Assembly (NCBI RefSeq): GCF_000262465.1
Contig: NZ_CM001489.1
Location: forward strand, 4,098,028-4,162,027
Source of the DNA: Frankia sp. QA3
Lineage (GTDB): Bacteria > Actinomycetota > Actinomycetes > Frankiales > Frankiaceae
Direction: 5' to 3'
Length of the DNA stretch: 64,000 bases
Within the stretch, counting starts at the first letter, position 1, and each line of letters opens with the position of its first letter. Positions 1 through 64,000 of the stretch are shown here, piece by piece. Both the position numbers and the translations under genes were made by a program. A model generated the notes under the pieces. It did no database searches and was not told where the DNA came from. It was given only the letters and a program-made list of their open reading frames with translations.

Positions 1-300
1 GGCGAGCGCCAGCGCGGTCGGCCGGGCGGCCCTCAGGCGGCGCAGCGCCGCGTCGAGCTGCCCGGGTTCCCAGCCGTCCCGCTCGGCGCTGCGCAGCGCG
101 AGCGCGACGCCGAACGCCCCGGCGACCCCGAGTGCGGGCGCCCCGCGCACGGCCAGCCGGCGGATCGCGGCGACCAGCTCGTCCGGGTCGTTTACCTCCA
201 GGTGGACCAGCGCCTCGGGCAACGCGGTCTGGTCGAGCAGGCGCAGCGAGGTGCCGGTCCAGACCAGCGGCCGCGGCTCGGGCTCACCGGCATCCACCAT
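1..300 (-). CDS. mtnA: S-methyl-5-thioribose-1-phosphate isomerase, N-terminal part (MtnA)
   Basis: This is the first 100 codons of a minus-strand gene cut by the window edge. It starts at the ATG complementary to 298-300. The translation opens with a V-W-T-G-T-S-L-R-L-L-D-Q stretch and contains an I-R-R-L-A-V-R-G-A-P-A-L-G-V-A-G segment, which matches the conserved N-terminal region (RGAPAIG) of methylthioribose-1-phosphate isomerases. The family converts methylthioribose-1-phosphate to methylthioribulose-1-phosphate in methionine salvage. It is divergent from mtnD-mtnC, two further salvage enzymes, which supports the call. The C-terminal catalytic part lies outside the window. Confidence 0.88.
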   Translation of the reverse strand, partial: MVDAGEPEPRPLVWTGTSLRLLDQTALPEALVHLEVNDPDELVAAIRRLAVRGAPALGVAGAFGVALALRSAERDGWEPGQLDAALRRLRAARPTALALA

Positions 301-421
301 GATCGGACCGTAACCGATACCCGCGCGGCGCGCACGGCGAAACGGCCGGGATGCACCCACCCGGCACCACCGGCACACCGGCCTTGACCCGCATCCCGGC
401 CCGGCGGAACATTGGGAGGCG

Positions 422-1042
422 ATGACGTATCTCACGACGTGGACGGCCGATACCCGGCCGCGCCTTCTCGAGGAAACCACCGATCCGGCGCGGATCGCGG
501 CGGTATTGGCCGGAATTTCCGTGCGTTTCGAGCGGTGGCCGCTCGCGCCCGGGCTGCCGGCCGGCACCGGAGCCGAGGAAATTCTCGCCGCCTACCGCTC
601 GCGCATTGACGCGTTGACCGCCGCGGAGGGATTCGTCCTCGTCGACGTCGCCGCCCTGCATCCGACGGGGGCGGCGAACTGGCGCGAGGTCGCGGCCGCC
701 GCGCGGGAGCGTTTTCTCGCCGAGCACACCCACGACGACGACGAGATTCGGTTCTTCGCGGCCGGCAGCGGTGTGTTCTACCTGCACGTCGACGAGCGGG
801 TGCAGGCGGTGCGCTGCGAGGCCGGCGACCTGATCAGCGTGCCGAAGGGGACGACCCACTGGTTCGACATGGGCGTCGATCCTGATTTCGCCGCGGTCCG
901 GTTCTTCCGCGCCGAGGACGGCTGGGTCGGCGCCTTCACCGGCAGCGACATCGCCACCCGGATTCCGGATTTCGACGCCCTCGCCCGGCGGGCCGCGAGC
1001 GCCGCCCAGCCGAGGGCGGGGAAGGCGGCCGCGGCCTCGTGA
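422..1042 (+). CDS. mtnD: Acireductone dioxygenase (MtnD)
   Basis: This 206-residue cupin oxidises acireductone in the methionine salvage pathway, giving the 2-keto acid precursor of methionine (the Fe form) or an off-pathway product (the Ni form). The metal ligands are visible: H102, H104 and E108 in EHTHDDDE, and H146 in GTTHWF. Length is slightly above the roughly 180 residues usual for the family. A GGGAGG ribosome binding site lies just before the ATG. The stop overlaps the GTG start of mtnC by 4 bp (GTGA), so the two are probably translationally coupled. Confidence 0.95.
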   Translation: MTYLTTWTADTRPRLLEETTDPARIAAVLAGISVRFERWPLAPGLPAGTGAEEILAAYRSRIDALTAAEGFVLVDVAALHPTGAANWREVAAAARERFLAEHTHDDDEIRFFAAGSGVFYLHVDERVQAVRCEAGDLISVPKGTTHWFDMGVDPDFAAVRFFRAEDGWVGAFTGSDIATRIPDFDALARRAASAAQPRAGKAAAAS

Positions 1043-1749
1043 GCGCGCCGCGCCTGACCGCCGAGCTCGCCCTGCTCGACATCGAGGGGACGACCAGCGC
1101 CACCGCCGCGGTGCTGGGCACCCTGTTCCCGTACGCCCGGGCGCGGCTGGGGTCGTGGGTCCGCGAGCACGGCGACGACGCCGAGGTGCGGCGGATCGTC
1201 GGCGAGGTGCGGTCGTTGCTCGGCGACGCCGACGCGCCGGTGGAGCGGGTCGTCGACACGCTCGCGCAGTGGAGCGACGACGACCGCAAGGTGGCGCCGC
1301 TGAAGGCGCTGCAGGGCCTGATCTGGGCGGCGGGTTTCGCCGCCGGGGACCTGACCGGCCAGCTGTTCGGCGACGTCGCCCCCGCCTTGCGGCGCTGGCG
1401 CGCGGCGGGGGTCCGGCTGGCGGTGTTCTCGTCGGGCTCGGCCCGGGCCCAGCGGGCCTGGTTCGCCGCGGCCCCCGAGGGTGATCTGACCAGCCTGTTC
1501 GACGGTTACTTCGACATCGACAGCGCCGGCCCCAAACGCGACCCGGCCGCCTACCGCCGGATCGCCACCGAGCTCGCCGTCCCCCCGCGACGGGGGGTGT
1601 TCCTGTCCGACGTGTCCGCCGAACTCGACGCCGCGGCGGCCGCCGGGTTCTCGACCGTCGCCGTCCTGCGGCCCGGCGAGCCGCACGGCAGCGCCGGCGG
1701 CCATCGGTGCGTCGCGTCGTTCGCCGAGATGGTGATCGACGCTGCCTGA
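1039..1749 (+). CDS. mtnC: Enolase-phosphatase E1 (MtnC)
   Basis: A 236-residue HAD-superfamily enzyme that enolises and dephosphorylates 2,3-diketo-5-methylthiopentyl-1-phosphate to acireductone, the substrate of MtnD. HAD motif I appears as DIEGTTS near residue 14, motif II as SSGSARAQ, and the motif III lysine region as GPKRDP, followed by a LSDVSAELDAA motif IV region. The GTG start overlaps the mtnD stop. An MtnB dehydratase is not seen in the visible part of this locus and may lie elsewhere. Confidence 0.94.
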   Translation: MSAPRLTAELALLDIEGTTSATAAVLGTLFPYARARLGSWVREHGDDAEVRRIVGEVRSLLGDADAPVERVVDTLAQWSDDDRKVAPLKALQGLIWAAGFAAGDLTGQLFGDVAPALRRWRAAGVRLAVFSSGSARAQRAWFAAAPEGDLTSLFDGYFDIDSAGPKRDPAAYRRIATELAVPPRRGVFLSDVSAELDAAAAAGFSTVAVLRPGEPHGSAGGHRCVASFAEMVIDAA

Positions 1750-1783
1750 GCGGGCCCCGCGACCGGTTCGGCCGCGACCCGCC

Positions 1784-1843
1784 CAGCCGCGGCCCACCCA
1801 GCCGCGGCCCAACCAGCCAAGACCCAACCAGCCGCGACCCGCT
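1784..1843. repeat. Four 15-bp imperfect tandem repeats after mtnC
   Basis: Units of the type CAGCCGCGGCCCAMC begin at 1784, 1799, 1814 and 1829, between the convergent mtnC and Nudix genes. Units 1 and 2 differ by one base, and units 3 and 4 are more diverged. No coding role is apparent. Confidence 0.75.
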
Positions 1844-1870
1844 CGGGCCGCGGCTCAGCCCACGGTTCGC

Positions 1871-2647
1871 TCAGCCACGGCTTTCGCGGGCATTGGCGGA
1901 CAGCGCGCCGAGATCGGGCGGCCAGTCGGCGAGGTCGGGTCCGGGCGCCGGGCCGGGAGGGCGGCGGATCGCGCCCCGCCCGGTTGCCCTGCGGGCCGTG
2001 GGCTGGACGGGAATCTGGTCGCCGTACTCCAGGTAGCCGGCCCGGCGCGGGGTTCGCCGCAGGCGGGCGGCCGCGGCGACGCGGCGGGCGTGCAACGGCG
2101 GGAGCAGCCGGTCGACCTCGTCCACCGGGACGAAGGCGAAGTTGACGAGCTCGTCCATGTCGAGCCGGATGCGCTCGCGCCAAGAGGCGGGCAGCAGGCC
2201 GCCGTCGAAGACGAACAGCAGCATCTCCCCCTCCAGCCAGCCGTCCTTGGGGCGCGGGGCCCAGTCGACCGCGAGGAGCTCGCCGATCGGCGGGGTGATG
2301 CCGAGTTCCTCCTCCACCTCGCGCACGCACGCGGAGTACGGAGATTCACCGGGCTCGACAAAACCTCCCGGAATGTCCCACCCGGGCTTGTAGGACGGTT
2401 CGACGAGCATGACCCGGTCGTCGTCGTCGAAGAAGAGGGCGCCGGCGGCTACATAGGGCTGCGCCATCGGCGGGATCTGACCACCGGAGGCCGATCGGGT
2501 CACGGTGGGCACTCCACCGTCCACCGGATAGTCCGCCGGCCCCCCCGGCGAACGCTGTTCGCGTCCGGCGAAATGCGCTCCGTTATGGGATCCGCTTCCG
2601 TCCGTCATCCTGGAACTCTCACGATCTTCATTCATGTCCGTCCTCAT
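1871..2647 (-). CDS. Nudix hydrolase
   Basis: A protein of up to 258 residues with a canonical Nudix box reading GFVEPGESPYSACVREVEEE followed by LGI, matching GX5EX7REUXEEXGU. The family hydrolyses nucleoside diphosphates linked to another moiety; the substrate cannot be told here. The Nudix fold begins near residue 62 (MAQPYVAAGALFF). The first 60 residues are polar and low in order. Start choice is uncertain: the ATG at 2635 has a GAGGACGGAC upstream and may be better than that at 2647. The C-terminal 60 residues are Pro/Arg-rich and not part of the domain. It stands alone between mtnC and a long non-coding stretch. Confidence 0.85.
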   Translation of the reverse strand: MRTDMNEDRESSRMTDGSGSHNGAHFAGREQRSPGGPADYPVDGGVPTVTRSASGGQIPPMAQPYVAAGALFFDDDDRVMLVEPSYKPGWDIPGGFVEPGESPYSACVREVEEELGITPPIGELLAVDWAPRPKDGWLEGEMLLFVFDGGLLPASWRERIRLDMDELVNFAFVPVDEVDRLLPPLHARRVAAAARLRRTPRRAGYLEYGDQIPVQPTARRATGRGAIRRPPGPAPGPDLADWPPDLGALSANARESRG

Positions 2648-3609
2648 CTGGCACAGGACTGACGATCAGGCCGGCAGCCACGAAGCGGACCGCCTGCGCA
2701 GCCGCATCACCGATACCCGACCACGAAATGGCCGTCCTCGCCAGTGATTCCCGGCGACCTCGTGGAAGACCACGCGCCGCAAGGATGAACTTCCAGGCGA
2801 GCATAATCGACGAGACCGCGCGTTCATTTCGTTGACATCTGCGGCGTCGGCGAGCATCCGGGACGAGCTGGTGCGCCGACTAAGGCGGGCACTGTCGACG
2901 ATGCGGAAAGAGCTCGCCTTCCGACCGGACCGCGGTGAACGGTGGACTCGGCCGGAGGCCCTCCCGTGCCGCCCCGAAATGAAAATCATCGAACCTCATA
3001 AGCGGACTTTATTGCTCGATCGTGACGCAGATGCGGTTTTTTACCGAGCTTCGATCCGTGGATGCGGATGTACATCCGAAGCTGGGCCGCGGCGGCGCCC
3101 AGGCCCCTCCCGCCCGTCCGCCGACCTCACCCCGGCCGCCGGCCGACGCGACAGTGACCGCACGACCACCACGGAGACCCGCGCCGCGACCACCCGCGGG
3201 TGCCGGCCGGCCCCACCCCCGCGCCGCCAGCCGCCGGGCGATGTGATTCCCGTCATCTCCACCGATCCGCCCCAATTCAAGCATATTTCGAGCGGTTTGG
3301 TGAAGTTACTCGGGCACGAAATCATCGTGCCGGCTACCGCACAGGACCCGTCCGCCCGAGCGACCACGGAGCCGGAAAGGACTCCGGAAAACCACCGTGA
3401 CGATTCATCCGCGCACCATTGGTGACCGCCTCATGCGAACAGTGGACCAACGGCTTCGCGTAGCCCCACGGGAGCGCGAATGGCGGCGGGCCGGCGGCAC
3501 CCCAGCGGGGCGCGACCATCGTTCGGGCAGGTGGCGGGCGCGTCGGGTCCGCACGCCGGCCACGACGCCCCGGCCCGCCACGGCCGTCACGGTTCTCTTG
3601 CCAACACCA
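2648..3609. other. Long intergenic stretch without a convincing gene
   Basis: About 1 kb with lower GC than its neighbours in parts. The open frames on both strands have unnatural composition and no recognisable motif. The only structure seen is a small perfect hairpin at 3313-3331 (GGCACGA, 5-nt loop, TCGTGCC) without a T tract. It may hold decayed sequence or long untranslated leaders. Confidence 0.5.
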
Positions 3610-3643
3610 TTAGGTTGCCCTAACTTAGCTTAGGCTAACCACA
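3610..3643 (+). promoter_or_regulatory. Two overlapping DtxR/IdeR-type iron boxes
   Basis: TTAGGTTGCCCTAACTTAG (3610-3628) and TTAGCTTAGGCTAACCACA (3625-3643) match the 19-bp consensus TTAGGTTAGGCTAACCTAA at about 15 and 16 positions. They lie 60-90 bp before the efeU start. Iron-loaded DtxR/IdeR is known to bind such pairs and repress iron-uptake genes, so the efeUOB locus is probably repressed when iron is sufficient. Confidence 0.85.
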
Positions 3644-3702
3644 GGTGACGGATCGCACATGCGCATGCCGGAAACCGCGGCGAGGAGAGACGGAGGCAGG
3701 GT

Positions 3703-4593
3703 TTGCTTCCCACGTTTGTGATCGGCCTTCGGGAGGGCCTTGAGGCGTCCCTGATCGTCGGCATCGTCGCGGCCTTCCTCCGGCAGCGGGACCGCCGGGA
3801 CGCCCTGCGCCAGGTGTGGCTCGGCGTCTCGCTCGCGCTGCTGCTCTGCCTCGGCATCGGCATCGCGCTGCACCTCGTGGACCGGGAGCTGCCCCAGCGG
3901 GAGCAGGAGGGGCTCGAGACGGTCATCGGACTCATCGCGGTGGCCATGGTGACATACATGGTGGTCTGGATGCGCCGCCACTCCCGGGACCTGCGGGGAT
4001 CGTTGGAGTCGGCCACGGCGTCGGCGCTGGAGACCGGCTCGACCCGGGCGCTGGTGCTCATGGCCTTTCTGGCCGTGCTGCGCGAGGGGTTCGAGACGGC
4101 CGTGTTCCTCATCGCCGCGTTCAACGCGAGCACCTCGCCGGGGTCGGCCGGCGGTGGCGCGCTGCTCGGTGTGCTGGTGGCCGCGGCGGTCGGCTTCGGC
4201 ATCTACCGCGGCGGCGTGCACATCAACCTGTCGCGCTTCTTCCGCGTCACGGGCTTCGTCCTCGTCCTGATCGCGGCCGGCCTGCTGGCGACCGCGGCGC
4301 ACACGGCCCACGAGGCGGGCTGGCTCAACTCCGGCCAGCAGCGGACGTTCGACCTGTCGTGGCTGGTCCGCCCGGGTACACCGCTGGCGAGCGTGCTGAC
4401 CGGGGTGCTGGGGTTGCAGCCTCGGCCCGTGGTCGCCGAGGTCGTGGCCTGGCTGGTGTACCTGGTACCGCTGGCCGCCTACGTCGCCTGGCCGGCCCGC
4501 CGTCGCCCGCCGGCCGGGCCCCGGCCCACGACCACCGCGGAGCGCAGCACCGAGGGAGTACCGGCCACCGACCCGGCACCCGCGGCCCAGTGA
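3703..4593 (+). CDS. efeU: Ferrous/ferric iron permease EfeU (FTR1 family)
   Basis: A 296-residue polytopic membrane protein. The two iron-binding REGxE motifs of the FTR1/OFeT family are present: REGLEASL at residues 9-16 and REGFETAVFL near residue 128. About seven hydrophobic segments are visible, and the last ~30 residues are a Pro-rich cytoplasmic tail. Translation starts at a TTG with GGAGG six bases upstream. It is the first gene of efeU-efeO-efeB, directly behind two iron boxes, so it should be the membrane channel of an iron-regulated uptake system. Confidence 0.95.
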   Translation: MLPTFVIGLREGLEASLIVGIVAAFLRQRDRRDALRQVWLGVSLALLLCLGIGIALHLVDRELPQREQEGLETVIGLIAVAMVTYMVVWMRRHSRDLRGSLESATASALETGSTRALVLMAFLAVLREGFETAVFLIAAFNASTSPGSAGGGALLGVLVAAAVGFGIYRGGVHINLSRFFRVTGFVLVLIAAGLLATAAHTAHEAGWLNSGQQRTFDLSWLVRPGTPLASVLTGVLGLQPRPVVAEVVAWLVYLVPLAAYVAWPARRRPPAGPRPTTTAERSTEGVPATDPAPAAQ

Positions 4594-4705
4594 CCGCCCC
4601 CAGGCCGCCAGCCCGGCCCCTGCCGCCGCGAGGGACCAGCCGCCGCGAGGGGCCAGTCACCGTAAGTATCCATTTCACTGATTCAGAAACAGAGTGGGGG
4701 CACAC

Positions 4706-5863
4706 GTGCGCCGCGCACCTGTCGCGTATAGCGCCATCGCCGTTGTGATCGCGACGGGCGCCGTCGCCTGCGGGGGAAGTGACTCGGGCGGCTCCGGCGG
4801 GTCGGGCGCCGCCGGGGAGAAGCGAACGGTCACCGTCACGATCACCCCGAAGGGGTGTTCGCCGGACGTGTCGACGATCCCGTCGGGCCCGACCACGTTC
4901 AAGGTGGTCAACAAGGACGCGGGCGCCGTCACCGAGGCCGAGCTGATCGACGGCGACACCATCCTCGGCGAGAAGGAGAACCTCACCCCCGGCCTGTCCG
5001 GGACGTTCTCGCTGAATGTGAAGGCCGGCAAGTACCAGCTGTACTGCCCCGGCGCGGACACGGAGAAGGTCGACTTCACCGTCACCCAGGCCGCCGGCGC
5101 GACCGCCGCCGCGACCCGCAGCGCCGAGGTGACCGCGGCGCTCAACACCGCGACCACCGGCTACGCCGCCTATGTCCGCCAGCAGGTCACGGACCTGGTC
5201 ACCACGACCGGGGCGTTCGTGACCGCGGTCAAGGCCGGCGACCTCGACCAGGCGGCCAAGCTCTACGCCGCGCCGCGCCTGGCCTACGAGCGCATCGAGC
5301 CCGTCGCCGAGTCGTTCGGGGACCTCGACCCCGCGATCGACTCGCGCATCGACGACGCGCCCGACGAGGCAAGCTGGACCGGCTTCCACCGGCTGGAGAA
5401 GGCCATCTTCGCCGACCGCTCGCTGGCGGGCACCGGCCCGCTCGCCGACAAGCTCAACACCGACGTCGGCAGGCTCAACACGCTCGTGGCGAAGGCGACC
5501 TTCCAGCCGGCGCAGATCGCCAACGGCGCCACCGAGCTGCTCGACGAGGTCGGCAAGACGAAGATCACCGGCGAGGAGGAGCGGTACAGCAAGCTCGACC
5601 TCGTCGACATCCAGGGCAACGTCGAGGGCGCGGACAAGGCGTTCACGCTGCTGGAGCCGGCGCTGAAGTCGCTCGACCCGAAGCTCGCCACCACCGTGCG
5701 CACCCGCTTCACCGCGATGTACAAGGCGCTGGACCCGTACAAGGAGGGCACCGGTTACGTCACCTACGACAAGGTGACGCAGGACCAGCGCCGCGGCCTG
5801 TCCCAGACGGTCGACGCGCTGGCCGAGCCGCTGTCCCAGGTCGCGGGCATCGTCGTCAGCTAG
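4706..5863 (+). CDS. efeO: EfeO iron-uptake lipoprotein (cupredoxin + M75 imelysin domain)
   Basis: A periplasm-side lipoprotein of about 385 residues. The signal peptide ends at a lipobox-like A-V-A-C followed by a Gly/Ser linker. A cupredoxin-like domain (residues ~35-130) comes next, then a peptidase-M75/imelysin domain with the HxxE metal motif in GFHRLEKAIF. EfeO is thought to oxidise or hand iron to EfeU together with EfeB. A GTG at 4694 is also in frame, but the GTG at 4706 has a G-rich ribosome site at proper distance and gives a more normal signal peptide. Confidence 0.93.
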   Translation: MRRAPVAYSAIAVVIATGAVACGGSDSGGSGGSGAAGEKRTVTVTITPKGCSPDVSTIPSGPTTFKVVNKDAGAVTEAELIDGDTILGEKENLTPGLSGTFSLNVKAGKYQLYCPGADTEKVDFTVTQAAGATAAATRSAEVTAALNTATTGYAAYVRQQVTDLVTTTGAFVTAVKAGDLDQAAKLYAAPRLAYERIEPVAESFGDLDPAIDSRIDDAPDEASWTGFHRLEKAIFADRSLAGTGPLADKLNTDVGRLNTLVAKATFQPAQIANGATELLDEVGKTKITGEEERYSKLDLVDIQGNVEGADKAFTLLEPALKSLDPKLATTVRTRFTAMYKALDPYKEGTGYVTYDKVTQDQRRGLSQTVDALAEPLSQVAGIVVS

Positions 5864-6015
5864 TTCGGCTCCGGCGGGAGCCGGGCCGCGGTACAGGGCG
5901 GTGCGCGGTCGGCCGCACATCGCGAAGGACCAGGTCAGAGGGCCGGGGGTCGGGCGGTCGCCCGGACCCCGGCCCATGGGAGAACCCTCTGACCCACGGG
6001 AGAAGGGGCATCTTC

Positions 6016-7272
6016 ATGGCCGACCGGATCGCGTTGTCGCGCCGGCGGGCGCTGTTCGGCGCCGCTGGCCTCGCCGGGGCGGGCGTGGTCGCGGCCACCG
6101 CCGCGGGCTGCTCGGACGACTCGTCGACCTCGACCGCCGCGGCGCCGCGGGGCGTCGTGCCGTTCCACGGCGCACAGCAGGCCGGGATCATCACCGACGC
6201 CCAGGACCGGCTCGCGTTCGCCGCCTTCGACGTCTCCGCCGGGGTGAGCCGGGATCAGCTACGCGAGCTGCTCGCCGGGTGGACCGCCGCCGCCGCCCGG
6301 ATGGCCGCCGGGCAGGCCGTCGCCGACGACGAAGCCGCGCCGCACTCGCCGCCGCGGGACACCGGCGAGGCGATCGGGCTGACCGCCGGCAACCTGACCA
6401 TCACCTTCGGGGTCGGGCCGAGCCTGTTCGACGGACGCTTCGGGCTGGCCGGGCGCAAGCCCGCGGCGCTCGCCGACATCCCGCCGCTGCCCGGCGACAA
6501 CCTCGACCCGCTGCGCAGCCGCGGCGACCTGTGCGTCCAGGCGTGCGCCGACGACCCGCAGGTCGCCTTCCACGCGGTGCGCAACCTGCGCCGGCTCGCC
6601 CAGGGCACCGCCGTGCTGCGCTGGTTCCAGCTCGGCTTCGGCCGGACCAGCACGACCAGCGACAGCCAGGACACACCACGGAACCTGATGGGCTTCAAGG
6701 ACGGCACGAACAACATCAAGCGTGAGGACACCGCGTCGCTGGACAGGCACGTCTGGGTCGGCGCGGACGGCGACCAGGCGTGGATGCGCGGCGGCACCTA
6801 CGTCGTCACCCGCCGCATCCGCATGCTGCTGGAATCCTGGGACCGCGACTTCCTGCTGGACCAGGAGCAGGTCATCGGGCGGACGAAGACGAGCGGCGCG
6901 CCGCTGGGCGCGGCCAAGGAGTTCGACCCGGTCCCGCTGAGCGCCAAGGGGGCCGACGGCGAACCGGTCGTCGCCGCGGACGCCCACATCCGGCTCGCCG
7001 CCGCGTCGAGCAACGGCGGCGCGACGATCCTGCGCCGCGGCTACTCCTACACCGACGGCGTCAACCAGGAGACCGGGCAGCTCGACGCGGGCCTGTTCTT
7101 CATCGCCTTCCAGCGCGACCCCCGCACCGGGTTCCTCCCGATCCAGCGCCGGCTCGCCGCGTCGGACGCGCTCAACGAGTACATCGTCCACACCAGCAGC
7201 GCCGTGTTCGCGATCCCGCCCGGCGTCCGCGACCCCAAGGACTTCTGGGCCAGCACCCTGTTCACCACCTGA
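6016..7272 (+). CDS. efeB: EfeB deferrochelatase / DyP-type haem peroxidase
   Basis: A 418-residue Dyp-type peroxidase exported by the Tat route: the N-terminus has SRRRALFG followed by a hydrophobic stretch and AAGCS, which could also be lipidated. The distal haem motif GFKDGT (GxxDG) is present near residue 230, with downstream RRGYSYTDG and FIAFQRDP segments typical of EfeB. The family oxidises ferrous iron or removes iron from haem for EfeU. The start is the ATG at 6016 behind GAGAAGGGG. It follows efeO by 150 bp, in the usual UOB order. Confidence 0.95.
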   Translation: MADRIALSRRRALFGAAGLAGAGVVAATAAGCSDDSSTSTAAAPRGVVPFHGAQQAGIITDAQDRLAFAAFDVSAGVSRDQLRELLAGWTAAAARMAAGQAVADDEAAPHSPPRDTGEAIGLTAGNLTITFGVGPSLFDGRFGLAGRKPAALADIPPLPGDNLDPLRSRGDLCVQACADDPQVAFHAVRNLRRLAQGTAVLRWFQLGFGRTSTTSDSQDTPRNLMGFKDGTNNIKREDTASLDRHVWVGADGDQAWMRGGTYVVTRRIRMLLESWDRDFLLDQEQVIGRTKTSGAPLGAAKEFDPVPLSAKGADGEPVVAADAHIRLAAASSNGGATILRRGYSYTDGVNQETGQLDAGLFFIAFQRDPRTGFLPIQRRLAASDALNEYIVHTSSAVFAIPPGVRDPKDFWASTLFTT

Positions 7273-7512
7273 CGCCCACCGTCGCCGCCTGTCACGCCAG
7301 TACCCGTCGCGAAGGTCGGGCCCGCTGCGCGGGTGCCGTAAGGGAACTCGCCTCGCCTGGATGCCGACTACAAGCCCGGTTCATAGGGAAGCAATAGCAT
7401 TTGTCGCCGGGGACAAGTCAGGCATTTGGCACGCCTGGTACCGCTTCGCAATTCCGCTCGCGGACGAATAATTCGGTGAGCATCTGACGATGTTGAAGGA
7501 GCAGGAGGGATC

Positions 7513-7845
7513 ATGACCACCCCGTCGAACTGGCGTGGCGTCAAAGCTCGCGCCCGAGCAACCGATCCCGAGTGGGACAGCGATGGCCGCTCGGCACGTC
7601 GCGCGGCCGTGCGTGGGCGGAGGCTCGCATCCGTCAGTGGCGCGCAACTCGCCGAAATCCGCGGGCAGCTCGGCATCACCCAGGCGCAACTCGCCGAGGC
7701 CACCGGACCGACCCAGGCCGGAATCAGCCAGCTCGAGAACGGCACCGCCACCGGACTGGAGGTGCTGCGCGCGTACATCACCGGTCTCGGTGGGCACCTC
7801 GACCTCGTCGCCCGCGTCGGCAACATCCAGCTCAATATCGCCTGA
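7513..7845 (+). CDS. XRE-family helix-turn-helix protein
   Basis: A 110-residue protein whose C-terminal half is a Cro/C1-type HTH: LAEIRGQLGITQAQLAEATG, then a Q-A-G-I-S-Q-L-E-N-G recognition helix. The arrangement resembles HigA-type antitoxins, but no toxin gene is adjacent. A good ribosome site (GGAGGGATC) precedes the ATG. The TGA overlaps the ATG of the HIT gene by one base, so they are probably co-translated. Confidence 0.8.
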   Translation: MTTPSNWRGVKARARATDPEWDSDGRSARRAAVRGRRLASVSGAQLAEIRGQLGITQAQLAEATGPTQAGISQLENGTATGLEVLRAYITGLGGHLDLVARVGNIQLNIA

Positions 7846-8318
7846 TGGCTATCTGGGCCAGCGAAGGGCGGGACTGTTTTTCGTGTGCGGGTAACGCGGC
7901 GCTGGCCGGGTTGCCGCCGCGGGAGCGGGTGCTGATCGGGGCGGGGTGGCGGGCCGCGCACGCGATCCGCACGGCCCTGCCGGGGTGGCTGGTCCTGGTG
8001 AGCCGCCGGCACGTCACCTCCCCCGCGGAGCTCACCGAGGCCGAGGCCGCCGAGCTCGGCGTGCTGAGCTGGCGGCTGAGCCGAGCCCTCGTCGAGGTGA
8101 CCGGCTGCGCGAAGACCTACGTGGCGGCGTTCTCGGAGGCCGCCGGGTTCGAGCATCTGCACGTCCACGTCGTGCCGCGGGCCGCGGATCTGCCCGCCGC
8201 GGCCCAGGGCCCGGACGTCTTCACGTTCCTGCGCCGCCCGGAGGCCGACTGGGTGCCGCCGGCGGCGATGGACGACCTCGCGACCAGGCTCGCCGCGGCC
8301 CTCGGCGCCGCGCCCTGA
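7845..8318 (+). CDS. HIT-family nucleotide-binding protein
   Basis: A 157-residue histidine-triad protein. The active-site motif is seen in FEHLHVHVVPR (H-x-H-x-H). An N-terminal CFSC pair could be part of a zinc site as in other HIT proteins. The family hydrolyses or transfers nucleotidyl groups from nucleoside phosphoramidates or dinucleoside polyphosphates. The start ATG shares its A with the stop of the XRE gene, indicating coupling to a DNA-binding partner. Confidence 0.85.
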   Translation: MAIWASEGRDCFSCAGNAALAGLPPRERVLIGAGWRAAHAIRTALPGWLVLVSRRHVTSPAELTEAEAAELGVLSWRLSRALVEVTGCAKTYVAAFSEAAGFEHLHVHVVPRAADLPAAAQGPDVFTFLRRPEADWVPPAAMDDLATRLAAALGAAP

Positions 8319-8333
8319 CGTCCGCAGACCGGT

Positions 8334-9140
8334 TCAGTCGACGACCGCCGGGGCGGTGGGGTCGTCCAGGTAGCCGAACATCATGGCGAGCTGGCCGGCG
8401 GTGTTGCGCTTCTCGGACAGCGGCGGGAGGGCGTCGCGCGGGAACCAGCCGACCTCCGAGGTCTCCAGGCCGCCGCCGGGACTCCCGCCGACCACCCGGC
8501 ACCTGATGAAGATCTTGTAGGTGTCGTTCGGGTACGGCGGGTGGGCGTGGCGGCGTTTGTCGAGGACCGCGAGCAGGCGCTCCGGCTCGGCGCGCAGCCC
8601 GGCCTCCTCGAAGATCTCCTTGACGACGACCTCGGCCGGGGTGAGGCCGACGTCGGCCCAGCCGCCCGGCAGCGACCAGCCGCCGTCCTCCTTCTCGCGG
8701 ACGAGCAGGATCCGGTCGCCGTCGAACAGCACGCCGCGCACGTCGACCTTCGGCGTCTGGTAGCCGACCTCACCGCCGAAGAGGCCCTCCGCCGCCTCGA
8801 CGGTGAGGACGGCGCAGTGGGCCGCGATCTCGTAGCTGAGCCGCCGGAGCTGGGAGAACCGTTCGAGGTCGTAGGGGTCCTGGGAATAGGCGAGCCCGGC
8901 CTGGGCGATGGAGTGCAGCTCGAGCACCCACGGCAGCCACTCGGGATTGCGCGCTTCCACCTGCCGCCACGACGGCTCGGGCTGGACGGGTGGCTCGGGC
9001 TGGACGGGTGGCTCGGGCTGGACGGGTGGCTCGGGCTGGACGGGTGGCTCGGGCGCGACAGATGGCTCGGGCAGGGCGGACGGCTCGGGCAGGGCGGGCC
9101 CCGCGGACGCGGGGTGCGGCGATGCGTCGTCCTCGGTCAT
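8334..9140 (-). CDS. Nudix hydrolase with Nudix_N domain and tandem-repeat N-terminus
   Basis: A 268-residue protein. Residues ~1-55 are a Pro/Glu/Val/Gln-rich tail made of hexapeptide repeats (PVQPEP type). A helical WLPWVLELHSIAQAGLAY segment follows and resembles the Nudix_N domain, then the Nudix domain. The Nudix box reads GWADVGLTPAEVVVKEIFEE plus AGL: the first glutamate of GX5E is replaced by Leu and the R of RE by Lys, while the catalytic EE pair is kept. Relatives are ADP-ribose-pyrophosphatase-like (COG1051). The start is the ATG at 9140 with GGGGGGAGG upstream. Confidence 0.85.
   Translation of the reverse strand: MTEDDASPHPASAGPALPEPSALPEPSVAPEPPVQPEPPVQPEPPVQPEPPVQPEPSWRQVEARNPEWLPWVLELHSIAQAGLAYSQDPYDLERFSQLRRLSYEIAAHCAVLTVEAAEGLFGGEVGYQTPKVDVRGVLFDGDRILLVREKEDGGWSLPGGWADVGLTPAEVVVKEIFEEAGLRAEPERLLAVLDKRRHAHPPYPNDTYKIFIRCRVVGGSPGGGLETSEVGWFPRDALPPLSEKRNTAGQLAMMFGYLDDPTAPAVVD
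8974..9099. repeat. Seven 18-bp tandem repeats coding PVQPEP-type hexapeptides
   Basis: Four perfect copies of GGCTCGGGCTGGACGGGT run from 8974 to 9045, followed by three degenerate copies to 9099. They keep the reading frame of the Nudix gene and encode its repetitive N-terminal tail. The four identical copies suggest recent slippage. Confidence 0.9.
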
Positions 9141-9230
9141 GACGTGATCCTCCCCCCGGCACGGCCCCGACCGGGCCCGGCCCGCGGGAACGTCGGCGCA
9201 GCCGGTAGGAGGCGTCGGGATTTTCCGGTG

Positions 9231-10259
9231 ATGCGTCGCGAATTCGGCGTGTCCATCTCGATGATCGGCGATCCTCGTGGGGTGAGCTCCTTCGCGGACG
9301 AGCCGTTCTCGGCCTTCCATGCCTGGGCCGCCGAGGCCGGGTCGGACGGCCCGCCGGAGAACGTGGTGCCGGGCATCGTCCCGGTCATGGCGGTGATCGG
9401 TCGGACCGCCGACACCGCCATCGTGCTCGCCGGGCTGGCCGCCTGCGAGGACGGGGTCACGGTGACCGTCGAGGTGCTGCTGCGGCGGGGGGATCCCGGC
9501 GAGGCCGAGCTGTCACCGAATCGCGGCTGGCTGCACGGGGCCCCGGTGCGGGTGCCGCTACGGGTACGCTTCGCCGACGGCACCGAGGCGACCGGCCCGG
9601 ATTCGCCCTTTGGTCCACCCGCACCAAGCTTCGACCGGGACGCGACCGGCCCCACGCCCGGTGTGACGCTCGCCTTCCGCGGCTCGTCGAGCATTCCGGG
9701 CCGGACCCGGCTGCGCTACTGGCTGCGACCGCTGCCGCCGCCGGGTCCGGTCACCTTCACGACCTCGTTCGCGGAGCGGGACCTGGCCGAGTCCACGCTG
9801 ACCGTCGACGGCGCGCTCATCCGCAGCGCCGCGGAGCAGGCGATCGAGCTGTGGCCGGCGGGTCCGGCGCTGCCCGCGGACGCCAGTCCCCCGGCGGATC
9901 CTGCGGCGGCCCGCGCCGCTGTCCAGGCGGCCTTCACCCAGGCGTTCACCGGCGGTACCGGCGACCCGCAGGCCGTGCTGTCGGCCGTGCAGGACGGCCC
10001 GAGCCTGCTGGCGACCCTGGCCCTGCTGCGGGCCCGGTTCCCGGACTCGGTGCGCACGGCGCGGCCGATCGTCGAGGAGGTGGTCTTCCTCGGCCCGGAC
10101 CGGGCCGCCGTGCGCTTCGAAATCTTCTACGGGTCCAGGTCCAGGTCGGGCCGGCGGATCGGCCACGCCGTCCTCGACGGCGGCCGGTGGAAGGTCACGC
10201 GCCAGACCTACTGCCAGGTGATGTCCTGGGCCGGCGTCCCCTGTCCGCCGCCGGGCTGA
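9231..10259 (+). CDS. Hypothetical protein with C-terminal NTF2-like region
   Basis: About 342 residues. No family is recognised with certainty. Residues 1-190 are a beta-rich region without signal peptide. After a Pro/Ala linker, residues ~225-342 look like the NTF2-like domain of actinobacterial low-molecular-weight antigens: AVQAAFTQAFTGGTGDPQA, then VEEVVFLGPDRAAVRFEI, then GGRWKVTRQTYCQVMSWAGV and a terminal CPPPG. The start is uncertain: GTG 9228 and ATG 9231 both lie 15-18 bases after an AGGAGG. It is divergent from the Nudix gene. Confidence 0.6.
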   Translation: MRREFGVSISMIGDPRGVSSFADEPFSAFHAWAAEAGSDGPPENVVPGIVPVMAVIGRTADTAIVLAGLAACEDGVTVTVEVLLRRGDPGEAELSPNRGWLHGAPVRVPLRVRFADGTEATGPDSPFGPPAPSFDRDATGPTPGVTLAFRGSSSIPGRTRLRYWLRPLPPPGPVTFTTSFAERDLAESTLTVDGALIRSAAEQAIELWPAGPALPADASPPADPAAARAAVQAAFTQAFTGGTGDPQAVLSAVQDGPSLLATLALLRARFPDSVRTARPIVEEVVFLGPDRAAVRFEIFYGSRSRSGRRIGHAVLDGGRWKVTRQTYCQVMSWAGVPCPPPG

Positions 10260-10493
10260 CGGGCACTGGTCTGGACACGGTCGACGGGTGTGGGGTCGAC
10301 GCCGCCCTCATCGACCGCGGCCGCCGCGAGCCGCAGACCGTCGTCGGGCTGGACTTCTCCTTCTCGTTCCCGGCGTGGTTCTGCGCCCGCCACGGTCACC
10401 GCCCTGGCCATGGCGGCCGACCTGCCGAGCCTGACCGACCTGCCGCGGTTCGCCCCGGCGCGCCCCAGCTCATCGAGGGCTGCGTCTGGGCGC

Positions 10494-11243
10494 CTACGGG
10501 GCGGCGGGGGGCGCGGCGGCGGGGGGCGCGGCGGCCAGCGCCGCGGTGACATGCGTCTGCGCCGCGGTCTTGGCGACGCCGAGGCCGCTGAGCACGCCCG
10601 AGCCGTCCTCGAGTTCCAGCAGCGCGAGCAGGATGTGCTCGGTCCCGACATCGTCGTGCCCCAGCCGCAGGGCCTCGCGGACGGTCAGCTCCAGCGCCTT
10701 CTTCGCCCCCGCGTCGAACGGGACGAGGTCGGGCACCCGCGCGACCGGCGGGGGCAGCGCCGCGGCGGCGGCCCGCCGGACGTCCGCGAGCTCGACCCCC
10801 TGCGCCCGCATCGCCTGCGCGGCGAGCGCCTCGGGCTCGGCGAGCAGGCCGAGGACGAGATGCGCCGGGCCGATCTCGTCGTTGCCCGCCGCGTGCGCCT
10901 CGTTCTGCGCCGCCATCACCACGTTTCGGGCCGGCGCGGTGAAACGGCCGAATCCGGGGTCACCTTCCGGGGGTGCCGCGTCGCCCGCGGCCTTCGGCAC
11001 GAACCGCTTCTGCGCCGCCTGCCGGGTGACCCCCATGTTCCGGCCGATGTCGGTCCAGGACGCTCCGGACCGGCGCGCCTGATCGACGAAATGTCCGATC
11101 AGATGGTCGGCCACCTCGCCGAGGTGGTCGGCGAGGATGACGGCGTTCGACAACCGGGACAGCGTGTCCGGGTGCGCGGCGGTGACGGCCTCGATCAGGT
11201 CGTCGAGGCGGACGGCGCGCGTCATCCGAACCGGTTCACCCAT
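10494..11243 (-). CDS. HTH regulator with two Clp N-terminal repeats
   Basis: A 249-residue protein. Residues ~20-85 hold a helix-turn-helix region (SGASWTDIGRNMGVTRQAAQ) and residues ~95-235 two Clp_N-type repeats, as in ClpC1/ClpA substrate-receptor domains (NEIGPAHLVLGLL-like and DDVGTEHILLALLELED). There is no ATPase domain. Such proteins are thought to be regulators that use the Clp-N fold for protein contact. Its promoter carries two perfect palindromes, the first two bases from the start codon, suggesting autoregulation. The C-terminus is Ala/Pro-rich and repetitive in DNA. An in-frame ATG at 11225 is an alternative start. Confidence 0.82.
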   Translation of the reverse strand: MGEPVRMTRAVRLDDLIEAVTAAHPDTLSRLSNAVILADHLGEVADHLIGHFVDQARRSGASWTDIGRNMGVTRQAAQKRFVPKAAGDAAPPEGDPGFGRFTAPARNVVMAAQNEAHAAGNDEIGPAHLVLGLLAEPEALAAQAMRAQGVELADVRRAAAAALPPPVARVPDLVPFDAGAKKALELTVREALRLGHDDVGTEHILLALLELEDGSGVLSGLGVAKTAAQTHVTAALAAAPPAAAPPAAP

Positions 11244-11245
11244 GG

Positions 11246-11264
11246 CGTCAACCTTAGGTTGACG
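11246..11264. promoter_or_regulatory. Perfect palindromic operator 1 of the Clp-N/HTH gene
   Basis: CGTCAACCTTAGGTTGACG has 9-bp perfect arms around a single central base. It sits immediately upstream of the minus-strand start codon at 11241-11243 and shares the half-site GTCAAC with operator 2. Confidence 0.8.
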
Positions 11265-11274
11265 GAGCCGAAAT

Positions 11275-11293
11275 CGTCAACTCGAAGTTGACG
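11275..11293. promoter_or_regulatory. Perfect palindromic operator 2 of the Clp-N/HTH gene
   Basis: CGTCAACTCGAAGTTGACG has 8-bp perfect arms and a 3-bp centre. Its centre is 29 bp, about three helical turns, from that of operator 1, so two dimers could bind on one DNA face. Confidence 0.8.
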
Positions 11294-11417
11294 GACCGCC
11301 AGACCCGCCAGACCCGGACGCCCTGCCGACGTCGACGCCGCTCCGACGGCACGACCACATGCGTGCCACCGGCCGCGGCCACACCGACCGCGACCGGTTG
11401 TCACGCCATGGGACCGC

Positions 11418-11678
11418 CTACGACGCGGCCGTTCCGCGGTAGCCCACCGGGCCCTCGCCCGGGAACTGGGCCGCGCCCTGGAACGAGGCCCCGTCGTCGA
11501 AGAACAGCACATTGCCGCTGCCCTGCGGGCCCGACCAGGACACCTGGGTCCCGGTGGCGGGCCGGCCCGACTGCGGCACGACGCCGTTCCGGTTGCTGAT
11601 GACGATCTGCAGGTCGCTGTCCTTGTGCCAGTCCGCACCCGGACCGCCCCACTGGATTTCGGTGTGGTAAAGGGACAT
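11418..11678 (-). CDS. Single-domain OAA-type high-mannose lectin
   Basis: An 86-residue protein with no signal peptide. It carries hallmarks of the Oscillatoria agardhii agglutinin (OAA) family as I recall them: an N-terminal L-Y-x-x-E-x-QWGG (here LYHTEIQWGG), then a A-D-W-H-K segment, an N-R-N-G-V-V stretch, and a C-terminal GEGPVGYRGT matching GEGPIGFRG. The QWGG and GEGP loops form the mannose-pentasaccharide site in OAA. OAA has two or four domains, while this has one, with a longer middle section. The ATG at 11678 is preceded by AAGGTGG. A lectin role is inferred from these motifs only. Confidence 0.72.
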   Translation of the reverse strand: MSLYHTEIQWGGPGADWHKDSDLQIVISNRNGVVPQSGRPATGTQVSWSGPQGSGNVLFFDDGASFQGAAQFPGEGPVGYRGTAAS

Positions 11679-12038
11679 GTTGCCACCTTTCGTGTCCGCA
11701 CGGCCGTATCTCGGCCATGCAAGAATTCCGCCGGCGAAAGAGAACAGAAAAACCAGCCGGGCCGCCCGCGAGACAGCCGGCAAAGGCCGGCGACCCGCGC
11801 CGGGGCAGAAACGTGAACCCCCATGATTCCGCCGGCCGCCCGAAAGGTATGTCACGAACCAGCGCAGGGGAAGCGTAACGATCCCGGCACCTCGTGACAA
11901 CACCCAGGTGCGTCAAAATACGGCATCGAGCTACCGAGACCCGCTATGCCCGTATTGCCCCGTCGGTGAAGCTGCTCGAGGAAAAGGCCGGAGCTGTGCA
12001 GGCACGGCCACTCGCCCTCCCGGTGGCGCCGAGAACCG
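11679..12038. other. Intergenic region upstream of the lectin gene
   Basis: About 360 bp between the lectin start and the 3' end of the LysR gene. No coding pattern or clear repeat is seen. It presumably holds the lectin promoter and the LysR gene terminator. Confidence 0.5.
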
Positions 12039-12974
12039 TCACTGGGACTGTGCCGCGACCCGCTGTGCCACGACCCGCTGCGCCGCGACCCGCAGCGCCG
12101 CGACCGCATGCCGCACGGCCGGCCGACCGGCGTTGTCGACGCGCCAGACAGCGTAGATGCTCCTGCCCAGGACGGGTCGCAGCGCGAGCACGCGGACCCC
12201 GGCCGGCACCGGCTCCTGGCCGAGTCGCGGCACCATGGCGAGCCCCATGCCCGCGGCGACCATCGCGAGCTGGGTCGGGTACTCGATCACGGTGTGCTCG
12301 ATCCGGGGCTGGGCACCGTGGGCCAGCATCGTGTGGACGAGCCAGTCATGACAGGTGGATCCCATGGTCCGGCTGATCCAGCGCTCGCCGAGCACCTCGT
12401 CGATGGCGATCCAGTCCCGGCCGGGCCCGGCGAGCGGATGGTCGGCGGGCAGCGCCACCTCCGCGACGTCCTCCATCAGCCTGGCGCGCTGGACCCCGTC
12501 CGGCAGGGTCATGGGCGCATTCTCCCAGTCCTGTACCAGACCCAGGTCCAGCTCACCCCGGTCGACCCGCACCAGGGGGCTCTGGAAATCCATCTCCTCG
12601 ACCCGGACGGCAAGGTCGGGATATCGCTCCCTCAGCAGCCGCAGCGCGGCCGGCAACAATCCGCGAGCCGCGGTCGGGAAGGCGCCGATCCTCAGCGTGC
12701 CGACCACCTTGTCCAGCTGGGCATGAAGGTGCGCCTCCGCCTCGCTCATCATCGACAGGATGCGCTCGGCGTGGTCCACCAGCAGGGTCGCCGCGTCCGT
12801 GAGCCGCACCCCTCGGCCGTGCCGGAGCAGCAGGTCCGTGCCCGTCTCCCGCTCCAGCTTCGCGATCTGCTGGGAGACCGACGAGGTGGTGACATGCAGC
12901 ATGTCCGCGGCCGCACCGACCGATCCGTACCTGGCGATCAGGCACAGGACCCGCAATCGTTCCAGGTTCAACAT
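12039..12974 (-). CDS. LysR-family transcriptional regulator
   Basis: A 311-residue LysR protein. The N-terminal winged HTH is clear (GSVGAAADMLHVTTSSVSQQ with the following helix IAKLERETG), and the effector domain follows (LRIGAFPTAARGLLPAAL, then PLVRVDRGELDLGLV). The last 25 residues are a VAAQRV-type repeat encoded by 15-bp tandem repeats (12055-12114), beyond the usual family end. It is divergent from a DMT exporter gene 75 bp away. By the usual LysR arrangement it probably controls that gene in response to the exported metabolite. Confidence 0.92.
   Translation of the reverse strand: MLNLERLRVLCLIARYGSVGAAADMLHVTTSSVSQQIAKLERETGTDLLLRHGRGVRLTDAATLLVDHAERILSMMSEAEAHLHAQLDKVVGTLRIGAFPTAARGLLPAALRLLRERYPDLAVRVEEMDFQSPLVRVDRGELDLGLVQDWENAPMTLPDGVQRARLMEDVAEVALPADHPLAGPGRDWIAIDEVLGERWISRTMGSTCHDWLVHTMLAHGAQPRIEHTVIEYPTQLAMVAAGMGLAMVPRLGQEPVPAGVRVLALRPVLGRSIYAVWRVDNAGRPAVRHAVAALRVAAQRVVAQRVAAQSQ
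12055..12114. repeat. Four 15-bp imperfect repeats in the 3' end of the LysR gene
   Basis: Units of the type CGCGACCCGCTGTGC recur every 15 bp and encode the repetitive C-terminal tail of the LysR protein. Confidence 0.65.
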
Positions 12975-13048
12975 TCAAGTAATGCTACGCGGTGCTCATT
13001 AGTAGGTTTACCTTGTTCTCCGCACCAGGCCGCGCCAATGATGGACCG

Positions 13049-14167
13049 ATGCCGCTGCCATTCCGTCGTAGCCCGCAGACGTCGAACCCGGCCGCCGGGA
13101 GTCGTGGCCCGGCCGACGAAAGAACCTTGTCATCGAACGCCCCCTGCCGACCGCTGCCCAGGATCGGCTGGCGAGTGCGGTTCCTGCTGCTCGCGACGAT
13201 CTGGGGACTCAGCTTTCTCCTGGTCAAGGCCGGCACGCAGGGATTTCCCGCCCTGCAGGTCGCGTTCGGCCGGGTGGCCTTCGGGGCGGCCGCCCTCGCC
13301 GCCGTCCTCGTGCTCAGACGCGACCGGCTACCACGTGGGCTCGGATTGTGGGTCAACCTCGCGGTGGCGGCGATGTTTCTCAACGCGGCCTCGTTCGCCC
13401 TGTTCGCCTTCTCCGCGCAACGGATCCCGTCGGCGCTCACCGGGATCTGCAACGCGACCACGCCGCTGTTCACGACCCTCGCCTCGCTCGTCGCCCTACC
13501 GGGTGAGCGGCCCGCCCGGCGTCAGCTCGTCGGCCTGCTGATCGGCTTTCTCGGCGTCCTGGTCGTGTTCGGCGTCTGGGACGGCACGGCGGGGCAGAGC
13601 ATCACCGGGATGCTGATGGCCTTGGCCGCCGCGACGAGCATGGGCATCGGCTGGGTGTACGTGCGCCGTTTCCTGACCGGTTCGGGCTGTTCGAGCCTGT
13701 CGCTCTCGGCGGGTCAGCTTGCCGCCGGGACGGTGGAACTGGCGATCGTCACCGGTGCCTTCTCGGACCTTCCGACCCGTTTCCCGGCCCGATCCCTGCT
13801 CGCGGTGCTGGTTCTCGGCGTCCTCGGTACCGGCGGGGCGTTCCTGGTGCAGTACGGGCTCGTCCGGGACGCGGGCGCGACCGTCGCGGCGACGGTCACC
13901 TACGTCATCCCTGTCGTGTCGACGCTGGCCGGGGTGCTGATCCTCGGCGAGAGCCTGACGTGGAACGAGCCGGCCGGTACGGCGGTGGTCCTCGTCGGCG
14001 CCGCCCTGTCCCAGCTCGGGGTCGCCGCAGCCACGGCCACGGCCACAGCCACGACCACGTCGCCCGCGACCGGCCCTCCCGCGACGACGACGGCGGTCGA
14101 GTCTGCGGAACCGGTTACTCAGATCGCATCAGAGTGCCACGCAGAGCACAGCCATCCATTAGGGTAA
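13049..14167 (+). CDS. EamA/DMT-family metabolite exporter
   Basis: About 372 residues with ten hydrophobic segments in two EamA repeats (LLLATIWGLSFLLVKAG ... and GQSITGMLMALAAATSMGIG ...), then a Thr/Ala-rich tail. The family exports amino acids or other small metabolites by drug/metabolite-transporter exchange. The ATG at 13049 is preferred over an upstream GTG at 12992, since the latter would run into the divergent promoter. The substrate is unknown. It is paired with the divergent LysR gene, its likely regulator. Confidence 0.88.
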   Translation: MPLPFRRSPQTSNPAAGSRGPADERTLSSNAPCRPLPRIGWRVRFLLLATIWGLSFLLVKAGTQGFPALQVAFGRVAFGAAALAAVLVLRRDRLPRGLGLWVNLAVAAMFLNAASFALFAFSAQRIPSALTGICNATTPLFTTLASLVALPGERPARRQLVGLLIGFLGVLVVFGVWDGTAGQSITGMLMALAAATSMGIGWVYVRRFLTGSGCSSLSLSAGQLAAGTVELAIVTGAFSDLPTRFPARSLLAVLVLGVLGTGGAFLVQYGLVRDAGATVAATVTYVIPVVSTLAGVLILGESLTWNEPAGTAVVLVGAALSQLGVAAATATATATTTSPATGPPATTTAVESAEPVTQIASECHAEHSHPLG

Positions 14168-14204
14168 TTCAGGCTTGATCGTCCGAAAAGGTAAGGGGCT
14201 GGTT

Positions 14205-15101
14205 GTGGTGTCGAGCGCGGATCTACCCGACCCGGAGGGTGAGCAGCCGAAGGACGGGCCCACGAAGGACGGGCAGTGGTGGAAGTCCCTCGCGGACGAG
14301 CGCGGCACCCCGGTGGCGCTGAAGACCGACCAGCCGCACTCGGCCCGGATGTACGACTACTACCTGGGCGGGAAGGACAACTTTCCCGCCGACCGGGAGG
14401 CCGCCGAGCAGGCCCTGTCGGTGTTCCCGAACGCTCGCATCGCCGCCCGCCAGAACCGGGAGTTCATGATCCGGGCGACGCGGTACCTGGCCGGCGAGGT
14501 CGGGATCCGCCAGTTCCTCGACATCGGTACGGGCATCCCCACCAGCCCGAACCTGCACGAGGTCGCCCAGAGCATCGCCCCCGACGCCCGGGTCGTCTAC
14601 GCCGACAACGACCCGATCGTGCTGACTCACGCCCGAGCCCTGCTCACCGGCACGCAGGCGGGGCGGACCGCCTACATCGACGCCGACCTGCACGACACCA
14701 AGCACATTCTCGACGCCCCGGAGCTGCGCGGAACGCTCGACCTGTCCCGCCCGGTCGCCCTGTCCCTGATCTCGATCTTCCCGTTCATCCCGGACGCCGA
14801 CGATCCGCACGCCATCCTGCGCCGGCTCCTGGACCCTCTGGCGCCCGGCAGCCACCTCGTCCTCACCCACCTGTCCGCCGACTTCGATCCCCCCGCCGCG
14901 GCGCGGCTCATGGACACCTACCACCAGCAGGGCATCCCTCTGCAGCTACGAAGCCGTGCCGAGGTCGAAGGGCTCTTCGCCGGCCTGGACCTGATCGACC
15001 CCGGCGTGCAGATCGTGCACCGCTGGCGTCCCGACGGCACCGCGACGAACCTGACCGACATCCAGGTCGCCGGCTACGGCGGCGTCGCCGTCAAGCGGTA
15101 G
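14205..15101 (+). CDS. SAM-dependent methyltransferase, DUF574/Methyltransf_19
   Basis: About 298 residues. The DUF574 signature is visible: a K-T-D-Q-PHSARMYDYYLGGKDNFPAD start, then QFLDIGTGIPTSPNLHEVAQ as the SAM-binding motif, VVYADNDPIVLTHA and a LTHLSADF core. The family is amplified in Streptomyces and Frankia, but its substrates are unknown. An upstream TTG (14175) is in frame, but GTG 14205 or 14208 follows AAGGGG at correct spacing. It stands alone and no pathway can be inferred. Confidence 0.9.
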   Translation: MVSSADLPDPEGEQPKDGPTKDGQWWKSLADERGTPVALKTDQPHSARMYDYYLGGKDNFPADREAAEQALSVFPNARIAARQNREFMIRATRYLAGEVGIRQFLDIGTGIPTSPNLHEVAQSIAPDARVVYADNDPIVLTHARALLTGTQAGRTAYIDADLHDTKHILDAPELRGTLDLSRPVALSLISIFPFIPDADDPHAILRRLLDPLAPGSHLVLTHLSADFDPPAAARLMDTYHQQGIPLQLRSRAEVEGLFAGLDLIDPGVQIVHRWRPDGTATNLTDIQVAGYGGVAVKR

Positions 15102-15223
15102 CGGGCCCCGGGCCCATCCACCGAATCGGCGAGCGGTCCCATTTCCGGGTGGGACCCGCGCTCACCTGGACGGGACTGCGGTTCAGTGCCCGTAAAAAGT
15201 TCAGCTCCCGGGCCCACGCCTGG

Positions 15224-16633
15224 TCAGGGGCGAGGTAGGGCGGGCACGTCACGCAATTCCGCGTCACTGGGGTCGACGGGTGGCTGGTCCGTCTCCTGGT
15301 GATCGGCAACGTCCCGGGGTGTCTCGACGAGGGCGGGCGGTTCGGTGGGCCCGTGGGCGAGGACCTGGTGCAGGCGTTCGGTGTCGAGGACGCCTTCCCA
15401 GCGGGCGACGACGAGGGTGGCGAGCGTGTTCCCGCAGACGTTGGTCAGCGCCCGGCATTCCGACATGAACTTGTCGATGCCGAAGATGAGCATGATGGCG
15501 GCGACCGGGATCGTGTCGACCGTGGAGAGGGTGGCGGCGAGGACGATGAATCCGGAGCCGGTGACGCCGGCGGCGCCCTTCGAGGTCAGCAGCAGAACAC
15601 CGACGATGGCGAGCTGTTGGCCGATCGACAGGTCGACGTCGACGGCCTGGGCGAGGTAGAGGGAGGCGAGGGTCAGGTAGATGCAGGTGCCGTCGAGGTT
15701 GAACGAGTATCCAGTCGGGACGGTGAGCCCGACGACCTGCCGGGGGGCGCCGAGCGCTTCGAGCTTGCGCATGAGCTGGGGAAGCACCGGTTCCGAGGAG
15801 GAGGTGCCCAGGACGATGAGCAGCTCCTCGCGGATGTAGCGCAGGAGCCGGAGGATGTTGACGCCGATGGCGGCGGCGATCGCGCCCAGGATGACGAGGA
15901 CGAAGAACACCGAGGTGCCGTAGAAGATGCCGATGAGCTTGCCGAGGCTGGTCAGGGTGTCGACGCCGTACTTGCCGATGGTGAAGGCCATGGCCCCGAA
16001 CGCGCCGACCGGGGCCGCGTACATGACGATCCGCATGACCTGGAACATGGCGGTGCCGACCCGCTCGATCCCGCTCGCGACGCCGGCGCCGGCGGGCCCG
16101 ACGAGGTTCAGGGCGATCCCGAACAGCACCGCGAAGAAGAGCACCTTCAGGATGTCGCCGTCGGCGAAGGCGCCGACCACGCTGTCGGGCACGATGTCGG
16201 ACAGGTAATGGCCCCAGCCTTCGCTCCTGCCCTGTTCGATGTAGCCGCTCACGGTGTCGTTGACGGCGAGGCCGGCGGGGTCGGCGTGGACCCCGTCCCC
16301 GGGTCGGAACACGTTCATCACGACCAGGCCGAGCAGGAGCGCGACGCTGGTGACGGCCTCGAAGTAGACGATGGACTTCAGGCCGACGCGGCCCACCTTG
16401 CGCAGGTTGTCGACCTGCGCGATGCCACCGACGACGGTGCAGAACACGATGGGCGCGATGACCATTTTGATGGCGTCGACGAAGGTCGTGCCCAGCGGCT
16501 GGAGGCGGACCGCGAAATCCGGGGCGAGCTGGCCCACGACAATTCCCGCGGCGATACCTGCGAGGACCCACACGTACAACTGGCGATACCACGGACGGCG
16601 GACCCGTGGGGCCGGTGGAGCGTGCACGGTCAC
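15224..16633 (-). CDS. dctA: C4-dicarboxylate:cation symporter DctA
   Basis: A 469-residue DAACS-family transporter. It has the re-entrant loop motif GTSSSEPVLPQLM and the substrate/cation region TGYSFNLDGTCIYLTLASLYLAQA, plus eight or so membrane segments and a polar C-terminal tail. The family imports succinate, fumarate and malate with protons or sodium. The GTG start at 16633 follows GAGGAGG by six bases. It is divergent from a CitB/DcuR-type response regulator, its likely controller. C4-dicarboxylates are the carbon supply of Frankia in nodules, so the gene could matter in symbiosis (inference). Confidence 0.93.
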   Translation of the reverse strand: MTVHAPPAPRVRRPWYRQLYVWVLAGIAAGIVVGQLAPDFAVRLQPLGTTFVDAIKMVIAPIVFCTVVGGIAQVDNLRKVGRVGLKSIVYFEAVTSVALLLGLVVMNVFRPGDGVHADPAGLAVNDTVSGYIEQGRSEGWGHYLSDIVPDSVVGAFADGDILKVLFFAVLFGIALNLVGPAGAGVASGIERVGTAMFQVMRIVMYAAPVGAFGAMAFTIGKYGVDTLTSLGKLIGIFYGTSVFFVLVILGAIAAAIGVNILRLLRYIREELLIVLGTSSSEPVLPQLMRKLEALGAPRQVVGLTVPTGYSFNLDGTCIYLTLASLYLAQAVDVDLSIGQQLAIVGVLLLTSKGAAGVTGSGFIVLAATLSTVDTIPVAAIMLIFGIDKFMSECRALTNVCGNTLATLVVARWEGVLDTERLHQVLAHGPTEPPALVETPRDVADHQETDQPPVDPSDAELRDVPALPRP

Positions 16634-16989
16634 GTATGCCTCCTCGCCAGGCGGGAAGATCTTCCCCGGTGGTGGTCGACGGTCGCCACCACAGTGCTCA
16701 GCACTGGACCCCGTGTCACGGTTCTGCTCATATTCTCCAGTCGCGGCCCCATGGTGCCATTGATCCGTGGCTGGAGGATGCTGACACGACCATGACAGCG
16801 GGACGTGACCACCGGTTCTGCACGATCGTCGGCCGGGCCGACGCACTTTTCCGACAACCGGCGGATGCAATAGCGGGTTTTTTATGTGAAACTACGCACC
16901 GCCGCACGTCGCCTGGAGGAACCGACGACCTATTCCCTCGATGTCTCCCTCCTCCTGTTCCGCCCAGCAGACCGCCCGGAGCGTGACGC
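16634..16989. promoter_or_regulatory. Divergent promoter region between dctA and its response regulator
   Basis: 356 bp without a gene. It includes a run of six T at about 16880. Both genes read outward from here, so it should contain both promoters and the response-regulator sites, but I see no clear repeated motif. Confidence 0.45.
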
Positions 16990-17688
16990 ATGCCTGACGA
17001 GTTGATCCGCACCCTGATCGTCGACGGCGACACGCGGCTGGCCGAAAAGCACGGCAGCTATGTCGACCAGATTCCCGGATTCGCCGTCATCGGCATCGTC
17101 CACAGCGGCGCCGAGGCTCTGGAGTTCGTCTCCCGCGGTCAGCCGCATCTCGTCCTGCTCGATTTCCTCCTGCCTGACACGACGGGCGTGGAGGTGTGCC
17201 GCACGGTGCGGTTCCGAGGCTCCGCGCTCGACATCATCGCCGTGACCTCGGCCAGCGACCTTGCGACGGTGCGGGCCGCGCTGTCTTACGGGATCGCCCA
17301 GTACCTGGTGAAACCGCTCAGCCTCGCGACTTTCCGCGACCGTCTCCATCGGTTCGCGACGGCGCACCGCCAACTGGCGGCGACTTCCCCGCACCACCTC
17401 AGCCAGGGGGAGGTCGATCGCGCCCTGGCCGTACTCCGGCCACCGGTCGCCCCTGTCGTGGACCAGCCCAAGGGCGTGTCCTCCACGACCCTCGACTCCG
17501 TCGTGGCCCAGTTACGGGCCGAGACGGTGCCGGCCTCCGCCGAGGACATCGCCGCCGCCCTCGGAGTGTCCCGCGCCACGGCCCGCCGCTACCTGGAACA
17601 CCTGGCCGTCCACCGGCTGGCGATCCGTACCCACCGCTACGGACGGTCCGGCCGTCCCGGCAACCTGTACCGCTGGCAGGGAGCGTAG
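16990..17688 (+). CDS. Response regulator of the CitB/DcuR type
   Basis: A 232-residue two-domain regulator. The receiver domain has LIVDGD at the acidic pocket, the phosphoacceptor Asp in LVLLDFLLPDTTG and the conserved Lys in QYLVKPLS. The C-terminal half (SAEDIAAALGVSRATARRYLEHL) is the HTH of CitB/DcuR/DctR regulators, which control citrate or C4-dicarboxylate uptake. The position, divergent from dctA, fits. No histidine kinase gene is adjacent, although this family normally sits next to its kinase. Confidence 0.88.
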   Translation: MPDELIRTLIVDGDTRLAEKHGSYVDQIPGFAVIGIVHSGAEALEFVSRGQPHLVLLDFLLPDTTGVEVCRTVRFRGSALDIIAVTSASDLATVRAALSYGIAQYLVKPLSLATFRDRLHRFATAHRQLAATSPHHLSQGEVDRALAVLRPPVAPVVDQPKGVSSTTLDSVVAQLRAETVPASAEDIAAALGVSRATARRYLEHLAVHRLAIRTHRYGRSGRPGNLYRWQGA

Positions 17689-17797
17689 GACTCCCGTCGC
17701 CTCCAATTTCATCGACCCTTAGGTTGAGAATAATTCGAGAGATTTTTGCCGATGTCACGGAGATGCGGGATTCCCGCTTCCGGCGACAGGAGGGTCG

Positions 17798-18541
17798 ATG
17801 ATCGACCGAGCGCAGATGATCATCAATGGTGAGCTCGTCGCCGCCGGCTCCGGGCGGACGTTCGAGAACATCAACCCCGCCACGGAGGAGGTCCTCGGGG
17901 TCGCCGCCGACGCTGGACCCGCCGACCTCGACGCGGCGGTCGCGGCGGCCCGCCGCCGGTTCGACCAGGGCGCGGGGAGCGCCGACCCGGCGTTGCGGGC
18001 GCGCTGTCTGCGCCAGCTCCAGACCGCGCTGCAGGCCCGGATCGAACAGATCCGGGAGGTCCTCATCGCCGAGACCGGCTGCACGCTGTCGCTCAGCCGG
18101 CTCATGCAGGTCGAGCCGGTGATCGCCGACATCGGCTATGTCGCCGACCTCGCGGAATCCTACGCGTACGAGCAGGCACTGCCCGACACGACGACCCTCA
18201 TGGGACCGGCGAGCCGGGTCGTGCGCCGCGAACCGGGCGGTGTCGTCGGTGCCATCACCCCGTGGAACTTTCCGCTGATGTTGAACCTGGTCAAGGTGAC
18301 CGGCGCGCTCGCCGCGGGGAACACGGTGGTGCTCAAGCCGGCACCGGACACCCCGTGGACCGCCGCGCTGCTCGGCCGGATCGCACTGGAGGACACCAAC
18401 CTGCCCCCGGGCGTGATCAACGTCGTCACCTCCGCCGAGCACGGGATCGGCGCCCAGCTCACCGCCCACCGCGACGTCGACCTCATCACGTTCACCGGCT
18501 CGACCATCGCCGTCGACGCCGGCTCGATGGCCCGCCCCTGA
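17798..18541 (+). pseudogene. Aldehyde dehydrogenase, truncated (C-terminal half lost)
   Basis: A 247-codon frame that matches the N-terminal half of NAD-dependent aldehyde dehydrogenases: INPATEEVLG, VREPGGVVGAITPWNFPL, KPAPDTPWTA and ITFTGST. Normal members are 470-500 residues. Here the sequence departs right after FTGST and stops, so the catalytic Cys and the E-L-G-G-K region are missing. No continuation is seen in the other frames. It keeps a strong AGGAGG site and an intact start, so the loss of the 3' half may be recent. Confidence 0.85.
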
Positions 18542-18832
18542 CAGCGACCGATGCAGTCCGGGAACTGACACGGGGCAGGCCGATCCACGCCGCGATGCGG
18601 TCGGCGGTACCCCTCGCTGTTCTTGCTGCGGGAAAGCGCACGACGCGGCAGTTCTGGTCCCCCATGGCATTGACAGTCGACGTGGCAACGGCTCCGGCGA
18701 GAAGTCCTGTCACAGGTGGAGGCATTCCGGGGATGGGGGCAATGGCCCTCTACCATCTCGACCAAGGCCCGTCAAAGGCGTTGCGTTGACATCATTCTTC
18801 TCGATAGGGTGAAATTAATATCCATCCTTTGA

Positions 18833-19144
18833 ATGAAATCGGTGAGATCTGTGGAATCTGAACTTTCCGGTACCGGACCGTTGGGTGACGGCTGCGAGCT
18901 CGGCCCCGTGGCCCCACGGGCAACGGCCCGACGGCTGCGGCGGTTCGCCGTCGGATTGGCCGCACTGGCGTTGACGGCGACGGTGCCGGCCGCCCTCGCC
19001 GACCAGGGGAAGAGCACGACAGTGGAAGGCCTGAGTCAGACTCAGATCAGGGCGGCGGTGGCCCAGCTTGCGAGCCAGTCTCAGACCCGTGCCGCGGCGA
19101 ACCAGGCGATATTGGGCGCATTTTATCGAATTAATGGCCGCTGA
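18833..19144 (+). CDS. Small putative secreted protein
   Basis: 103 residues, no recognised family. After ~30 polar residues comes RRLRRFAVGLAALALTATV and a PAALADQG cleavage-like site, that is, a signal peptide, leaving a ~45-residue mature part rich in Gln, Ala and Ser (TQIRAAVAQLASQSQTRAAA). The upstream sequence is AT-rich, as for a promoter. A perfect 15-bp-stem hairpin follows 30 bp after the stop, which supports a real transcription unit. GTG 18842 is another possible start. Confidence 0.55.
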   Translation: MKSVRSVESELSGTGPLGDGCELGPVAPRATARRLRRFAVGLAALALTATVPAALADQGKSTTVEGLSQTQIRAAVAQLASQSQTRAAANQAILGAFYRINGR

Positions 19145-19173
19145 ACGCCGACCGTTCGGACGGTAGGTCACCG

Positions 19174-19215
19174 CGGTCAGTCTTCCGCCCGACGGGTCGA
19201 GCGGAAGACTGACCG
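19174..19215 (+). terminator. Perfect 15-bp inverted repeat, terminator-like
   Basis: CGGTCAGTCTTCCGC (19174-19188) and GCGGAAGACTGACCG (19201-19215) are exact complements with a 12-nt loop. No U tract follows, which is common for actinobacterial terminators. It follows the small secreted gene. Confidence 0.65.
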
Positions 19216-19789
19216 TAACAAACGTAATATCTTGATCATGGTGGATCCGGGGCTCGCACCACCCGCGGCGGTCGGCCCCGGTCGCCGTACAGCGGGACGA
19301 CCGCCGTGCGGGACTCGGCCGGGCGGTGGCGTTCGGCCACGACTCGGCGCCGCTCGCCCACGCCGGGGTCGACGCCCGGCATCGGCCCGGCGACCATCGG
19401 GGCGTCACGCTCGTCCACCAGGCGGTCGAAGAGGCTCGGTCACTCTTCGCCATCGGTAACCGGGACGCCGTGCCGCCGCAGTAGGTCACTGCCGGGGATG
19501 CGGCCGCTGGCGCGTCAGGCCGTGGCGGATCAGCTGAGCATCGCGCTCAGCGCCGACGACCATCACGAGGCACAACGCAAGATCGTTGCAGTCCCCGTCG
19601 GCACATTGCCAAATTTGCCGATCGGGATTGACGGCGTCGCAACGCGACTCTACCATCAGGCCGATATTTTGCACTCCTAGTGCATCTAATTGCACCGTTG
19701 GGCACCGACCCGTGGCGCCGGCGCCTCGTCGACACCGTCCCGGACACCCGAAGGAGCCCTCCGATGAGGAACCGAAGGACCACGCACTC
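19216..19789. other. Intergenic stretch, possible decayed coding sequence
   Basis: 570 bp without a recognisable gene. One plus-strand frame from about 19326 to 19485 has a natural amino-acid composition (GVTLVHQAVEEARSLFAIGN) but no start in context and no family I can name. It may be a gene remnant. Confidence 0.4.
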
Positions 19790-20359
19790 GTGACAGCCCA
19801 CGACGTCGCCACCCCCGACAGCACGGCCACCCCCGACAGCACGGCCACCCTCGACGGCACGGCCGCCCGCCTCGCCCGGCTGGAAGCCGAACGGGACATC
19901 CAGCGCACCTTCGTCCGCTTCTTCCGGCTCGTCGACACCCGCCGGTACGAGCGCATCGCCGCCGAATGCCTCACCCCCGACGCCGAGCTCGACTACCACG
20001 TCCCCGAGCTGCACCGGCTGCGCGGCCACGACGAGTTCACCCGGCACATGCTCACCCAGGTCGCGCCTCGCTCCCAGATGGCCGCGCACGTACCCGGGCT
20101 CGCCGTCGTCGACTGGGACAGCGGCGGCCAGCCCCACCTGTCGGCCTACACCACTGCCTGGCACTGGTACACCGCCCACGCCCACCGCGGCGACCTGCGC
20201 CCCGCCGACTGGACCACCATCGGCCTGATCGAGGACGCCTACCGCCACCACGACGGCCGCTGGCTCATCGCCCGCCGGCGCGTCACCCCCGTGGCCGGAC
20301 TGGTCGCCGCCGGCTCACCCCCGCCGCCCAGCCCCGCCGACCCCGCTGACCCCCGCTGA
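19790..20359 (+). CDS. SnoaL-like/NTF2-fold protein, copy 1
   Basis: About 189 residues. Following a Thr/Asp-rich N-terminus with two DSTATP repeats, a SnoaL_4-type fold appears: LEAERDIQRTFVRFFRLVDTRRY, then a LTPDAELDYHVPEL segment, a H-W-Y region and DWTTIGLIEDAYRHHDGRWL. The fold hosts isomerases, dehydratases and hydroxylases; the substrate is unknown. The GTG start at 19790 follows GAAGGA. It is a close paralogue of the next gene. Confidence 0.8.
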   Translation: MTAHDVATPDSTATPDSTATLDGTAARLARLEAERDIQRTFVRFFRLVDTRRYERIAAECLTPDAELDYHVPELHRLRGHDEFTRHMLTQVAPRSQMAAHVPGLAVVDWDSGGQPHLSAYTTAWHWYTAHAHRGDLRPADWTTIGLIEDAYRHHDGRWLIARRRVTPVAGLVAAGSPPPPSPADPADPR

Positions 20360-20402
20360 CCCCCGCTGTCACCAGCGCCACCAGACCAGGGACGCGAGCA
20401 CC

Positions 20403-20918
20403 ATGACGACCGCCCTCGACCGCCTCGACGCCGAGCGCGCCATCCGGCACACCCACTTCCGCTTCTTCCTGCTCACCGACGCCGGCCGGTACGACCTGCT
20501 CGGCCAGCAGTGCTTCACCCCCGACGCCGACATCGAATACCGGATCATGCCCGGCCCGCCGCAGCGCTTCGCCGGGCGCGACGAGTTCGTCGACTTCATG
20601 CTCCCCGGCCGGCCACCCGCCACCGCACGCCACCGGATCATCGGGCCCGCCGCCGCCCACACCAGCGCGCCACCCGACATCGACTGGAGCACCGGGCAAC
20701 CCCGGCTCACCGGCTACGCCACCGTCTGGCACTGGGCCGCCACCCACACCCCCGCCGGCCAGCCCCGGCCGGCGGACTGGACCACCATCGGCCTCGTCGA
20801 CGACACCTACCGCCACCACGACGGACAGTGGCTCATCGCCCGCCGCCTCATCACCCCCGCCGCCGGCCTCGTCGCCACCGGCACCGCCCCAGGACTCGGC
20901 CGACCCACACCCCGATGA
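20403..20918 (+). CDS. SnoaL-like/NTF2-fold protein, copy 2
   Basis: 171 residues, a tandem paralogue of the preceding gene. Shared blocks are R-F-F-(L/R)-L-x-D, FTPDAD/LTPDAE, PADWTTIGL, a Y-R-H-H-D-G core and IARR. It probably arose by duplication, and the two products could form a heteromer. Forty bases separate the genes and a TetR gene follows, suggesting one small regulated unit. Confidence 0.8.
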   Translation: MTTALDRLDAERAIRHTHFRFFLLTDAGRYDLLGQQCFTPDADIEYRIMPGPPQRFAGRDEFVDFMLPGRPPATARHRIIGPAAAHTSAPPDIDWSTGQPRLTGYATVWHWAATHTPAGQPRPADWTTIGLVDDTYRHHDGQWLIARRLITPAAGLVATGTAPGLGRPTPR

Positions 20919-20994
20919 CCCCGCCCCGGTCGGCGACCCGGGCCGCCCCAGCCATTGTCGGGCTGGACGATCGACGGATTGCTACGGTGGGCGC

Positions 20995-21675
20995 GTGACG
21001 CGTCGAGGGCCCGAGCAGGTCGCGAAGGCCGCAGTGCCTCGGGGTCGGCTGGATAAGCGGCAGGCGATTCTTGACGCGGCCTTCGATGTGTTCGCCCGGG
21101 AAGGCTACGCGCCGGCGAGTGTCGAGGCGATCGCCGCGCAGGCGGGCGCGGCCAAACACACGGTCTACAACCACTTCGGGGACAAGCTCGGGTTGCTGCG
21201 CGAGGTGATCGCGGCGGAGGCGGAGCGCACGTTCGCCCGGAACATGACCGCTCTGAACGGCTTGCGCGAGCCGGTGCGCGATGTGCGTGCGGCGTTGGAG
21301 GCGGCGGGGTTTCGGCTGCTGCAGTGCTTCAACGACGACCGGTCGGCGGCGATGCGGCGGTTGGCGTATGCGGAGGTCAGCCAGGCTCCGGAGTTGCTGG
21401 ATCTGATCCAGGGCCGGGCGGTGGACGCGGTGACCGACACTCTCGCGGATCGGCTGGCGCGTCTGACGGTGGCGGGGCAGTTGGGCGTGAGCGATCCGGC
21501 CGAGGCGGCCGAGCAGCTCAAATCGTTGTTGGTGGGGCCGATGGAGGGGCGCTCGCGGATGGGCACCCGGCGTGTGTCCGACGCTGAACTGCGCCGGGTG
21601 GCGCGTAGCGCGGTCGCCACGTTCCTGCGGGCGTTCGGCCCCCGAACCCAAGGTGAACATTCAGGCGCCCTGTAA
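20995..21675 (+). CDS. TetR-family transcriptional regulator
   Basis: 226 residues. The N-terminal HTH is typical (AILDAAFDVFAREGYAPASV, then EAIAAQAGAAKHTVYNHFGD). The C-terminal ligand domain resembles the TetR_C_33/AefR-like group (LQCFNDDRSAAMRRLAYAEV). The GTG start lies only 6-7 bases after a TACGGT that could be a -10 box, so the transcript may be leaderless. It probably regulates the two SnoaL genes just upstream. Confidence 0.9.
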   Translation: MTRRGPEQVAKAAVPRGRLDKRQAILDAAFDVFAREGYAPASVEAIAAQAGAAKHTVYNHFGDKLGLLREVIAAEAERTFARNMTALNGLREPVRDVRAALEAAGFRLLQCFNDDRSAAMRRLAYAEVSQAPELLDLIQGRAVDAVTDTLADRLARLTVAGQLGVSDPAEAAEQLKSLLVGPMEGRSRMGTRRVSDAELRRVARSAVATFLRAFGPRTQGEHSGAL

Positions 21676-21798
21676 ATCTTGCCGCGCAGGCCGAAATCAT
21701 CTCGCCAGCATCATCGCCGCGGCTGTCAGGCAGCCGCCGCCCTGCGGGAGATGGGGCTGTCACGGACCAATCTGGTCCTGGGCGCAGGTCCGCTTGGT

Positions 21799-21951
21799 AG
21801 GACCCGCGCCGGCGTGCAGCTTGTCACCGCAGCGATGGGGATCGCGGTCGGCCTGACGTTCCTGTCCGGGCTCACCGACGTGCTCGCCCCCGGGCTCCGA
21901 CCCGGAGTCCCCCGCCGGGTCGCTCCCCTGGTCGCGCCGGCCGTCGACCTG
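21799..21951 (+). pseudogene. Remnant of a DUF2637-like membrane protein
   Basis: The stretch encodes RTRAGVQLVTAAMGIAVGLT, a F-L-S-G-L-T-D-V-L-A region and V-A-P-L-V-A-P-A-V-D-L, close to my memory of the DUF2637 (SpdA-like) proteins of actinomycete integrative and conjugative elements. The frame turns into Arg/Pro-rich noise after this point, and no start in context is seen. It is most likely a fragment of a lost mobile element. The remaining sequence of 21676-22170 shows nothing else recognisable. Confidence 0.4.
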
Positions 21952-22173
21952 CCCGCTCGATCGGGTCGCGGTCGGTCATGCGGTCCGCTGCGACGAGAGC
22001 CCAGGCGCCTCGGAGCCCCGGTCGAACAGGCCGGCCACGCCCGCCGCCGTCGCCGGTGGCAGGCGTGGCGCCCGGCTGGCGTCGCTGACCACCAGGAGGG
22101 TCGCCACGGCGGTGCTCGGCGGCCGCCTAGCAAGGCACTGGCCACACAGCAAAGTACTTCGGAGAGCAGATAT

Positions 22174-22209
22174 TTGACAGGATTAGACAATACCTGGTAC
22201 GAACTATAT
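22174..22209 (+). promoter_or_regulatory. Possible promoter of the ABC/monooxygenase operon
   Basis: An unusually AT-rich stretch has a perfect TTGACA at 22174, then 18 bp, then TACGAA, and a TATATA at about 22204, 40-70 bp before the first start codon. The -10 assignment is weak. Confidence 0.4.
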
Positions 22210-22249
22210 ATCCCGATCGAGATTGTGGACATTGCCTGGGAGGACGACT

Positions 22250-23866
22250 GTGCGCGGTGGAACCCGGTGGCGTGGACGCTGGGCGGGCGTGCTGTGCGGG
22301 GTTCTGGGCGCGACGCTGCTCGCCGCCTGTGGCAGTGACGACGAGTCGGACGGCAACGGCACCGGGGCGCCGAGGCAGGGCGGGCGCTTGACGTACGCCA
22401 TCGACCTGAACCCGACCTGCATCGATCCTCAGCAGTCGGCGTCGGCCACCGTGCAGGTCATCACGCGCGGCGTGGTCGACTCGCTGGTGACGCAGGATCC
22501 CAAGACGGGCGCGATCAAGCCGTGGATCGCCACGTCGTGGACGGTGTCCGAGGACGCACGCGAGTACACGTTCAAGCTCCGCCACGGCGTCACCTTCAGC
22601 GACGGCACGCCGCTGGACGCCGCGGCGGTCAAGGCGAACTTCGACCGGATCGTGGACCCGGCGACGAAGTCCACGTTCTCGGCCATCTACCTGCGCGGTT
22701 ACGGGGGCACGACCGTCCAGGGCAAGGACGCCTTCACGGTGCGCTTCTCGGCGCCCAACGCCCCGTTCCTGCAGGCTGCGAGCACCGCGTTCCTCGGGCT
22801 GGAGTCGCCGGCGAGCCTCACCAAGGGCCCGGAGGCAACCTGCCTGAAGCCGGTCGGCAGCGGTCCCTTCACCGTGAACGACAAGTACATATCGCAGAAG
22901 GGTGTGACGGTTTCGCGGCGTGCTGATTATGCGTGGGGCCCGGACGGCGGCACGCAGGCCACCCGTCTCGACGGCCTGGACTTCCGCGTGCTGCCAGAGG
23001 ACAGGGTGCGCGTCAACAGCCTGCAGAGCGGCGAGCTCGATGCGGTCGCCAACGTCCCGACGGGCGACGTCAAGAAACTGCAGAGCGCTGGCTATCAGGT
23101 GCTCTCGGCGCGCCAGCCCGGGCTTCCGTACACGTTGTTCTTCAACGAGCAGCACTCCCCGTGGAGCGAACCGGAGGCGCGCAAGGCGGTGCGCGCCGCC
23201 ATCGATCAGGACCAGATCGTCAACTCGATCTACGGCGGACAGTACCCACACGCCTACAGCGTGTTGGCGAAAGCGACGCCGCACTATCTGGCGACGCTGA
23301 ACGGCCGCAAGACCTACGACCCGGCGCAGGCCAACCGACTGCTAGACGGGCTGGGCTATACGCAACGCGACGGCGCCGGCTATCGGACCAAGGACGGCAA
23401 GCGCCTCACGCTCGAGTGGCCGCTGCGCTCGCCGTCGCAGAAGCAGAAGGCGGTCGTCGCGCAGCTCATCCAGCAGCAGCTCAAGTCGGTCGGCATCCAG
23501 CTCGTCCTGACGCCGGTGTCGGTCCCCGTCCAGCAGGTCGCCATCCAGAAGGGCACCTACGACCTGTTGGATCCCAGCGTCGTCAGTGCCGACCCGAACG
23601 TGCTGATCGCGGATTTCGGGCCCGACAGCCTGACCCGTGTCGTCGACCCGCAGATCCTCGCGGCGCTCACCGCCGGCGCCTCAACGCTCGACCCGGCCAA
23701 GCGCCAGGCGGCCTACGCACAGGCGCAGCAGCTGATCTTCGATCGCGCCGATGCGATCCCCATCTTCGACGAGGTGTACATCGCCGCAGCGGCGAGCAAG
23801 GTGCGCGGACTGACGTTCGACGCCCAGGGCTACCCCCTGTTCTCCGGCGTATGGCTGGCCGGATGA
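22250..23866 (+). CDS. ABC transporter substrate-binding lipoprotein, family 5
   Basis: 538 residues, peptide/nickel (DppA/OppA) SBP family. The signal peptide ends at the lipobox LLAAC. Typical blocks follow: L-x-P-T-C-I-D-P-Q, SWTVSEDAREYTFKLRHGVT and FSDGTPLDAAAVKANFDRI, then a GSGPFTV and a RKAVRAAIDQDQIVN region. An upstream TTG at 22223 is in frame, but GTG 22250 follows GGGAGGA by five bases. It is the first gene of a seven-gene unit whose members mostly overlap or abut. The ligand is unknown; the downstream enzymes suggest a sulfur-containing compound. Confidence 0.92.
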   Translation: MRGGTRWRGRWAGVLCGVLGATLLAACGSDDESDGNGTGAPRQGGRLTYAIDLNPTCIDPQQSASATVQVITRGVVDSLVTQDPKTGAIKPWIATSWTVSEDAREYTFKLRHGVTFSDGTPLDAAAVKANFDRIVDPATKSTFSAIYLRGYGGTTVQGKDAFTVRFSAPNAPFLQAASTAFLGLESPASLTKGPEATCLKPVGSGPFTVNDKYISQKGVTVSRRADYAWGPDGGTQATRLDGLDFRVLPEDRVRVNSLQSGELDAVANVPTGDVKKLQSAGYQVLSARQPGLPYTLFFNEQHSPWSEPEARKAVRAAIDQDQIVNSIYGGQYPHAYSVLAKATPHYLATLNGRKTYDPAQANRLLDGLGYTQRDGAGYRTKDGKRLTLEWPLRSPSQKQKAVVAQLIQQQLKSVGIQLVLTPVSVPVQQVAIQKGTYDLLDPSVVSADPNVLIADFGPDSLTRVVDPQILAALTAGASTLDPAKRQAAYAQAQQLIFDRADAIPIFDEVYIAAAASKVRGLTFDAQGYPLFSGVWLAG

Positions 23867-23891
23867 CCCGCGCCGCCGCAGCGAGTCGCCG

Positions 23892-24878
23892 GTGAGGCGC
23901 TTCATCCTCGGGCGCATGCTGGCGGGCGTTCCGGTGCTGTTTGCCGCGGTCACGCTGTCGTTCGCGCTCGTGCACCTGCTGCCCGGCGACCCTGTCGACG
24001 TCATGCTTGACGCCGGAGCGGGAGGCCAGAGCACACCGCAGCAGCGGGACGCGCTGCGCCACGAGCTGGGCCTGGACGCCTCACTCCCGACGCAGTACGT
24101 GCGCTACATCGGCAATCTCGTGCAGGGCGATTCCGGGCGCTCGATCCAGTCGGGCGAGAGCGTGACGAGCATGATCGTCCGCGCCGTACCGCCCAGCCTC
24201 GCGCTCGGCGGCACGGCGCTCGTGCTCGCGCTGGCGCTCGGCATCGCGGTCGCGCTGGCCGGCGCCAGCTCGCGCAATCCGCTGCTGCGGGCGCTGGCGT
24301 CCGGTGCTCCGGCGGTGGGTATCGCCGTGCCCGCGTACTGGGTCGGGATCGTCCTGATGAGCCTGTTCGCGTTCCGGCTCGGCTGGCTGCCGGCGACCGG
24401 CAACGACGGGCTGGCCAGCCTCGTGCTGCCCGCGGCGACGCTCGCGCTGCCCGCGGCGGCGATCTTCGGGCGCGTGCTGTCGGCGAGCCTGCGCGAGGCG
24501 CTCGCCGAGCCGTACGTCCTGCTCGCACGCGCCAAGGGTGCAGGTGACCGGCGCGTGCTCATGCGCCATGCGCTGCGCAACGCGTTGATCCCGACGGTGA
24601 CCGTCACCGGCCTCGCGGTCGGCCAGCTGCTGGCGGGGGCGTTCCTCGTCGAGACCGTCTTCGCCCGTGAGGGGCTGGGCCGGACGGTCGTGGCCGCGGT
24701 CGACGCGCGCGATCTGCCGGTCGTCGAGGGATTCGTCGTCTTCATGGCCCTCATCTACGTCGCCGTGAACCTCGTCATCGATGTGCTCTACGGCGCGGTC
24801 GATCCGCGCGTGACGGTCGCCGCGCAGGACGCGTCGCGGGGCTTCGGGCGGCGCCGAGCGGCCCAGGGGGGGCAATGA
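23892..24878 (+). CDS. ABC transporter permease, DppB type
   Basis: 328 residues, binding-protein-dependent permease 1. The N-terminus is typical (FILGRMLAGVPVLFAAVTLS, then F-A-L-V-H-L-L-P-G-D-P). About six membrane segments are visible, and the EAA loop (SLREALAEPYVLLARAKGAG) contacts the ATPase. It starts with GTG 25 bases after the SBP gene and its stop overlaps the next ATG (ATGA). Confidence 0.93.
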   Translation: MRRFILGRMLAGVPVLFAAVTLSFALVHLLPGDPVDVMLDAGAGGQSTPQQRDALRHELGLDASLPTQYVRYIGNLVQGDSGRSIQSGESVTSMIVRAVPPSLALGGTALVLALALGIAVALAGASSRNPLLRALASGAPAVGIAVPAYWVGIVLMSLFAFRLGWLPATGNDGLASLVLPAATLALPAAAIFGRVLSASLREALAEPYVLLARAKGAGDRRVLMRHALRNALIPTVTVTGLAVGQLLAGAFLVETVFAREGLGRTVVAAVDARDLPVVEGFVVFMALIYVAVNLVIDVLYGAVDPRVTVAAQDASRGFGRRRAAQGGQ

Positions 24879-25731
24879 CCGACATCGCGACGATCCGGGC
24901 GCGGCCGACCGGCTCGGTGCGCGGGAGCCTGCACCGCGCGTCGGGGCTGACGGCCGCCCTCGTGGTGCTGGCGCTCGTCGCCGTCGCGGCGGCGTGGCCC
25001 GCGCTGCTGGCGTCGCGGGACCCGAGCGCGGTTCATCCCACGTCGCGGCTGTCGGCGCCATCGGTCGCCCATCCGTTCGGCACCGACGAGCTCGGCCGGG
25101 ATGTCCTGGCGCGCGTTGTGCACGGTGCGCGCCCGTCGTTGGAGGTCGGGCTCGGCGCGGTCGCGATCGGGCTGCTCGTCGGCGGCTCGGTCGGCCTGCT
25201 GTGCGGCCTCTCGCGCGGCTGGCCGGGCGCGCTGCTGGCGCGCACGCTGGACGTCCTGCTCGCGTTCCCGAGCCTGTTGCTGGCATTGACGATCATCTCG
25301 ATCTCGGGGGCGGGCACGGGCAACATCGCGCTGGCGCTGGGCATCGCGTCGCTACCGGTTTTCGCACGGATCGTGCGTGGCGAGGTCCTGCGCGTGCGCG
25401 ACCAGCCGCACATCGATGGCGCGGTCGCCGCCGGCGTGCGCCGCACGACGATCGCGTACCGCCATATCCTGCCGAACATCGCCGCGCCGATCGTCGCATT
25501 CGCCGGCCTCGCCATCGGCGTCGAGATCCTCACCGCATCGTCGCTGTCGTTCCTCGGCTTCGGGCCGCTCCCGCCGGCGGCCGACTGGGGGACGCTGATC
25601 AGCGCAGGCCGCGACTATCTCAGCGACGCCTGGTGGATCACGTTCTTCCCCGGACTCGTGATCGTCGCCACGGTGATCGCGCTAGGCCGCCTCAGCACGC
25701 TGGCCGGCGGTACGCCGTGGAGGCCGGCGCC

Positions 25732-25735
<4 letters not shown>
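24875..25735 (+). CDS. ABC transporter permease, DppC type
   Basis: 286 residues, permease 2. It has the DppC N-terminal membrane anchor, a HPFGTDELGRDVLARVVHGA signature and an EAA loop (GEVLRVRDQPHIDGAVAAGV). It overlaps both neighbours by four bases, so translation of the transporter genes is coupled. Confidence 0.93.
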
Positions 25736-27585
<1,850 letters not shown>

Positions 27586-27589
27586 TCGA

Positions 27590-28639
27590 ATGGACATCGG
27601 CGCCATGACGTTCGGCACGCTGCTGACCGACCCGTACACCGGTGCGCGTGTCACGCAGCGCGAGCGCCTGTCAGAGGTCGTCGAGGGCGCCGTGCTGGCG
27701 GAGCAGCTTGGTTTCGCCTGGTACGCCCTCGGCGAGCACCACTTCGGCGAGCGCGATCTCATCCCCTCGCCGCAGGTGGTGCTGGGCGCGATCGCCGAGC
27801 GCACCACGTCGATCAAGGTGGGCACCGCGACGACGTTGGTGGCGAATCGAGACCCGGTGCTCGTGGCCGAGGACTACGCCACGCTCGACCTGCTCAGCGA
27901 CGGCCGCTTGCAGCTGATCGCCGGAGCGTCGTTCTACGAGGCGCCCTACGAGGTGTTCGGCCAGGATCCGGCGAGCAAGCCGGCCCGCAAGCGTGAGAAC
28001 CTCGAGCTGATCCTCCGGCTGTGGTCCGAGGATCGCGTCAGCTGGGAGGGGCAGTTCCGGCCGCCGCTGCGCGATGTGCACCTGCAGCCCCGGCTCGTGC
28101 AGACCGAGCCGCCGGTGTGGGTCAGCGGCGGAGCGAAGCCGGACTCGATCCACCTCGCGGTCGATCTCGGCCTGCCCATGGTGATGGGGACGGTCGCGCG
28201 GTCACCGGAGGTCAACGCGCCGATGTTCGCCCTCTACCGCGAGCTGTGGGCGCAAAGCGGGCGCCCGCCGCAGGCCGCGCGCACCGGCGCCGCGAGCCAC
28301 GTCTTCGTGGCCGAAACCAGTCAGCAGGCGCGCGCGCAGTGGCGCGAGTACCTCGCCAACTACTTCCGCGACGCAACAATACCCAAGGACGCGACTCGCC
28401 CGGAGTTCGACTTCGACGCGCTGATCGCCGGGCAGGCGATCTGCGGCAGCCCGGCCGAGGTCGTCGACAAGATCGGGCGCATGCACGAGCTGTGGGGCCA
28501 CGACCTGCACCTGCTGACCATCGATCTCGGTGGGATTCCCGCCCGCACCGTCGCGAAGGCGATGGAGCTCGTGGGCAGTGAGGTCATCCCGCAGGTGGCG
28601 GGCCTCGGCAGCGCCGCCCGGGTGGCCGCGGATGCTTGA
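27590..28639 (+). CDS. LLM-class flavin-dependent monooxygenase
   Basis: 349 residues of the bacterial luciferase/alkanesulfonate monooxygenase family: W-Y-A-L-G-E-H-H-F near residue 48, a T-A-T-T-L-V-A-N-R-D-P-V block, DLLSDGRLQLIAGASFYEAP and VSGGAKPDSIHLA. Members use FMNH2 or F420H2 to oxidise a substrate. Clustering with a peptide/nickel-type importer recalls the KPN_01854-01858 arrangement named in TIGRFAMs, which I cite from memory. It follows the ATPase by four bases. A sulfonate or other organosulfur substrate is inferred from the neighbours only. Confidence 0.9.
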   Translation: MDIGAMTFGTLLTDPYTGARVTQRERLSEVVEGAVLAEQLGFAWYALGEHHFGERDLIPSPQVVLGAIAERTTSIKVGTATTLVANRDPVLVAEDYATLDLLSDGRLQLIAGASFYEAPYEVFGQDPASKPARKRENLELILRLWSEDRVSWEGQFRPPLRDVHLQPRLVQTEPPVWVSGGAKPDSIHLAVDLGLPMVMGTVARSPEVNAPMFALYRELWAQSGRPPQAARTGAASHVFVAETSQQARAQWREYLANYFRDATIPKDATRPEFDFDALIAGQAICGSPAEVVDKIGRMHELWGHDLHLLTIDLGGIPARTVAKAMELVGSEVIPQVAGLGSAARVAADA

Positions 28640-29033
28640 TCCCGAGGTCCGGCGGCTCGCGCAGGCGCGCTCCGACGTCACGCTGGCGACGCTCATGCCC
28701 GACGGTCAGCCGCACACGAGCATCGTCTGGGCGCACGCCGACGACGAGCACCTGCTGATCGGCACCAGCACCACGCTGCAGAAGTACCGCAACGTCGTCG
28801 CCGACCCGCGCGTCTCGGTGCTGATCATCGACCCCGACAACACACAACGCTACGTCGAGGTGCGTGGCCGGGTGGTGTCTCTCGACACCGGCGCGCCGGC
28901 GCTCGACCTCGTGCAGACCACGTTCGGCAAGTGGACCGGCGGGCCGCCGCCGCCGGTGGTGCTCGAGGGTGTTGGCGAGCGCGTCCGGCTCCGGATCGCC
29001 GCCGAGCGGATCCGCTGGAAGCTCCCCCGATGA
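28632..29033 (+). CDS. PPOX-class F420/flavin-dependent protein
   Basis: 133 residues with a pyridoxamine-oxidase-like split barrel: VTLATLMPDGQPHTSIVWAH, TLQKYRNVVADPRVSVLIID and YVEVRGRVV, as in F420-dependent reductases of the Rv1155 type. It could supply reduced cofactor or reduce a product of the neighbouring monooxygenase. It overlaps the 3' end of that gene by 8 bp and the next gene by 4 bp. Confidence 0.88.
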   Translation: MLDPEVRRLAQARSDVTLATLMPDGQPHTSIVWAHADDEHLLIGTSTTLQKYRNVVADPRVSVLIIDPDNTQRYVEVRGRVVSLDTGAPALDLVQTTFGKWTGGPPPPVVLEGVGERVRLRIAAERIRWKLPR

Positions 29034-29899
29034 GCGCCCGGGTCGAGGTGGAGCCCGTCGTCACGCCGGAGTGGGTCGCGCAGCGGCTCGACGGCGTCGT
29101 CGTGGCGGACGTGCGCTGGTATCTCGATGGCCGCTCCGGCCACGCGGCCTACCTGCGCGAGCACGTGGCCGGCGCGGTCTGGGTCGACATCGACGTCGAC
29201 CTCTCCGATCAGCCGAGCGTGGCCGGTGGGCGTCACCCGCTGCCCTCGCCGGAGACGTTCGCCGAACGGCTGGGGGCGCTGGGCATCGCCGACGACGACA
29301 TCGTCGTCGCCTACGACGACCAGGGCGGCGGGTTCGCCGCGCGGCTCGTCTGGCTGCTGCGGTCCCTCGGACAGCCCGCGGCGCTGCTCGACGGTGGGCT
29401 GGACGGTTGGCCGGGAGCGCGCGAGGCGGGTCCGGTCACGCGCGCGCCGGTCGTGCGCCGCCCGCGGCCGTGGCCCGCACGCCTGTTGCGCAGCGCCGAC
29501 GAGGTCCAGGCAGCGGCGGCTGGCGACGCAGCCGTCGTGCTCGATGCACGCGCCACCGGACGCTATTCGGGCGCCGACGTCTTGCCAGGCGAGTCGCGCC
29601 TCGGCCACGTGCCGGGTGCGCGTAGCGCGCCCTGGGCGGACAACCTGCGCCGCGACGGCTCGTTTCGATCGGCCGCCGAGCTGCGGGAACGCTTCGCGGC
29701 GCTGGGCGCCGTCGATGCCGACGAGGTGATCGTCTACTGCGGCTCGGGCGTCACCGCCTGCCACGACCTGCTGGCGCTCGAGCGCGCCGGGCTGCCCGCC
29801 GGCGCGCTGTACCCCGGCTCCTGGTCGGCCTGGTCGGCCGACGAGACACGACCGGTCGCGACCGGCGAGGAGCCCGACGGAACCCCGACCAGCACGTGA
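29030..29899 (+). CDS. Thiosulfate/3-mercaptopyruvate sulfurtransferase (rhodanese)
   Basis: 289 residues with two rhodanese domains. The N-terminal inactive domain has VVVADVRWYLDGRSGHAAYL and an H-V-A-G-A-V-W-V-D-I-D block. The catalytic domain has VVLDARATGRYSG, GHVPGARSAPW and the active-site loop YCGSGVTACH with Cys near residue 240. The ATGA overlap with the previous gene shows it belongs to the operon and points to sulfur chemistry as the operon's purpose. Confidence 0.92.
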   Translation: MSARVEVEPVVTPEWVAQRLDGVVVADVRWYLDGRSGHAAYLREHVAGAVWVDIDVDLSDQPSVAGGRHPLPSPETFAERLGALGIADDDIVVAYDDQGGGFAARLVWLLRSLGQPAALLDGGLDGWPGAREAGPVTRAPVVRRPRPWPARLLRSADEVQAAAAGDAAVVLDARATGRYSGADVLPGESRLGHVPGARSAPWADNLRRDGSFRSAAELRERFAALGAVDADEVIVYCGSGVTACHDLLALERAGLPAGALYPGSWSAWSADETRPVATGEEPDGTPTST

Positions 29900-29991
29900 C
29901 GGACCACCCGATCGCTCAGCGGGCCGCCCGTGCGGTCGTCATGCGCCCCAGTCGGGCCCGATGATCGGGCGGAAAGACGACGCCGCCTGCA

Positions 29992-30025
29992 TTGTCAGTG
30001 GTACTCGGTTGTCAGTGGCACTCAG
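29992..30025. repeat. Tandem 17-bp direct repeat upstream of the MarR gene
   Basis: TTGTCAGTGGTACTCGG (29992-30008) is followed directly by TTGTCAGTGGCACTCAG (30009-30025), differing at two positions. It lies 40 bp before the MarR start and may be a regulator-binding array. Confidence 0.7.
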
Positions 30026-30061
30026 TCCGGCGTCGTCACGGCGTAAACTAAGGTTTGATTC

Positions 30062-30547
30062 ATGGGTGCGACGACCGAGCCAACCACCAGGGACCCGCAG
30101 GTGGACGGCGAGCCAAGGCTTGCGGACGCGCTCGTGCAGTTCGCGCACCTGATCGACCGTCTGTTTGCCGATGCCGGCCGCGCCCACGGGCTGACGCCAC
30201 AGCAGGTCCAGTTGCTGTGCGAGCTCATCCCGGGGCCGGTCGGCATGACGGAGCTGACCGGGACGCTGCACGTCGAGCGCTCGAGTCTGACCGGCCTGGT
30301 GGACCGGGTCGAACGTCGGGGCCTCGTGCAGCGCGTCCGCCAGGCCGCCGACCGACGCGTCATCCAGATCGCGTTGACCGCGAAAGGCGCGCGACTCGCG
30401 ATGAAGTCCTACGACAGCGTCACCGCGAAGGTCGCGGAAATCACCAGCGGTGTGGCGCCGGCCAACGCGACACGCCTGGCGGCGATCGTCGCGGGCATCC
30501 TGGCCGACAACGGGGTGCCGATCATCTCCGGGCCCGAAGTGCGCTAG
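30062..30547 (+). CDS. MarR-family transcriptional regulator
   Basis: 161 residues with the MarR winged helix: GLTPQQVQLLCELIPGPVGM, LHVERSSLTGLVDRVERRGL and the wing RQAADRRVIQIALTAKGARL. It lies 160 bp after the rhodanese gene with its own upstream region (tandem 17-bp repeats and an AAACTAAGGTTT half-palindrome), so it is likely autoregulated and may control the ABC/monooxygenase operon. It is the last gene before the left border of the island. Confidence 0.92.
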   Translation: MGATTEPTTRDPQVDGEPRLADALVQFAHLIDRLFADAGRAHGLTPQQVQLLCELIPGPVGMTELTGTLHVERSSLTGLVDRVERRGLVQRVRQAADRRVIQIALTAKGARLAMKSYDSVTAKVAEITSGVAPANATRLAAIVAGILADNGVPIISGPEVR

Positions 30548-30678
30548 GAACCCGTTCGCCGGCAGGTCGGCGAGCTGGTCGGCGACTGTGCCGAGGTCCA
30601 GCCCTACTCGAACCCGGGCGGGTCGAGCGAAGCTCGACGCCGGGGGGGCTCGGAGGGTCGTCCCCCCGAAAAAAATCG

Positions 30679-30724
30679 CGGCCCGCCGGGAAGCTGGACA
30701 AAGTCCAGCGATCACGGCGGGCCG
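30679..30724. repeat. Nested perfect hairpins next to the left attachment site
   Basis: CGGCCCGCC (30679-30687) pairs with GGCGGGCCG (30716-30724), and inside lies GCTGGAC-AAA-GTCCAGC (30693-30709). The structure ends four bases before the attachment repeat at 30729. It may be a terminator or a recombination arm site. Confidence 0.6.
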
Positions 30725-30728
30725 GCTC

Positions 30729-30753
30729 GTGGAGGTGGCGGGAATCGAACCCG
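30729..30753. repeat. Left attachment repeat (copy of tmRNA 3' end)
   Basis: 25 bp identical to the acceptor/T-arm end of ssrA, beginning GTGGAGGTGGCGGGAATCGA. The sequence on its right does not fold as a tRNA or tmRNA, so it is only a fragment, as expected for an att site. Confidence 0.85.
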
Positions 30754-31333
30754 ATCCTGACCCGAGCGGCGAAGATCGGAAGTAGCTGAAACCACTGTCT
30801 CGCAACGGCTCGTAGATCGATCTTGATCACTGGCGACCGGTCGAAATTGCCCAGAAGCGGGACCGCTCTGGGTGCCAACTGGGTACCAGGAGCGGTCTTC
30901 ACACTTGATCGGCAGAGGCTGCGTCGACGCTACTCTCCGTAGCTGGAGATGATGTTAACTCTGGATGGGATAGCCGCCCGCTCCTACCCGCCGACGGCCC
31001 AGCCGCCTCGGCGAGCACCGACACTGTCTTGCCGTCGGATCGAGTGATCCTCTCGAGGGTCCGAACCGGCGGACGGGACGCAAGATCTTCTAATATGCGT
31101 GCCCAGGCCCGAGCGACGGCGGGACGCATGCTGTCCGATGGCCGGCGGATGGTGAGCGCGGAGGACGGGCTTGGCACGCTGGCGCGGTAGCGTCAGAATC
31201 CAGGCACGGAGTGAGACCTGAGGTGATTGCTACAGCAATCGGATGGTCACGCTCGGCATTGCACTCCCCTGTGCGTTACTGCATGATGGCGGCGTGACGT
31301 CCACTGTCCGGTATTGCCTGGGTATCTGCTGAC
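30754..31333. other. Left end of the island, no gene seen
   Basis: 580 bp without a convincing gene. One minus-strand frame (30899-31177) has no recognisable motif and is not called. The kinase promoter should lie at the right end. Confidence 0.45.
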
Positions 31334-33100
31334 GTGTCGACCAATGCTTGGGGCGATCCCAGCGGGCTGGCGAGCGGCGTACAGCGGTTCGGGCCCAACG
31401 GACCGCAGCCTGTCGGAGGCCCGGCGTTCACGCCGTTGACCCCGAACGACCCTCGCGAGGTCAACGGGTACCTGCTTCGGGCCCGGATCGGCGAGGGCGG
31501 CATGGGCTCGGTCTACCTTTCCTACACTCCTGGCGGCCGGCCGGTGGCACTGAAGATCGCTCGGGCGGAGTTCGCCGCCGATCCCGAGTTCCGCCGCCGC
31601 TTCGAGCGAGAAGTGACCATCGCTCAGCAGGTACAGGGCCCCTATACCGCCCCCGTGATCGACTGCGACCCGCACGCGGTACGGCCGTGGCTGGCCACCG
31701 CCTATGTCGCCGCGCCCTCCCTCGCCGCTGCCGTCGCCCGGCAGGGCCCCCTGCCCGCGGAGACCACCCTCGTCCTGATCGCCGGCGTCGCCGAGGCGCT
31801 GCAGTCGATTCATCTCGCTGGGGTCATCCACCGGGACCTCAAACCAGCCAACGTCATCCTCGCGGCGGACGGCCCGCGGGTCATCGACTTCGGTATCTCG
31901 CGAGCGGTCGAGGCCTCGTCCGCGGCGCTCACCCAGACCGGGGCGCGGATCGGCACACCCGCGTTCATGGCTCCCGAGCATGTTCAGGGCAGGGCCCTCG
32001 ACTCGCCCGGCGACATCTTCTCCCTCGGCTCCACCGCCTACTACGCGGTCACCGGCGAGTACCCGTTCGGCGGCGATGCAGCGGTGTTTTACCGCATCGT
32101 GAACGAACAGCCCGACTGGGACCGCTGCCCGGAGCAGGTCCGGGAGCTGCTGGCACGCTGCGTGCAGAAGGATCCGTCCACGCGCCCCACCCCGATGGCC
32201 CTGATCGAGCTGTGCCGGGAAGCGTCCACCGACGAGCGACTACGCATCGGCGAAGGCTGGCTGCCGCCCACCGTCCGCGCGGACCTCACTCGCTATCTGC
32301 TTCCCCGCTCCGAGCAGTTCCCTCCCGCTCTGTCGGCCGCAGCCTCCCAGCCGCCCACGCCACCGCCCCCTACGTGGAATCAGTCGGCCAGGGGACCTGG
32401 CCCCGTGCCCCGGCACCTACTGCCGTGGCTGGTCAGTGCGGTCAGCGTGGCGGTGCTCGCGGCGGTCGTCATCGCTCTGCTCGTGAGATCGGGCGATTCG
32501 CCATCGGATCAGAAGAACCTCAGCGCCGCCGATGGATTCGCCGCCACGAGCGAGACCGGCACGCCGCGCTCGAGCCCGGCCTCGAAATCGAGCGCGAAGC
32601 CGCCTTCGAACCCGACGCCGGCCGCCCCCACCAGCTCTCAGGACGTCAACCTCTACCTCGCTAATTTCACCGGCCTGGGAGCAGTGGGCACAGTAAAATC
32701 GGAACCGATCACCATGAACGGGCAGGACATGGCCCACAGCATTTCAATCCAACCACTCTGGTACGAATTCACCAACGATAAGGAATTGGGGAAGATCGAG
32801 TACGATTTGGGTCGCCATTACCGCCAGCTCCGGACGACAATCGGGCTTTCCGACGATTCCGACAGTGACGCCGTGTATGAGGTTCAGATCGACGGCGACG
32901 GCCGGCAACTCGCTGACACGACGGTGCGCCTCGGCAGCCCAGTACCGATCGACCTCGACATGTCGGGCATCCTGCGACTACGATTCGTGATCACGCATAC
33001 GGCTGGAGACACCTCCGATGACGTGAGAATTCATGCACATTCGCGGGTGGTCCTCGGAGCCGCCCAGGTGACCGGACCACATGGTCAGACGCCAAGCTGA
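31334..33100 (+). CDS. Transmembrane Ser/Thr protein kinase with extracellular NPCBM-like domain
   Basis: 588 residues. Kinase domain at ~45-300: G-loop IGEGGMGSVY (52-61), Lys74 in VALK, HRDLKPAN (166-173), DFG (185-187) and APE in MAPEHV. A Pro-rich linker, one membrane helix at about 358-382 (LLPWLVSAVSVAVLAAVVIA), a Ser/Pro-rich stretch and a C-terminal beta domain follow (YLANFTGLGAV ... ITMNGQDMAHSISI ... YDLGRHYRQLRTTIGLSDDS), which resembles NPCBM carbohydrate-binding modules. This implies an outward sensor with inward kinase. It may signal to the lanthipeptide locus (inference). Confidence 0.9.
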   Translation: MSTNAWGDPSGLASGVQRFGPNGPQPVGGPAFTPLTPNDPREVNGYLLRARIGEGGMGSVYLSYTPGGRPVALKIARAEFAADPEFRRRFEREVTIAQQVQGPYTAPVIDCDPHAVRPWLATAYVAAPSLAAAVARQGPLPAETTLVLIAGVAEALQSIHLAGVIHRDLKPANVILAADGPRVIDFGISRAVEASSAALTQTGARIGTPAFMAPEHVQGRALDSPGDIFSLGSTAYYAVTGEYPFGGDAAVFYRIVNEQPDWDRCPEQVRELLARCVQKDPSTRPTPMALIELCREASTDERLRIGEGWLPPTVRADLTRYLLPRSEQFPPALSAAASQPPTPPPPTWNQSARGPGPVPRHLLPWLVSAVSVAVLAAVVIALLVRSGDSPSDQKNLSAADGFAATSETGTPRSSPASKSSAKPPSNPTPAAPTSSQDVNLYLANFTGLGAVGTVKSEPITMNGQDMAHSISIQPLWYEFTNDKELGKIEYDLGRHYRQLRTTIGLSDDSDSDAVYEVQIDGDGRQLADTTVRLGSPVPIDLDMSGILRLRFVITHTAGDTSDDVRIHAHSRVVLGAAQVTGPHGQTPS

Positions 33101-33417
33101 TCGCATGTGCATCGAGGCCGATACTCAGCGATTTCGTGGCCCATACGGTGCGTTTTCTCAGTGGAAGCGCATTGCGCCGCACGGGACAATCGCTCGCTCG
33201 CCATGGCCACGAACACCCCACTAAAAAGGTGCAGAGTCGGAGTGGCTGCCACCGGGAAACGAGGATACCTCCCGCTTGAGGGGACCCCGGGGCCGAGTGG
33301 GGCGGATCGAAACCGACAAAACGGGGTTCTATTTCCATAGTGACACCGCTACAGATAGTCTATCCTTGATGCAGCAGCAATGCTGCTGTCCGGGACAGGG
33401 AAGGAGCCTTCCGCTTC
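33101..33417. promoter_or_regulatory. Intergenic region with stacked palindromes before the XRE gene
   Basis: Three short perfect inverted repeats precede the XRE start: GATAGTCTATC (33354-33364), CAGCAGC-AAT-GCTGCTG (33372-33388) and GGAAGG-AG-CCTTCC (33399-33412). The last one contains the AAGGAG ribosome site, so translation could be controlled by its folding. The first could be an operator. The remaining 250 bp shows nothing. Confidence 0.55.
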
Positions 33418-34884
33418 ATGGGTAGGCCGGCCGGTCGTGTCGAGCAGGATGAGTTGCGGTCTCGGATGCGCGCGGCGGGGATGAGCCACGACGAGATCGC
33501 CGTGGAGTTCGCCCGCCGCTACCGGCTACGGCCCCGCGTCGCTCACCGGGTCGCACGCGGCTTGTCGCAGACGCAGGCCGCGGCCAATCTCAATGTCCAC
33601 GCCGCCCGCCTGGGGATGGACTCCGCGGGCAGGGCCCCGATGACCGGCTCGAAGTTGTCCGAACTGGAGAACTGGCCCCTGCCGTTGCGGCGCCGCCCCA
33701 CTCCCCGGATCCTCGCTCTGCTCGCCGAGGTCTATGACACCAGTATCCACAACCTGCTCGACCTCGACGACCGCGAGAACATGCCCCCGGCGGACCTCAT
33801 GGTCATCAGCCAGATCGGAAACGGGCCATTACCAGCGGCGCACCACGCCGTTGCAGGCGGGGCCGCGCAGGAAGCTCTGATCGACGGCAGCATCGTCTCG
33901 ACGACCGCCGCGATCGACAACAGCGAGCGTGAACGCCCGTCCGCCCCGGTGCTGGGGTCAGATGTTTTCGATGAGATGTCAGCTATCGGCGTGGACGGCA
34001 TCGATTCGGTGGAGCACTGGGTCGAGCTGTTGAGTCTGGTCGCCGGGAAGTCCAGCGTCAGCGGGGCCGGTTCCGTCTGGGGTCTGGCCCGCAGGCAGCT
34101 TGCCCTGCTCGATGCGTGCCGTCGGATGTCGACGCTGGAGAACCGCCAGCTTCTTGCGGTCCAGGCCCGGTGGTCGGAGTTTCTCTCCTGGCTGGCAGAC
34201 AACCTCGGACGTGCGCGGGCTGGGCGCAAATGGGCCGAGCTGGCGTTCAGCCAGGCCACCGAGGCGGGCGACCATCGCACTGCCAGCTATGTCCTGATGC
34301 GACGGGCGCAGCAGGCTGCTGATCAGGGACGCGGCGGGGAAGCCGTGGCGCTCGGAGAAGGCGCGGCTAGCCTCGACTCCAGCAGCGTGTGTACCGCCGC
34401 GCTGTGCCTCGTCCGCCAGGCGCACGGCCATGCCCTCAACCGCGACGCCACCGCTTCCAGGGCTGCCATCCGACAGGCTGATCTGCTACTGGCCAGCGTC
34501 GAACCGGATCCGGACCCGCTGGATGGCCACTGCACGGACCTTTACGTAGCGGCCTACGAGGGTCGCTGCCGGCTGCTGCTCGGCGATCTGGACGGATCGA
34601 CGCGGATACTGGAAGAGGTCCTGGCAGCCTGGCCGGCAGGGCTGAGTCAGGATGAGGTCATGTGGAGGGCCTGGCTTGCGGACGCGCACACCGCGGCCGG
34701 ACGCGCGGCCGAGGCAGGGGCCGAGGGACTACGTGCGCTGGAACTCGCCCAGGCCATGGGCTCCACACGCGCCGACACCCTGCTCGACGGCATGGCGGGA
34801 GCACTCGCGGAAAACGATCGGGTGGTGGAGGTCGGCCAGTTCCTCGCCGCGCGCCGGGTCGTGAGCGCCGCCAGGAGGAGATAG
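33418..34884 (+). CDS. XRE-family regulator with TPR-like C-terminal region
   Basis: 488 residues. An N-terminal HTH with an extended form (MSHDEIAVEFARRYRLRPRV, then AHRVARGLSQTQAAANLN, and K-L-S-E-L-E-N-W-P) is followed by ~370 residues of helical repeats (AELAFSQATEAGDHRTASYV, A-L-C-L-V-R-Q-A-H-G-H-A, GRAAEAGAEGLRALELAQAM). This layout is common in actinobacterial regulators beside RiPP and other specialised-metabolite genes. It ends 8 bases before the creatininase-like gene, so the two are one operon, upstream of the precursor gene. Confidence 0.85.
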   Translation: MGRPAGRVEQDELRSRMRAAGMSHDEIAVEFARRYRLRPRVAHRVARGLSQTQAAANLNVHAARLGMDSAGRAPMTGSKLSELENWPLPLRRRPTPRILALLAEVYDTSIHNLLDLDDRENMPPADLMVISQIGNGPLPAAHHAVAGGAAQEALIDGSIVSTTAAIDNSERERPSAPVLGSDVFDEMSAIGVDGIDSVEHWVELLSLVAGKSSVSGAGSVWGLARRQLALLDACRRMSTLENRQLLAVQARWSEFLSWLADNLGRARAGRKWAELAFSQATEAGDHRTASYVLMRRAQQAADQGRGGEAVALGEGAASLDSSSVCTAALCLVRQAHGHALNRDATASRAAIRQADLLLASVEPDPDPLDGHCTDLYVAAYEGRCRLLLGDLDGSTRILEEVLAAWPAGLSQDEVMWRAWLADAHTAAGRAAEAGAEGLRALELAQAMGSTRADTLLDGMAGALAENDRVVEVGQFLAARRVVSAARRR

Positions 34885-34892
34885 CCATTCCT

Positions 34893-35603
34893 ATGATCAC
34901 CACGGCGACCAGCGTCGAGGTGGCGCGAGCCGGAGCACGGGCGGCCGTGTTGCCGGTGGGCAGCTTCGAGCAGCACGGCGCCCATCTCCCCCTCACGACG
35001 GACACCTTGATCGCCCAGGCGATCGCCGAGGCTGTGGCTGACGAGTACGGTCTGCTGCTGCTCCCGCCGGTCACGTTCTCGTGTTCCCACGAGCACGGCT
35101 CCGCGCCGGGAACAGTGAGCATCTCCTCTACCACCCTGACCGCGGTCATCCGCGACATCGCCGCGTCGCTGCGCCGATCCGATATCCCCGTGCTGGTGCT
35201 CGTCAACGGGCACGGCGGCAACTACGTTCTAAGCAACATCGTCCAGGAGGCCAACGTCGACGGGCCGGCCATGACCCTGTTCCCCGGCCGGGCTGACTGG
35301 GCGGCAGCGCGTACCGAAGCCGGGCTGGAGACCGACGGCCATGACGACATGCACGCCGGCGAGCTGGAGACCTCCATCCTTCTCCACGCGCACCCCGACG
35401 TCGTCCAGCCCGGCTGGGAAAGCGCCGACGAGGGCGGCGGCCCCCGCCCCCATCTGCTCATCCACGGCATGCAGGCATACACCCGGACCGGAGTGATCGG
35501 CCGCCCCTCGCTCGCCACCGCCGAGAAGGGCAAACGGCTGCTGGACAGCCTGGCCAGCCTGCTCGCCGACCACCTCGACGCCCTCGGACTGCCTGGCCGC
35601 TGA
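34893..35603 (+). CDS. Creatininase-family amidohydrolase / putative RiPP peptidase
   Basis: 236 residues. Metal-site motifs of the creatininase fold are present: E26-Q-H28-G, D37 in LTTD, H107 in NGHGGN and H154/E157 in MHAGELETS. The family includes creatininase, other amidohydrolases and MftE, the peptidase that trims the mycofactocin precursor. It directly precedes a lanthipeptide precursor gene in a locus that has no other protease, so a role in leader removal is a reasonable inference, not shown by sequence. The ATG is 12 bases after AGGAGGAG, and a non-ATG start nearer to it cannot be excluded. Confidence 0.85.
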   Translation: MITTATSVEVARAGARAAVLPVGSFEQHGAHLPLTTDTLIAQAIAEAVADEYGLLLLPPVTFSCSHEHGSAPGTVSISSTTLTAVIRDIAASLRRSDIPVLVLVNGHGGNYVLSNIVQEANVDGPAMTLFPGRADWAAARTEAGLETDGHDDMHAGELETSILLHAHPDVVQPGWESADEGGGPRPHLLIHGMQAYTRTGVIGRPSLATAEKGKRLLDSLASLLADHLDALGLPGR

Positions 35604-35738
35604 CCGGGCCCGCGCTGGCCTCCGTCAGCACTCCGAGCCGCGCCTGGCCACCCGAACACAGGGGCTCGTGCCCCGGCGTGTCGAGCCGTAGTAAGAGCTG
35701 TCGCGCTCGGCGTATGCGCAGGTCAGCGGCCGGCTGAG

Positions 35739-35758
35739 GGGGAAGTAAAAGCTTCCCC
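35739..35758. promoter_or_regulatory. Hairpin upstream of the lanthipeptide precursor
   Basis: GGGGAAG (35739-35745) and CTTCCCC (35752-35758) are perfect complements with a 6-nt TAAAAG loop, midway between the creatininase-like gene and the precursor. It could be a terminator or attenuator that makes the precursor transcript separate. The rest of 35604-35928 should contain the precursor promoter. Confidence 0.5.
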
Positions 35759-35928
35759 GCCGTGGGAATGGCCGTGAGTCGACGGCGCAGCATCATTACC
35801 TCTCGTTACAGCCGAAGGTCGGCGTAGCGACCCCACAGCGTCACCCGGTCCCCACTCCGCTGGGCGCCGAACGCGACGTACACCGAGAGCGACCGGCAGA
35901 CGGGGTCAACGAACGGGAGGAGAAGTAG

Positions 35929-36090
35929 ATGTCCATCGTGCAAGAGGTCGGTCCGTCGAGCGTGATGCCGGACGAGTGGTTCGACCTGCCGATCACCATC
36001 GTCAATGACGACAGCTGCGTGGCAAGCGACGGTTGCGACACCTCGGATGGCTGCTCGTCGACGTGCCCGTCGGCGTGCGCCAGCTCGTAA
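35929..36090 (+). CDS. FxLD-type class I lanthipeptide precursor peptide
   Basis: A 53-codon gene. The leader contains EWFDLPITIV (residues 16-25), a variant of the FxLD box with Pro in place of Asp. The C-terminal part begins near S29-C30 and has five Cys (30, 36, 42, 46, 50) with Ser/Thr at 29, 33, 38, 39, 43, 44, 45, 48, 52 and 53. The segment CDTSDGCSSTCPSAC is nearly the consensus core I recall for this family. Two Asp-Gly pairs (34-35, 40-41) could be targets of the PCMT-like methyltransferase. A strong GGAGGAG ribosome site precedes the ATG. It directly precedes the LanB gene. Confidence 0.9.
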   Translation: MSIVQEVGPSSVMPDEWFDLPITIVNDDSCVASDGCDTSDGCSSTCPSACASS

Positions 36091-36148
36091 CGGGATGAGC
36101 GCCGTGCCGCCTTCGACGGGCTTTGAGGGGCGCGGCGTAGAGGTTCAC

Positions 36149-39100
36149 ATGGACATCACGGTGGCTGCGGGAAGGAGCATGCGGATGGGCGGGACGCTGT
36201 ACCGGCCGGCAGGTCCCGCGTTGCTGCGAGCTGCAAGCCGCCCGCTGGATGGCGTGGTGTCGGACTGGCCGGTGTTGGAGGACGCGGCGGCGTGCCGGGA
36301 CTGGTTGGCGAGGGTCTGGCCGCAGGCCCGGGAGTCGGTTGGGCTCGCCAGCGGTGCGTTGGCCGCGCGGGTCGAGCAGCTCGTTGCCGGGCGTCCCGTC
36401 ACCGACCGGCGGGTGCGGGCTGCTGCGGCGACGGTCGTGCGGTACCTGGTGCGTTCCGGGGGCCGCTCGACGCCGTTCGCGCTGTTCGCGGGTGTCGCGC
36501 CGGCCCAGTTCGGCCAGGTGGCGTCGGTGCGCATCGGTGATCGCCATCGGTCGACGCTTCGGGCCGATGCCGCGTGGCTGGATGAGATCGTCAGCCGACT
36601 GGAGGCGGGCCCGGTCCTGGCGCGAGTGGAGGTCGTGTTCAACAGTCTGGCTGTCCAACGAGCTGGACGGCTGGTTGTGCCTCGCGCCGACGGCCACGTC
36701 GAGATCCCCCTGACCCCACCAGTGCGGCTCGTGCTGGATACCGCAAGAGGACCAGTGCGATTCGCCGAACTGGCTGACCGGCTGGACGAAGAGTTCGCCG
36801 GCGTCGGCCGTGAGCGCATCGAGGCGATGCTGCGCCAGTTGGTCGCCGAGCAGTTTCTGACCAGCAGTCTTCGGGCACCGATGACGGAGACCGCTCCGCT
36901 CGGTCACCTAGTCGCGGCCCTTCAGCGAGCTGGTGCCTGCGATCTGGCCGAGGTCGGGCTGCTTGCGGATGAGTTGGCCGCGATCCACGCCCGGCTCGGG
37001 GAACTCAACGCAGCGCCGGAGCTGGGAGCCCAGGCGGGTCCGCGTGCGGATCTGATCGCGGTGATGGACCGGGTCAGCCCGCAGCAGCGCTCGCCCATGG
37101 CGGTCGACCTTGTCCTCGACTGCGACCTGCACCTGCCCGTGTCCGTTGCTTCGGACCTGGCAGTGGCCGCCGACGTCCTGACGCGGCTGGGTCGGGAACC
37201 GCTGGGACCGGCCGCGTGGGCGGACTACCACCGCCGGTTCGTCGAACGCTACGGCGTTGACAGCGTCGTTCCGCTGATCGACGTGCTTGATGAGGCATCA
37301 GGGCTTGGCTATCCGGCGGGATATCCGGGCTCGGTGCTACCCATTCCCGCGGTGACGGTGAGCGATCGAGACCAACGGCTACTCGCGCTGGCCTGGAAGG
37401 CGCTTGCCGACAACGGTCGCCTTGAGCTCACCGACGCGCTCATCGAGCATGCCACCGCTGGTGATCTGTTCGATCCGCGCTTCATCCAGCCGCACGGAGA
37501 GATCGCAGCAAGGATCCATGCCCGCAGCATCGAGGCGTTGAACGCCGGCGACTATCTGCTGGCCGTTACCCCAGCGCGCGCGACCGGAACGCTGTCCGCG
37601 AGATTCCTGCCCGCGACGCGAGACGTGTCGATGGCCGACGCCTATGGAGCGGTTCCGGCCCTGCATGAGGGCGCCACCGCAGTGCAGTTGTCCTGCCCAC
37701 CCAGATTTGCCCGCGGCCAGAACGTCGCGCGCCTTCCCCAGTTCCTGCCCGAGGTGCTCGCCCTCGGCGAACCGCCGTCCCATGGGCCGCATGGGCTGGG
37801 AGCTGGGGACCTGGCGCTGACCGCGACCGGCCGGGGCCTGCTGCTCCTCGAAGCCGCCACCGGGCGGATCATCGATCCGCAGGTGTACCACGCGCTGGCA
37901 CTCGACCGGCAGATGCCATCACTGGCGCGGTTCCTGGCGCACCTGCCACGCGCGTTCGCCGCCTCGCTGACCGCGTTCGATGTCGGACCGGCTGCCGGCG
38001 CTCTGCCGCACCTACCCGAAGTCCGCTACGGCCGGATCATCCTCGCCCCCGAACGCTGGCGCCTCCACACCGTCGACCTGCCCGGCCTCGATGTACCGGC
38101 TGCCGCCTGGCGCGGCCAGCTCGCGCAGTGGCGGCAGCAGCTTCGGTGCCCAGAACTCGTGGAACTGGCCGACGGCGACATGACCCTGCGGCTGGATCTC
38201 ACAGTCCCGGCCCACGCCACGATCCTGCGCGGACATCTCGCCGGCAAGGGCTTGGCCGTGCTGAACCGGGCGGTGCCCGGCGAGGAGCTGGGGTGGATCG
38301 GGCGTGCGCACGAGGTCGTCGCACCGGTGTTCCGCGCGGGTCCGCCCGCACCGAACAAGCGTGCTGCGGTGCTGGTCAACAGGGTCAACGCCGACGGCGA
38401 CCGGCCCGGGGATCCGAATGCCCGATGGCTCTCCGTCCGCGTCCATACACACCCCACCGCCATGGACGATCTCATCGCGACCCACCTTCCGGACCTGCGT
38501 GCGCGGCTCGATGGTGCGCCGCTATGGATGGTGCGCTACCGCAACAACGAACAAACTGATCATCTGCGCATCCGCATCGCCACACGGGGGCCGAACCATG
38601 CGGCCCGTGTGACTGCCCTCGGCGCGTGGGCCACGACGCTGGCCAGGACCGGCGCCGCCGGCCAGGTGGCGTTCGATACGTATTTTCCGGAAGCTGGCCG
38701 CTACGGTGCCGGCGCGGCTCTTGAAGCCGCCGAGGCCGTTTTCTGCGCCGACACCGCCGCCGCGATCATCGCGCTGCGCAAGCCACCGACTGGCCTGCAT
38801 CGTGACACCGTCGTGGCGTTGTTGATGCTTGACATCGCCTCCGCCTTCCTCGGTGGCATGCACCCGGCCGCCGACTATCTGACCACACGGGTCATCGCCA
38901 AACCGCAGACCATCAATCACCGCGTCGTCGGCGAAACCACCCGGCTGGCCCGCCACGGCGTACCCCGCGACCTGCCGCACCTACTCGGCGAGCTCGCCGA
39001 TGCTTGGGCGGCCCGTGCTAAGGCTCTGATTGTCTACCGTGCGGCGTTACCCGGCCAGATGGACACCGTGACGGTCGCGGGGTCCCTGTTGCACCTCTCC

Positions 39101-39208
39101 TACAATCGGCACCGCGGGATCAACCGGGATCACGAGGCTGCCTGCCTTCGGCTGGCCCGCGGCGCCGCGCTCGCCTGGCGCAACTCCCAGCAGGCGGTCC
39201 CGGCATGA
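36149..39208 (+). CDS. Class I lanthipeptide dehydratase LanB (full length)
   Basis: About 1019 residues. The N-terminal Lant_dehydr_N domain begins with LYRPAGPALLRAASRP and includes RYLVRSGGRSTPFALFAGVA, the tRNA-Glu-dependent glutamylation part. The C-terminal SpaB_C elimination domain starts near WLSVRVHTH and includes the LWMVRYRNNEQTDHLRIRIA block and FDTYFPEAGRYG. Both halves are present in one chain, as in true class I dehydratases rather than split thiopeptide ones. It should dehydrate Ser/Thr of the precursor core. ATG 36149 follows TAGAGG by five bases; ATG 36095, four bases after the precursor stop, is in frame as an alternative. Confidence 0.93.
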   Translation: MDITVAAGRSMRMGGTLYRPAGPALLRAASRPLDGVVSDWPVLEDAAACRDWLARVWPQARESVGLASGALAARVEQLVAGRPVTDRRVRAAAATVVRYLVRSGGRSTPFALFAGVAPAQFGQVASVRIGDRHRSTLRADAAWLDEIVSRLEAGPVLARVEVVFNSLAVQRAGRLVVPRADGHVEIPLTPPVRLVLDTARGPVRFAELADRLDEEFAGVGRERIEAMLRQLVAEQFLTSSLRAPMTETAPLGHLVAALQRAGACDLAEVGLLADELAAIHARLGELNAAPELGAQAGPRADLIAVMDRVSPQQRSPMAVDLVLDCDLHLPVSVASDLAVAADVLTRLGREPLGPAAWADYHRRFVERYGVDSVVPLIDVLDEASGLGYPAGYPGSVLPIPAVTVSDRDQRLLALAWKALADNGRLELTDALIEHATAGDLFDPRFIQPHGEIAARIHARSIEALNAGDYLLAVTPARATGTLSARFLPATRDVSMADAYGAVPALHEGATAVQLSCPPRFARGQNVARLPQFLPEVLALGEPPSHGPHGLGAGDLALTATGRGLLLLEAATGRIIDPQVYHALALDRQMPSLARFLAHLPRAFAASLTAFDVGPAAGALPHLPEVRYGRIILAPERWRLHTVDLPGLDVPAAAWRGQLAQWRQQLRCPELVELADGDMTLRLDLTVPAHATILRGHLAGKGLAVLNRAVPGEELGWIGRAHEVVAPVFRAGPPAPNKRAAVLVNRVNADGDRPGDPNARWLSVRVHTHPTAMDDLIATHLPDLRARLDGAPLWMVRYRNNEQTDHLRIRIATRGPNHAARVTALGAWATTLARTGAAGQVAFDTYFPEAGRYGAGAALEAAEAVFCADTAAAIIALRKPPTGLHRDTVVALLMLDIASAFLGGMHPAADYLTTRVIAKPQTINHRVVGETTRLARHGVPRDLPHLLGELADAWAARAKALIVYRAALPGQMDTVTVAGSLLHLSYNRHRGINRDHEAACLRLARGAALAWRNSQQAVPA

Positions 39209-39405
39209 CCGCGACCCGTCACCATCGGCCGGTGGTTCCGGCTCGTCCCGCTCCTGGCGGGGAAACCGGCGGGTATGGGCAGAGGACGAGCCTGCCGGAC
39301 TCGCAACCGGACCGACGCGCCGCTGTTCGCGCCCCCTGCTCCGATCAGCGGTGTCCGCTGCCGCACCACTCGCGACCAAGTCTTCCTCCGACAAGGACAC
39401 ATTGA
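39205..39405 (+). CDS. Possible small coupled ORF between LanB and the methyltransferase
   Basis: A 66-codon frame whose ATG overlaps the LanB stop (ATGA) and whose TGA overlaps the ATG of the methyltransferase (TGATG). The product would be rich in Pro, Arg and His, with two Cys (APCSDQRCPLP) and no known family. The double overlap is suggestive but may be chance. The composition is poor, so I am unsure it is a gene. Confidence 0.25.
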   Translation: MTATRHHRPVVPARPAPGGETGGYGQRTSLPDSQPDRRAAVRAPCSDQRCPLPHHSRPSLPPTRTH

Positions 39406-40607
39406 TGACCACTGCTACTTCCGGTACCGCCGCCGAGCTCCACGCCGACATGGTCCAGAAGATCACCAGCAGCCGGCCGGGGCTAGGTGAGCCTGTCGTC
39501 CACGCGCTGCGTGCGGTGCCCCGCCACCTGTTCCTGCCGGGCGCCACGCTCGACGAGGCGTACAACCCCTACAAGGCAGTGATCACCAAGACTGCGGCGG
39601 ACGGCACTCACCTGTCCTGCGCCTCGGTCGCGACCCTCGTCGCCGGGATGCTGGCCGAGCTTCGAATCAGCCCCGGCGATCGGGTCTTCGAAGTCGGTGC
39701 CGGCACGGGCTACAACGCCGCACTACTCGCTGAGCTCACCGGTCCCGCCGGGCAGGTCGTCACCGTCGACATCGACGAGGAGATCACCGAACAGGCATCG
39801 AACGCCCTGATGGCGGCGGGCTACAGCGACGTGCGCGTCCTGACCAGTGACGGCGCACTCGGCGACGAGACCGACGCGCCCTTCGACAAAATCATCGTCA
39901 CCGTCGGCGCGTGCGACATCCCCGATGCGTGGTTCACCCAGCTCGTCCCCGGCGGGCGGATGGTCCTGCCACTGCGCTGGCGGGGACAGACCCGCGGCGT
40001 CGCCTTCGTCAAGGGCGACGACGGCGTGCTTCGTTCGGAGTCGGTGTTCCTCTGCGGCTTCGTCCCGATGATCGGCCAGGACGTCGAACGCGCCGCCGCG
40101 CTCCACACCGACCCGCTCGTCCGTGTCCACTACGACGTCGACCAGGACATCGACCCGGCCAGGCTGACCGGCATCTTCGACAGCCCCAGAACCAGCGCCT
40201 GGTCCGGGGCAACCGTCGGCCCGCAGGACCCCATCGACGGGATCTGGCTGCGCGCCACCGCGACCGACCCGGCCGTCTGCCGAATCGAGGCAAGCCCTGA
40301 TGCGGTCAGCACCGATCTCTGCGCGCCCTTCATCCCGAACCTGAGCCCCGTGCTGATCGACGGTTCCTCGCTGGCCTACCTCACCAAGCGCAGGTTGGAA
40401 GGCCCCGACCCCGTCTGGGAGCTCGGCGCCCACGGACACGGACCCGACGGCCGCACCCTCGCCGAGCGGCTGTGCGGACACATCCACACCTGGAACATCG
40501 ACCGCACAGCCCGCCCATCCCTCACCGCCGTGCCCCTGGCTGCCCACGCCGACCTCACCGACCACGCGATCGTCAAGAAGGACTGCGCGATCACCGTCAC
40601 CTACTAA
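39405..40607 (+). CDS. PCMT-like methyltransferase of the FxLD lanthipeptide system (LanS-type)
   Basis: 400 residues. The N-terminal half is a protein-L-isoaspartate O-methyltransferase fold: K-T-A-A-D-G-T-H-L-S-C-A-S-V before motif I (RVFEVGAGTGYNAALLAEL at ~93-111), then VVTVDIDEEI and a PFDKIIVTVGACDIPDAWFT block. The C-terminal ~200 residues are an extension specific to the group called methyltransferase, FxLD system. Related enzymes (OlvSA type) methylate an Asp in a lanthipeptide to form aspartimide and isoaspartate. With Asp-Gly pairs in the adjacent precursor, the same reaction is likely here. The ATG follows AAGGA. Confidence 0.9.
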   Translation: MTTATSGTAAELHADMVQKITSSRPGLGEPVVHALRAVPRHLFLPGATLDEAYNPYKAVITKTAADGTHLSCASVATLVAGMLAELRISPGDRVFEVGAGTGYNAALLAELTGPAGQVVTVDIDEEITEQASNALMAAGYSDVRVLTSDGALGDETDAPFDKIIVTVGACDIPDAWFTQLVPGGRMVLPLRWRGQTRGVAFVKGDDGVLRSESVFLCGFVPMIGQDVERAAALHTDPLVRVHYDVDQDIDPARLTGIFDSPRTSAWSGATVGPQDPIDGIWLRATATDPAVCRIEASPDAVSTDLCAPFIPNLSPVLIDGSSLAYLTKRRLEGPDPVWELGAHGHGPDGRTLAERLCGHIHTWNIDRTARPSLTAVPLAAHADLTDHAIVKKDCAITVTY

Positions 40608-40712
40608 AGCCACCCGCGTGTGCGAGGAGGCGACCACCGGCGGCGCCCCTGCACGCCACCGGGCTCGGTTGTCTAGCGCCGAAGCGCCCGGACCGTCAGG
40701 AGGCGATGGGCG

Positions 40713-41993
40713 ATGTCTCTGAACGGCGACTGGCGAGAGCGTGCGGCCACGGTTGCTGGCCGCCTCGCCGACGCGCTGTTCGCCCCGCCCGCGGCCAAGC
40801 CCGGCGGCGACCGGGCTTCGAGCGATCAACGCTGGCGAGGCCAGTCACTGGCCGCTGGCGCCGCTGGCGTCGCCGTGCTCCATGGCATACGTGCCCGCGC
40901 GGGTATCGGAGATTGGGCCACCGTCGACGCCTGGCTGATAGCCGCGACGAGAGAGGAGCTGAGCGCCGGGACGGGCGCCGGCCTGTGGTTTGGCGCTCCG
41001 GCGCTCGCCTTCGCCTTGGCCACGGCAGCGGCACCCGGCCGCTACCGATCCGCCCGCCAGCATCTGGACACCGCCGTCGCGAACATGATCGAGCGCCGGC
41101 TCGCTGCTGCCAACGGGCGCATCAACGCCGGTCAGCGGCCGGAACGGGCCGAGTACGATCTCGTCCGCGGTCTGACCGGGCTCGGTGCGCACCTGCTTAC
41201 GTCCCGCCCGGACGCAGAGCAGCTCCGCCGGATTCTGGCCTACCTCGTCCGGCTGTCCGAGCCCCTGCCCACCAGCGGCACCGTCGGGTTGACGCTGCCT
41301 GGCTGGTGGAACGGCGACCTTCCGGTGGGGGCGTCGGTTGACGCGTTCGCCGACGGGCATGCGGACCTCGGGATGGCCCACGGCATCGCCGGCCCCCTCG
41401 CACTACTCGCGCTCGCCTACCGTCGAGGCATCGTCGTCCCCGGCCACCTCGACGCCCTGAATCGCATGTGCGACTGGCTCGATTCCTGGCGCCAGGACAG
41501 CCCGACCGGCCCCTGGTGGCCCGAGAAGATCACCCTCAGCGAGCTAACGGCGGGCCGCCCCGTCCAAGCCGGCCCAGGCCGTGCCTCCTGGTGCTACGGC
41601 ACCCCTGGCCTTGCCCGCGCCCAGCAACTTGCCGCCATCGCACTGACCGACATGGCCCGCCAGGAACGTGCTGAGGCCGCGCTCGCCGGCTGCCTCAGCA
41701 ACCCCGCCCAGCTCGTCCAGTTCGTCGACCCGACGCTCTGCCACGGCTGGGCCGGCCTGCTCACCACGGTCCACCGCGCCGCCGCCGACGCCCGCTTCCA
41801 CCCTCTCGGCAACCACCTCCCAGCTCTGACCGACCAGCTCCTCGGCAGCCTCGACGCTGCTGAGCCCGCCAGCAGATGGCCACCCGGCCTCATCGAGGGC
41901 ACCGCCGGCATCGCCGCCGTCCTGCACAGCCTCACCATCGACACCACCGCCACCTGGGAAACCGCCCTCCTTCTCGGCCTCCCCCAGACATAG
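40713..41993 (+). CDS. Lanthionine cyclase LanC
   Basis: 426 residues. The zinc ligands of LanC cyclases are present: C294 in SWCYGTPG and C343-H344 in LCHGWAG, with the upstream MAHGIAGPLALL block around H223 and a GLIEGTAGIAAVL end. The enzyme adds Cys thiols to dehydrated Ser/Thr to make (methyl)lanthionine rings. It is 105 bp after the methyltransferase and is the last gene of the modification operon. No transporter or subtilisin-like protease follows. Confidence 0.93.
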   Translation: MSLNGDWRERAATVAGRLADALFAPPAAKPGGDRASSDQRWRGQSLAAGAAGVAVLHGIRARAGIGDWATVDAWLIAATREELSAGTGAGLWFGAPALAFALATAAAPGRYRSARQHLDTAVANMIERRLAAANGRINAGQRPERAEYDLVRGLTGLGAHLLTSRPDAEQLRRILAYLVRLSEPLPTSGTVGLTLPGWWNGDLPVGASVDAFADGHADLGMAHGIAGPLALLALAYRRGIVVPGHLDALNRMCDWLDSWRQDSPTGPWWPEKITLSELTAGRPVQAGPGRASWCYGTPGLARAQQLAAIALTDMARQERAEAALAGCLSNPAQLVQFVDPTLCHGWAGLLTTVHRAAADARFHPLGNHLPALTDQLLGSLDAAEPASRWPPGLIEGTAGIAAVLHSLTIDTTATWETALLLGLPQT

Positions 41994-42156
41994 CCAGTGC
42001 ACGTGAGCGACCTTCCGCTCGACCGGAGAGTGTCGATTCTCAGCTCTTTATGTCGAACAAATCACTCGGTCACGCTCGACACCCAGCTCACCGCCGCCCG
42101 CGCCCCACCGGTGTCCCGCCCGCCAGTCTGATCCAAATCTCCGACTCGTCAGCCCG

Positions 42157-45100
42157 TCAGTAGTTCTTCTTCACATAGTCGTAGGTCTTGTCAAAGAGCA
42201 CGCCAGTGACCGGCAGGCTGAAGTCCTTGAGCGTGGTGCGGATGGCCTTGCGCACCTCCCGGTCGCCGCGGTCGGAGCTGGTCCAGCCGGTGTAGGAGAC
42301 CTCAAGGACGATTTGGTCGATCCGGAAGACGATGTCGGGCACGATCTTGTGCAGCCCGGCAGGGGTGTTCTGCTCGACGATCTGTGTGAGCGCCCCGATC
42401 TTCGGGTCGTAGAGACGCTCGTCTTCGGCGAGCGTGCCTTCCTCGGCCGCGCGGTCGGCAGCGACGACGTCGTGGGCGACCTGGAGCGCGTCCTCTAGGA
42501 ACTGCAGCGACTCCTCGACCGAGGAGATGGCGCGCTGCCGCAGCTTCTCGATCCGCTCGGCCAGGCTCTTGTAGGCTGCGGAATCGGTGTCCTGGCCGAG
42601 CCGGCGCTTGAGCCGGGCCTCGATGGAGCCGAGGACCTCCTCCACGATCTGCCCAGGAGCTTTCGGGTCGGGCACAGGCATTGGTACCTGGAGCGACTGG
42701 GCGATCTTCTTGATCAGCGCGATCCCGGCCGCGTCCAGGGTGACGTTCCGAGAGACCAGCGGCTTCACCGAGATGTCATCCATGTGGGCGTGGATCAGTG
42801 CCTCGGTCTTCGCGCCGAGCTTGGCCCACAGCAGTCCCTTGTCGAGTCCCTTGGGCTGGATCGACGCGTACAGCTTCGCCAGCCACAGATACGCGCTCTG
42901 GAACGGAGCTAGCATCGGGTTGGGGTCGAGGAACTCCCAGATCCGCTGCACCGCGGTGAACGTCTCCACGAACGTCGTCCGTGCCTCGGAGTCGACCGGG
43001 ATCCGCTCATGCGCCTCGGCGAGCGAGGCGAACGACGCGTCGCTGGTATCGATCCCGGCGAAAAGCGAGGTCAGCACGGTCATGTCGGTCATGAACCGCC
43101 CGACCAGGCTGGCCACGTCGTACACGGTCGGCTTATCGGGCTCAGTCCCGTCCTTCGTCTTGGGGCCGAGCAGCGCGTCGCCGATGGCCTTGGCGAGTCC
43201 GATGTAGTCGACGACCCGGCCGTACTCCTTGCGTTGCCCGGTCAGCGGGTTCTTCCATGGCCGGTTGGGCCGGGTGATGGTCTGGAACAAGTTGGCCGCC
43301 TTGAGCGGCTTGTCGAGGTAGAGCACGCCCTCGATCGGCGCGTTGAATCCGGTCATCCACTTCGCGGTGACGACCACGAACGACAGCGGGTCGTCGACCT
43401 TCTTGAAACGACGCTTGAGCCCTTCCTCGGCCTCGTCGGAGAGCAGATACTTCCTGTACGCCGACGGGGTGCTTTTGGAGTTGTCCACATGCATCACCAC
43501 GCCGACCTCGCGCGCGACACTGGACCCGTCTGGCAGCGTCATCGCCGCGGCGCGGCGTTCCAGTTCGGCCTGAATCGCGGTCGCGTACGCCACCACCAGC
43601 TCCTGGTTGTACGCCACGACCTGCGCCTTCTGCCCTAGCGGAGCCACGTAGGTGAGGTAATGGTCGACGATGTCGGCGCAGACTGAGACGACCCGCTCGG
43701 GGTTCTTCAGGATGGTGGCGATGTGGCTGGCCTTGCCGGAGAGGAACTCCTTGGCCTCGTCGTCGAGCCCTTCGTCGTCGGCGAGCTCCTCGAACGCCTC
43801 GTCGAGCTGTTCCTTGCTCAGCTCGAACTTCACCGCCCGGCCTTCGACGATGACGGGTTTGGTGAAGCCGTCGGAGATCGAGTGCTCCATCGTGTACCGG
43901 GACAGCACCAGGTCGGGGTCCTCGGGGTTGCCGAAGAGCTTGAACGTGTCCCGCTCACCGGCCTTGACCGCAGTGCCGGTCATCCCGAAGAACGTCGCGT
44001 TCGGCACCGCCTCCCGCCACGCGTCACCGAGCTTGCCCTCCTGGGAACGGTGGGCCTCGTCGACAAGCACGATGATGTTGGACCGGTCGGTGAGGAGACC
44101 GGCCTCGGCGAACTTGTGCGGCGTGGTCACCACCACCCGCGGCCCGGGCTTCTTCAGCACGGTCCACAGTGCCTGCTTGGTCTTCGGCACCTCAAGGGTC
44201 GGCATCCCGGCGGTGCGGAACATCTCCGCGGTCTGCCGCACCAGGTCCTTACGGTCCGCGATCACGATCACCGTCGGCGACCCGACCCGCTCATCGCGCA
44301 ACAGCCGCGAGGCGGCGAATGCCATCAGTTCGGTCTTGCCCGACCCCTGGTGATGCCACAGCAGCCCGCCGCCACCCTGCTCGTTCCTGGACCCGGCGAG
44401 CACCTTGTCATGGATCGCGACCGCGGCCTCGACCTGCGGATAGCGAGGCAGGAACTTCACATCCTGCTCCGAGGCATCCCGGGCATGCCGGTACATGGCG
44501 AAGTCCCGCAGGATCGCCAGCACCATCGCCGGCGTCAGCAGCGTACGGGCATCCCGTTCGACCCGGGCCGGCCCGGACAGGTTCGGGTCACCACCGGTCT
44601 CACCCCACGGCGCCCAGAACTCGCTCTCCGGATCCGGTTCGGCGCGCACCGGCGCCATCCGTAACTCGAGTCCCTCGGTCGCCACGTTGAACACGTTGGG
44701 CGCGAAGAACTGCGGATACTCCACTTCGTAGACGTCGTAGAGGTCCTTCGCCGCGTTGAACCACGACACCGTCTGCTTCACCGGCGTCTTGGTCTCCACC
44801 ACCACGAGCGGGAACCCGTTGACGTAGTAGACGACGTCGAACCGCCGCGCCTCGTGCCCGCCCTTGATCGTCACCTCATCGGCCACGACCAGCCGGTTGG
44901 CCTCCGGGTCGTCGAAGTCGATGAACCGCCGCGGCACGTGCTTCCCGGCAATGGTCACGAACGGCTGCTGCCCCCGCAGGATCACCGTCAGCGCCTCGTT
45001 GGCCGCAACAAGGCCGTTGGTGGCGTCCAGCATCGCCCGGTTGACCTCGGCGATCACCATGCCAGTCGACTCCTCGTCGTCGACCAGGCCCGGGTTGCGC

Positions 45101-45246
45101 TGAAGCAGAGCCTCGCGCACCCACGACTCGACTACGACCTCGTGCTCATCACGCGGCAGGTCGCCACCGGATACGTGCTCCCACCCGGCATCCTGGGCCC
45201 ACTCCAGCAGCGCTGCTTGAATCGTCGAAGCCTCGCTCCAACCCAC
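42157..45246 (-). CDS. hsdR: Type I restriction enzyme, R subunit (HsdR)
   Basis: 1029 residues. The N-terminal nuclease core is seen in RRFDVVYYVNGFPLVVVETK (D...ExK type). The SF2 translocase motifs follow: Walker A HHQGSGKTELMAF, DEAH in IIVLVDEAHRSQEG and TGTAVK as motif III. The C-terminal helical region binds the methylase core. It starts at GTG, three bases after the hsdS stop, and is last in hsdM-hsdS-hsdR. Confidence 0.95.
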   Translation of the reverse strand: MGWSEASTIQAALLEWAQDAGWEHVSGGDLPRDEHEVVVESWVREALLQRNPGLVDDEESTGMVIAEVNRAMLDATNGLVAANEALTVILRGQQPFVTIAGKHVPRRFIDFDDPEANRLVVADEVTIKGGHEARRFDVVYYVNGFPLVVVETKTPVKQTVSWFNAAKDLYDVYEVEYPQFFAPNVFNVATEGLELRMAPVRAEPDPESEFWAPWGETGGDPNLSGPARVERDARTLLTPAMVLAILRDFAMYRHARDASEQDVKFLPRYPQVEAAVAIHDKVLAGSRNEQGGGGLLWHHQGSGKTELMAFAASRLLRDERVGSPTVIVIADRKDLVRQTAEMFRTAGMPTLEVPKTKQALWTVLKKPGPRVVVTTPHKFAEAGLLTDRSNIIVLVDEAHRSQEGKLGDAWREAVPNATFFGMTGTAVKAGERDTFKLFGNPEDPDLVLSRYTMEHSISDGFTKPVIVEGRAVKFELSKEQLDEAFEELADDEGLDDEAKEFLSGKASHIATILKNPERVVSVCADIVDHYLTYVAPLGQKAQVVAYNQELVVAYATAIQAELERRAAAMTLPDGSSVAREVGVVMHVDNSKSTPSAYRKYLLSDEAEEGLKRRFKKVDDPLSFVVVTAKWMTGFNAPIEGVLYLDKPLKAANLFQTITRPNRPWKNPLTGQRKEYGRVVDYIGLAKAIGDALLGPKTKDGTEPDKPTVYDVASLVGRFMTDMTVLTSLFAGIDTSDASFASLAEAHERIPVDSEARTTFVETFTAVQRIWEFLDPNPMLAPFQSAYLWLAKLYASIQPKGLDKGLLWAKLGAKTEALIHAHMDDISVKPLVSRNVTLDAAGIALIKKIAQSLQVPMPVPDPKAPGQIVEEVLGSIEARLKRRLGQDTDSAAYKSLAERIEKLRQRAISSVEESLQFLEDALQVAHDVVAADRAAEEGTLAEDERLYDPKIGALTQIVEQNTPAGLHKIVPDIVFRIDQIVLEVSYTGWTSSDRGDREVRKAIRTTLKDFSLPVTGVLFDKTYDYVKKNY

Positions 45247-45249
45247 GCT

Positions 45250-46461
45250 CTATGCGACCTCCTCCAAGAGGGAGTCATATGTTACCGGGATCTCGATCTC
45301 CTGGGCAAGCAGTGCTGACAACAGCGCAGCGCGGAACGCTCTCACCTGGAAGGCTTCCGCACGAACGGAGGAAAGTCCGGCAGCGATGACGTCCAGTTCC
45401 GCAGCGGTCCTCGTCTGGTCTTCGATGGTGGGGAGAGCTACCGGAACGTCCAAGACGCGCACGGCGGTGATGTGCTTGATGTTGGTCCCGCTTGAGATGC
45501 CGAGGAACGTCCCGGACTCGAACGCCCACTGGCACCAGTGATGCGTGTACTCGCTCGTGGACACGCCTTCGACGCTGCGGAAACGGAGGAGGGTCTTCTG
45601 AAAGCAGACGACGCCCGGCAGTTCCTCGTTCCAGACGGCGGTGAACCCGACAGCCTTTGGGCTCGCGCTTCCCTCGGACACCAGCACGTCACCACGCTGA
45701 AGTGCAAACTTCTCCTGCTCGGCGGGAGCGAAGTTCATCTGCTTGATGTCGGTCAGGTCGAGCGACCCGTCGCCCACATTCGCTGAGCGCAGGTAATTCG
45801 TCATGTATGGACCGGTTGCATGCTGAGGCGCCCGCTGGCGACCCATCAACACCGAAAACGCGTCACGCACTGGCACGGTTCGAACGTCTGAACGCTCGAA
45901 GAGCTCGGCTCGGCGGGCAGTCAGTAGGCTTCGGAGACTGCTCGCCTCGTCTGCGAGGTGTGCCAATTGCGCACCCACTGAAGCGAGCAGATCGACGATC
46001 CGACGCTGCGCCGCCAGCGGTGGCAGAGCGATGGAGTAGACGTTGAACTGGGCTTCCTTCCAACGGTTCCGGCTCGCCGTGGTGCCGGTGCTGACGCGCT
46101 CGATGTAGTTCCAGACTCCGGGCTGGCGGAAGTGCAGCAGGAGGAACTCGGGGAGCAGTCGCTTGCGGTCGCACTCGAAGAGGGGGAACTCGTTCGAGAC
46201 GTACGAGCCGTCTAGGTCGTCGCCGACCAGCCCGAACGATCCCTTCCAAGCGAAGAGCCGGTTGTAGATGAACTGTCCTGCGGAGACTCGGTAGAACCTC
46301 GTCGCCTTCGACGTCTCGTGCGTGACAGTCTCGCGGAGGAACGGCCCTTCGGTGTACCATTTGACGCCGAGCAGCGAGTAGGACCTGTCGACCTCGACGG
46401 AAACCTGATCCTGGATCTGACGGGTCACGTCACCGAGACGAACCCTCGGCCACTCATCCAT
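45250..46461 (-). CDS. hsdS: Type I restriction-modification specificity subunit (HsdS)
   Basis: 403 residues with two target-recognition domains separated by the conserved helical spacer (IALPPLAAQRRIVDLLASVG near the middle, LPTIEDQTRTAAELDVIAAG near the end). It determines the bipartite DNA sequence bound by the complex; the sequence cannot be predicted from this. It overlaps the end of hsdM by 8 bp. Confidence 0.94.
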   Translation of the reverse strand: MDEWPRVRLGDVTRQIQDQVSVEVDRSYSLLGVKWYTEGPFLRETVTHETSKATRFYRVSAGQFIYNRLFAWKGSFGLVGDDLDGSYVSNEFPLFECDRKRLLPEFLLLHFRQPGVWNYIERVSTGTTASRNRWKEAQFNVYSIALPPLAAQRRIVDLLASVGAQLAHLADEASSLRSLLTARRAELFERSDVRTVPVRDAFSVLMGRQRAPQHATGPYMTNYLRSANVGDGSLDLTDIKQMNFAPAEQEKFALQRGDVLVSEGSASPKAVGFTAVWNEELPGVVCFQKTLLRFRSVEGVSTSEYTHHWCQWAFESGTFLGISSGTNIKHITAVRVLDVPVALPTIEDQTRTAAELDVIAAGLSSVRAEAFQVRAFRAALLSALLAQEIEIPVTYDSLLEEVA

Positions 46462-47968
46462 CCGTCACTCCGAAGGCGGTCAGGTCGATCCCGACGGCGG
46501 CAAGCCGCTCGAACATGGCTGCCTCGGCGGCAATCCGCTGCTCGCGGGCGTCGGCATACGCGACCAGCGCAGTGCCGAGGTCGACGGCCTCGTCGGCGGT
46601 CTTGGTGATGTAGCGGCCGATGTTGAGGTCGAATCTGTTGGCCTTGATCTCGTCGAAGTCGGCGACGTGGACGTAGGCGCTGAGGTCGGTGCCGTCGAGG
46701 GCGAGGCCGTCGCGGTAAGCCTCTGTGAGGGCCTTGATGTCGTCGTACGACATGGTGTTCTGGTTCTTGCCCTTGGCGAACCGTTCGGAGCCGTCGATGA
46801 AGACGACCTTGTCCTTGCGGTCGGCGGGCTTCTGGTGGCGGAAGACCAGGATGCAGGCCGGGATCGTCGTGGAGTAGAAGAGGTTCGGCGGGAGGCCGAT
46901 GACGGCTTCGAGGAGGTCGCGCTCGATCAGGGACTGGCGGATCTTGGCCTCTGCGCCGCCGCGGAAGAGGACGCCGTGGGGCATGACGACGCCGACGCGG
47001 CCGTTGCCGGGCCTCATCGAGGCGACCATGTGCTGGACGAAGGCGAAGTCGCCGTTCTTCGCCGGCGGTACGCCGCCGACGGCACGAGGATCGGAGGCCC
47101 ACTGGTCGGCGCCCCAGCTCTCCAGGGAGAACGGGGGATTGGCGATGACCACGTCGAACTGGGTCAGCGCGCCCGAGGGCTCCTTGAAGAGCGGCTTGCG
47201 CAGGGTGTCGCCGCGCTTGATCTCGAAGTCCTCGATCTCGTGGAGGAAGAGGTTCATCTTCGCGATCGCCGAGGTAGTCAGGTTGACCTCCTGGCCGTAC
47301 AGACGCAGGGTGCGGTGGTCCTGGCCGGACTCGCGCACCTGGTTGATGGTGGCCACCAGCATGCCGCCGGAGCCGCAAGCCGGGTCGTAGATCATCTCGC
47401 CGGGCTCGGGCCGCAGGATGGCGACCAGGAGGTTGACCACCTCGCGCGGGGTGAAGAACTCGCCGGCCTTCTGGCCGGAGACGTCGGCAAACTTCTTGAG
47501 CAGGTACTCATAGCCGGCGCCGAGCAGGTCGTGGCTCACCGTGGACGGGTCGAGCGGGATGTCGTCGAACGCCTTCACCAGCCCGCGGAGCGCCGAGGGC
47601 GGCAGCCGCTCCTCGTTGCCCCAGGACGCGTCGCCGAAGATCCGGGCGAGGGCCTTGGGGTTGGCCTGTTCGATGCGCTGGAACGCCCTCGCGACCGCGT
47701 CGCCGAGGTTGACCTGGGTCTTGGTGACCACCGACCAGCGGGTGTTCTTCGGGAGCTCGAAGCGGTGGAAGTCGGCTTCGACCTCGTCGGTCAGCTCCTC
47801 GCCATACTCCTCGACCGCCTGCTTGTGTTCGTAGTCCCAAGTGTCGCTGATCCACTTCCAGAACAGCATCGGGAACGCGTAGGTCTTGTAGTCGGCCGCG
47901 TCGACGGGGCCGCGGAGTGCGTTGGCCGCAGCCCACAACCGCGACTCAAGGTCGGTCTGTGTGATCAC
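46454..47968 (-). CDS. hsdM: Type I DNA adenine methyltransferase subunit (HsdM)
   Basis: 504 residues. The HsdM N-terminal domain (LWAAANALRGPVDAADYKTY, then AFPMLFWKWISDTWD) is followed by the N6-adenine MTase with SAM motif DPACGSGGML and catalytic NPPF in VVIANPPFSLES. It methylates the host's recognition sites with HsdS. GTG 47968 (V-I-T-Q-T-D-L-E-S) is preferred as start; an ATG at 48007 is in frame. Confidence 0.95.
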   Translation of the reverse strand: MITQTDLESRLWAAANALRGPVDAADYKTYAFPMLFWKWISDTWDYEHKQAVEEYGEELTDEVEADFHRFELPKNTRWSVVTKTQVNLGDAVARAFQRIEQANPKALARIFGDASWGNEERLPPSALRGLVKAFDDIPLDPSTVSHDLLGAGYEYLLKKFADVSGQKAGEFFTPREVVNLLVAILRPEPGEMIYDPACGSGGMLVATINQVRESGQDHRTLRLYGQEVNLTTSAIAKMNLFLHEIEDFEIKRGDTLRKPLFKEPSGALTQFDVVIANPPFSLESWGADQWASDPRAVGGVPPAKNGDFAFVQHMVASMRPGNGRVGVVMPHGVLFRGGAEAKIRQSLIERDLLEAVIGLPPNLFYSTTIPACILVFRHQKPADRKDKVVFIDGSERFAKGKNQNTMSYDDIKALTEAYRDGLALDGTDLSAYVHVADFDEIKANRFDLNIGRYITKTADEAVDLGTALVAYADAREQRIAAEAAMFERLAAVGIDLTAFGVTDG

Positions 47969-48714
47969 AGGTGGATGGGATCCTTCATCGTGATGGCAGT
48001 GGTCCAATCATGCCGTGCTCGGCTGGCGCGTCAGACCGCTACCCGCCCCGCGCGCATCGGACCATCGCACCACGCAGGGGCACCGGCGGTACAGCACGGA
48101 AGTACAGCAAACGGCCCGGCTACGGCTGATCGAGACCAGCCAACGGTGTGTTGCCCGGTTCACCCCTCTGCGACCGCTAGGCGGGTAGTTCGGGACGAAG
48201 GCGAGAGCGAACGCCGCTCGGCCCGGCTCCACACGGAGGTCCGCCCTGATGCTGGACTCGACGGCGCTGTAAAGCATCCGGCGAAGGGCAGCTGATCACG
48301 TTCGATAGCCTGGTCTGGTCCCGGCTCGCGGGTGTGGCAGCACGGTGGCAGCCAAGCCTCTGGACCTCGGCGGACGAACGTGGACGTCCATAGCACCCTC
48401 ACCATCCTTGACCTGCATCAGTGGGCATCGGCGGACGTTCACGGACAACCGACCGATGGTTTCATAATCCGCTGGTCGGCTTGGCACTAGCGGGACAACA
48501 CAGACGTTCGGGACAGGGCGCCCAAGTCTACGGCCTGTAGGTATTCGTTGCGGTGCTCTTGGGTGGAGTACCGGCAGGCTCCGTGCAGTCGACAACCGCG
48601 ACGACCGGTTTTCGACTGCTGCGACACTGTCTAACTGATCAGTGCTGCGAGCTGCGCGAATGCACTGGCGGGCGATCTCAGAGCGAGATCATTTAAGGGT
48701 ACCCTTCCTTCTGA
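47969..48714. other. Intergenic region between hsdM and the recombinase fragment
   Basis: About 745 bp with no convincing gene on either strand. It should hold the hsd promoter. The N-terminal DNA-binding part expected for the recombinase is not found in any frame here, so it appears deleted rather than frameshifted. Confidence 0.5.
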
Positions 48715-49785
48715 TCCGAGGCGGCCGACGATCGACTTGCCGCCGCGTACGAGTTGATGGCGCTGCATGGGGTGCGCCGTGGGGAGGTGTGCGGGGCGAC
48801 GTGGTCCGGACTCGACGATGCGGGGTCCGTGCTCACGATCCGACAGCAGATCGTCCGCAGTGGCGGCGTGCTCGGCGTATGGGCGCCGAAGACGAGGTCA
48901 GGTCGGCGGAAGGTCGACCTGGACGGCGTCACCCTCGGGTCGCTGGCAGCCCACCGGCTCCGCCAGGAGGACGAGCGGGAGGCGATCGGCGATGAGTGGG
49001 ACAACGGCATCTTGCCCGACGATCACGGCAACCCGGTCCAACTCCGAGACCTGATCTTCACACACCCCTCCGGGCGCTACCTGTTCCCGGAGTACCTGAC
49101 CAAGCGCATGCAGCAGATCGCCCGGCGCGTCGGCCTGCTCGGCACCGTCCGGGTACCGGCGGCGGCCGGGGTGACCACCGTCCTCGTGGGCACGCGGTAC
49201 CGACCGGCCGAGGGCACGTGGACGCTGTACCGCGACCGGGAACCCGTCGGCGCGGTGACGGTGCTCGGCGCGACGGTGCAAGGCTCGCGGTCGCTGCTGC
49301 ATCTGGCCGAGCCGTTGCCGGTGGCACTGGCTGTGGGCGACGAGATCGGGGACCGGCTGCTGTCGCGCAAGCGGCTGCACGACCTTCGCCACGGCTCGGC
49401 GTCGATCCTGCTCGGCGAGGGAGTCGACATCACGATCGTGTCGAAGAGGCTTGGTCACTCTTCGACGTCGGTGACGGGGAACCTGTACGCGCATCTGCTG
49501 CGGTCGACAGGTCGTAAGGCGGCCGAGACGGTGTCCGCGGCGATCCCCCGGGCGAACCGTTCTGGGGACCGACTGGGTACCACCACTTACAGATATTCTC
49601 CGGTGGGATCACCGCCGAGCGTTTCCGCTGGTCACAGCGGTGTCGGCGATGATCCCATACCGAATTCAGCGAGTGGAGGTGGCGGGAATCGAACCCGCGT
49701 CCTCCGGCACCGACACAGGACTTCTCCGGGCGGAGCCTGCTACTTGTTTCTCAGCCCCGTCGGACACACAGGCAAGCCGACGTAG
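48715..49785 (+). pseudogene. Tyrosine recombinase (phage-type integrase), 5'-truncated
   Basis: The frame opens after a stop codon with EAADDRLAAAYELMALHGVR, which is the middle of a typical actinobacterial integrase. The catalytic Arg (HGVRRGEVCG), the HxxR box (LHDLRHGSASILLGEGVDIT), LGHSS and a Tyr (GNLYAHL) are present, but the ~150-residue N-terminal SAM-like domain is missing. A ~75-residue insert lies between the FPEYLTKRMQQIARRVGLLG helix and the HDLRH box. The frame runs past the attachment site and ends inside ssrA antisense. TTG 48754 could start a shortened product. Confidence 0.8.
49673..49697. repeat. Right attachment repeat (tmRNA acceptor/T-arm)
   Basis: 25 bp identical to 30729-30753. 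It coincides with the 3' end of ssrA: acceptor stem CACCTCC and T-loop sequence on the minus strand. Confidence 0.88.
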
Positions 49786-50038
49786 GCTCAGTCGCTGTTT
49801 GATTTTCCGCCTGGCCCCGCGACCGGGTCAGGTGGTGATCCTCCTAGCGACGTCAGATCCTGGGCCGGAGGCATTCCCAGGCTGACGGTTGCCTAGTCCT
49901 TAAGCCGCGAGGGCGTAAGGGGCAACAGGCTGCGTCTTGTTGGCAGCTGTTTTTTTGAACGGATCGTTAACGAGATAACCGTTCATCCTCGGCCCGCTTC
50001 CCCTGCCTCGACGTCCGAAGTCGAAACCGATCACCCCC
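49674..50038 (-). ncRNA. ssrA: Transfer-messenger RNA (tmRNA)
   Basis: On the minus strand the gene begins GGGGGTGATCGGTTTCGACT, a typical tmRNA 5' end, and ends with a T-arm and CACCTCC acceptor strand plus an unpaired A. The 5' GGGGGTG pairs with the 3' CACCTCC. The CCA is not encoded. The internal tag frame reads ANKTQPVAPYALAA followed by TAA at 49900-49902, with the -ALAA end shared by bacterial ssrA tags. The length of ~365 nt is normal. It tags proteins from stalled ribosomes with SmpB, whose gene lies 2.9 kb away. The island uses its 3' end as attachment site. Confidence 0.95.
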
Positions 50039-50259
50039 AGGTACGGTTGTATCGCCTGACGGTTCATGGTACCGCAGGACGCCGGTGGACGGAGCGTCGC
50101 AACCGGCGGCGGACGCCAGCCGGGTCGGCGGCGGACGGCAGCGCCGGCGGCCGGTGGCCGGTCCGAGGCGGGATTGATGTGCGGCCGCGGGCATGTCGGA
50201 CCTCTCGTGGTAGTTGTACGGGCAACGGCAGCCCGTCCGCCCGCCCCGGGGAGAGCATC

Positions 50260-50733
50260 GTGGAGATCAAGGAACTGGGACATCTCGTCCTCTACGTCCA
50301 CAACATCGAACGTTCCGTCGCCTTCTACCGGGACGTCCTCGGCTGGCGGCAGGTGTTCCCGGACCCGGCGCAGGCTGCCGGCAACCCGCTGCGCGTGCCC
50401 GCCGCCGCCTTCTCGGCCGGCCGCACGCACCACGAACTGCTGCTCATCGAGGTCGGCGAGGACGCGGCGGCGGTGCCGGCCGGCCGCCGGGTCGGGCTCT
50501 ACCACTTCGGGCTGAAGGTCGGCGACACCGACGACGAGCTGCGCGAGGTCCTGGCCCGCATCCGGGAGGCGGGCGTCGACATCGTCGGCGCGTCGGACCA
50601 CACGATCACGCACAGCCTCTACATCCTCGATCCGGACGGTAACGAGATCGAGCTCTACGTCGACGTCCCGGGCGTCGACTGGCAGTCGCAGCCCCACCTG
50701 GTCGCGGCCCCGATCCGCCCCCTGCGCCTGTAA
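50260..50733 (+). CDS. VOC-family protein (glyoxalase/dioxygenase fold)
   Basis: 157 residues with paired beta-alpha-beta modules: IKELGHLVLYVHNIERSVAF with first-module His, RTHHELLLIEVGED, VGLYHFGLKVGDTDDELREV and LYILDPDGNEIELYVD with the metal Glu. Such proteins are catechol-2,3-dioxygenase-like or glyoxalases; the substrate is not clear. The GTG start follows GGGGAGAG. Confidence 0.87.
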   Translation: MEIKELGHLVLYVHNIERSVAFYRDVLGWRQVFPDPAQAAGNPLRVPAAAFSAGRTHHELLLIEVGEDAAAVPAGRRVGLYHFGLKVGDTDDELREVLARIREAGVDIVGASDHTITHSLYILDPDGNEIELYVDVPGVDWQSQPHLVAAPIRPLRL

Positions 50734-50807
50734 AGGCGCCCGCCGCCCGCACCGCGACCCCACCCGGCCGGCGGTTGCCGTGCGGACGACTCAGGGTCGG
50801 TGACACT

Positions 50808-51500
50808 GTGCCGATGACGCCGTCGACCGCGCGCGACCGGCGGCAGGTGGTGCTGCTGTTGGCGCTGGCGGGCCTGACGGGGCTGGTCGATGCGACCAGC
50901 TTTCTCGGGCTCGGCCAGGTGTTCGTGGCGAACATGACCGGCAACGTCGTGCTCCTCGCGTTCGCGCTGGCGGGCGCGCCGGGGCTGTCCGCGGACCTGT
51001 CCGCGCTCGCGTTGGCCGGTTTCCTGACCGGCGCGGTCCTCGCCGGGCGGATCGGCAGGGCCCCGGCGCTGCGCCGCGGACGCCGGGTCCGGTGGCTGAC
51101 GGTCGCGCTGGCCATCCAGACCGGGTTGATCATTGCGGCGCTGGTCGCCGCCTCGCTCACCGGCGAGGGCAGGGCGGACCGGCCCTACACGATCATCGTT
51201 CCGCTGGCCGCCGCGATGGGGCTCCAACACGCGACGGCGCGGCGGGTGGCCGTCCCGGAGGTCCCGACCAACGTGCTGACCACCACCCTCACGGGGTTGG
51301 TCGTCGACTCGCGGCTCGCCGGCGGCCCCGGCTTCCACGCGCCGCGCCGGCTTGCCGCTCCGGTCGCCATGTTCCTCGGAGCGATGGTCGGCGGCGCCTG
51401 CCTGCTGCACGTCGATCGGGTCGTGCCCCTGGTCCTCGCGGTCGCCATCGCCGCCGGCTGCCTGACCGCCGCCGCCACCGGTCTGCTCACCGCGCCATGA
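50808..51500 (+). CDS. DUF1275 (YoaK-type) membrane protein
   Basis: About 230 residues with six membrane segments and the DUF1275 signatures GLVDATSFLGLGQVFVANMT followed by GNVVLL, and AAAMGLQHATARRVAVPEVP followed by TNVLTTTLTG. The function is unknown; a transport role has been proposed for the family. GTG 50808 or ATG 50814 could be the start. Confidence 0.88.
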   Translation: MPMTPSTARDRRQVVLLLALAGLTGLVDATSFLGLGQVFVANMTGNVVLLAFALAGAPGLSADLSALALAGFLTGAVLAGRIGRAPALRRGRRVRWLTVALAIQTGLIIAALVAASLTGEGRADRPYTIIVPLAAAMGLQHATARRVAVPEVPTNVLTTTLTGLVVDSRLAGGPGFHAPRRLAAPVAMFLGAMVGGACLLHVDRVVPLVLAVAIAAGCLTAAATGLLTAP

Positions 51501-51557
51501 ACCTGGCACTGCCGTCCACCAACCGGGACGGGCGGCGGGCCCGGTGCCGTCCGGGCG

Positions 51558-52922
51558 TCAGGAGGCCGGCTCGTCCCCGGCAGCGGTGCAGAGAAAGGCC
51601 CATGGCTCGCCGCGCAGCCTCGTCATCACCAGGGTGACGGCCGGGCCGCCGGGGACCAGGTCGCGCCGGCGGGGCAGGAGGCGGCGGCGCAGCTCGTCGA
51701 CGTCGCCCGCCAGCCCCCGGCGGCGGATGTCCAACGACCCGATCCCGCGCCCGCGCAGCTCGGCGGCGATCCGGCGGACATCGAACGGCAGGTCCGCGGA
51801 GATCCGCAGCAAGCGGGCGAACGGGCTGGCCACCGGCTCGTCGGAGGTCAGGAAGGCGATCATCGGGTCGATCTGCCAGGCGCCGAGCTGGCGGGCGAGC
51901 TCGCCGACCAGGCCGGCCCGGGTGACTGCCGGGCTCGGGTCGTACAGGTATCGCCCGGGGGCGGCGACCGGGCCGCCGGGCTCCGCGGGGTCCGGGAGGC
52001 CGACGAGGCTCACCGGCGTTCCCCCGGGCGAGCCGATCGCCGCGGACGAGGGTGTCGCCGCGGACGAGGGTGCGTGGTGAAGGACCGTCGCGCGGCGCTG
52101 GGTCGTGGCGAGGGCCGGGGAGAAGAGCACGGCCTCCTTGAGGTCACGGCCGTCGGCGACGAACTCGATCTCCCAGTCGGGCGGTACCTGCTCGGTCGCG
52201 AGGCCCGGGGCCGCCTTCACCGCGACGGCCTCGACCCGGTCGGCGAGGGCGAAGCACCAGGGCAGCGGCGGCTCGCTGGCCCGTGAGGCGAGCCGACGGT
52301 CCCCGGCGCGCCGGGCCGGGTCGACGAAGACGCCGTCGCAACCGGTCAGATCGGCGTCGCGGACATCGGCGAGCAGCGTGTCGACCCGGCGCGCCCCGTG
52401 GACGGCGACGTTCAGCGCCGCCATCCGCAGATGCACCGGGTCTCGGTCGACGAGCAGGATCTCCCGGCCCGGTGCCAGGGCGAGGGCGTCCCCGCCGATT
52501 CCAGTACACAGGTCGGCGAGCCGACGCCGCCCGGCGAACCGCGCCGCCCGGTGTTCGGCCGCGGTCTGGGAGGACGCCTGCTCCAGCCCGGCGCGGGTGA
52601 AGAACATCTCCTCGGCGCGGGCGAACTTGGCCGCCGCCCGATGCCGCAGCTCCGCCTGGGTGAAGGCGGCGGCGACCAGCCCGGCGGGAACACCCTCGGC
52701 CCGCAGCCGCGCGCCGACGGCGAGCTCCCGGGCCGCGATCCCACCTCCGCCGGCCCCACCCCTGCCGGCCCCGCCCCTGCCGGGACCACTCCTGCCGGGA
52801 CCGCCCGCGTCGGGGCCGTCCCCGCCGGTGTACACCGCGGACGCGGCGGCGAGCACCGCGCCGCCGTCGGCGGTCAGCAGGGCGTCGAGCTGGGCCAGAC
52901 GCTCGGAGTCGGTGCCGGTCAG
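51558..52922 (-). CDS. THUMP-like class I SAM-dependent methyltransferase
   Basis: About 450 residues. An N-terminal helical part ([33 protein letters not shown]) precedes the SAM fold ([47 protein letters not shown]). The C-terminus holds a THUMP-like RNA-binding region ([20 protein letters not shown], then [19 protein letters not shown]). A Gly-rich repeat (residues ~35-60) derives from short DNA repeats. No ATG or GTG is well placed; the frame seems to begin at a CTG overlapping the smpB stop. An RNA substrate is likely. Confidence 0.8.
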
Positions 52923-53398
52923 CGGTAGCGGCCCTTGACGCGGCGGCCCATCTCCCGGCTGATCTCCCGGGCGGCGTCCCGCTCGGCGAGAGCGTGCCGC
53001 TTGTCGTAGGACTTGCGACCGCGCGCCAGCGCAATTTCGATCTTGGCGCGGCCATCCTTCCAGTACAGGGCGAGCGGCACCATGGTGAGGCCGCCCTCCT
53101 GGGTCTGGCCGATCAGCTTCTCGATCTCGGCCCGGTGCAGCAGCATCTTGCGCTTGCGGCGCGGAGCGTGGTTGGTCCAGGTGCCCTCGGTGTACTCGGG
53201 GATGTGCACGTTGTGCAGCCAGATCTCGCCGTCGCTGATCTGGGCGAACCCGTCGACCAGGGAGGCCCGCCCGGCCCGCAGCGCCTTGACCTCGGTGCCG
53301 CGCAGCACGAGCCCGGCCTCGTACGTGTCGAGGATGTCGTAGTCGTGCCGGGCACGCTTGTTCTGCGCGATCGACTTGCGCCCCGTCTCCCTCGGCAC
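52919..53398 (-). CDS. smpB: SsrA-binding protein SmpB
   Basis: 159 residues, the normal length. Family blocks: [40 protein letters not shown], the HNVHIPEY box, and the basic C-tail that mimics an anticodon stem ([20 protein letters not shown], then RVKGRYR). It carries tmRNA to stalled ribosomes. The GTG at 53398 gives the normal length; the upstream frame to 53497 is not family-like. It lies between ftsX and the THUMP-like gene. Confidence 0.96.
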
Positions 53399-53531
53399 CG
53401 TCTGCGACCCTCTTCCCACGTGCCACGCCTGCGCGCCAACGTTTCCGAACCTACGTCCTGCCGGCGTCCCCCCGCCCGACCGGCCACGGGCGGACAACCG
53501 TCCACCATTGTATCGATCATGCGGAGCCCGC

Positions 53532-54404
53532 TCAGACGCGCAGGTGGCGGCGCAGCGCGATCGACGCCATCACCGCGGCGGCCAGCACGCCGGCGGCGAG
53601 GACCACGACCGCCGACTCCCAGACCGCGGCCCAGCCGAACAGGGGGAACATCGTCTGCCTCGCGAACTGGCCGTCCACCAGGAAGATCTTGGCTGCGACC
53701 AGAACACCGGCGGCGAGCAGCCCGCCGGCCAGGCCCGCCACCGCGCTCTCCAGCACGAACGGCGCCCGGATCGTCCCGTTCGACGCCCCGACCAGCTTCA
53801 TGATCGCCGTCTCCCGGCGGCGGGCGTGCGCCGAGATCCGGATCATCGTGTAGATCAGCGCGAAGGAAGCCAGTGCCTGCACGGCTGCCAGGGTGAAGGC
53901 GCCGACCGTGAAGGCGTCGAGGAAGCGGTACAGCGGGTCGAGCAGGGCGCGCTGGTCACGCACCGCCTCCACACCGTCGAGCCCGGTGTAGGTGACGACG
54001 ATGTCGCGCGACGCCCGCGGGTCGGCGAGGGTCAGCCGCAGGGCCGCGGGCAGGTCCTCGGGTCCCACCCCGGCGACGACGTCGGGCGAGCCCCGGAAGT
54101 CGCGGCGGAACCGCTCGTACACCTGCTTCTTCGTCTCGTAGCGGACGCCGACGATCAGCGGGTCGCGGCGCATCTCGGCCTCCAGCGCGGAGCGCTCGGC
54201 GGGGGTGATGGCGTCGGAGAGGTCGACGACGACCTCGATCTGGTCGAGCAGGAAGCCGTCGATGGTGTGCACCTGGGCCCGCAGCAGCAGGCCCGCACCG
54301 AGCATCGCCAGGCAGATGGTGATGGTGACGATCACCGCCCCGGTCATCGCCAGGTTGCGACGCAGGCCCGTCCACAGCAACGAGGCCAGCGGGCCCGGGC
54401 GCAT
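53532..54404 (-). CDS. ftsX: Cell-division permease-like protein FtsX
   Basis: 290 residues. One N-terminal membrane helix, an extracytoplasmic domain (~40-160) and three C-terminal membrane helices ([60 protein letters not shown]). [20 protein letters not shown] is the FtsX signature that contacts FtsE. FtsEX activates cell-wall hydrolases (RipC type in actinobacteria). The ATG shares a base with the ftsE stop. Confidence 0.95.
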
Positions 54405-55216
54405 CAGCCGACCGGGCCGCTGCGCGCCGGCGTCGCCCACGGGCTGCGCTCGCCGTCCGGCGCCGTCCCGGTCGGCTGGGCGGGCACCACCACCGGCGGC
54501 GGCGCGGACGGCGCCACGGGCTGCGGCACGGTCTGGTCGTAGCGGCCGCCGGCCTCGTCGCGGATCAGGGCGCCGTCGCCGAGTTCGAGCACCCGGCGCC
54601 GCATGGCGTCGACCAGGGACGCGTTGTGGGTGGCCATGATGACGGTCGTGCCGGCCCGGTGGACGGCGTCGAGCAGGCTCATGATCTCGGTGCTGGTGGC
54701 CGGGTCGAGGTTCCCGGTCGGCTCGTCGGCCAGCAGCACCCGCGGCCGGCCGACGAACGCCCGGGCGATCGCGACCCGCTGCTGCTCGCCCCCGGACAGC
54801 TCGTCGGGATAACGGTCCGCCTTCCCCCCGAGCCCGACCAGCTCCAGCACCTCGGGGACGACGCTGCGCACGACATGCCGGGGACGCCCCACCACGTCGA
54901 GGGCGAACGCGACGTTGGCCGCCACCGTCCGGTTCGGCAGCAGCCGGAAGTCCTGGAACACGCAGCCGACGATCCGGCGCAGCTGCGGGACCCGCCGGTC
55001 CGGGATCCGCGCGACGTCACGCCCGGCGACGATGACCCGCCCGCCGGTCGCGCGCTCCTCGCGCAACAGCAGCCGCAGCAGCGTCGACTTGCCCGATCCG
55101 GACGGCCCCACCAGGAACACGAACTCCCCGGCGCCGATCTCGGCGCTGACGTCGATCAGGGCGGGCCGGGCGCCGTTGGGGTACCACTTGCTCACCGAGC
55201 TCAGAACGATCACCAT
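54404..55216 (-). CDS. ftsE: Cell-division ATPase FtsE
   Basis: 270 residues. ABC ATPase with Walker [11 protein letters not shown]-loop [13 protein letters not shown], signature [14 protein letters not shown] and Walker [13 protein letters not shown]. About 45 extra Pro-rich residues follow the usual end. It forms the FtsEX complex with the overlapping ftsX gene. Confidence 0.96.
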
Positions 55217-55620
55217 ACCCTCCTCACGTCAAGTATCAGATCACATACATTCCGCGACGAAGATGGTAGGACGTGACCGGAGTCGGACCGCGCGGCGCGC
55301 GAGGGCGAGCCGCGCCGGCCCGGATCCGCCGCTGGGCCGCACGCGGCAGCCCGTACCGGCGCCAGGCCGTGCAGCGGGCCCGACCGCCCAGCGGGCCCGG
55401 CCCCGTCCAGCGGGCGCTGTACGGCAGCGGATACCCGACGCCCGCCGGCAGGGCGAAGGGGCGCCCGCGGGCGTACCGTAAGAGGGAGTCGATCGTCCGG
55501 ATCTCGTTCCGGCGACCGGGCGGGGGATGACCGGCGCGGCGATGGGCCGGGGTTCCCCGGAGGGACGTGCGATGATCCCTCGGATCCGCGGTCGGCGTGC
55601 CGCGGCGGGAAGGAGGCGGC
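55217..55620. other. Intergenic region upstream of ftsE
   Basis: 400 bp between divergent ftsE and the zinc-ribbon gene. It is GC-rich, with several GGGCCCG-type inverted runs but no gene. It should hold promoters in both directions. Confidence 0.45.
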
Positions 55621-55806
55621 ATGGGCAGCGAGGATCTGGTCTGCGCGCGCTGCTCGGGTCTGGTGATCGAGGGCCGGTGCCCCACCTGCCGCGCGTCGCG
55701 CGAGTACCTGCGCCGGAACTCCGTCACGATCTCCCCGCAGCTGATCATTGCGATCATCGCGATCATCATGATGCTCACGGCCCTGGCCGTCCGACAGGCC
55801 ACCTGA
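55621..55806 (+). CDS. Small zinc-ribbon membrane protein
   Basis: 61 residues. An N-terminal CARC...CPTC pair of knuckles forms a zinc ribbon (C10, C13, C23, C26 approximately) and is followed by a single C-terminal membrane helix (LIIAIIAIIMMLTALAV). Similar small proteins occur near ftsEX/smpB in actinomycetes, but their role is unknown. A strong AAGGAGG ribosome site decides the ATG at 55621. Confidence 0.78.
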   Translation: MGSEDLVCARCSGLVIEGRCPTCRASREYLRRNSVTISPQLIIAIIAIIMMLTALAVRQAT

Positions 55807-56049
55807 GTCCGGCGCGGGCCGCCACGCCCACCTTCCGGCCATCGCGCACCCTTCTGTCGATGAGCCTGCCGACCGCACCGCGATCAGTCCGCCGCCCGGG
55901 CGTCTGCCGGGGCGCCAGGTTCCTGTGCGGTCCGGCGCCCGGGCGCTGACCCGGGGTGGGCACCCGAGGACCCCGACGATCGTTGGCCTTCGGTGAAGTC
56001 CGGGCGCGAAATCGGCCGATGCCCGGTTCCAGCCGGTTCTGGAGCGTCG

Positions 56050-57249
56050 ATGTCCCCATCTGTGCTCGCCTCGCGCCAGGGGCGGGCCGGCCCGCGCCGC
56101 GACGGCCGGGCCCGGGTCCGCAGGCTGATCCTGATCGGCACGGCACTCGCGATGGCCGGGGTCGGGATGGTCTCGTGCGGCGGTGGTTCCGAGCCCTCCG
56201 CCGCGCCTGCGGCGGCCTCCGGACCAGCGACTCCGGGTCCGGCGACCGCGGAGGCGACCGGGGCGGGGAAGACCGCACCGGGTGCCCCGCCCGCGGTGCG
56301 CACCGTGGTCACCGGGCTCGCCGCGCCGTGGGACGTCGCCTTCCTGCCGTCGGGCGAGGCGCTGATCAGCGAACGCGACAGCGGGCGGGTCCTGCGGCTG
56401 CCGGCAGGCGGCGGGCGGGCGATCGAGGTGACGAGGCTGCCCGGCGTGGTCCACCGCGGCGAGTCGGGGCTGCTGGGGCTCGCGGTCTCCCCGGCCTTCG
56501 CGACCGACCGGTTCGTGTACGCCTACTACACCTCGGCCACCGACAACCGGATCGTCCGCTTCCGGCTGTCCGGCAACCGCGCCGAGCCGCCCACCCCGAT
56601 CCTCACCGGGCTCGCCGATGCCGCGGTCCACAACGGCGGCCGGATCCGCTTCGGACCGGACGGCCTGCTCTACGCGGGAGTCGGCGACGCCGGGGTGCGC
56701 TCGCGCGCGCAGGACCGGGCGAGCCTCAACGGCAAGATCCTGCGAATGCGCCCCGACGGCGGCGTCCCGCCGGACAACCCGTTCCCCGGTTCCCTCGTCT
56801 ACAGCCTCGGTCACCGCAACGTCCAGGGCCTGGCCTGGGACTCCGCCGGCCGGCTGTGGGCATCCGAGTTCGGCCAGAACAGGCTCGACGAGATCAACCT
56901 GATCGTCCCGGGCGGGAACTACGGCTGGCCCGACGTCGAGGGCACCGGCGACACCGACGGCGGTCGGTTGCGCAACCCCCTGGTCACCTGGAGCACGGCG
57001 GAGGCCTCCCCGAGCGGGATCGCGATCCGCGGCGACACCCTCTACGTGGCAGCGCTGCGCGGGCAGCGGCTGTGGGAGCTCGACCTGGCCGGGGCGGCCG
57101 GCCGGCCGCGGGCGCTGCTCACCGGCGAGCTGGGCCGGCTGCGCGCCGCGGTGGCCGCCCCGGACGGCTCGGTGTGGCTGCTCACCAACAACACCGACGG
57201 CCGCGGCACCCCGAAGCCGGGCGACGACCGCATTCTTGCCCTGCACTAG
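56050..57249 (+). CDS. PQQ-dependent sugar dehydrogenase-like lipoprotein
   Basis: 399 residues. The lipoprotein signal (LILIGTALAMAGVGMVSCGG) is followed by a Pro/Ala linker and a six-bladed GSDH/YliI beta-propeller: GLAAPWDVAFLPSGEALISE, RGESGLLGLAVSP, FVYAYYT, NGGRIRFGPDGLLYAGVGD, YSLGHRNVQGLAWD and GGNYGWPDVEG. The His, Arg and Asn residues of the PQQ/Ca site are in these blocks. It probably oxidises sugars outside the cell if PQQ is available; no PQQ genes are here. ATG 56050 has GGAG close upstream. Confidence 0.9.
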   Translation: MSPSVLASRQGRAGPRRDGRARVRRLILIGTALAMAGVGMVSCGGGSEPSAAPAAASGPATPGPATAEATGAGKTAPGAPPAVRTVVTGLAAPWDVAFLPSGEALISERDSGRVLRLPAGGGRAIEVTRLPGVVHRGESGLLGLAVSPAFATDRFVYAYYTSATDNRIVRFRLSGNRAEPPTPILTGLADAAVHNGGRIRFGPDGLLYAGVGDAGVRSRAQDRASLNGKILRMRPDGGVPPDNPFPGSLVYSLGHRNVQGLAWDSAGRLWASEFGQNRLDEINLIVPGGNYGWPDVEGTGDTDGGRLRNPLVTWSTAEASPSGIAIRGDTLYVAALRGQRLWELDLAGAAGRPRALLTGELGRLRAAVAAPDGSVWLLTNNTDGRGTPKPGDDRILALH

Positions 57250-57321
57250 AGCGCGCGTGCGAGTTGCGCTCTGTCCAACCCGTCGACCCGCCAACCCGGT
57301 TTCCGGCCACATTGCGGCCAG

Positions 57322-57382
57322 ATCGTGCCGAGGCCCAAGCACGGTTTCAGCGCCGAAAACCGTACCTGGCCCTCGGCACGAT
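57322..57382. terminator. Long inverted repeat between convergent genes
   Basis: ATCGTGCCGAGG (57322-57333) and CCTCGGCACGAT (57371-57382) are perfect complements. Pairing extends inward through ACGGTTT/AAACCGT with a few mismatches, giving a stem of about 26 bp. It probably acts as a bidirectional terminator for the sugar dehydrogenase and cobA, or may be a dispersed palindromic element. Confidence 0.65.
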
Positions 57383-57439
57383 TCTGTGCCCAGGAGATCA
57401 CAGAAAGGCATGCGGGTCCGAGGGGTCGACGTCCTGCCG

Positions 57440-58279
57440 TCATCCGCCCGGGGCGCGCGGGGCAGACGTGGCGCCGACGATCTGGTCGCGCAGGCGCACC
57501 ACGTCCCCGATGACGATGACGGCGGGCGAGCCGATGCCGGCCTCGGCGGCCAGCTCCGCGATGTCCGACAGCACACCGGTGAGCACGACCTCGTCGGCGG
57601 TGCCCCCGGCGTGGATGACGGCGGTCGGCGTGTCCGGGCGCCGGCCCCGCTTCACCAGCTCCCGGCTGATCCCCGCCAGCGCAGCGACGCCCATCAGCAC
57701 GACGACCGTGCCCAGCCCCGTGGCCAGCGCGTCCCAGTCGACGGTGGAGCCGGGGTGGGAGGGGTCGACGTGCCCGCTGACGATGGCCACGTCCTGGGTG
57801 ATGCCGCGGTGGGTGACCGGGATGCCGGCGAGCGCCGGGACGGCGACCGCGCTCGTCACCCCGGGGACGATCTCGCACGGCAGCCCGGCCGCGGCGCAGG
57901 CCAGGGCCTCCTCGCCGCCGCGGCCGAAGACGAACGGATCGCCGCCCTTGAGCCGCACGACGCCGAGCCCGCGTAGGCCGCGGTCGACGATCACCGCGTT
58001 GATCTCGTCCTGGGTCAGGTTGTGGCCGTGCGGCGCCTTGCCGGCATCGATGATCTCGGCGCCGGGCCGGGTCTCGGCCAGCAGCTCGCGGGGGGCGAGG
58101 CGGTCGACCACCACGACGTCCGCAATCTGCACCAGGCGCAGGCCGCGCACGGTGATGAGGTCTGCCCGTCCGGGCCCGCCGCCGACGAGCGCCACCCAAC
58201 CTCCGGAGGGTCTGTCCACGCCGGTCACCTCCGTCATCAACCGCGCAGCCGTCGCCGACCGCGCATCCGTCGTCCGCAT
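57440..58279 (-). CDS. cobA: Uroporphyrinogen-III C-methyltransferase (SUMT)
   Basis: 279 residues. Tetrapyrrole methylase motifs: VALVGGGPGRADLITVRG (SAM/PPi loop), VVVVDRLAPRELLAE, RLKGGDPFVFGRGGEEALAC and VPGVTSAVAVPALAGIPVTH. It makes precorrin-2, the branch to sirohaem and cobalamin. Next to nirB-nirD it most likely serves the sirohaem of NirB. It has no CysG dehydrogenase/chelatase fusion. Confidence 0.94.
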   Translation of the reverse strand: MRTTDARSATAARLMTEVTGVDRPSGGWVALVGGGPGRADLITVRGLRLVQIADVVVVDRLAPRELLAETRPGAEIIDAGKAPHGHNLTQDEINAVIVDRGLRGLGVVRLKGGDPFVFGRGGEEALACAAAGLPCEIVPGVTSAVAVPALAGIPVTHRGITQDVAIVSGHVDPSHPGSTVDWDALATGLGTVVVLMGVAALAGISRELVKRGRRPDTPTAVIHAGGTADEVVLTGVLSDIAELAAEAGIGSPAVIVIGDVVRLRDQIVGATSAPRAPGG

Positions 58280-58421
58280 CTGTCTCCCGCCACCGCCTGC
58301 CGCCGCCGCCTACCGCGGCTGTCCACGCCGCCTGCCGGCCGGTCCCCCACGTGACGACTTCCCCCAGTGTGCGGCCTGACCAGCCTGTTCGGGGCGGATC
58401 GCGCCAGCCGGGCGGGCATGC

Positions 58422-58766
58422 TCAGGCAATCCGCCTGGCCGCGCCCGCGGGGCCGACCAGGACTCGCCCGTCGCGCACCTCGACCGGATGGACCGGGATG
58501 CGCACGTCCTCGGCGTCCAGACATTCCCCGGTGACCAGGTCGAACGCCTGCTTGTGCAGCGGGGAGAAGACCACGGTCCGCTCGCCGCGGGAGCCGACGA
58601 GACCGCGGCAGAGCACGTTGGCCCGGGAGATCGGGTCGGTGTTGCCGACCGCGAGGACCGGCCCGTCGCTGAGCCGGAACACGGCGACCTGCGCGCCGTC
58701 GACGAGCGCGCCGGCGCCCCGGTCCGGGGTGAGATCCTCAAGGGCACAGACATCGGTCCAGTTCAC
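58422..58766 (-). CDS. nirD: Nitrite reductase [NAD(P)H] small subunit (NirD)
   Basis: 114 residues, Rieske-like NirD fold: AVFRLSDGPVLAVGNTDPIS, VVFSPLHKQAFDLVTGECLD and VHPVEVRDGRVLV. The Cys/His ligands of true Rieske proteins are absent, as usual in NirD. It follows nirB, separated by four tandem repeats. Partner of the sirohaem nitrite reductase that makes ammonium in the cytoplasm. Confidence 0.93.
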   Translation of the reverse strand: MNWTDVCALEDLTPDRGAGALVDGAQVAVFRLSDGPVLAVGNTDPISRANVLCRGLVGSRGERTVVFSPLHKQAFDLVTGECLDAEDVRIPVHPVEVRDGRVLVGPAGAARRIA

Positions 58767-58777
58767 GGCGGTCTCCA

Positions 58778-58847
58778 GGTCACTTCTCGGGAGCGGTCAC
58801 TTCTCGGGAGCGGGTCGCTTCTCGGGAGCGGGTCACTTCTCGGGGCT
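58778..58847. repeat. Four 17-18 bp tandem repeats spanning the nirB stop codon
   Basis: Units of the type GGTCACTTCTCGGGAGC begin at 58778, 58795, 58813 and 58831. The nirB stop (minus strand, 58833-58835) lies in the last one, so the sequence coding Pro-Glu-Lys-stop is repeated three more times in the nirB-nirD spacer. Confidence 0.85.
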
Positions 58848-61499
58848 GGTCAGCGTGGGCACCAGGCCCGGCGCCGGGGTGGCGGCGTCGGTCCCGGCGT
58901 CGGTCCCGGCGTCGGCGTCGGTGGGTGCGGTGCGCTGGCGGACGACCGGCAGGGTCGTCCCGGCGATCAGCGCGGCCCGCTCGCCGTCGCGGGCCGGCCG
59001 GGGCTGGCCACGTTCGAGCACGTGGATGATGTCCGGGTCGGGTGTGTCGGGGGCGTTGACGAACGAGGTGAACCGGCGCAGCGCCACCGGGTCGGCCAGT
59101 GTCGTCTTCCACTCGTCCTGGTAGGTGTCGACGTGGTGGGCCATGGCCGCGTCCAGCTCGGCGCAGATGCCCAGCGAGTCCTCGGCGATCACCTCGCGGA
59201 CGTGCGCCAGGCCGCCGTCGAGACTCTCCACCCACGCCGCGGTGCGCTGCAGGCGGTCGGCGGTACGCACGTAGAACATGAGGAACCGGTCGATGTAGCG
59301 GACGAGGGTCTCGGTGTCGAGGTCGGCGGCGAACAGCTCCGCGTGCCGCGGCCGGTGCCCGCCGTTGCCGCCCAGGTAGAGGTTCCAGCCGAGCTCCGTG
59401 GCGATCACGCCGACGTCCTTGGAACGAGCCTCGGCGCACTCCCGGGCGCAGCCGGAGACCGCCATCTTGATCTTGTGGGGGGAGCGTAGCCCGCGGTAGC
59501 GCAGTTCCAGGTCGATCGCGAGGGTGGTGGAGTCCTGCACGCCGTAGCGGCACCAGGTCTCCCCCACGCAGGACTTCACCGTCCGCAGGGACTTGCCGTA
59601 GGCGTGCCCGGATTCCAGCCCGGCGTCGGTGAGCCGCTGCCAGATCTTCGGCAGGTCCTCGGCGCGGGCACCGAGCAGGTCGATGCGCTGACCACCAGTG
59701 ATCTTGGTGTAAAGGCGGAAGTCGCGGGCCACCTCGCCGATGAGGATGAGCGCCTCGGGGGTGACCTCGCCGCCGGGCAGCCGGGGGATGACCGAGTACG
59801 TCCCGTCCTTCTGCATGTTCGCCAGCATGTGGTCGTTGGTGTCCTGCAACGCGGCCCGCTCGCCGTCGAGGACGTACCCGTTGTGGATCGAGGCGAGGAT
59901 CGACGCCCCCACCGGCCGGCAGACCTCGCAGCCACGGCCCCGCCCATGCTCGGCGATGAGCTGGGAGAACGTCGTGATCCCGCGCAGGCGGACGAGCTCG
60001 AACAGCTCGGCGCGGCTGTGGTCGAAGTGCTCGCACAGGGCCTTGGAAACCTCGATGCCGGCGGCGGCGAGCTGCTGGCCGAGGATCGTCTTCAGCATCG
60101 GCACGCAGCTGCCGCAGCTCGTGCCCGCGTTCGTGCAGCCCTTGATGCCGGCGACGTCGGTCAGCCCGTTGTCGCTGATCGCGGCGCAGATCTGGCCCTG
60201 GGTGACGTTGTTGCACGAGCAGATCTGCGCCTCGGCGGGCAGCGCCACCCCGGTGCCGGCCCCGCCGCCGGCCGGCAGGATCAGCCGCGCCGGGTCGTCC
60301 GGGAGCGCGCCGGTGGCGCCGACGAGCGCCCGCAGGGTGCCGTACTCGCCGGCGTCGCCGACGAGGATGCCGCCGAGCACGCTGGCCGCGTCGTCGGAGA
60401 GCACCAGCTTCTTGTAGACCCCGGTGACCGGGTCCGCGAACGTGATCGGCAGCGCGCCGACGGTCGTCCCGAACGCGTCCCCGAAGCTCGCCACGTCCAC
60501 GCCGAGCAGCTTGAGCTTGGTGGACATGTCCGCGCCGGTGAAGCTCGCCGCGCCGCCGAGCAGCCGGTCGGCGACGACCTCGGCCATCGCGTAGCCGGGG
60601 GCGACCAGTCCGTAGACCCGCCCGCCGGCCGCCGCGCACTCGCCGATCGCGTAGATGTGCTCGTCGCCGGTGCGGCAGCCCTCGTCGACGACGACGCCGC
60701 CCCGCTCGCCGACGGCCAGGCCGCACTCGCGGGCCAGCTCGTCTCGGGGCCGGATGCCCGCGGAGAACACGACGACGTCGGCGTCGAGACCGGTCAGGCC
60801 CTCGGGGTGGCGGCCGAAGACGAGCCGGGCGACCCGGCCGTCGGCGTCGGCCTCGATCCGCTCGGTGGCCGTGTCGGTGTGCACGCCGATCCCGAGCCCG
60901 GTGATGTGGGCGCGCAGCGTCTGCCCGCCGGCGTCGTCGACCTGCGCGGGCATCAGCCGGGGGGCGAACTCGACGACGTGGGTGGTCAGGCCCAGGCTGC
61001 GCAGGGCGTTCGCCGCCTCCAGGCCGAGCAGGCCGCCGCCGATGACGACGCCGGTGCCGGTGCGGCTCGACCGCGCCGACGCGCTGATCGCATCCAGGTC
61101 CTCGATGGTGCGGTACACGTGGCAGCCGGCGGCCTCGCGCCCGGGGACCGGCGGGACGAACGGGTAGGACCCGGTGGCGAGCACCAGGGCGTCATAGCGG
61201 TACGTGTGCCCGGGGGCGGTGCGCACCGTGCGGGCGGCCCGGTCGACGGCGACGACGGGTTCACCGAGACGCACCCGCAGCCGGGGATGGTCGAGGAAGC
61301 CGTCCGCGACCAGGCTCAGGTCGTCCACCGTCGAGCCGGTGAAGTACGCCGACAGGCCGACCCGGTCGTACGCCGGCCGTGGCTCCTCGGCCAGGACGGT
61401 GACATCCCAGGTCTGTCCGGCGTCCCGTTCCCGCAAGGCCTCGCACAGCCGGTGGCCGACCATGCCGTGACCGACGACCACCAGCGACCGAGCAGACAT
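58833..61499 (-). CDS. nirB: Nitrite reductase [NAD(P)H] large subunit (NirB)
   Basis: 888 residues. FAD/NAD-binding domains (VVVGHGMVGHRLCEALRERD at the start, VVIGGGLLGLEAANALRSLG), a BFD-like [2Fe-2S] domain (ICSCNNVTQGQICAAI ... CTNAGTSCGSC) and the C-terminal sirohaem/[4Fe-4S] domains (CVGETWCRYGVQDS and AVSGCARECAEA). It reduces nitrite to ammonium. The Thr/Asp/Ala-rich tail contains TDAGTDAGTDA repeats. The ATG at 61499 gives the FAD motif near the N-terminus. It is divergent from nnaR. Confidence 0.96.
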   Translation of the reverse strand: MSARSLVVVGHGMVGHRLCEALRERDAGQTWDVTVLAEEPRPAYDRVGLSAYFTGSTVDDLSLVADGFLDHPRLRVRLGEPVVAVDRAARTVRTAPGHTYRYDALVLATGSYPFVPPVPGREAAGCHVYRTIEDLDAISASARSSRTGTGVVIGGGLLGLEAANALRSLGLTTHVVEFAPRLMPAQVDDAGGQTLRAHITGLGIGVHTDTATERIEADADGRVARLVFGRHPEGLTGLDADVVVFSAGIRPRDELARECGLAVGERGGVVVDEGCRTGDEHIYAIGECAAAGGRVYGLVAPGYAMAEVVADRLLGGAASFTGADMSTKLKLLGVDVASFGDAFGTTVGALPITFADPVTGVYKKLVLSDDAASVLGGILVGDAGEYGTLRALVGATGALPDDPARLILPAGGGAGTGVALPAEAQICSCNNVTQGQICAAISDNGLTDVAGIKGCTNAGTSCGSCVPMLKTILGQQLAAAGIEVSKALCEHFDHSRAELFELVRLRGITTFSQLIAEHGRGRGCEVCRPVGASILASIHNGYVLDGERAALQDTNDHMLANMQKDGTYSVIPRLPGGEVTPEALILIGEVARDFRLYTKITGGQRIDLLGARAEDLPKIWQRLTDAGLESGHAYGKSLRTVKSCVGETWCRYGVQDSTTLAIDLELRYRGLRSPHKIKMAVSGCARECAEARSKDVGVIATELGWNLYLGGNGGHRPRHAELFAADLDTETLVRYIDRFLMFYVRTADRLQRTAAWVESLDGGLAHVREVIAEDSLGICAELDAAMAHHVDTYQDEWKTTLADPVALRRFTSFVNAPDTPDPDIIHVLERGQPRPARDGERAALIAGTTLPVVRQRTAPTDADAGTDAGTDAATPAPGLVPTLTSPEK

Positions 61500-61564
61500 C
61501 CGCGCACCACCCACTATCCGCCTCGAGGGTCCGCCCACCCTCGGCGGGACCCGCTACGGTCGCT

Positions 61565-61576
61565 GACCGTACGGTC
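61565..61576. promoter_or_regulatory. 12-bp perfect palindrome between nirB and nnaR
   Basis: GACCGTACGGTC lies 65 bp upstream of nirB, with a related half TACGGTC just before it (61554-61560). It may be a site for NnaR or another nitrogen regulator; it does not resemble a GlnR box clearly. Confidence 0.45.
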
Positions 61577-61807
61577 GGCGGATGTCGGTGCCGACTCAGG
61601 TCCACGTCGGTGCGGATACAAGGCGCGCACCCCCGGCCGCGGCCGGATGTGAGACGCCTCGGGCCCGGGCGGGGCAGGCGTCGCGGGACGGGGAACGGCG
61701 CCGATTAACAACGGCGTTGCGTGTGGGTAAGCGCCCGGACATCGAGGTGCCTGATTCTGCCAGGGACCTGAGATCGGCGTGGGTCCGCGGGCCAGGAGGT
61801 CATCGTC

Positions 61808-63022
61808 TTGCCAACCCCCAGTTCCGGGCGGCCCGAATCCGGCGATCCGTCGCGCGCGGACAGCTGCTCCGGCTCGTCGCCCGGCGCCGAGGCCGCTGAA
61901 CAGTCGACGGTGGCGGAGCTGCCGCCGCTGCTCGGGTTCACCGTCGGGATCACCGCGGCCCGTCGCCGCGACGAGCTCGCCAGCCTGCTCGAACGGCGCG
62001 GGGCCCGGGTGGTGCACGCGCCGGCGCTGCGCATCGTCCCGCTCTCGGACGACGGCAAGCTGCTCACCGCGACCCGGGCCTGCCTCACCGGGCGGCTCGA
62101 CGTGGTGATCGCCACGACGGCGATCGGCTTCCGCGGCTGGCTGGAGGCCGCCGAGGGCTGGGGCCTCGGCGACGGGCTGCGCGACCGGCTGGCCGAGGCC
62201 CGGCTGTTCACCCGCGGGCCCAAGGTCACCGGCGCGGTCCGGGCGGCGGGGCTGACCGAATGCTGGTCGCCCCGGTCGGAGTCGGGCGCGGAGCTCATGG
62301 CCCATCTCCTCGGCACCGACCTCGCCGGCCTGCGCATCGCCGTGCAGCTGCACGGCGAGCCGCTGCCGGACATGATCGAGGGGCTGCGCGCCGCCGGGGC
62401 GGAGGTGGTCGAGATCCCGGTGTACCGGTGGGAACCGCCCGAGGACCTGCGCCCGGTCCGGCGGATGGTGGAGCTCATCGTCACCGGCGGGCTGTCCGCG
62501 GTGACCTTCACCAGCGCGCCGGCCGTGCTGAGCCTGCTGCGGACCGCGCGGGAGGCCGACCGTCTCGACGAGACGCTGTCCGCACTGCGCGGCGACGTGC
62601 TCGCCGCCTGCGTGGGACCGGTCTGCGCGGCACCGCTCGTCCGCGAGGGGATCCCTGCCGTGACGCCGGAGCGTTACCGCCTGGGGGCGCTCGTGCGGAC
62701 GCTGTCCGACGAGCTGCCGCGTCGCCGGGTACGGACCGTCGAGGCCGCCGGGCACGTCCTGCGGGTGCAGGGCACGGCCGTGATCGTCAACGGGGAGCCG
62801 GTGATGCTGGCGCCGAAGACGGCGGCGGTACTCGACGCCCTCACCGAGCGTCCCGGCCGGGTCCTCTCCCGCGCGGAGCTGCTGCGCCGCACGGGCACCG
62901 CGGGGCTGACCGATGAGCATGCGGTGGAGATGACCGTCGCCCGGCTGCGCACGGCGCTCGGCCCGGCCGGCTGTGCGGTGGAGACCGTCATCAAGCGGGG
63001 CTACCGCCTCGCGATCGCCTGA
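61808..63022 (+). CDS. nnaR: HemD-like/winged-helix nitrite assimilation regulator (NnaR)
   Basis: 404 residues. An N-terminal uroporphyrinogen-III synthase-like domain (~43-300: FTVGITAARRRDELASLLER, VIATTAIGFRGWL, RIAVQLHGEPLPDMIEGLRA, VTFTSAPAVLSLLRTA) is fused to an OmpR-type winged helix (~305-404: PVMLAPKTAAVLDALTERPG, SRAELLRRTG, VEMTVARLRTALG and VIKRGYRLAIA). This is the architecture of NnaR, which activates nitrite/nitrate assimilation genes in Mycobacterium and Streptomyces. The TTG start follows AGGAGGT by six bases. It is divergent from nirB. Confidence 0.92.
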   Translation: MPTPSSGRPESGDPSRADSCSGSSPGAEAAEQSTVAELPPLLGFTVGITAARRRDELASLLERRGARVVHAPALRIVPLSDDGKLLTATRACLTGRLDVVIATTAIGFRGWLEAAEGWGLGDGLRDRLAEARLFTRGPKVTGAVRAAGLTECWSPRSESGAELMAHLLGTDLAGLRIAVQLHGEPLPDMIEGLRAAGAEVVEIPVYRWEPPEDLRPVRRMVELIVTGGLSAVTFTSAPAVLSLLRTAREADRLDETLSALRGDVLAACVGPVCAAPLVREGIPAVTPERYRLGALVRTLSDELPRRRVRTVEAAGHVLRVQGTAVIVNGEPVMLAPKTAAVLDALTERPGRVLSRAELLRRTGTAGLTDEHAVEMTVARLRTALGPAGCAVETVIKRGYRLAIA

Positions 63023-63214
63023 GCCGGGTCGCGGCCGATCCGCCCCGCGTCCCGGCCGAAATCCCCCGAGCGGCGGTGGCGGGGCATTTCGGCCGCGCGA
63101 GCCGGCTTTTCGCCGTTCACCGGGCGTCGGCATACGCGTCGGCATACGCGTCAGCGGAAAACGGCGCACGCATCTGCACGAGCATGTGCCCGCGCCCCGC
63201 GCCTGACCCGGTGG

Positions 63215-63988
63215 TCAGCCGCCCCGGCCGAGCCGCCAGCGCGCCGCGCGGTATGCCCGCCAGCCGGACCGCAACCCGCGCCGGGCGCTCGTGAGTGCGT
63301 CGCGGTGCCCGAGGGAAACCAGCCGCAGGATGTCGGCGGCCCCGGCCGCCCGGTCCACGACCAACCGGCTGATGGCGAAACGGGACTGGTTCGGCTGGTG
63401 CAGCCGGTAGCCGACCTCGCAGGCCGAATCGAAACCGGCCGCCGCGACCACGTGCCGGACCGACGCGCAGTGATATCCAAAAGGATAGGAGAAACTGTCC
63501 GGACTACGCCCGGTCTTCTCCTCGATCATGCGCCGGCTGGCAGTGACGTCATATCGGGCGAGGGCCGTCGGTACCACGTCCAGTTCCAGATGACGATGAC
63601 CGTGCGAGCCCAGTTCGACCCCCTCCCTCGCCAGATCAGCCAGGTCGGACCAGTCCAGCAACGGAAGATTTCGCTCGCTGTAGCCGTCCAGCCAGGTGGC
63701 GCGCCGGCCGGCGTAGGCGGTCGGGATGAACAGGGTCGCGCCCGCGCCGACCGTCTGCAAGGCCGGCAGCGCCGTCGTCACGAAGTCCTCGAAGCCGTCA
63801 TCGAAGGTGATGGCCACCTGCCGGCGGTGCGGGTGCGCGAGCGCGTCGGTGAGCCCGGTGAGGTGGTAGCCGCCGGCGGCGAGCGCGCCGAGCTGCTCGG
63901 CGAACACGCCCGGCGGGACCTCCCAGTGCCGGAAGTCGGCGCTCACGGAGTCGCCCACGCTGTGGTACATGAGGACGGGCAGGGGCAT
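63215..63988 (-). CDS. Polysaccharide deacetylase (NodB fold)
   Basis: 257 residues. NodB motifs: AITFDDGFEDF (motif 1, Asp pair), GSHGHRHLELD (motif 2, zinc His) and SYPFGYHCASVRHVVAAAGF (motif 3). No signal peptide is seen. The C-terminal Arg-rich tail (SARRGLRSGWRAYRAARWRL) is unusual. It removes acetyl groups from a polysaccharide, which is often a step in exopolysaccharide synthesis; the genes upstream lie outside the window. Confidence 0.9.
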   Translation of the reverse strand: MPLPVLMYHSVGDSVSADFRHWEVPPGVFAEQLGALAAGGYHLTGLTDALAHPHRRQVAITFDDGFEDFVTTALPALQTVGAGATLFIPTAYAGRRATWLDGYSERNLPLLDWSDLADLAREGVELGSHGHRHLELDVVPTALARYDVTASRRMIEEKTGRSPDSFSYPFGYHCASVRHVVAAAGFDSACEVGYRLHQPNQSRFAISRLVVDRAAGAADILRLVSLGHRDALTSARRGLRSGWRAYRAARWRLGRGG

Positions 63989-64000
63989 CGGGGGCGCCTC

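Follow-up and report, generated by a model that had tools for sequence, protein, structure and literature searches.

The window analysed here, a stretch of 64,000 nucleotides from Frankia sp. QA3, contained a tmRNA gene (ssrA; 49671-50038, minus strand; RF00023, 160.9 bits; 49673-50038 according to ARAGORN) that had served as an integration target. The 3' end of this gene carried the right copy of a 25-bp direct repeat (49673-49697), and an identical left copy was found at 30729-30753. The exact repeat flanked 18.9 kb and delimited an island at 30729-49697, which is larger than the coordinates given in an earlier note on this DNA. A tyrosine integrase open reading frame (48754-49785, plus strand), which was also read in three frames, matched only the C-terminal part of PF00589 (positions 126-168 of 172), and the enzyme may have lost its N-terminal part. 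In the relative G399, we found an empty site with a single repeat copy at a tmRNA. With the tmRNA 3'-end repeat at both edges, a partial integrase domain and this empty site, the region has the features of an ssrA genomic island; the repeat and the empty site confirmed what the earlier note had proposed. The cargo included a serine/threonine protein kinase with an NPCBM domain (31334-33100, plus strand; PF00069, 140 bits; PF08305, 37.7 bits) and a type I restriction-modification set on the minus strand (42157-48007; TIGR00348, PF01420, PF02384 and PF12161), composed of hsdR (42157-45246), hsdS (45250-46461) and hsdM (46454-48007).

Four lan genes were located on the plus strand of the island in the order A-B-S-C. 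The precursor gene lanA (35929-36090) encodes 53 residues and scored 50.1 bits against TIGR04363 (cut-off, 30), even though its leader box reads FDLP instead of the literal F-x-L-D; the D of this box was missing in other precursors too. For lanB (36095-39208), the ATG four bases past the precursor stop was chosen as the start. The encoded dehydratase is full length, as PF04738 matched residues 76-711 (580 bits) and PF14028 residues 778-1022 (111 bits), and it has both the glutamylation and the elimination regions of a class I LanB. The lanSA gene (39351-40607 from a GTG, or 39405-40607 from an ATG) encodes the PIMT-like methyltransferase of FxLD systems, which scored 377.2 bits against TIGR04364, where the curated equivalog cut-off is 320. 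The cyclase gene lanC (40713-41993; PF05147, 125 bits) encodes the motifs MAHGIAG, WCYGTPG and CHGWAG. Upon alignment with the solved LanC chains 8byk and 2g02 (NisC), the latter two, the zinc-ligand motifs, lined up with those of NisC, as in a class I LanC. A genome profile search revealed three TIGR04363 matches above the cut-off in this genome, including that of the window, and none in 14 control genomes; the named genes are therefore beyond chance.

Alignment of the window LanB with NisB showed that all nine of the active-site-region positions checked were conserved. In particular, NisB Y80, R83, R87, T89, R784, R786, E823, R826 and H961 corresponded to LanB Y117, R120, R124, T126, R825, R827, E866, R869 and H1000, respectively. 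R786, E823 and R826 belong to the active-site region of NisB. The other six residues are mutated in a study of NisB, where the effects of R784A and T89A were mild (PMC4341554). A LanB lacking glutamylation or elimination residues, which the earlier note had named as grounds for rejection, was thus not what we found. That note had described the locus as an FxLD-type class I lanthipeptide set with everything needed to form the rings, and had suggested matching the precursor and the methyltransferase to TIGR04363 and TIGR04364. Both matches exceeded the curated cut-offs, the full-length LanB and the LanC complete the set, and TIGR and Pfam matches placed the precursor, LanB, methyltransferase, LanC and creatininase genes where they had been reported. 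The DNA of this window thus shows directly the four lan genes and the families they belong to, as well as the conserved residues and the island.

Upstream of the lan genes and on the same strand, we found a regulator gene (33418-34884) and a gene for a creatininase-family hydrolase (34893-35603; PF02633, 217 bits). The earlier note had listed an XRE regulator and a creatininase as preceding the set. Their positions were correct, but the regulator belongs to the NsdA family (NF053720, 112.5 bits; cut-off, 75) and is not a plain XRE protein, its HTH_31 match (22.2 bits) falling below the Pfam cut-off of 27; nor did the creatininase hold as a part of the set, as described below.

To judge from these features, the locus is a lanthimiditide operon (class I, FxLD/LanSA kind) that looks intact, has its genes in the order A-B-S-C and forms part of the cargo of an ssrA island; we put the probability of this reading at about 0.85. 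The core contains a conserved Asp in the sequence T38-S39-D40-G41-C42, which is the TxDGC core motif of lanthimiditides as given in PMC10787088, and a PIMT homologue is encoded alongside. The operon is a further member of the lanthimiditide clusters, the kind represented by OlvA/OlvSA. OlvSA was characterised from Streptomyces olivaceus NRRL B-3009 (PMC13001092), and we infer from the strain name that the precursor and methyltransferase of our locus L059 are OlvA and OlvSA. The two systems share a precursor, LanB, LanC and a PIMT homologue with a C-terminal extension, and the methyltransferases were 47% identical over the whole length, including this extension. The core of the window precursor, TSDGCSSTCPSACASS, and that of the S. 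olivaceus precursor, TGDGCAKTCASSCASS, have the end TxDGCxxTCxSxCASS in common. In contrast, the gene order is A-B-C-S in S. olivaceus, the window core has a longer, Cys-containing N-terminal part with a second DGC, and the window locus differs further in its leader FDLP and its location on an ssrA island. Similar features are described in Walker et al. 2020 (PMC7268733) for the class I precursor families I 1-4, which are actinobacterial and have a fully conserved core Asp and a PF01135 methyltransferase in the cluster, as in the window. The view in the earlier note that FxLD systems are mostly bioinformatic is outdated, since OlvA/OlvSA has been reconstituted and 1305 LanSA-type clusters have been counted (PMC13001092 and PMC10787088). 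Judged from open-licence papers, the product of the window locus is likely still undescribed.

By analogy with the OlvA system, LanB would glutamylate and eliminate core Ser/Thr residues, and LanC would form thioether rings, among them a methyllanthionine between T38 and C42 enclosing S39-D40-G41. LanSA would methylate D40 only after ring closure, and the methyl ester would pass into an aspartimide, whose opening would yield mostly isoaspartate; this predicted conversion of the core Asp after cyclisation is taken from OlvSA as presented in PMC13001092. Leader cleavage and export would fall to enzymes encoded outside the island, somewhere in the genome. The precursor additionally contained S33-D34-G35-C36, and two D[GN]C motifs in a single core were found in 1 of 55 precursors, that of the window. 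LanSA might modify both D34 and D40, leaving an aspartimide or isoaspartate at each of these nearby positions, and each would then lie within or next to a thioether ring of its own. We consider such a two-site substrate rather unlikely: the residue two positions ahead of D34 is neither Thr nor Ser, which means that the known TxDGC ring has no copy there, and the relative L015 shows SESC at this position. The natural two-DGC core nevertheless offers a system for asking whether one LanSA acts twice and what purpose isoaspartate serves, its role in these peptides being called largely unknown in PMC10787088.

With no classical leader protease in the set, the creatininase looked attractive for that role. 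It lies with the regulator directly upstream of the lan genes on the same strand; its best NCBIfam match was MftE, the mycofactocin enzyme, a creatininase homologue reported to be a RiPP peptidase (PMC10885120); and in the FxLD locus of Kribbella sindirgiensis (L027), a real counter-example, a creatininase adjoins an NsdA-like regulator, divergent from the lan genes. Positions 33418-41993 would then work as a single unit whose lanthipeptide protease is of a new type. We consider this highly improbable, and the candidate is now weaker. The window protein shares the creatininase family with MftE but scored 139.1 bits against TIGR03964, below the cut-off of 172, and is not tied to lan genes. A single-sequence phmmer search at 1e-5 of 80 methyltransferase-anchored loci, not all of them full clusters (the methyltransferase stood alone in 24 of 83 ordered loci), placed a creatininase near one; L015, the only other A-B-S-C locus, had none in its flanks and no tmRNA. 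We also sought the gene in 13 genomes of the genus and 396 of the phylum and read nine neighbourhoods. The relative G407 (genome 85% complete) carried an intact, 94% identical creatininase at the corresponding site beside its tmRNA, with no LanB detected at 1e-40 and no TIGR04364 match above the cut-off. Homologues of about 60% identity adjoined a GTP-cyclohydrolase-II-like gene in six genomes (Pfam-checked in one, L153) and a deaminase-family gene in L154, which indicates small-molecule chemistry. The evidence makes the creatininase a separable island gene, probably outside the lan pathway and not the missing leader peptidase.

The operon could also be dying, as related copies are broken. All four of the closest relatives found were incomplete: L014 retained only LanB residues 937-1032, with no precursor found and a contig ending inside LanC, L015 had a LanB split over frames, and L181 and L182 contained LanB fragments. 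Assembly may contribute to this in L014 and L015, given the contig end and the unknown bases in the latter. The island integrase also seems truncated. Nonetheless, a decaying remnant that has lost expression or function appears improbable, because all four window frames are open, the checked residues are kept, and dN/dS was 0.23-0.33 against L014, L015 and L182 (against L014/L015, 0.29-0.32 for the methyltransferase and 0.33 for LanC) and 0.62 against the L181 fragment, pairwise values that average both branches. L015, from Pseudofrankia asymbiotica, shared the gene order, the leader FDLPITIV and the core end DTSDGCSSTCPSACASS, with a 76% identical methyltransferase; the A-B-S-C order occurred in these two of the 83 ordered loci. 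The Frankia lineage thus gains an intact-looking, island-borne lanthimiditide cluster whose closest copies found are broken.

As the earlier note had observed, no transporter or classical leader protease was seen within the island. Nothing there was recognised as a gene for immunity or transport, and an antibiotic role of the product is possible. A motif scan of the window, L005 and L015 gave no ABC-ATPase match. The absence of a transporter is not special, since among the 22 A-B-C-S loci that spanned 20 kb or more, the scan found an ABC-ATPase-like open reading frame in 2. NsdA-type regulators as specific partners of FxLD clusters were suggestive only: 16 exceeded the cut-off in this genome, one lay within 10 kb of two of its three FxLD loci (the window and L005, with none at L004), and L152 retained the regulator end without lan genes. 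In the methyltransferase tree, the window LanSA fell in the large branch holding all 35 A-B-C-S enzymes. We also considered the methyltransferase-only loci as a separate system and inspected gene calls in six; decay or truncation is likelier, as 18 of the 24 lay in this same branch and several stopped at contig edges.

The lan locus of the window (G000:C1:4098028-4162027; the genome, G000, is a single contig of 7.59 Mb) is real and well founded and belongs to a kind already known, with a mildly unusual core. The precursor gene lanA (35929-36090) encodes a 53-residue peptide, MSIVQEVGPSSVMPDEWFDLPITIVNDDSCVASDGCDTSDGCSSTCPSACASS, which scored above the cut-off of the FxLD precursor family TIGR04363, and the lanSA product (39351 or 39405-40607) exceeded that of the FxLD-system methyltransferase family TIGR04364, as the earlier note had expected of both. 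Pfam matches agreed with the proposed identities of LanB (36095-39208), LanC (40713-41993) and the creatininase (34893-35603). The LanB ATG that we chose, at 36095, lies four bases 3' of the precursor stop. The description of LanB as full-length with its glutamylation and elimination residues also held upon alignment with NisB (4wd9, whose chain numbering is that of the literature), in which all nine positions compared were kept. Y117, R120, R124 and T126 of the window LanB corresponded to NisB Y80, R83, R87 and T89, and R825, R827, E866, R869 and H1000 to NisB R784, R786, E823, R826 and H961; R786, E823 and R826 are further positions of the NisB active-site region. The NisB mutant table in PMC4341554, which covers Y80, R83, R87, T89, R784 and H961, shows that dehydration was abolished in Y80F and H961A and reduced by changes at R83 and R87, while T89A and R784A had mild effects. 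The LanC motifs were WCYGTPG and CHGWAG, compared with WCYGGPG and CHGYSG in NisC. The top match of the methyltransferase among solved structures was 1dl5, according to a passage of PMC10787088 the sole solved enzyme of the RiPP-associated clade.

An alignment of this genome's three methyltransferases served to search genome contigs for relatives; of 352 obtained, the best 80 were kept. Among these, the closest named enzymes came from L014, of a Frankia metagenome genome (77% identical), and L015, of Pseudofrankia asymbiotica (76%), followed by one at 54%. Gene order was read in 83 loci (these 80, the window, L004 and L005): A-B-C-S in 35, methyltransferase alone in 24, S-A-B-C in eight and other arrangements in 13, with B-S-C in L014 and A-B-S-C confined to the window and L015. 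In the midpoint-rooted tree of the 83 methyltransferases, the window, L014 and L015 enzymes formed one group (support 100/100) within a branch of 66 sequences (100/99) holding all 35 A-B-C-S enzymes, among them that of Streptomyces olivaceus NRRL B-3009. The enzymes of the eight S-A-B-C loci all fell on the opposite side, together with the other two LanSAs encoded in this genome, whose placement on long branches is unsure. These two belong to further S-A-B-C FxLD clusters, L004 and L005 (G000:C1, ~1.79 and ~0.91 Mb), and are divergent, being 38 and 37% identical to the window enzyme. LanSA-like methyltransferases whose fetched stretch held no LanB or LanC match were also observed (L016, L033, L049, L053, L067, L083 and 18 more loci); in the tree, enzymes of methyltransferase-only loci were mostly nested among lanthipeptide LanSAs. 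TIGR04363 matched in seven of 396 phylum genomes, in six above the cut-off, and TIGR04364 exceeded its cut-off in 10 of the 13 genomes of the genus.

From the 83 loci, a profile expanded from seven starting precursors recovered 55, with none in 30 loci. One D[GN]C motif was present in 50 of the 55 and none in four; the window precursor alone had two. Five cysteines occurred in four precursors. According to PMC13001092, OlvSA of the lanthimiditide system works only once OlvB and OlvC have acted and methylates an Asp within a loop closed by methyllanthionine; the ester gives an aspartimide and then 70-80% isoaspartate. Judged by homology, the window core fits this chemistry: the T38-C42 segment would be the counterpart of the OlvA methyllanthionine ring, and D40 that of the Asp methylated by OlvSA. 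D34, which may or may not be modified, lies in SDGC and has no Thr or Ser two residues ahead of it. Among the titles listed for open-licence papers on lanthimiditide and on lanthipeptides in connection with FxLD, isoaspartate methyltransferases, creatininase or Frankia, none points to the window product.

Broken relatives of the locus were also found. At ~2.61 Mb of the same contig, L181 carries a LanB C-terminal piece (9094-9923, 92.5% identical over 830 bases) and, 4.7 kb from it, a piece resembling the island integrase (14581-14879, 84%), apparently what is left of another such island in this genome. G397 holds another LanB fragment (L182), L014 only the LanB end, and in L015 LanB is split across frames. 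Relative to the window, dN/dS of the methyltransferase was 0.32 for L015 and 0.29 for L014, that of LanC 0.33 for L015, and that of LanB 0.23 for L182, 0.41 for L184, a distant one, and 0.62 for the piece in L181.

We considered whether the creatininase could act as leader peptidase. In favour, Kribbella sindirgiensis (L027) has a creatininase and an NsdA-like regulator beside an A-B-C-S cluster. Among solved structures, the creatininase matched creatinine amidohydrolases. In G407 (L152), the tmRNA gene is flanked by a 152-residue integrase end (PF00589, 27.0 bits, narrowly short of the 27.1-bit cut-off) and a creatininase gene that is intact and shares 94% identity with that of the window; this locus lacks the 13.7 kb that holds the lan and restriction genes between window positions 35658 and 49322. 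The creatininase and the lan operon are therefore separable, although G407 may have lost its lan genes. For CREATININASE, creatininase homologues at 58-63% were found in eight phylum-sample genomes, the next being at most 44%. A GTP-cyclohydrolase-II-like gene, recognised by Pfam in L153 and by eye in the other five, adjoins the creatininase in six of the eight (L153 and L155-L159, from genomes we take to be Streptomyces); this pair forms a conserved neighbourhood there, possibly of a pteridine-type pathway. The L154 creatininase has as neighbours a gene of the deaminase family and one for an NsdA-like regulator. Regulators resembling the NsdA-family protein of the window (33418-34884) were observed near several FxLD clusters (L005:15392-17083; L093:2-1750 and 7257-9176). 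Since this genome has many genes of the NsdA family (16 above the cut-off), a link of such regulators to FxLD clusters is only suggestive.

The proposed ssrA island was confirmed: identical 25-bp copies of the tmRNA 3' end mark its two edges (30729-30753 and 49673-49697). In G399 (L198), window 30604-30753 joins 49667-52726 at one repeat copy at a tmRNA gene, and this junction represents an empty site. Besides the lan operon, the island harbours the regulator and the creatininase, a Ser/Thr kinase, a type I restriction-modification set and an ORF for an integrase whose N-terminal part may be missing. Directly left of the island repeat, 30643-30728 is a repeated element, with matches of 74-92% to all or part of it in 12 of the 13 genus genomes, often in several copies. 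In another genus genome (G396:C1, ~1.49 Mb), close to a copy of this element at 4873-5009 of L200, a 111-bp piece (L200:5194-5304) was 92% identical to window methyltransferase positions 39577-39687.
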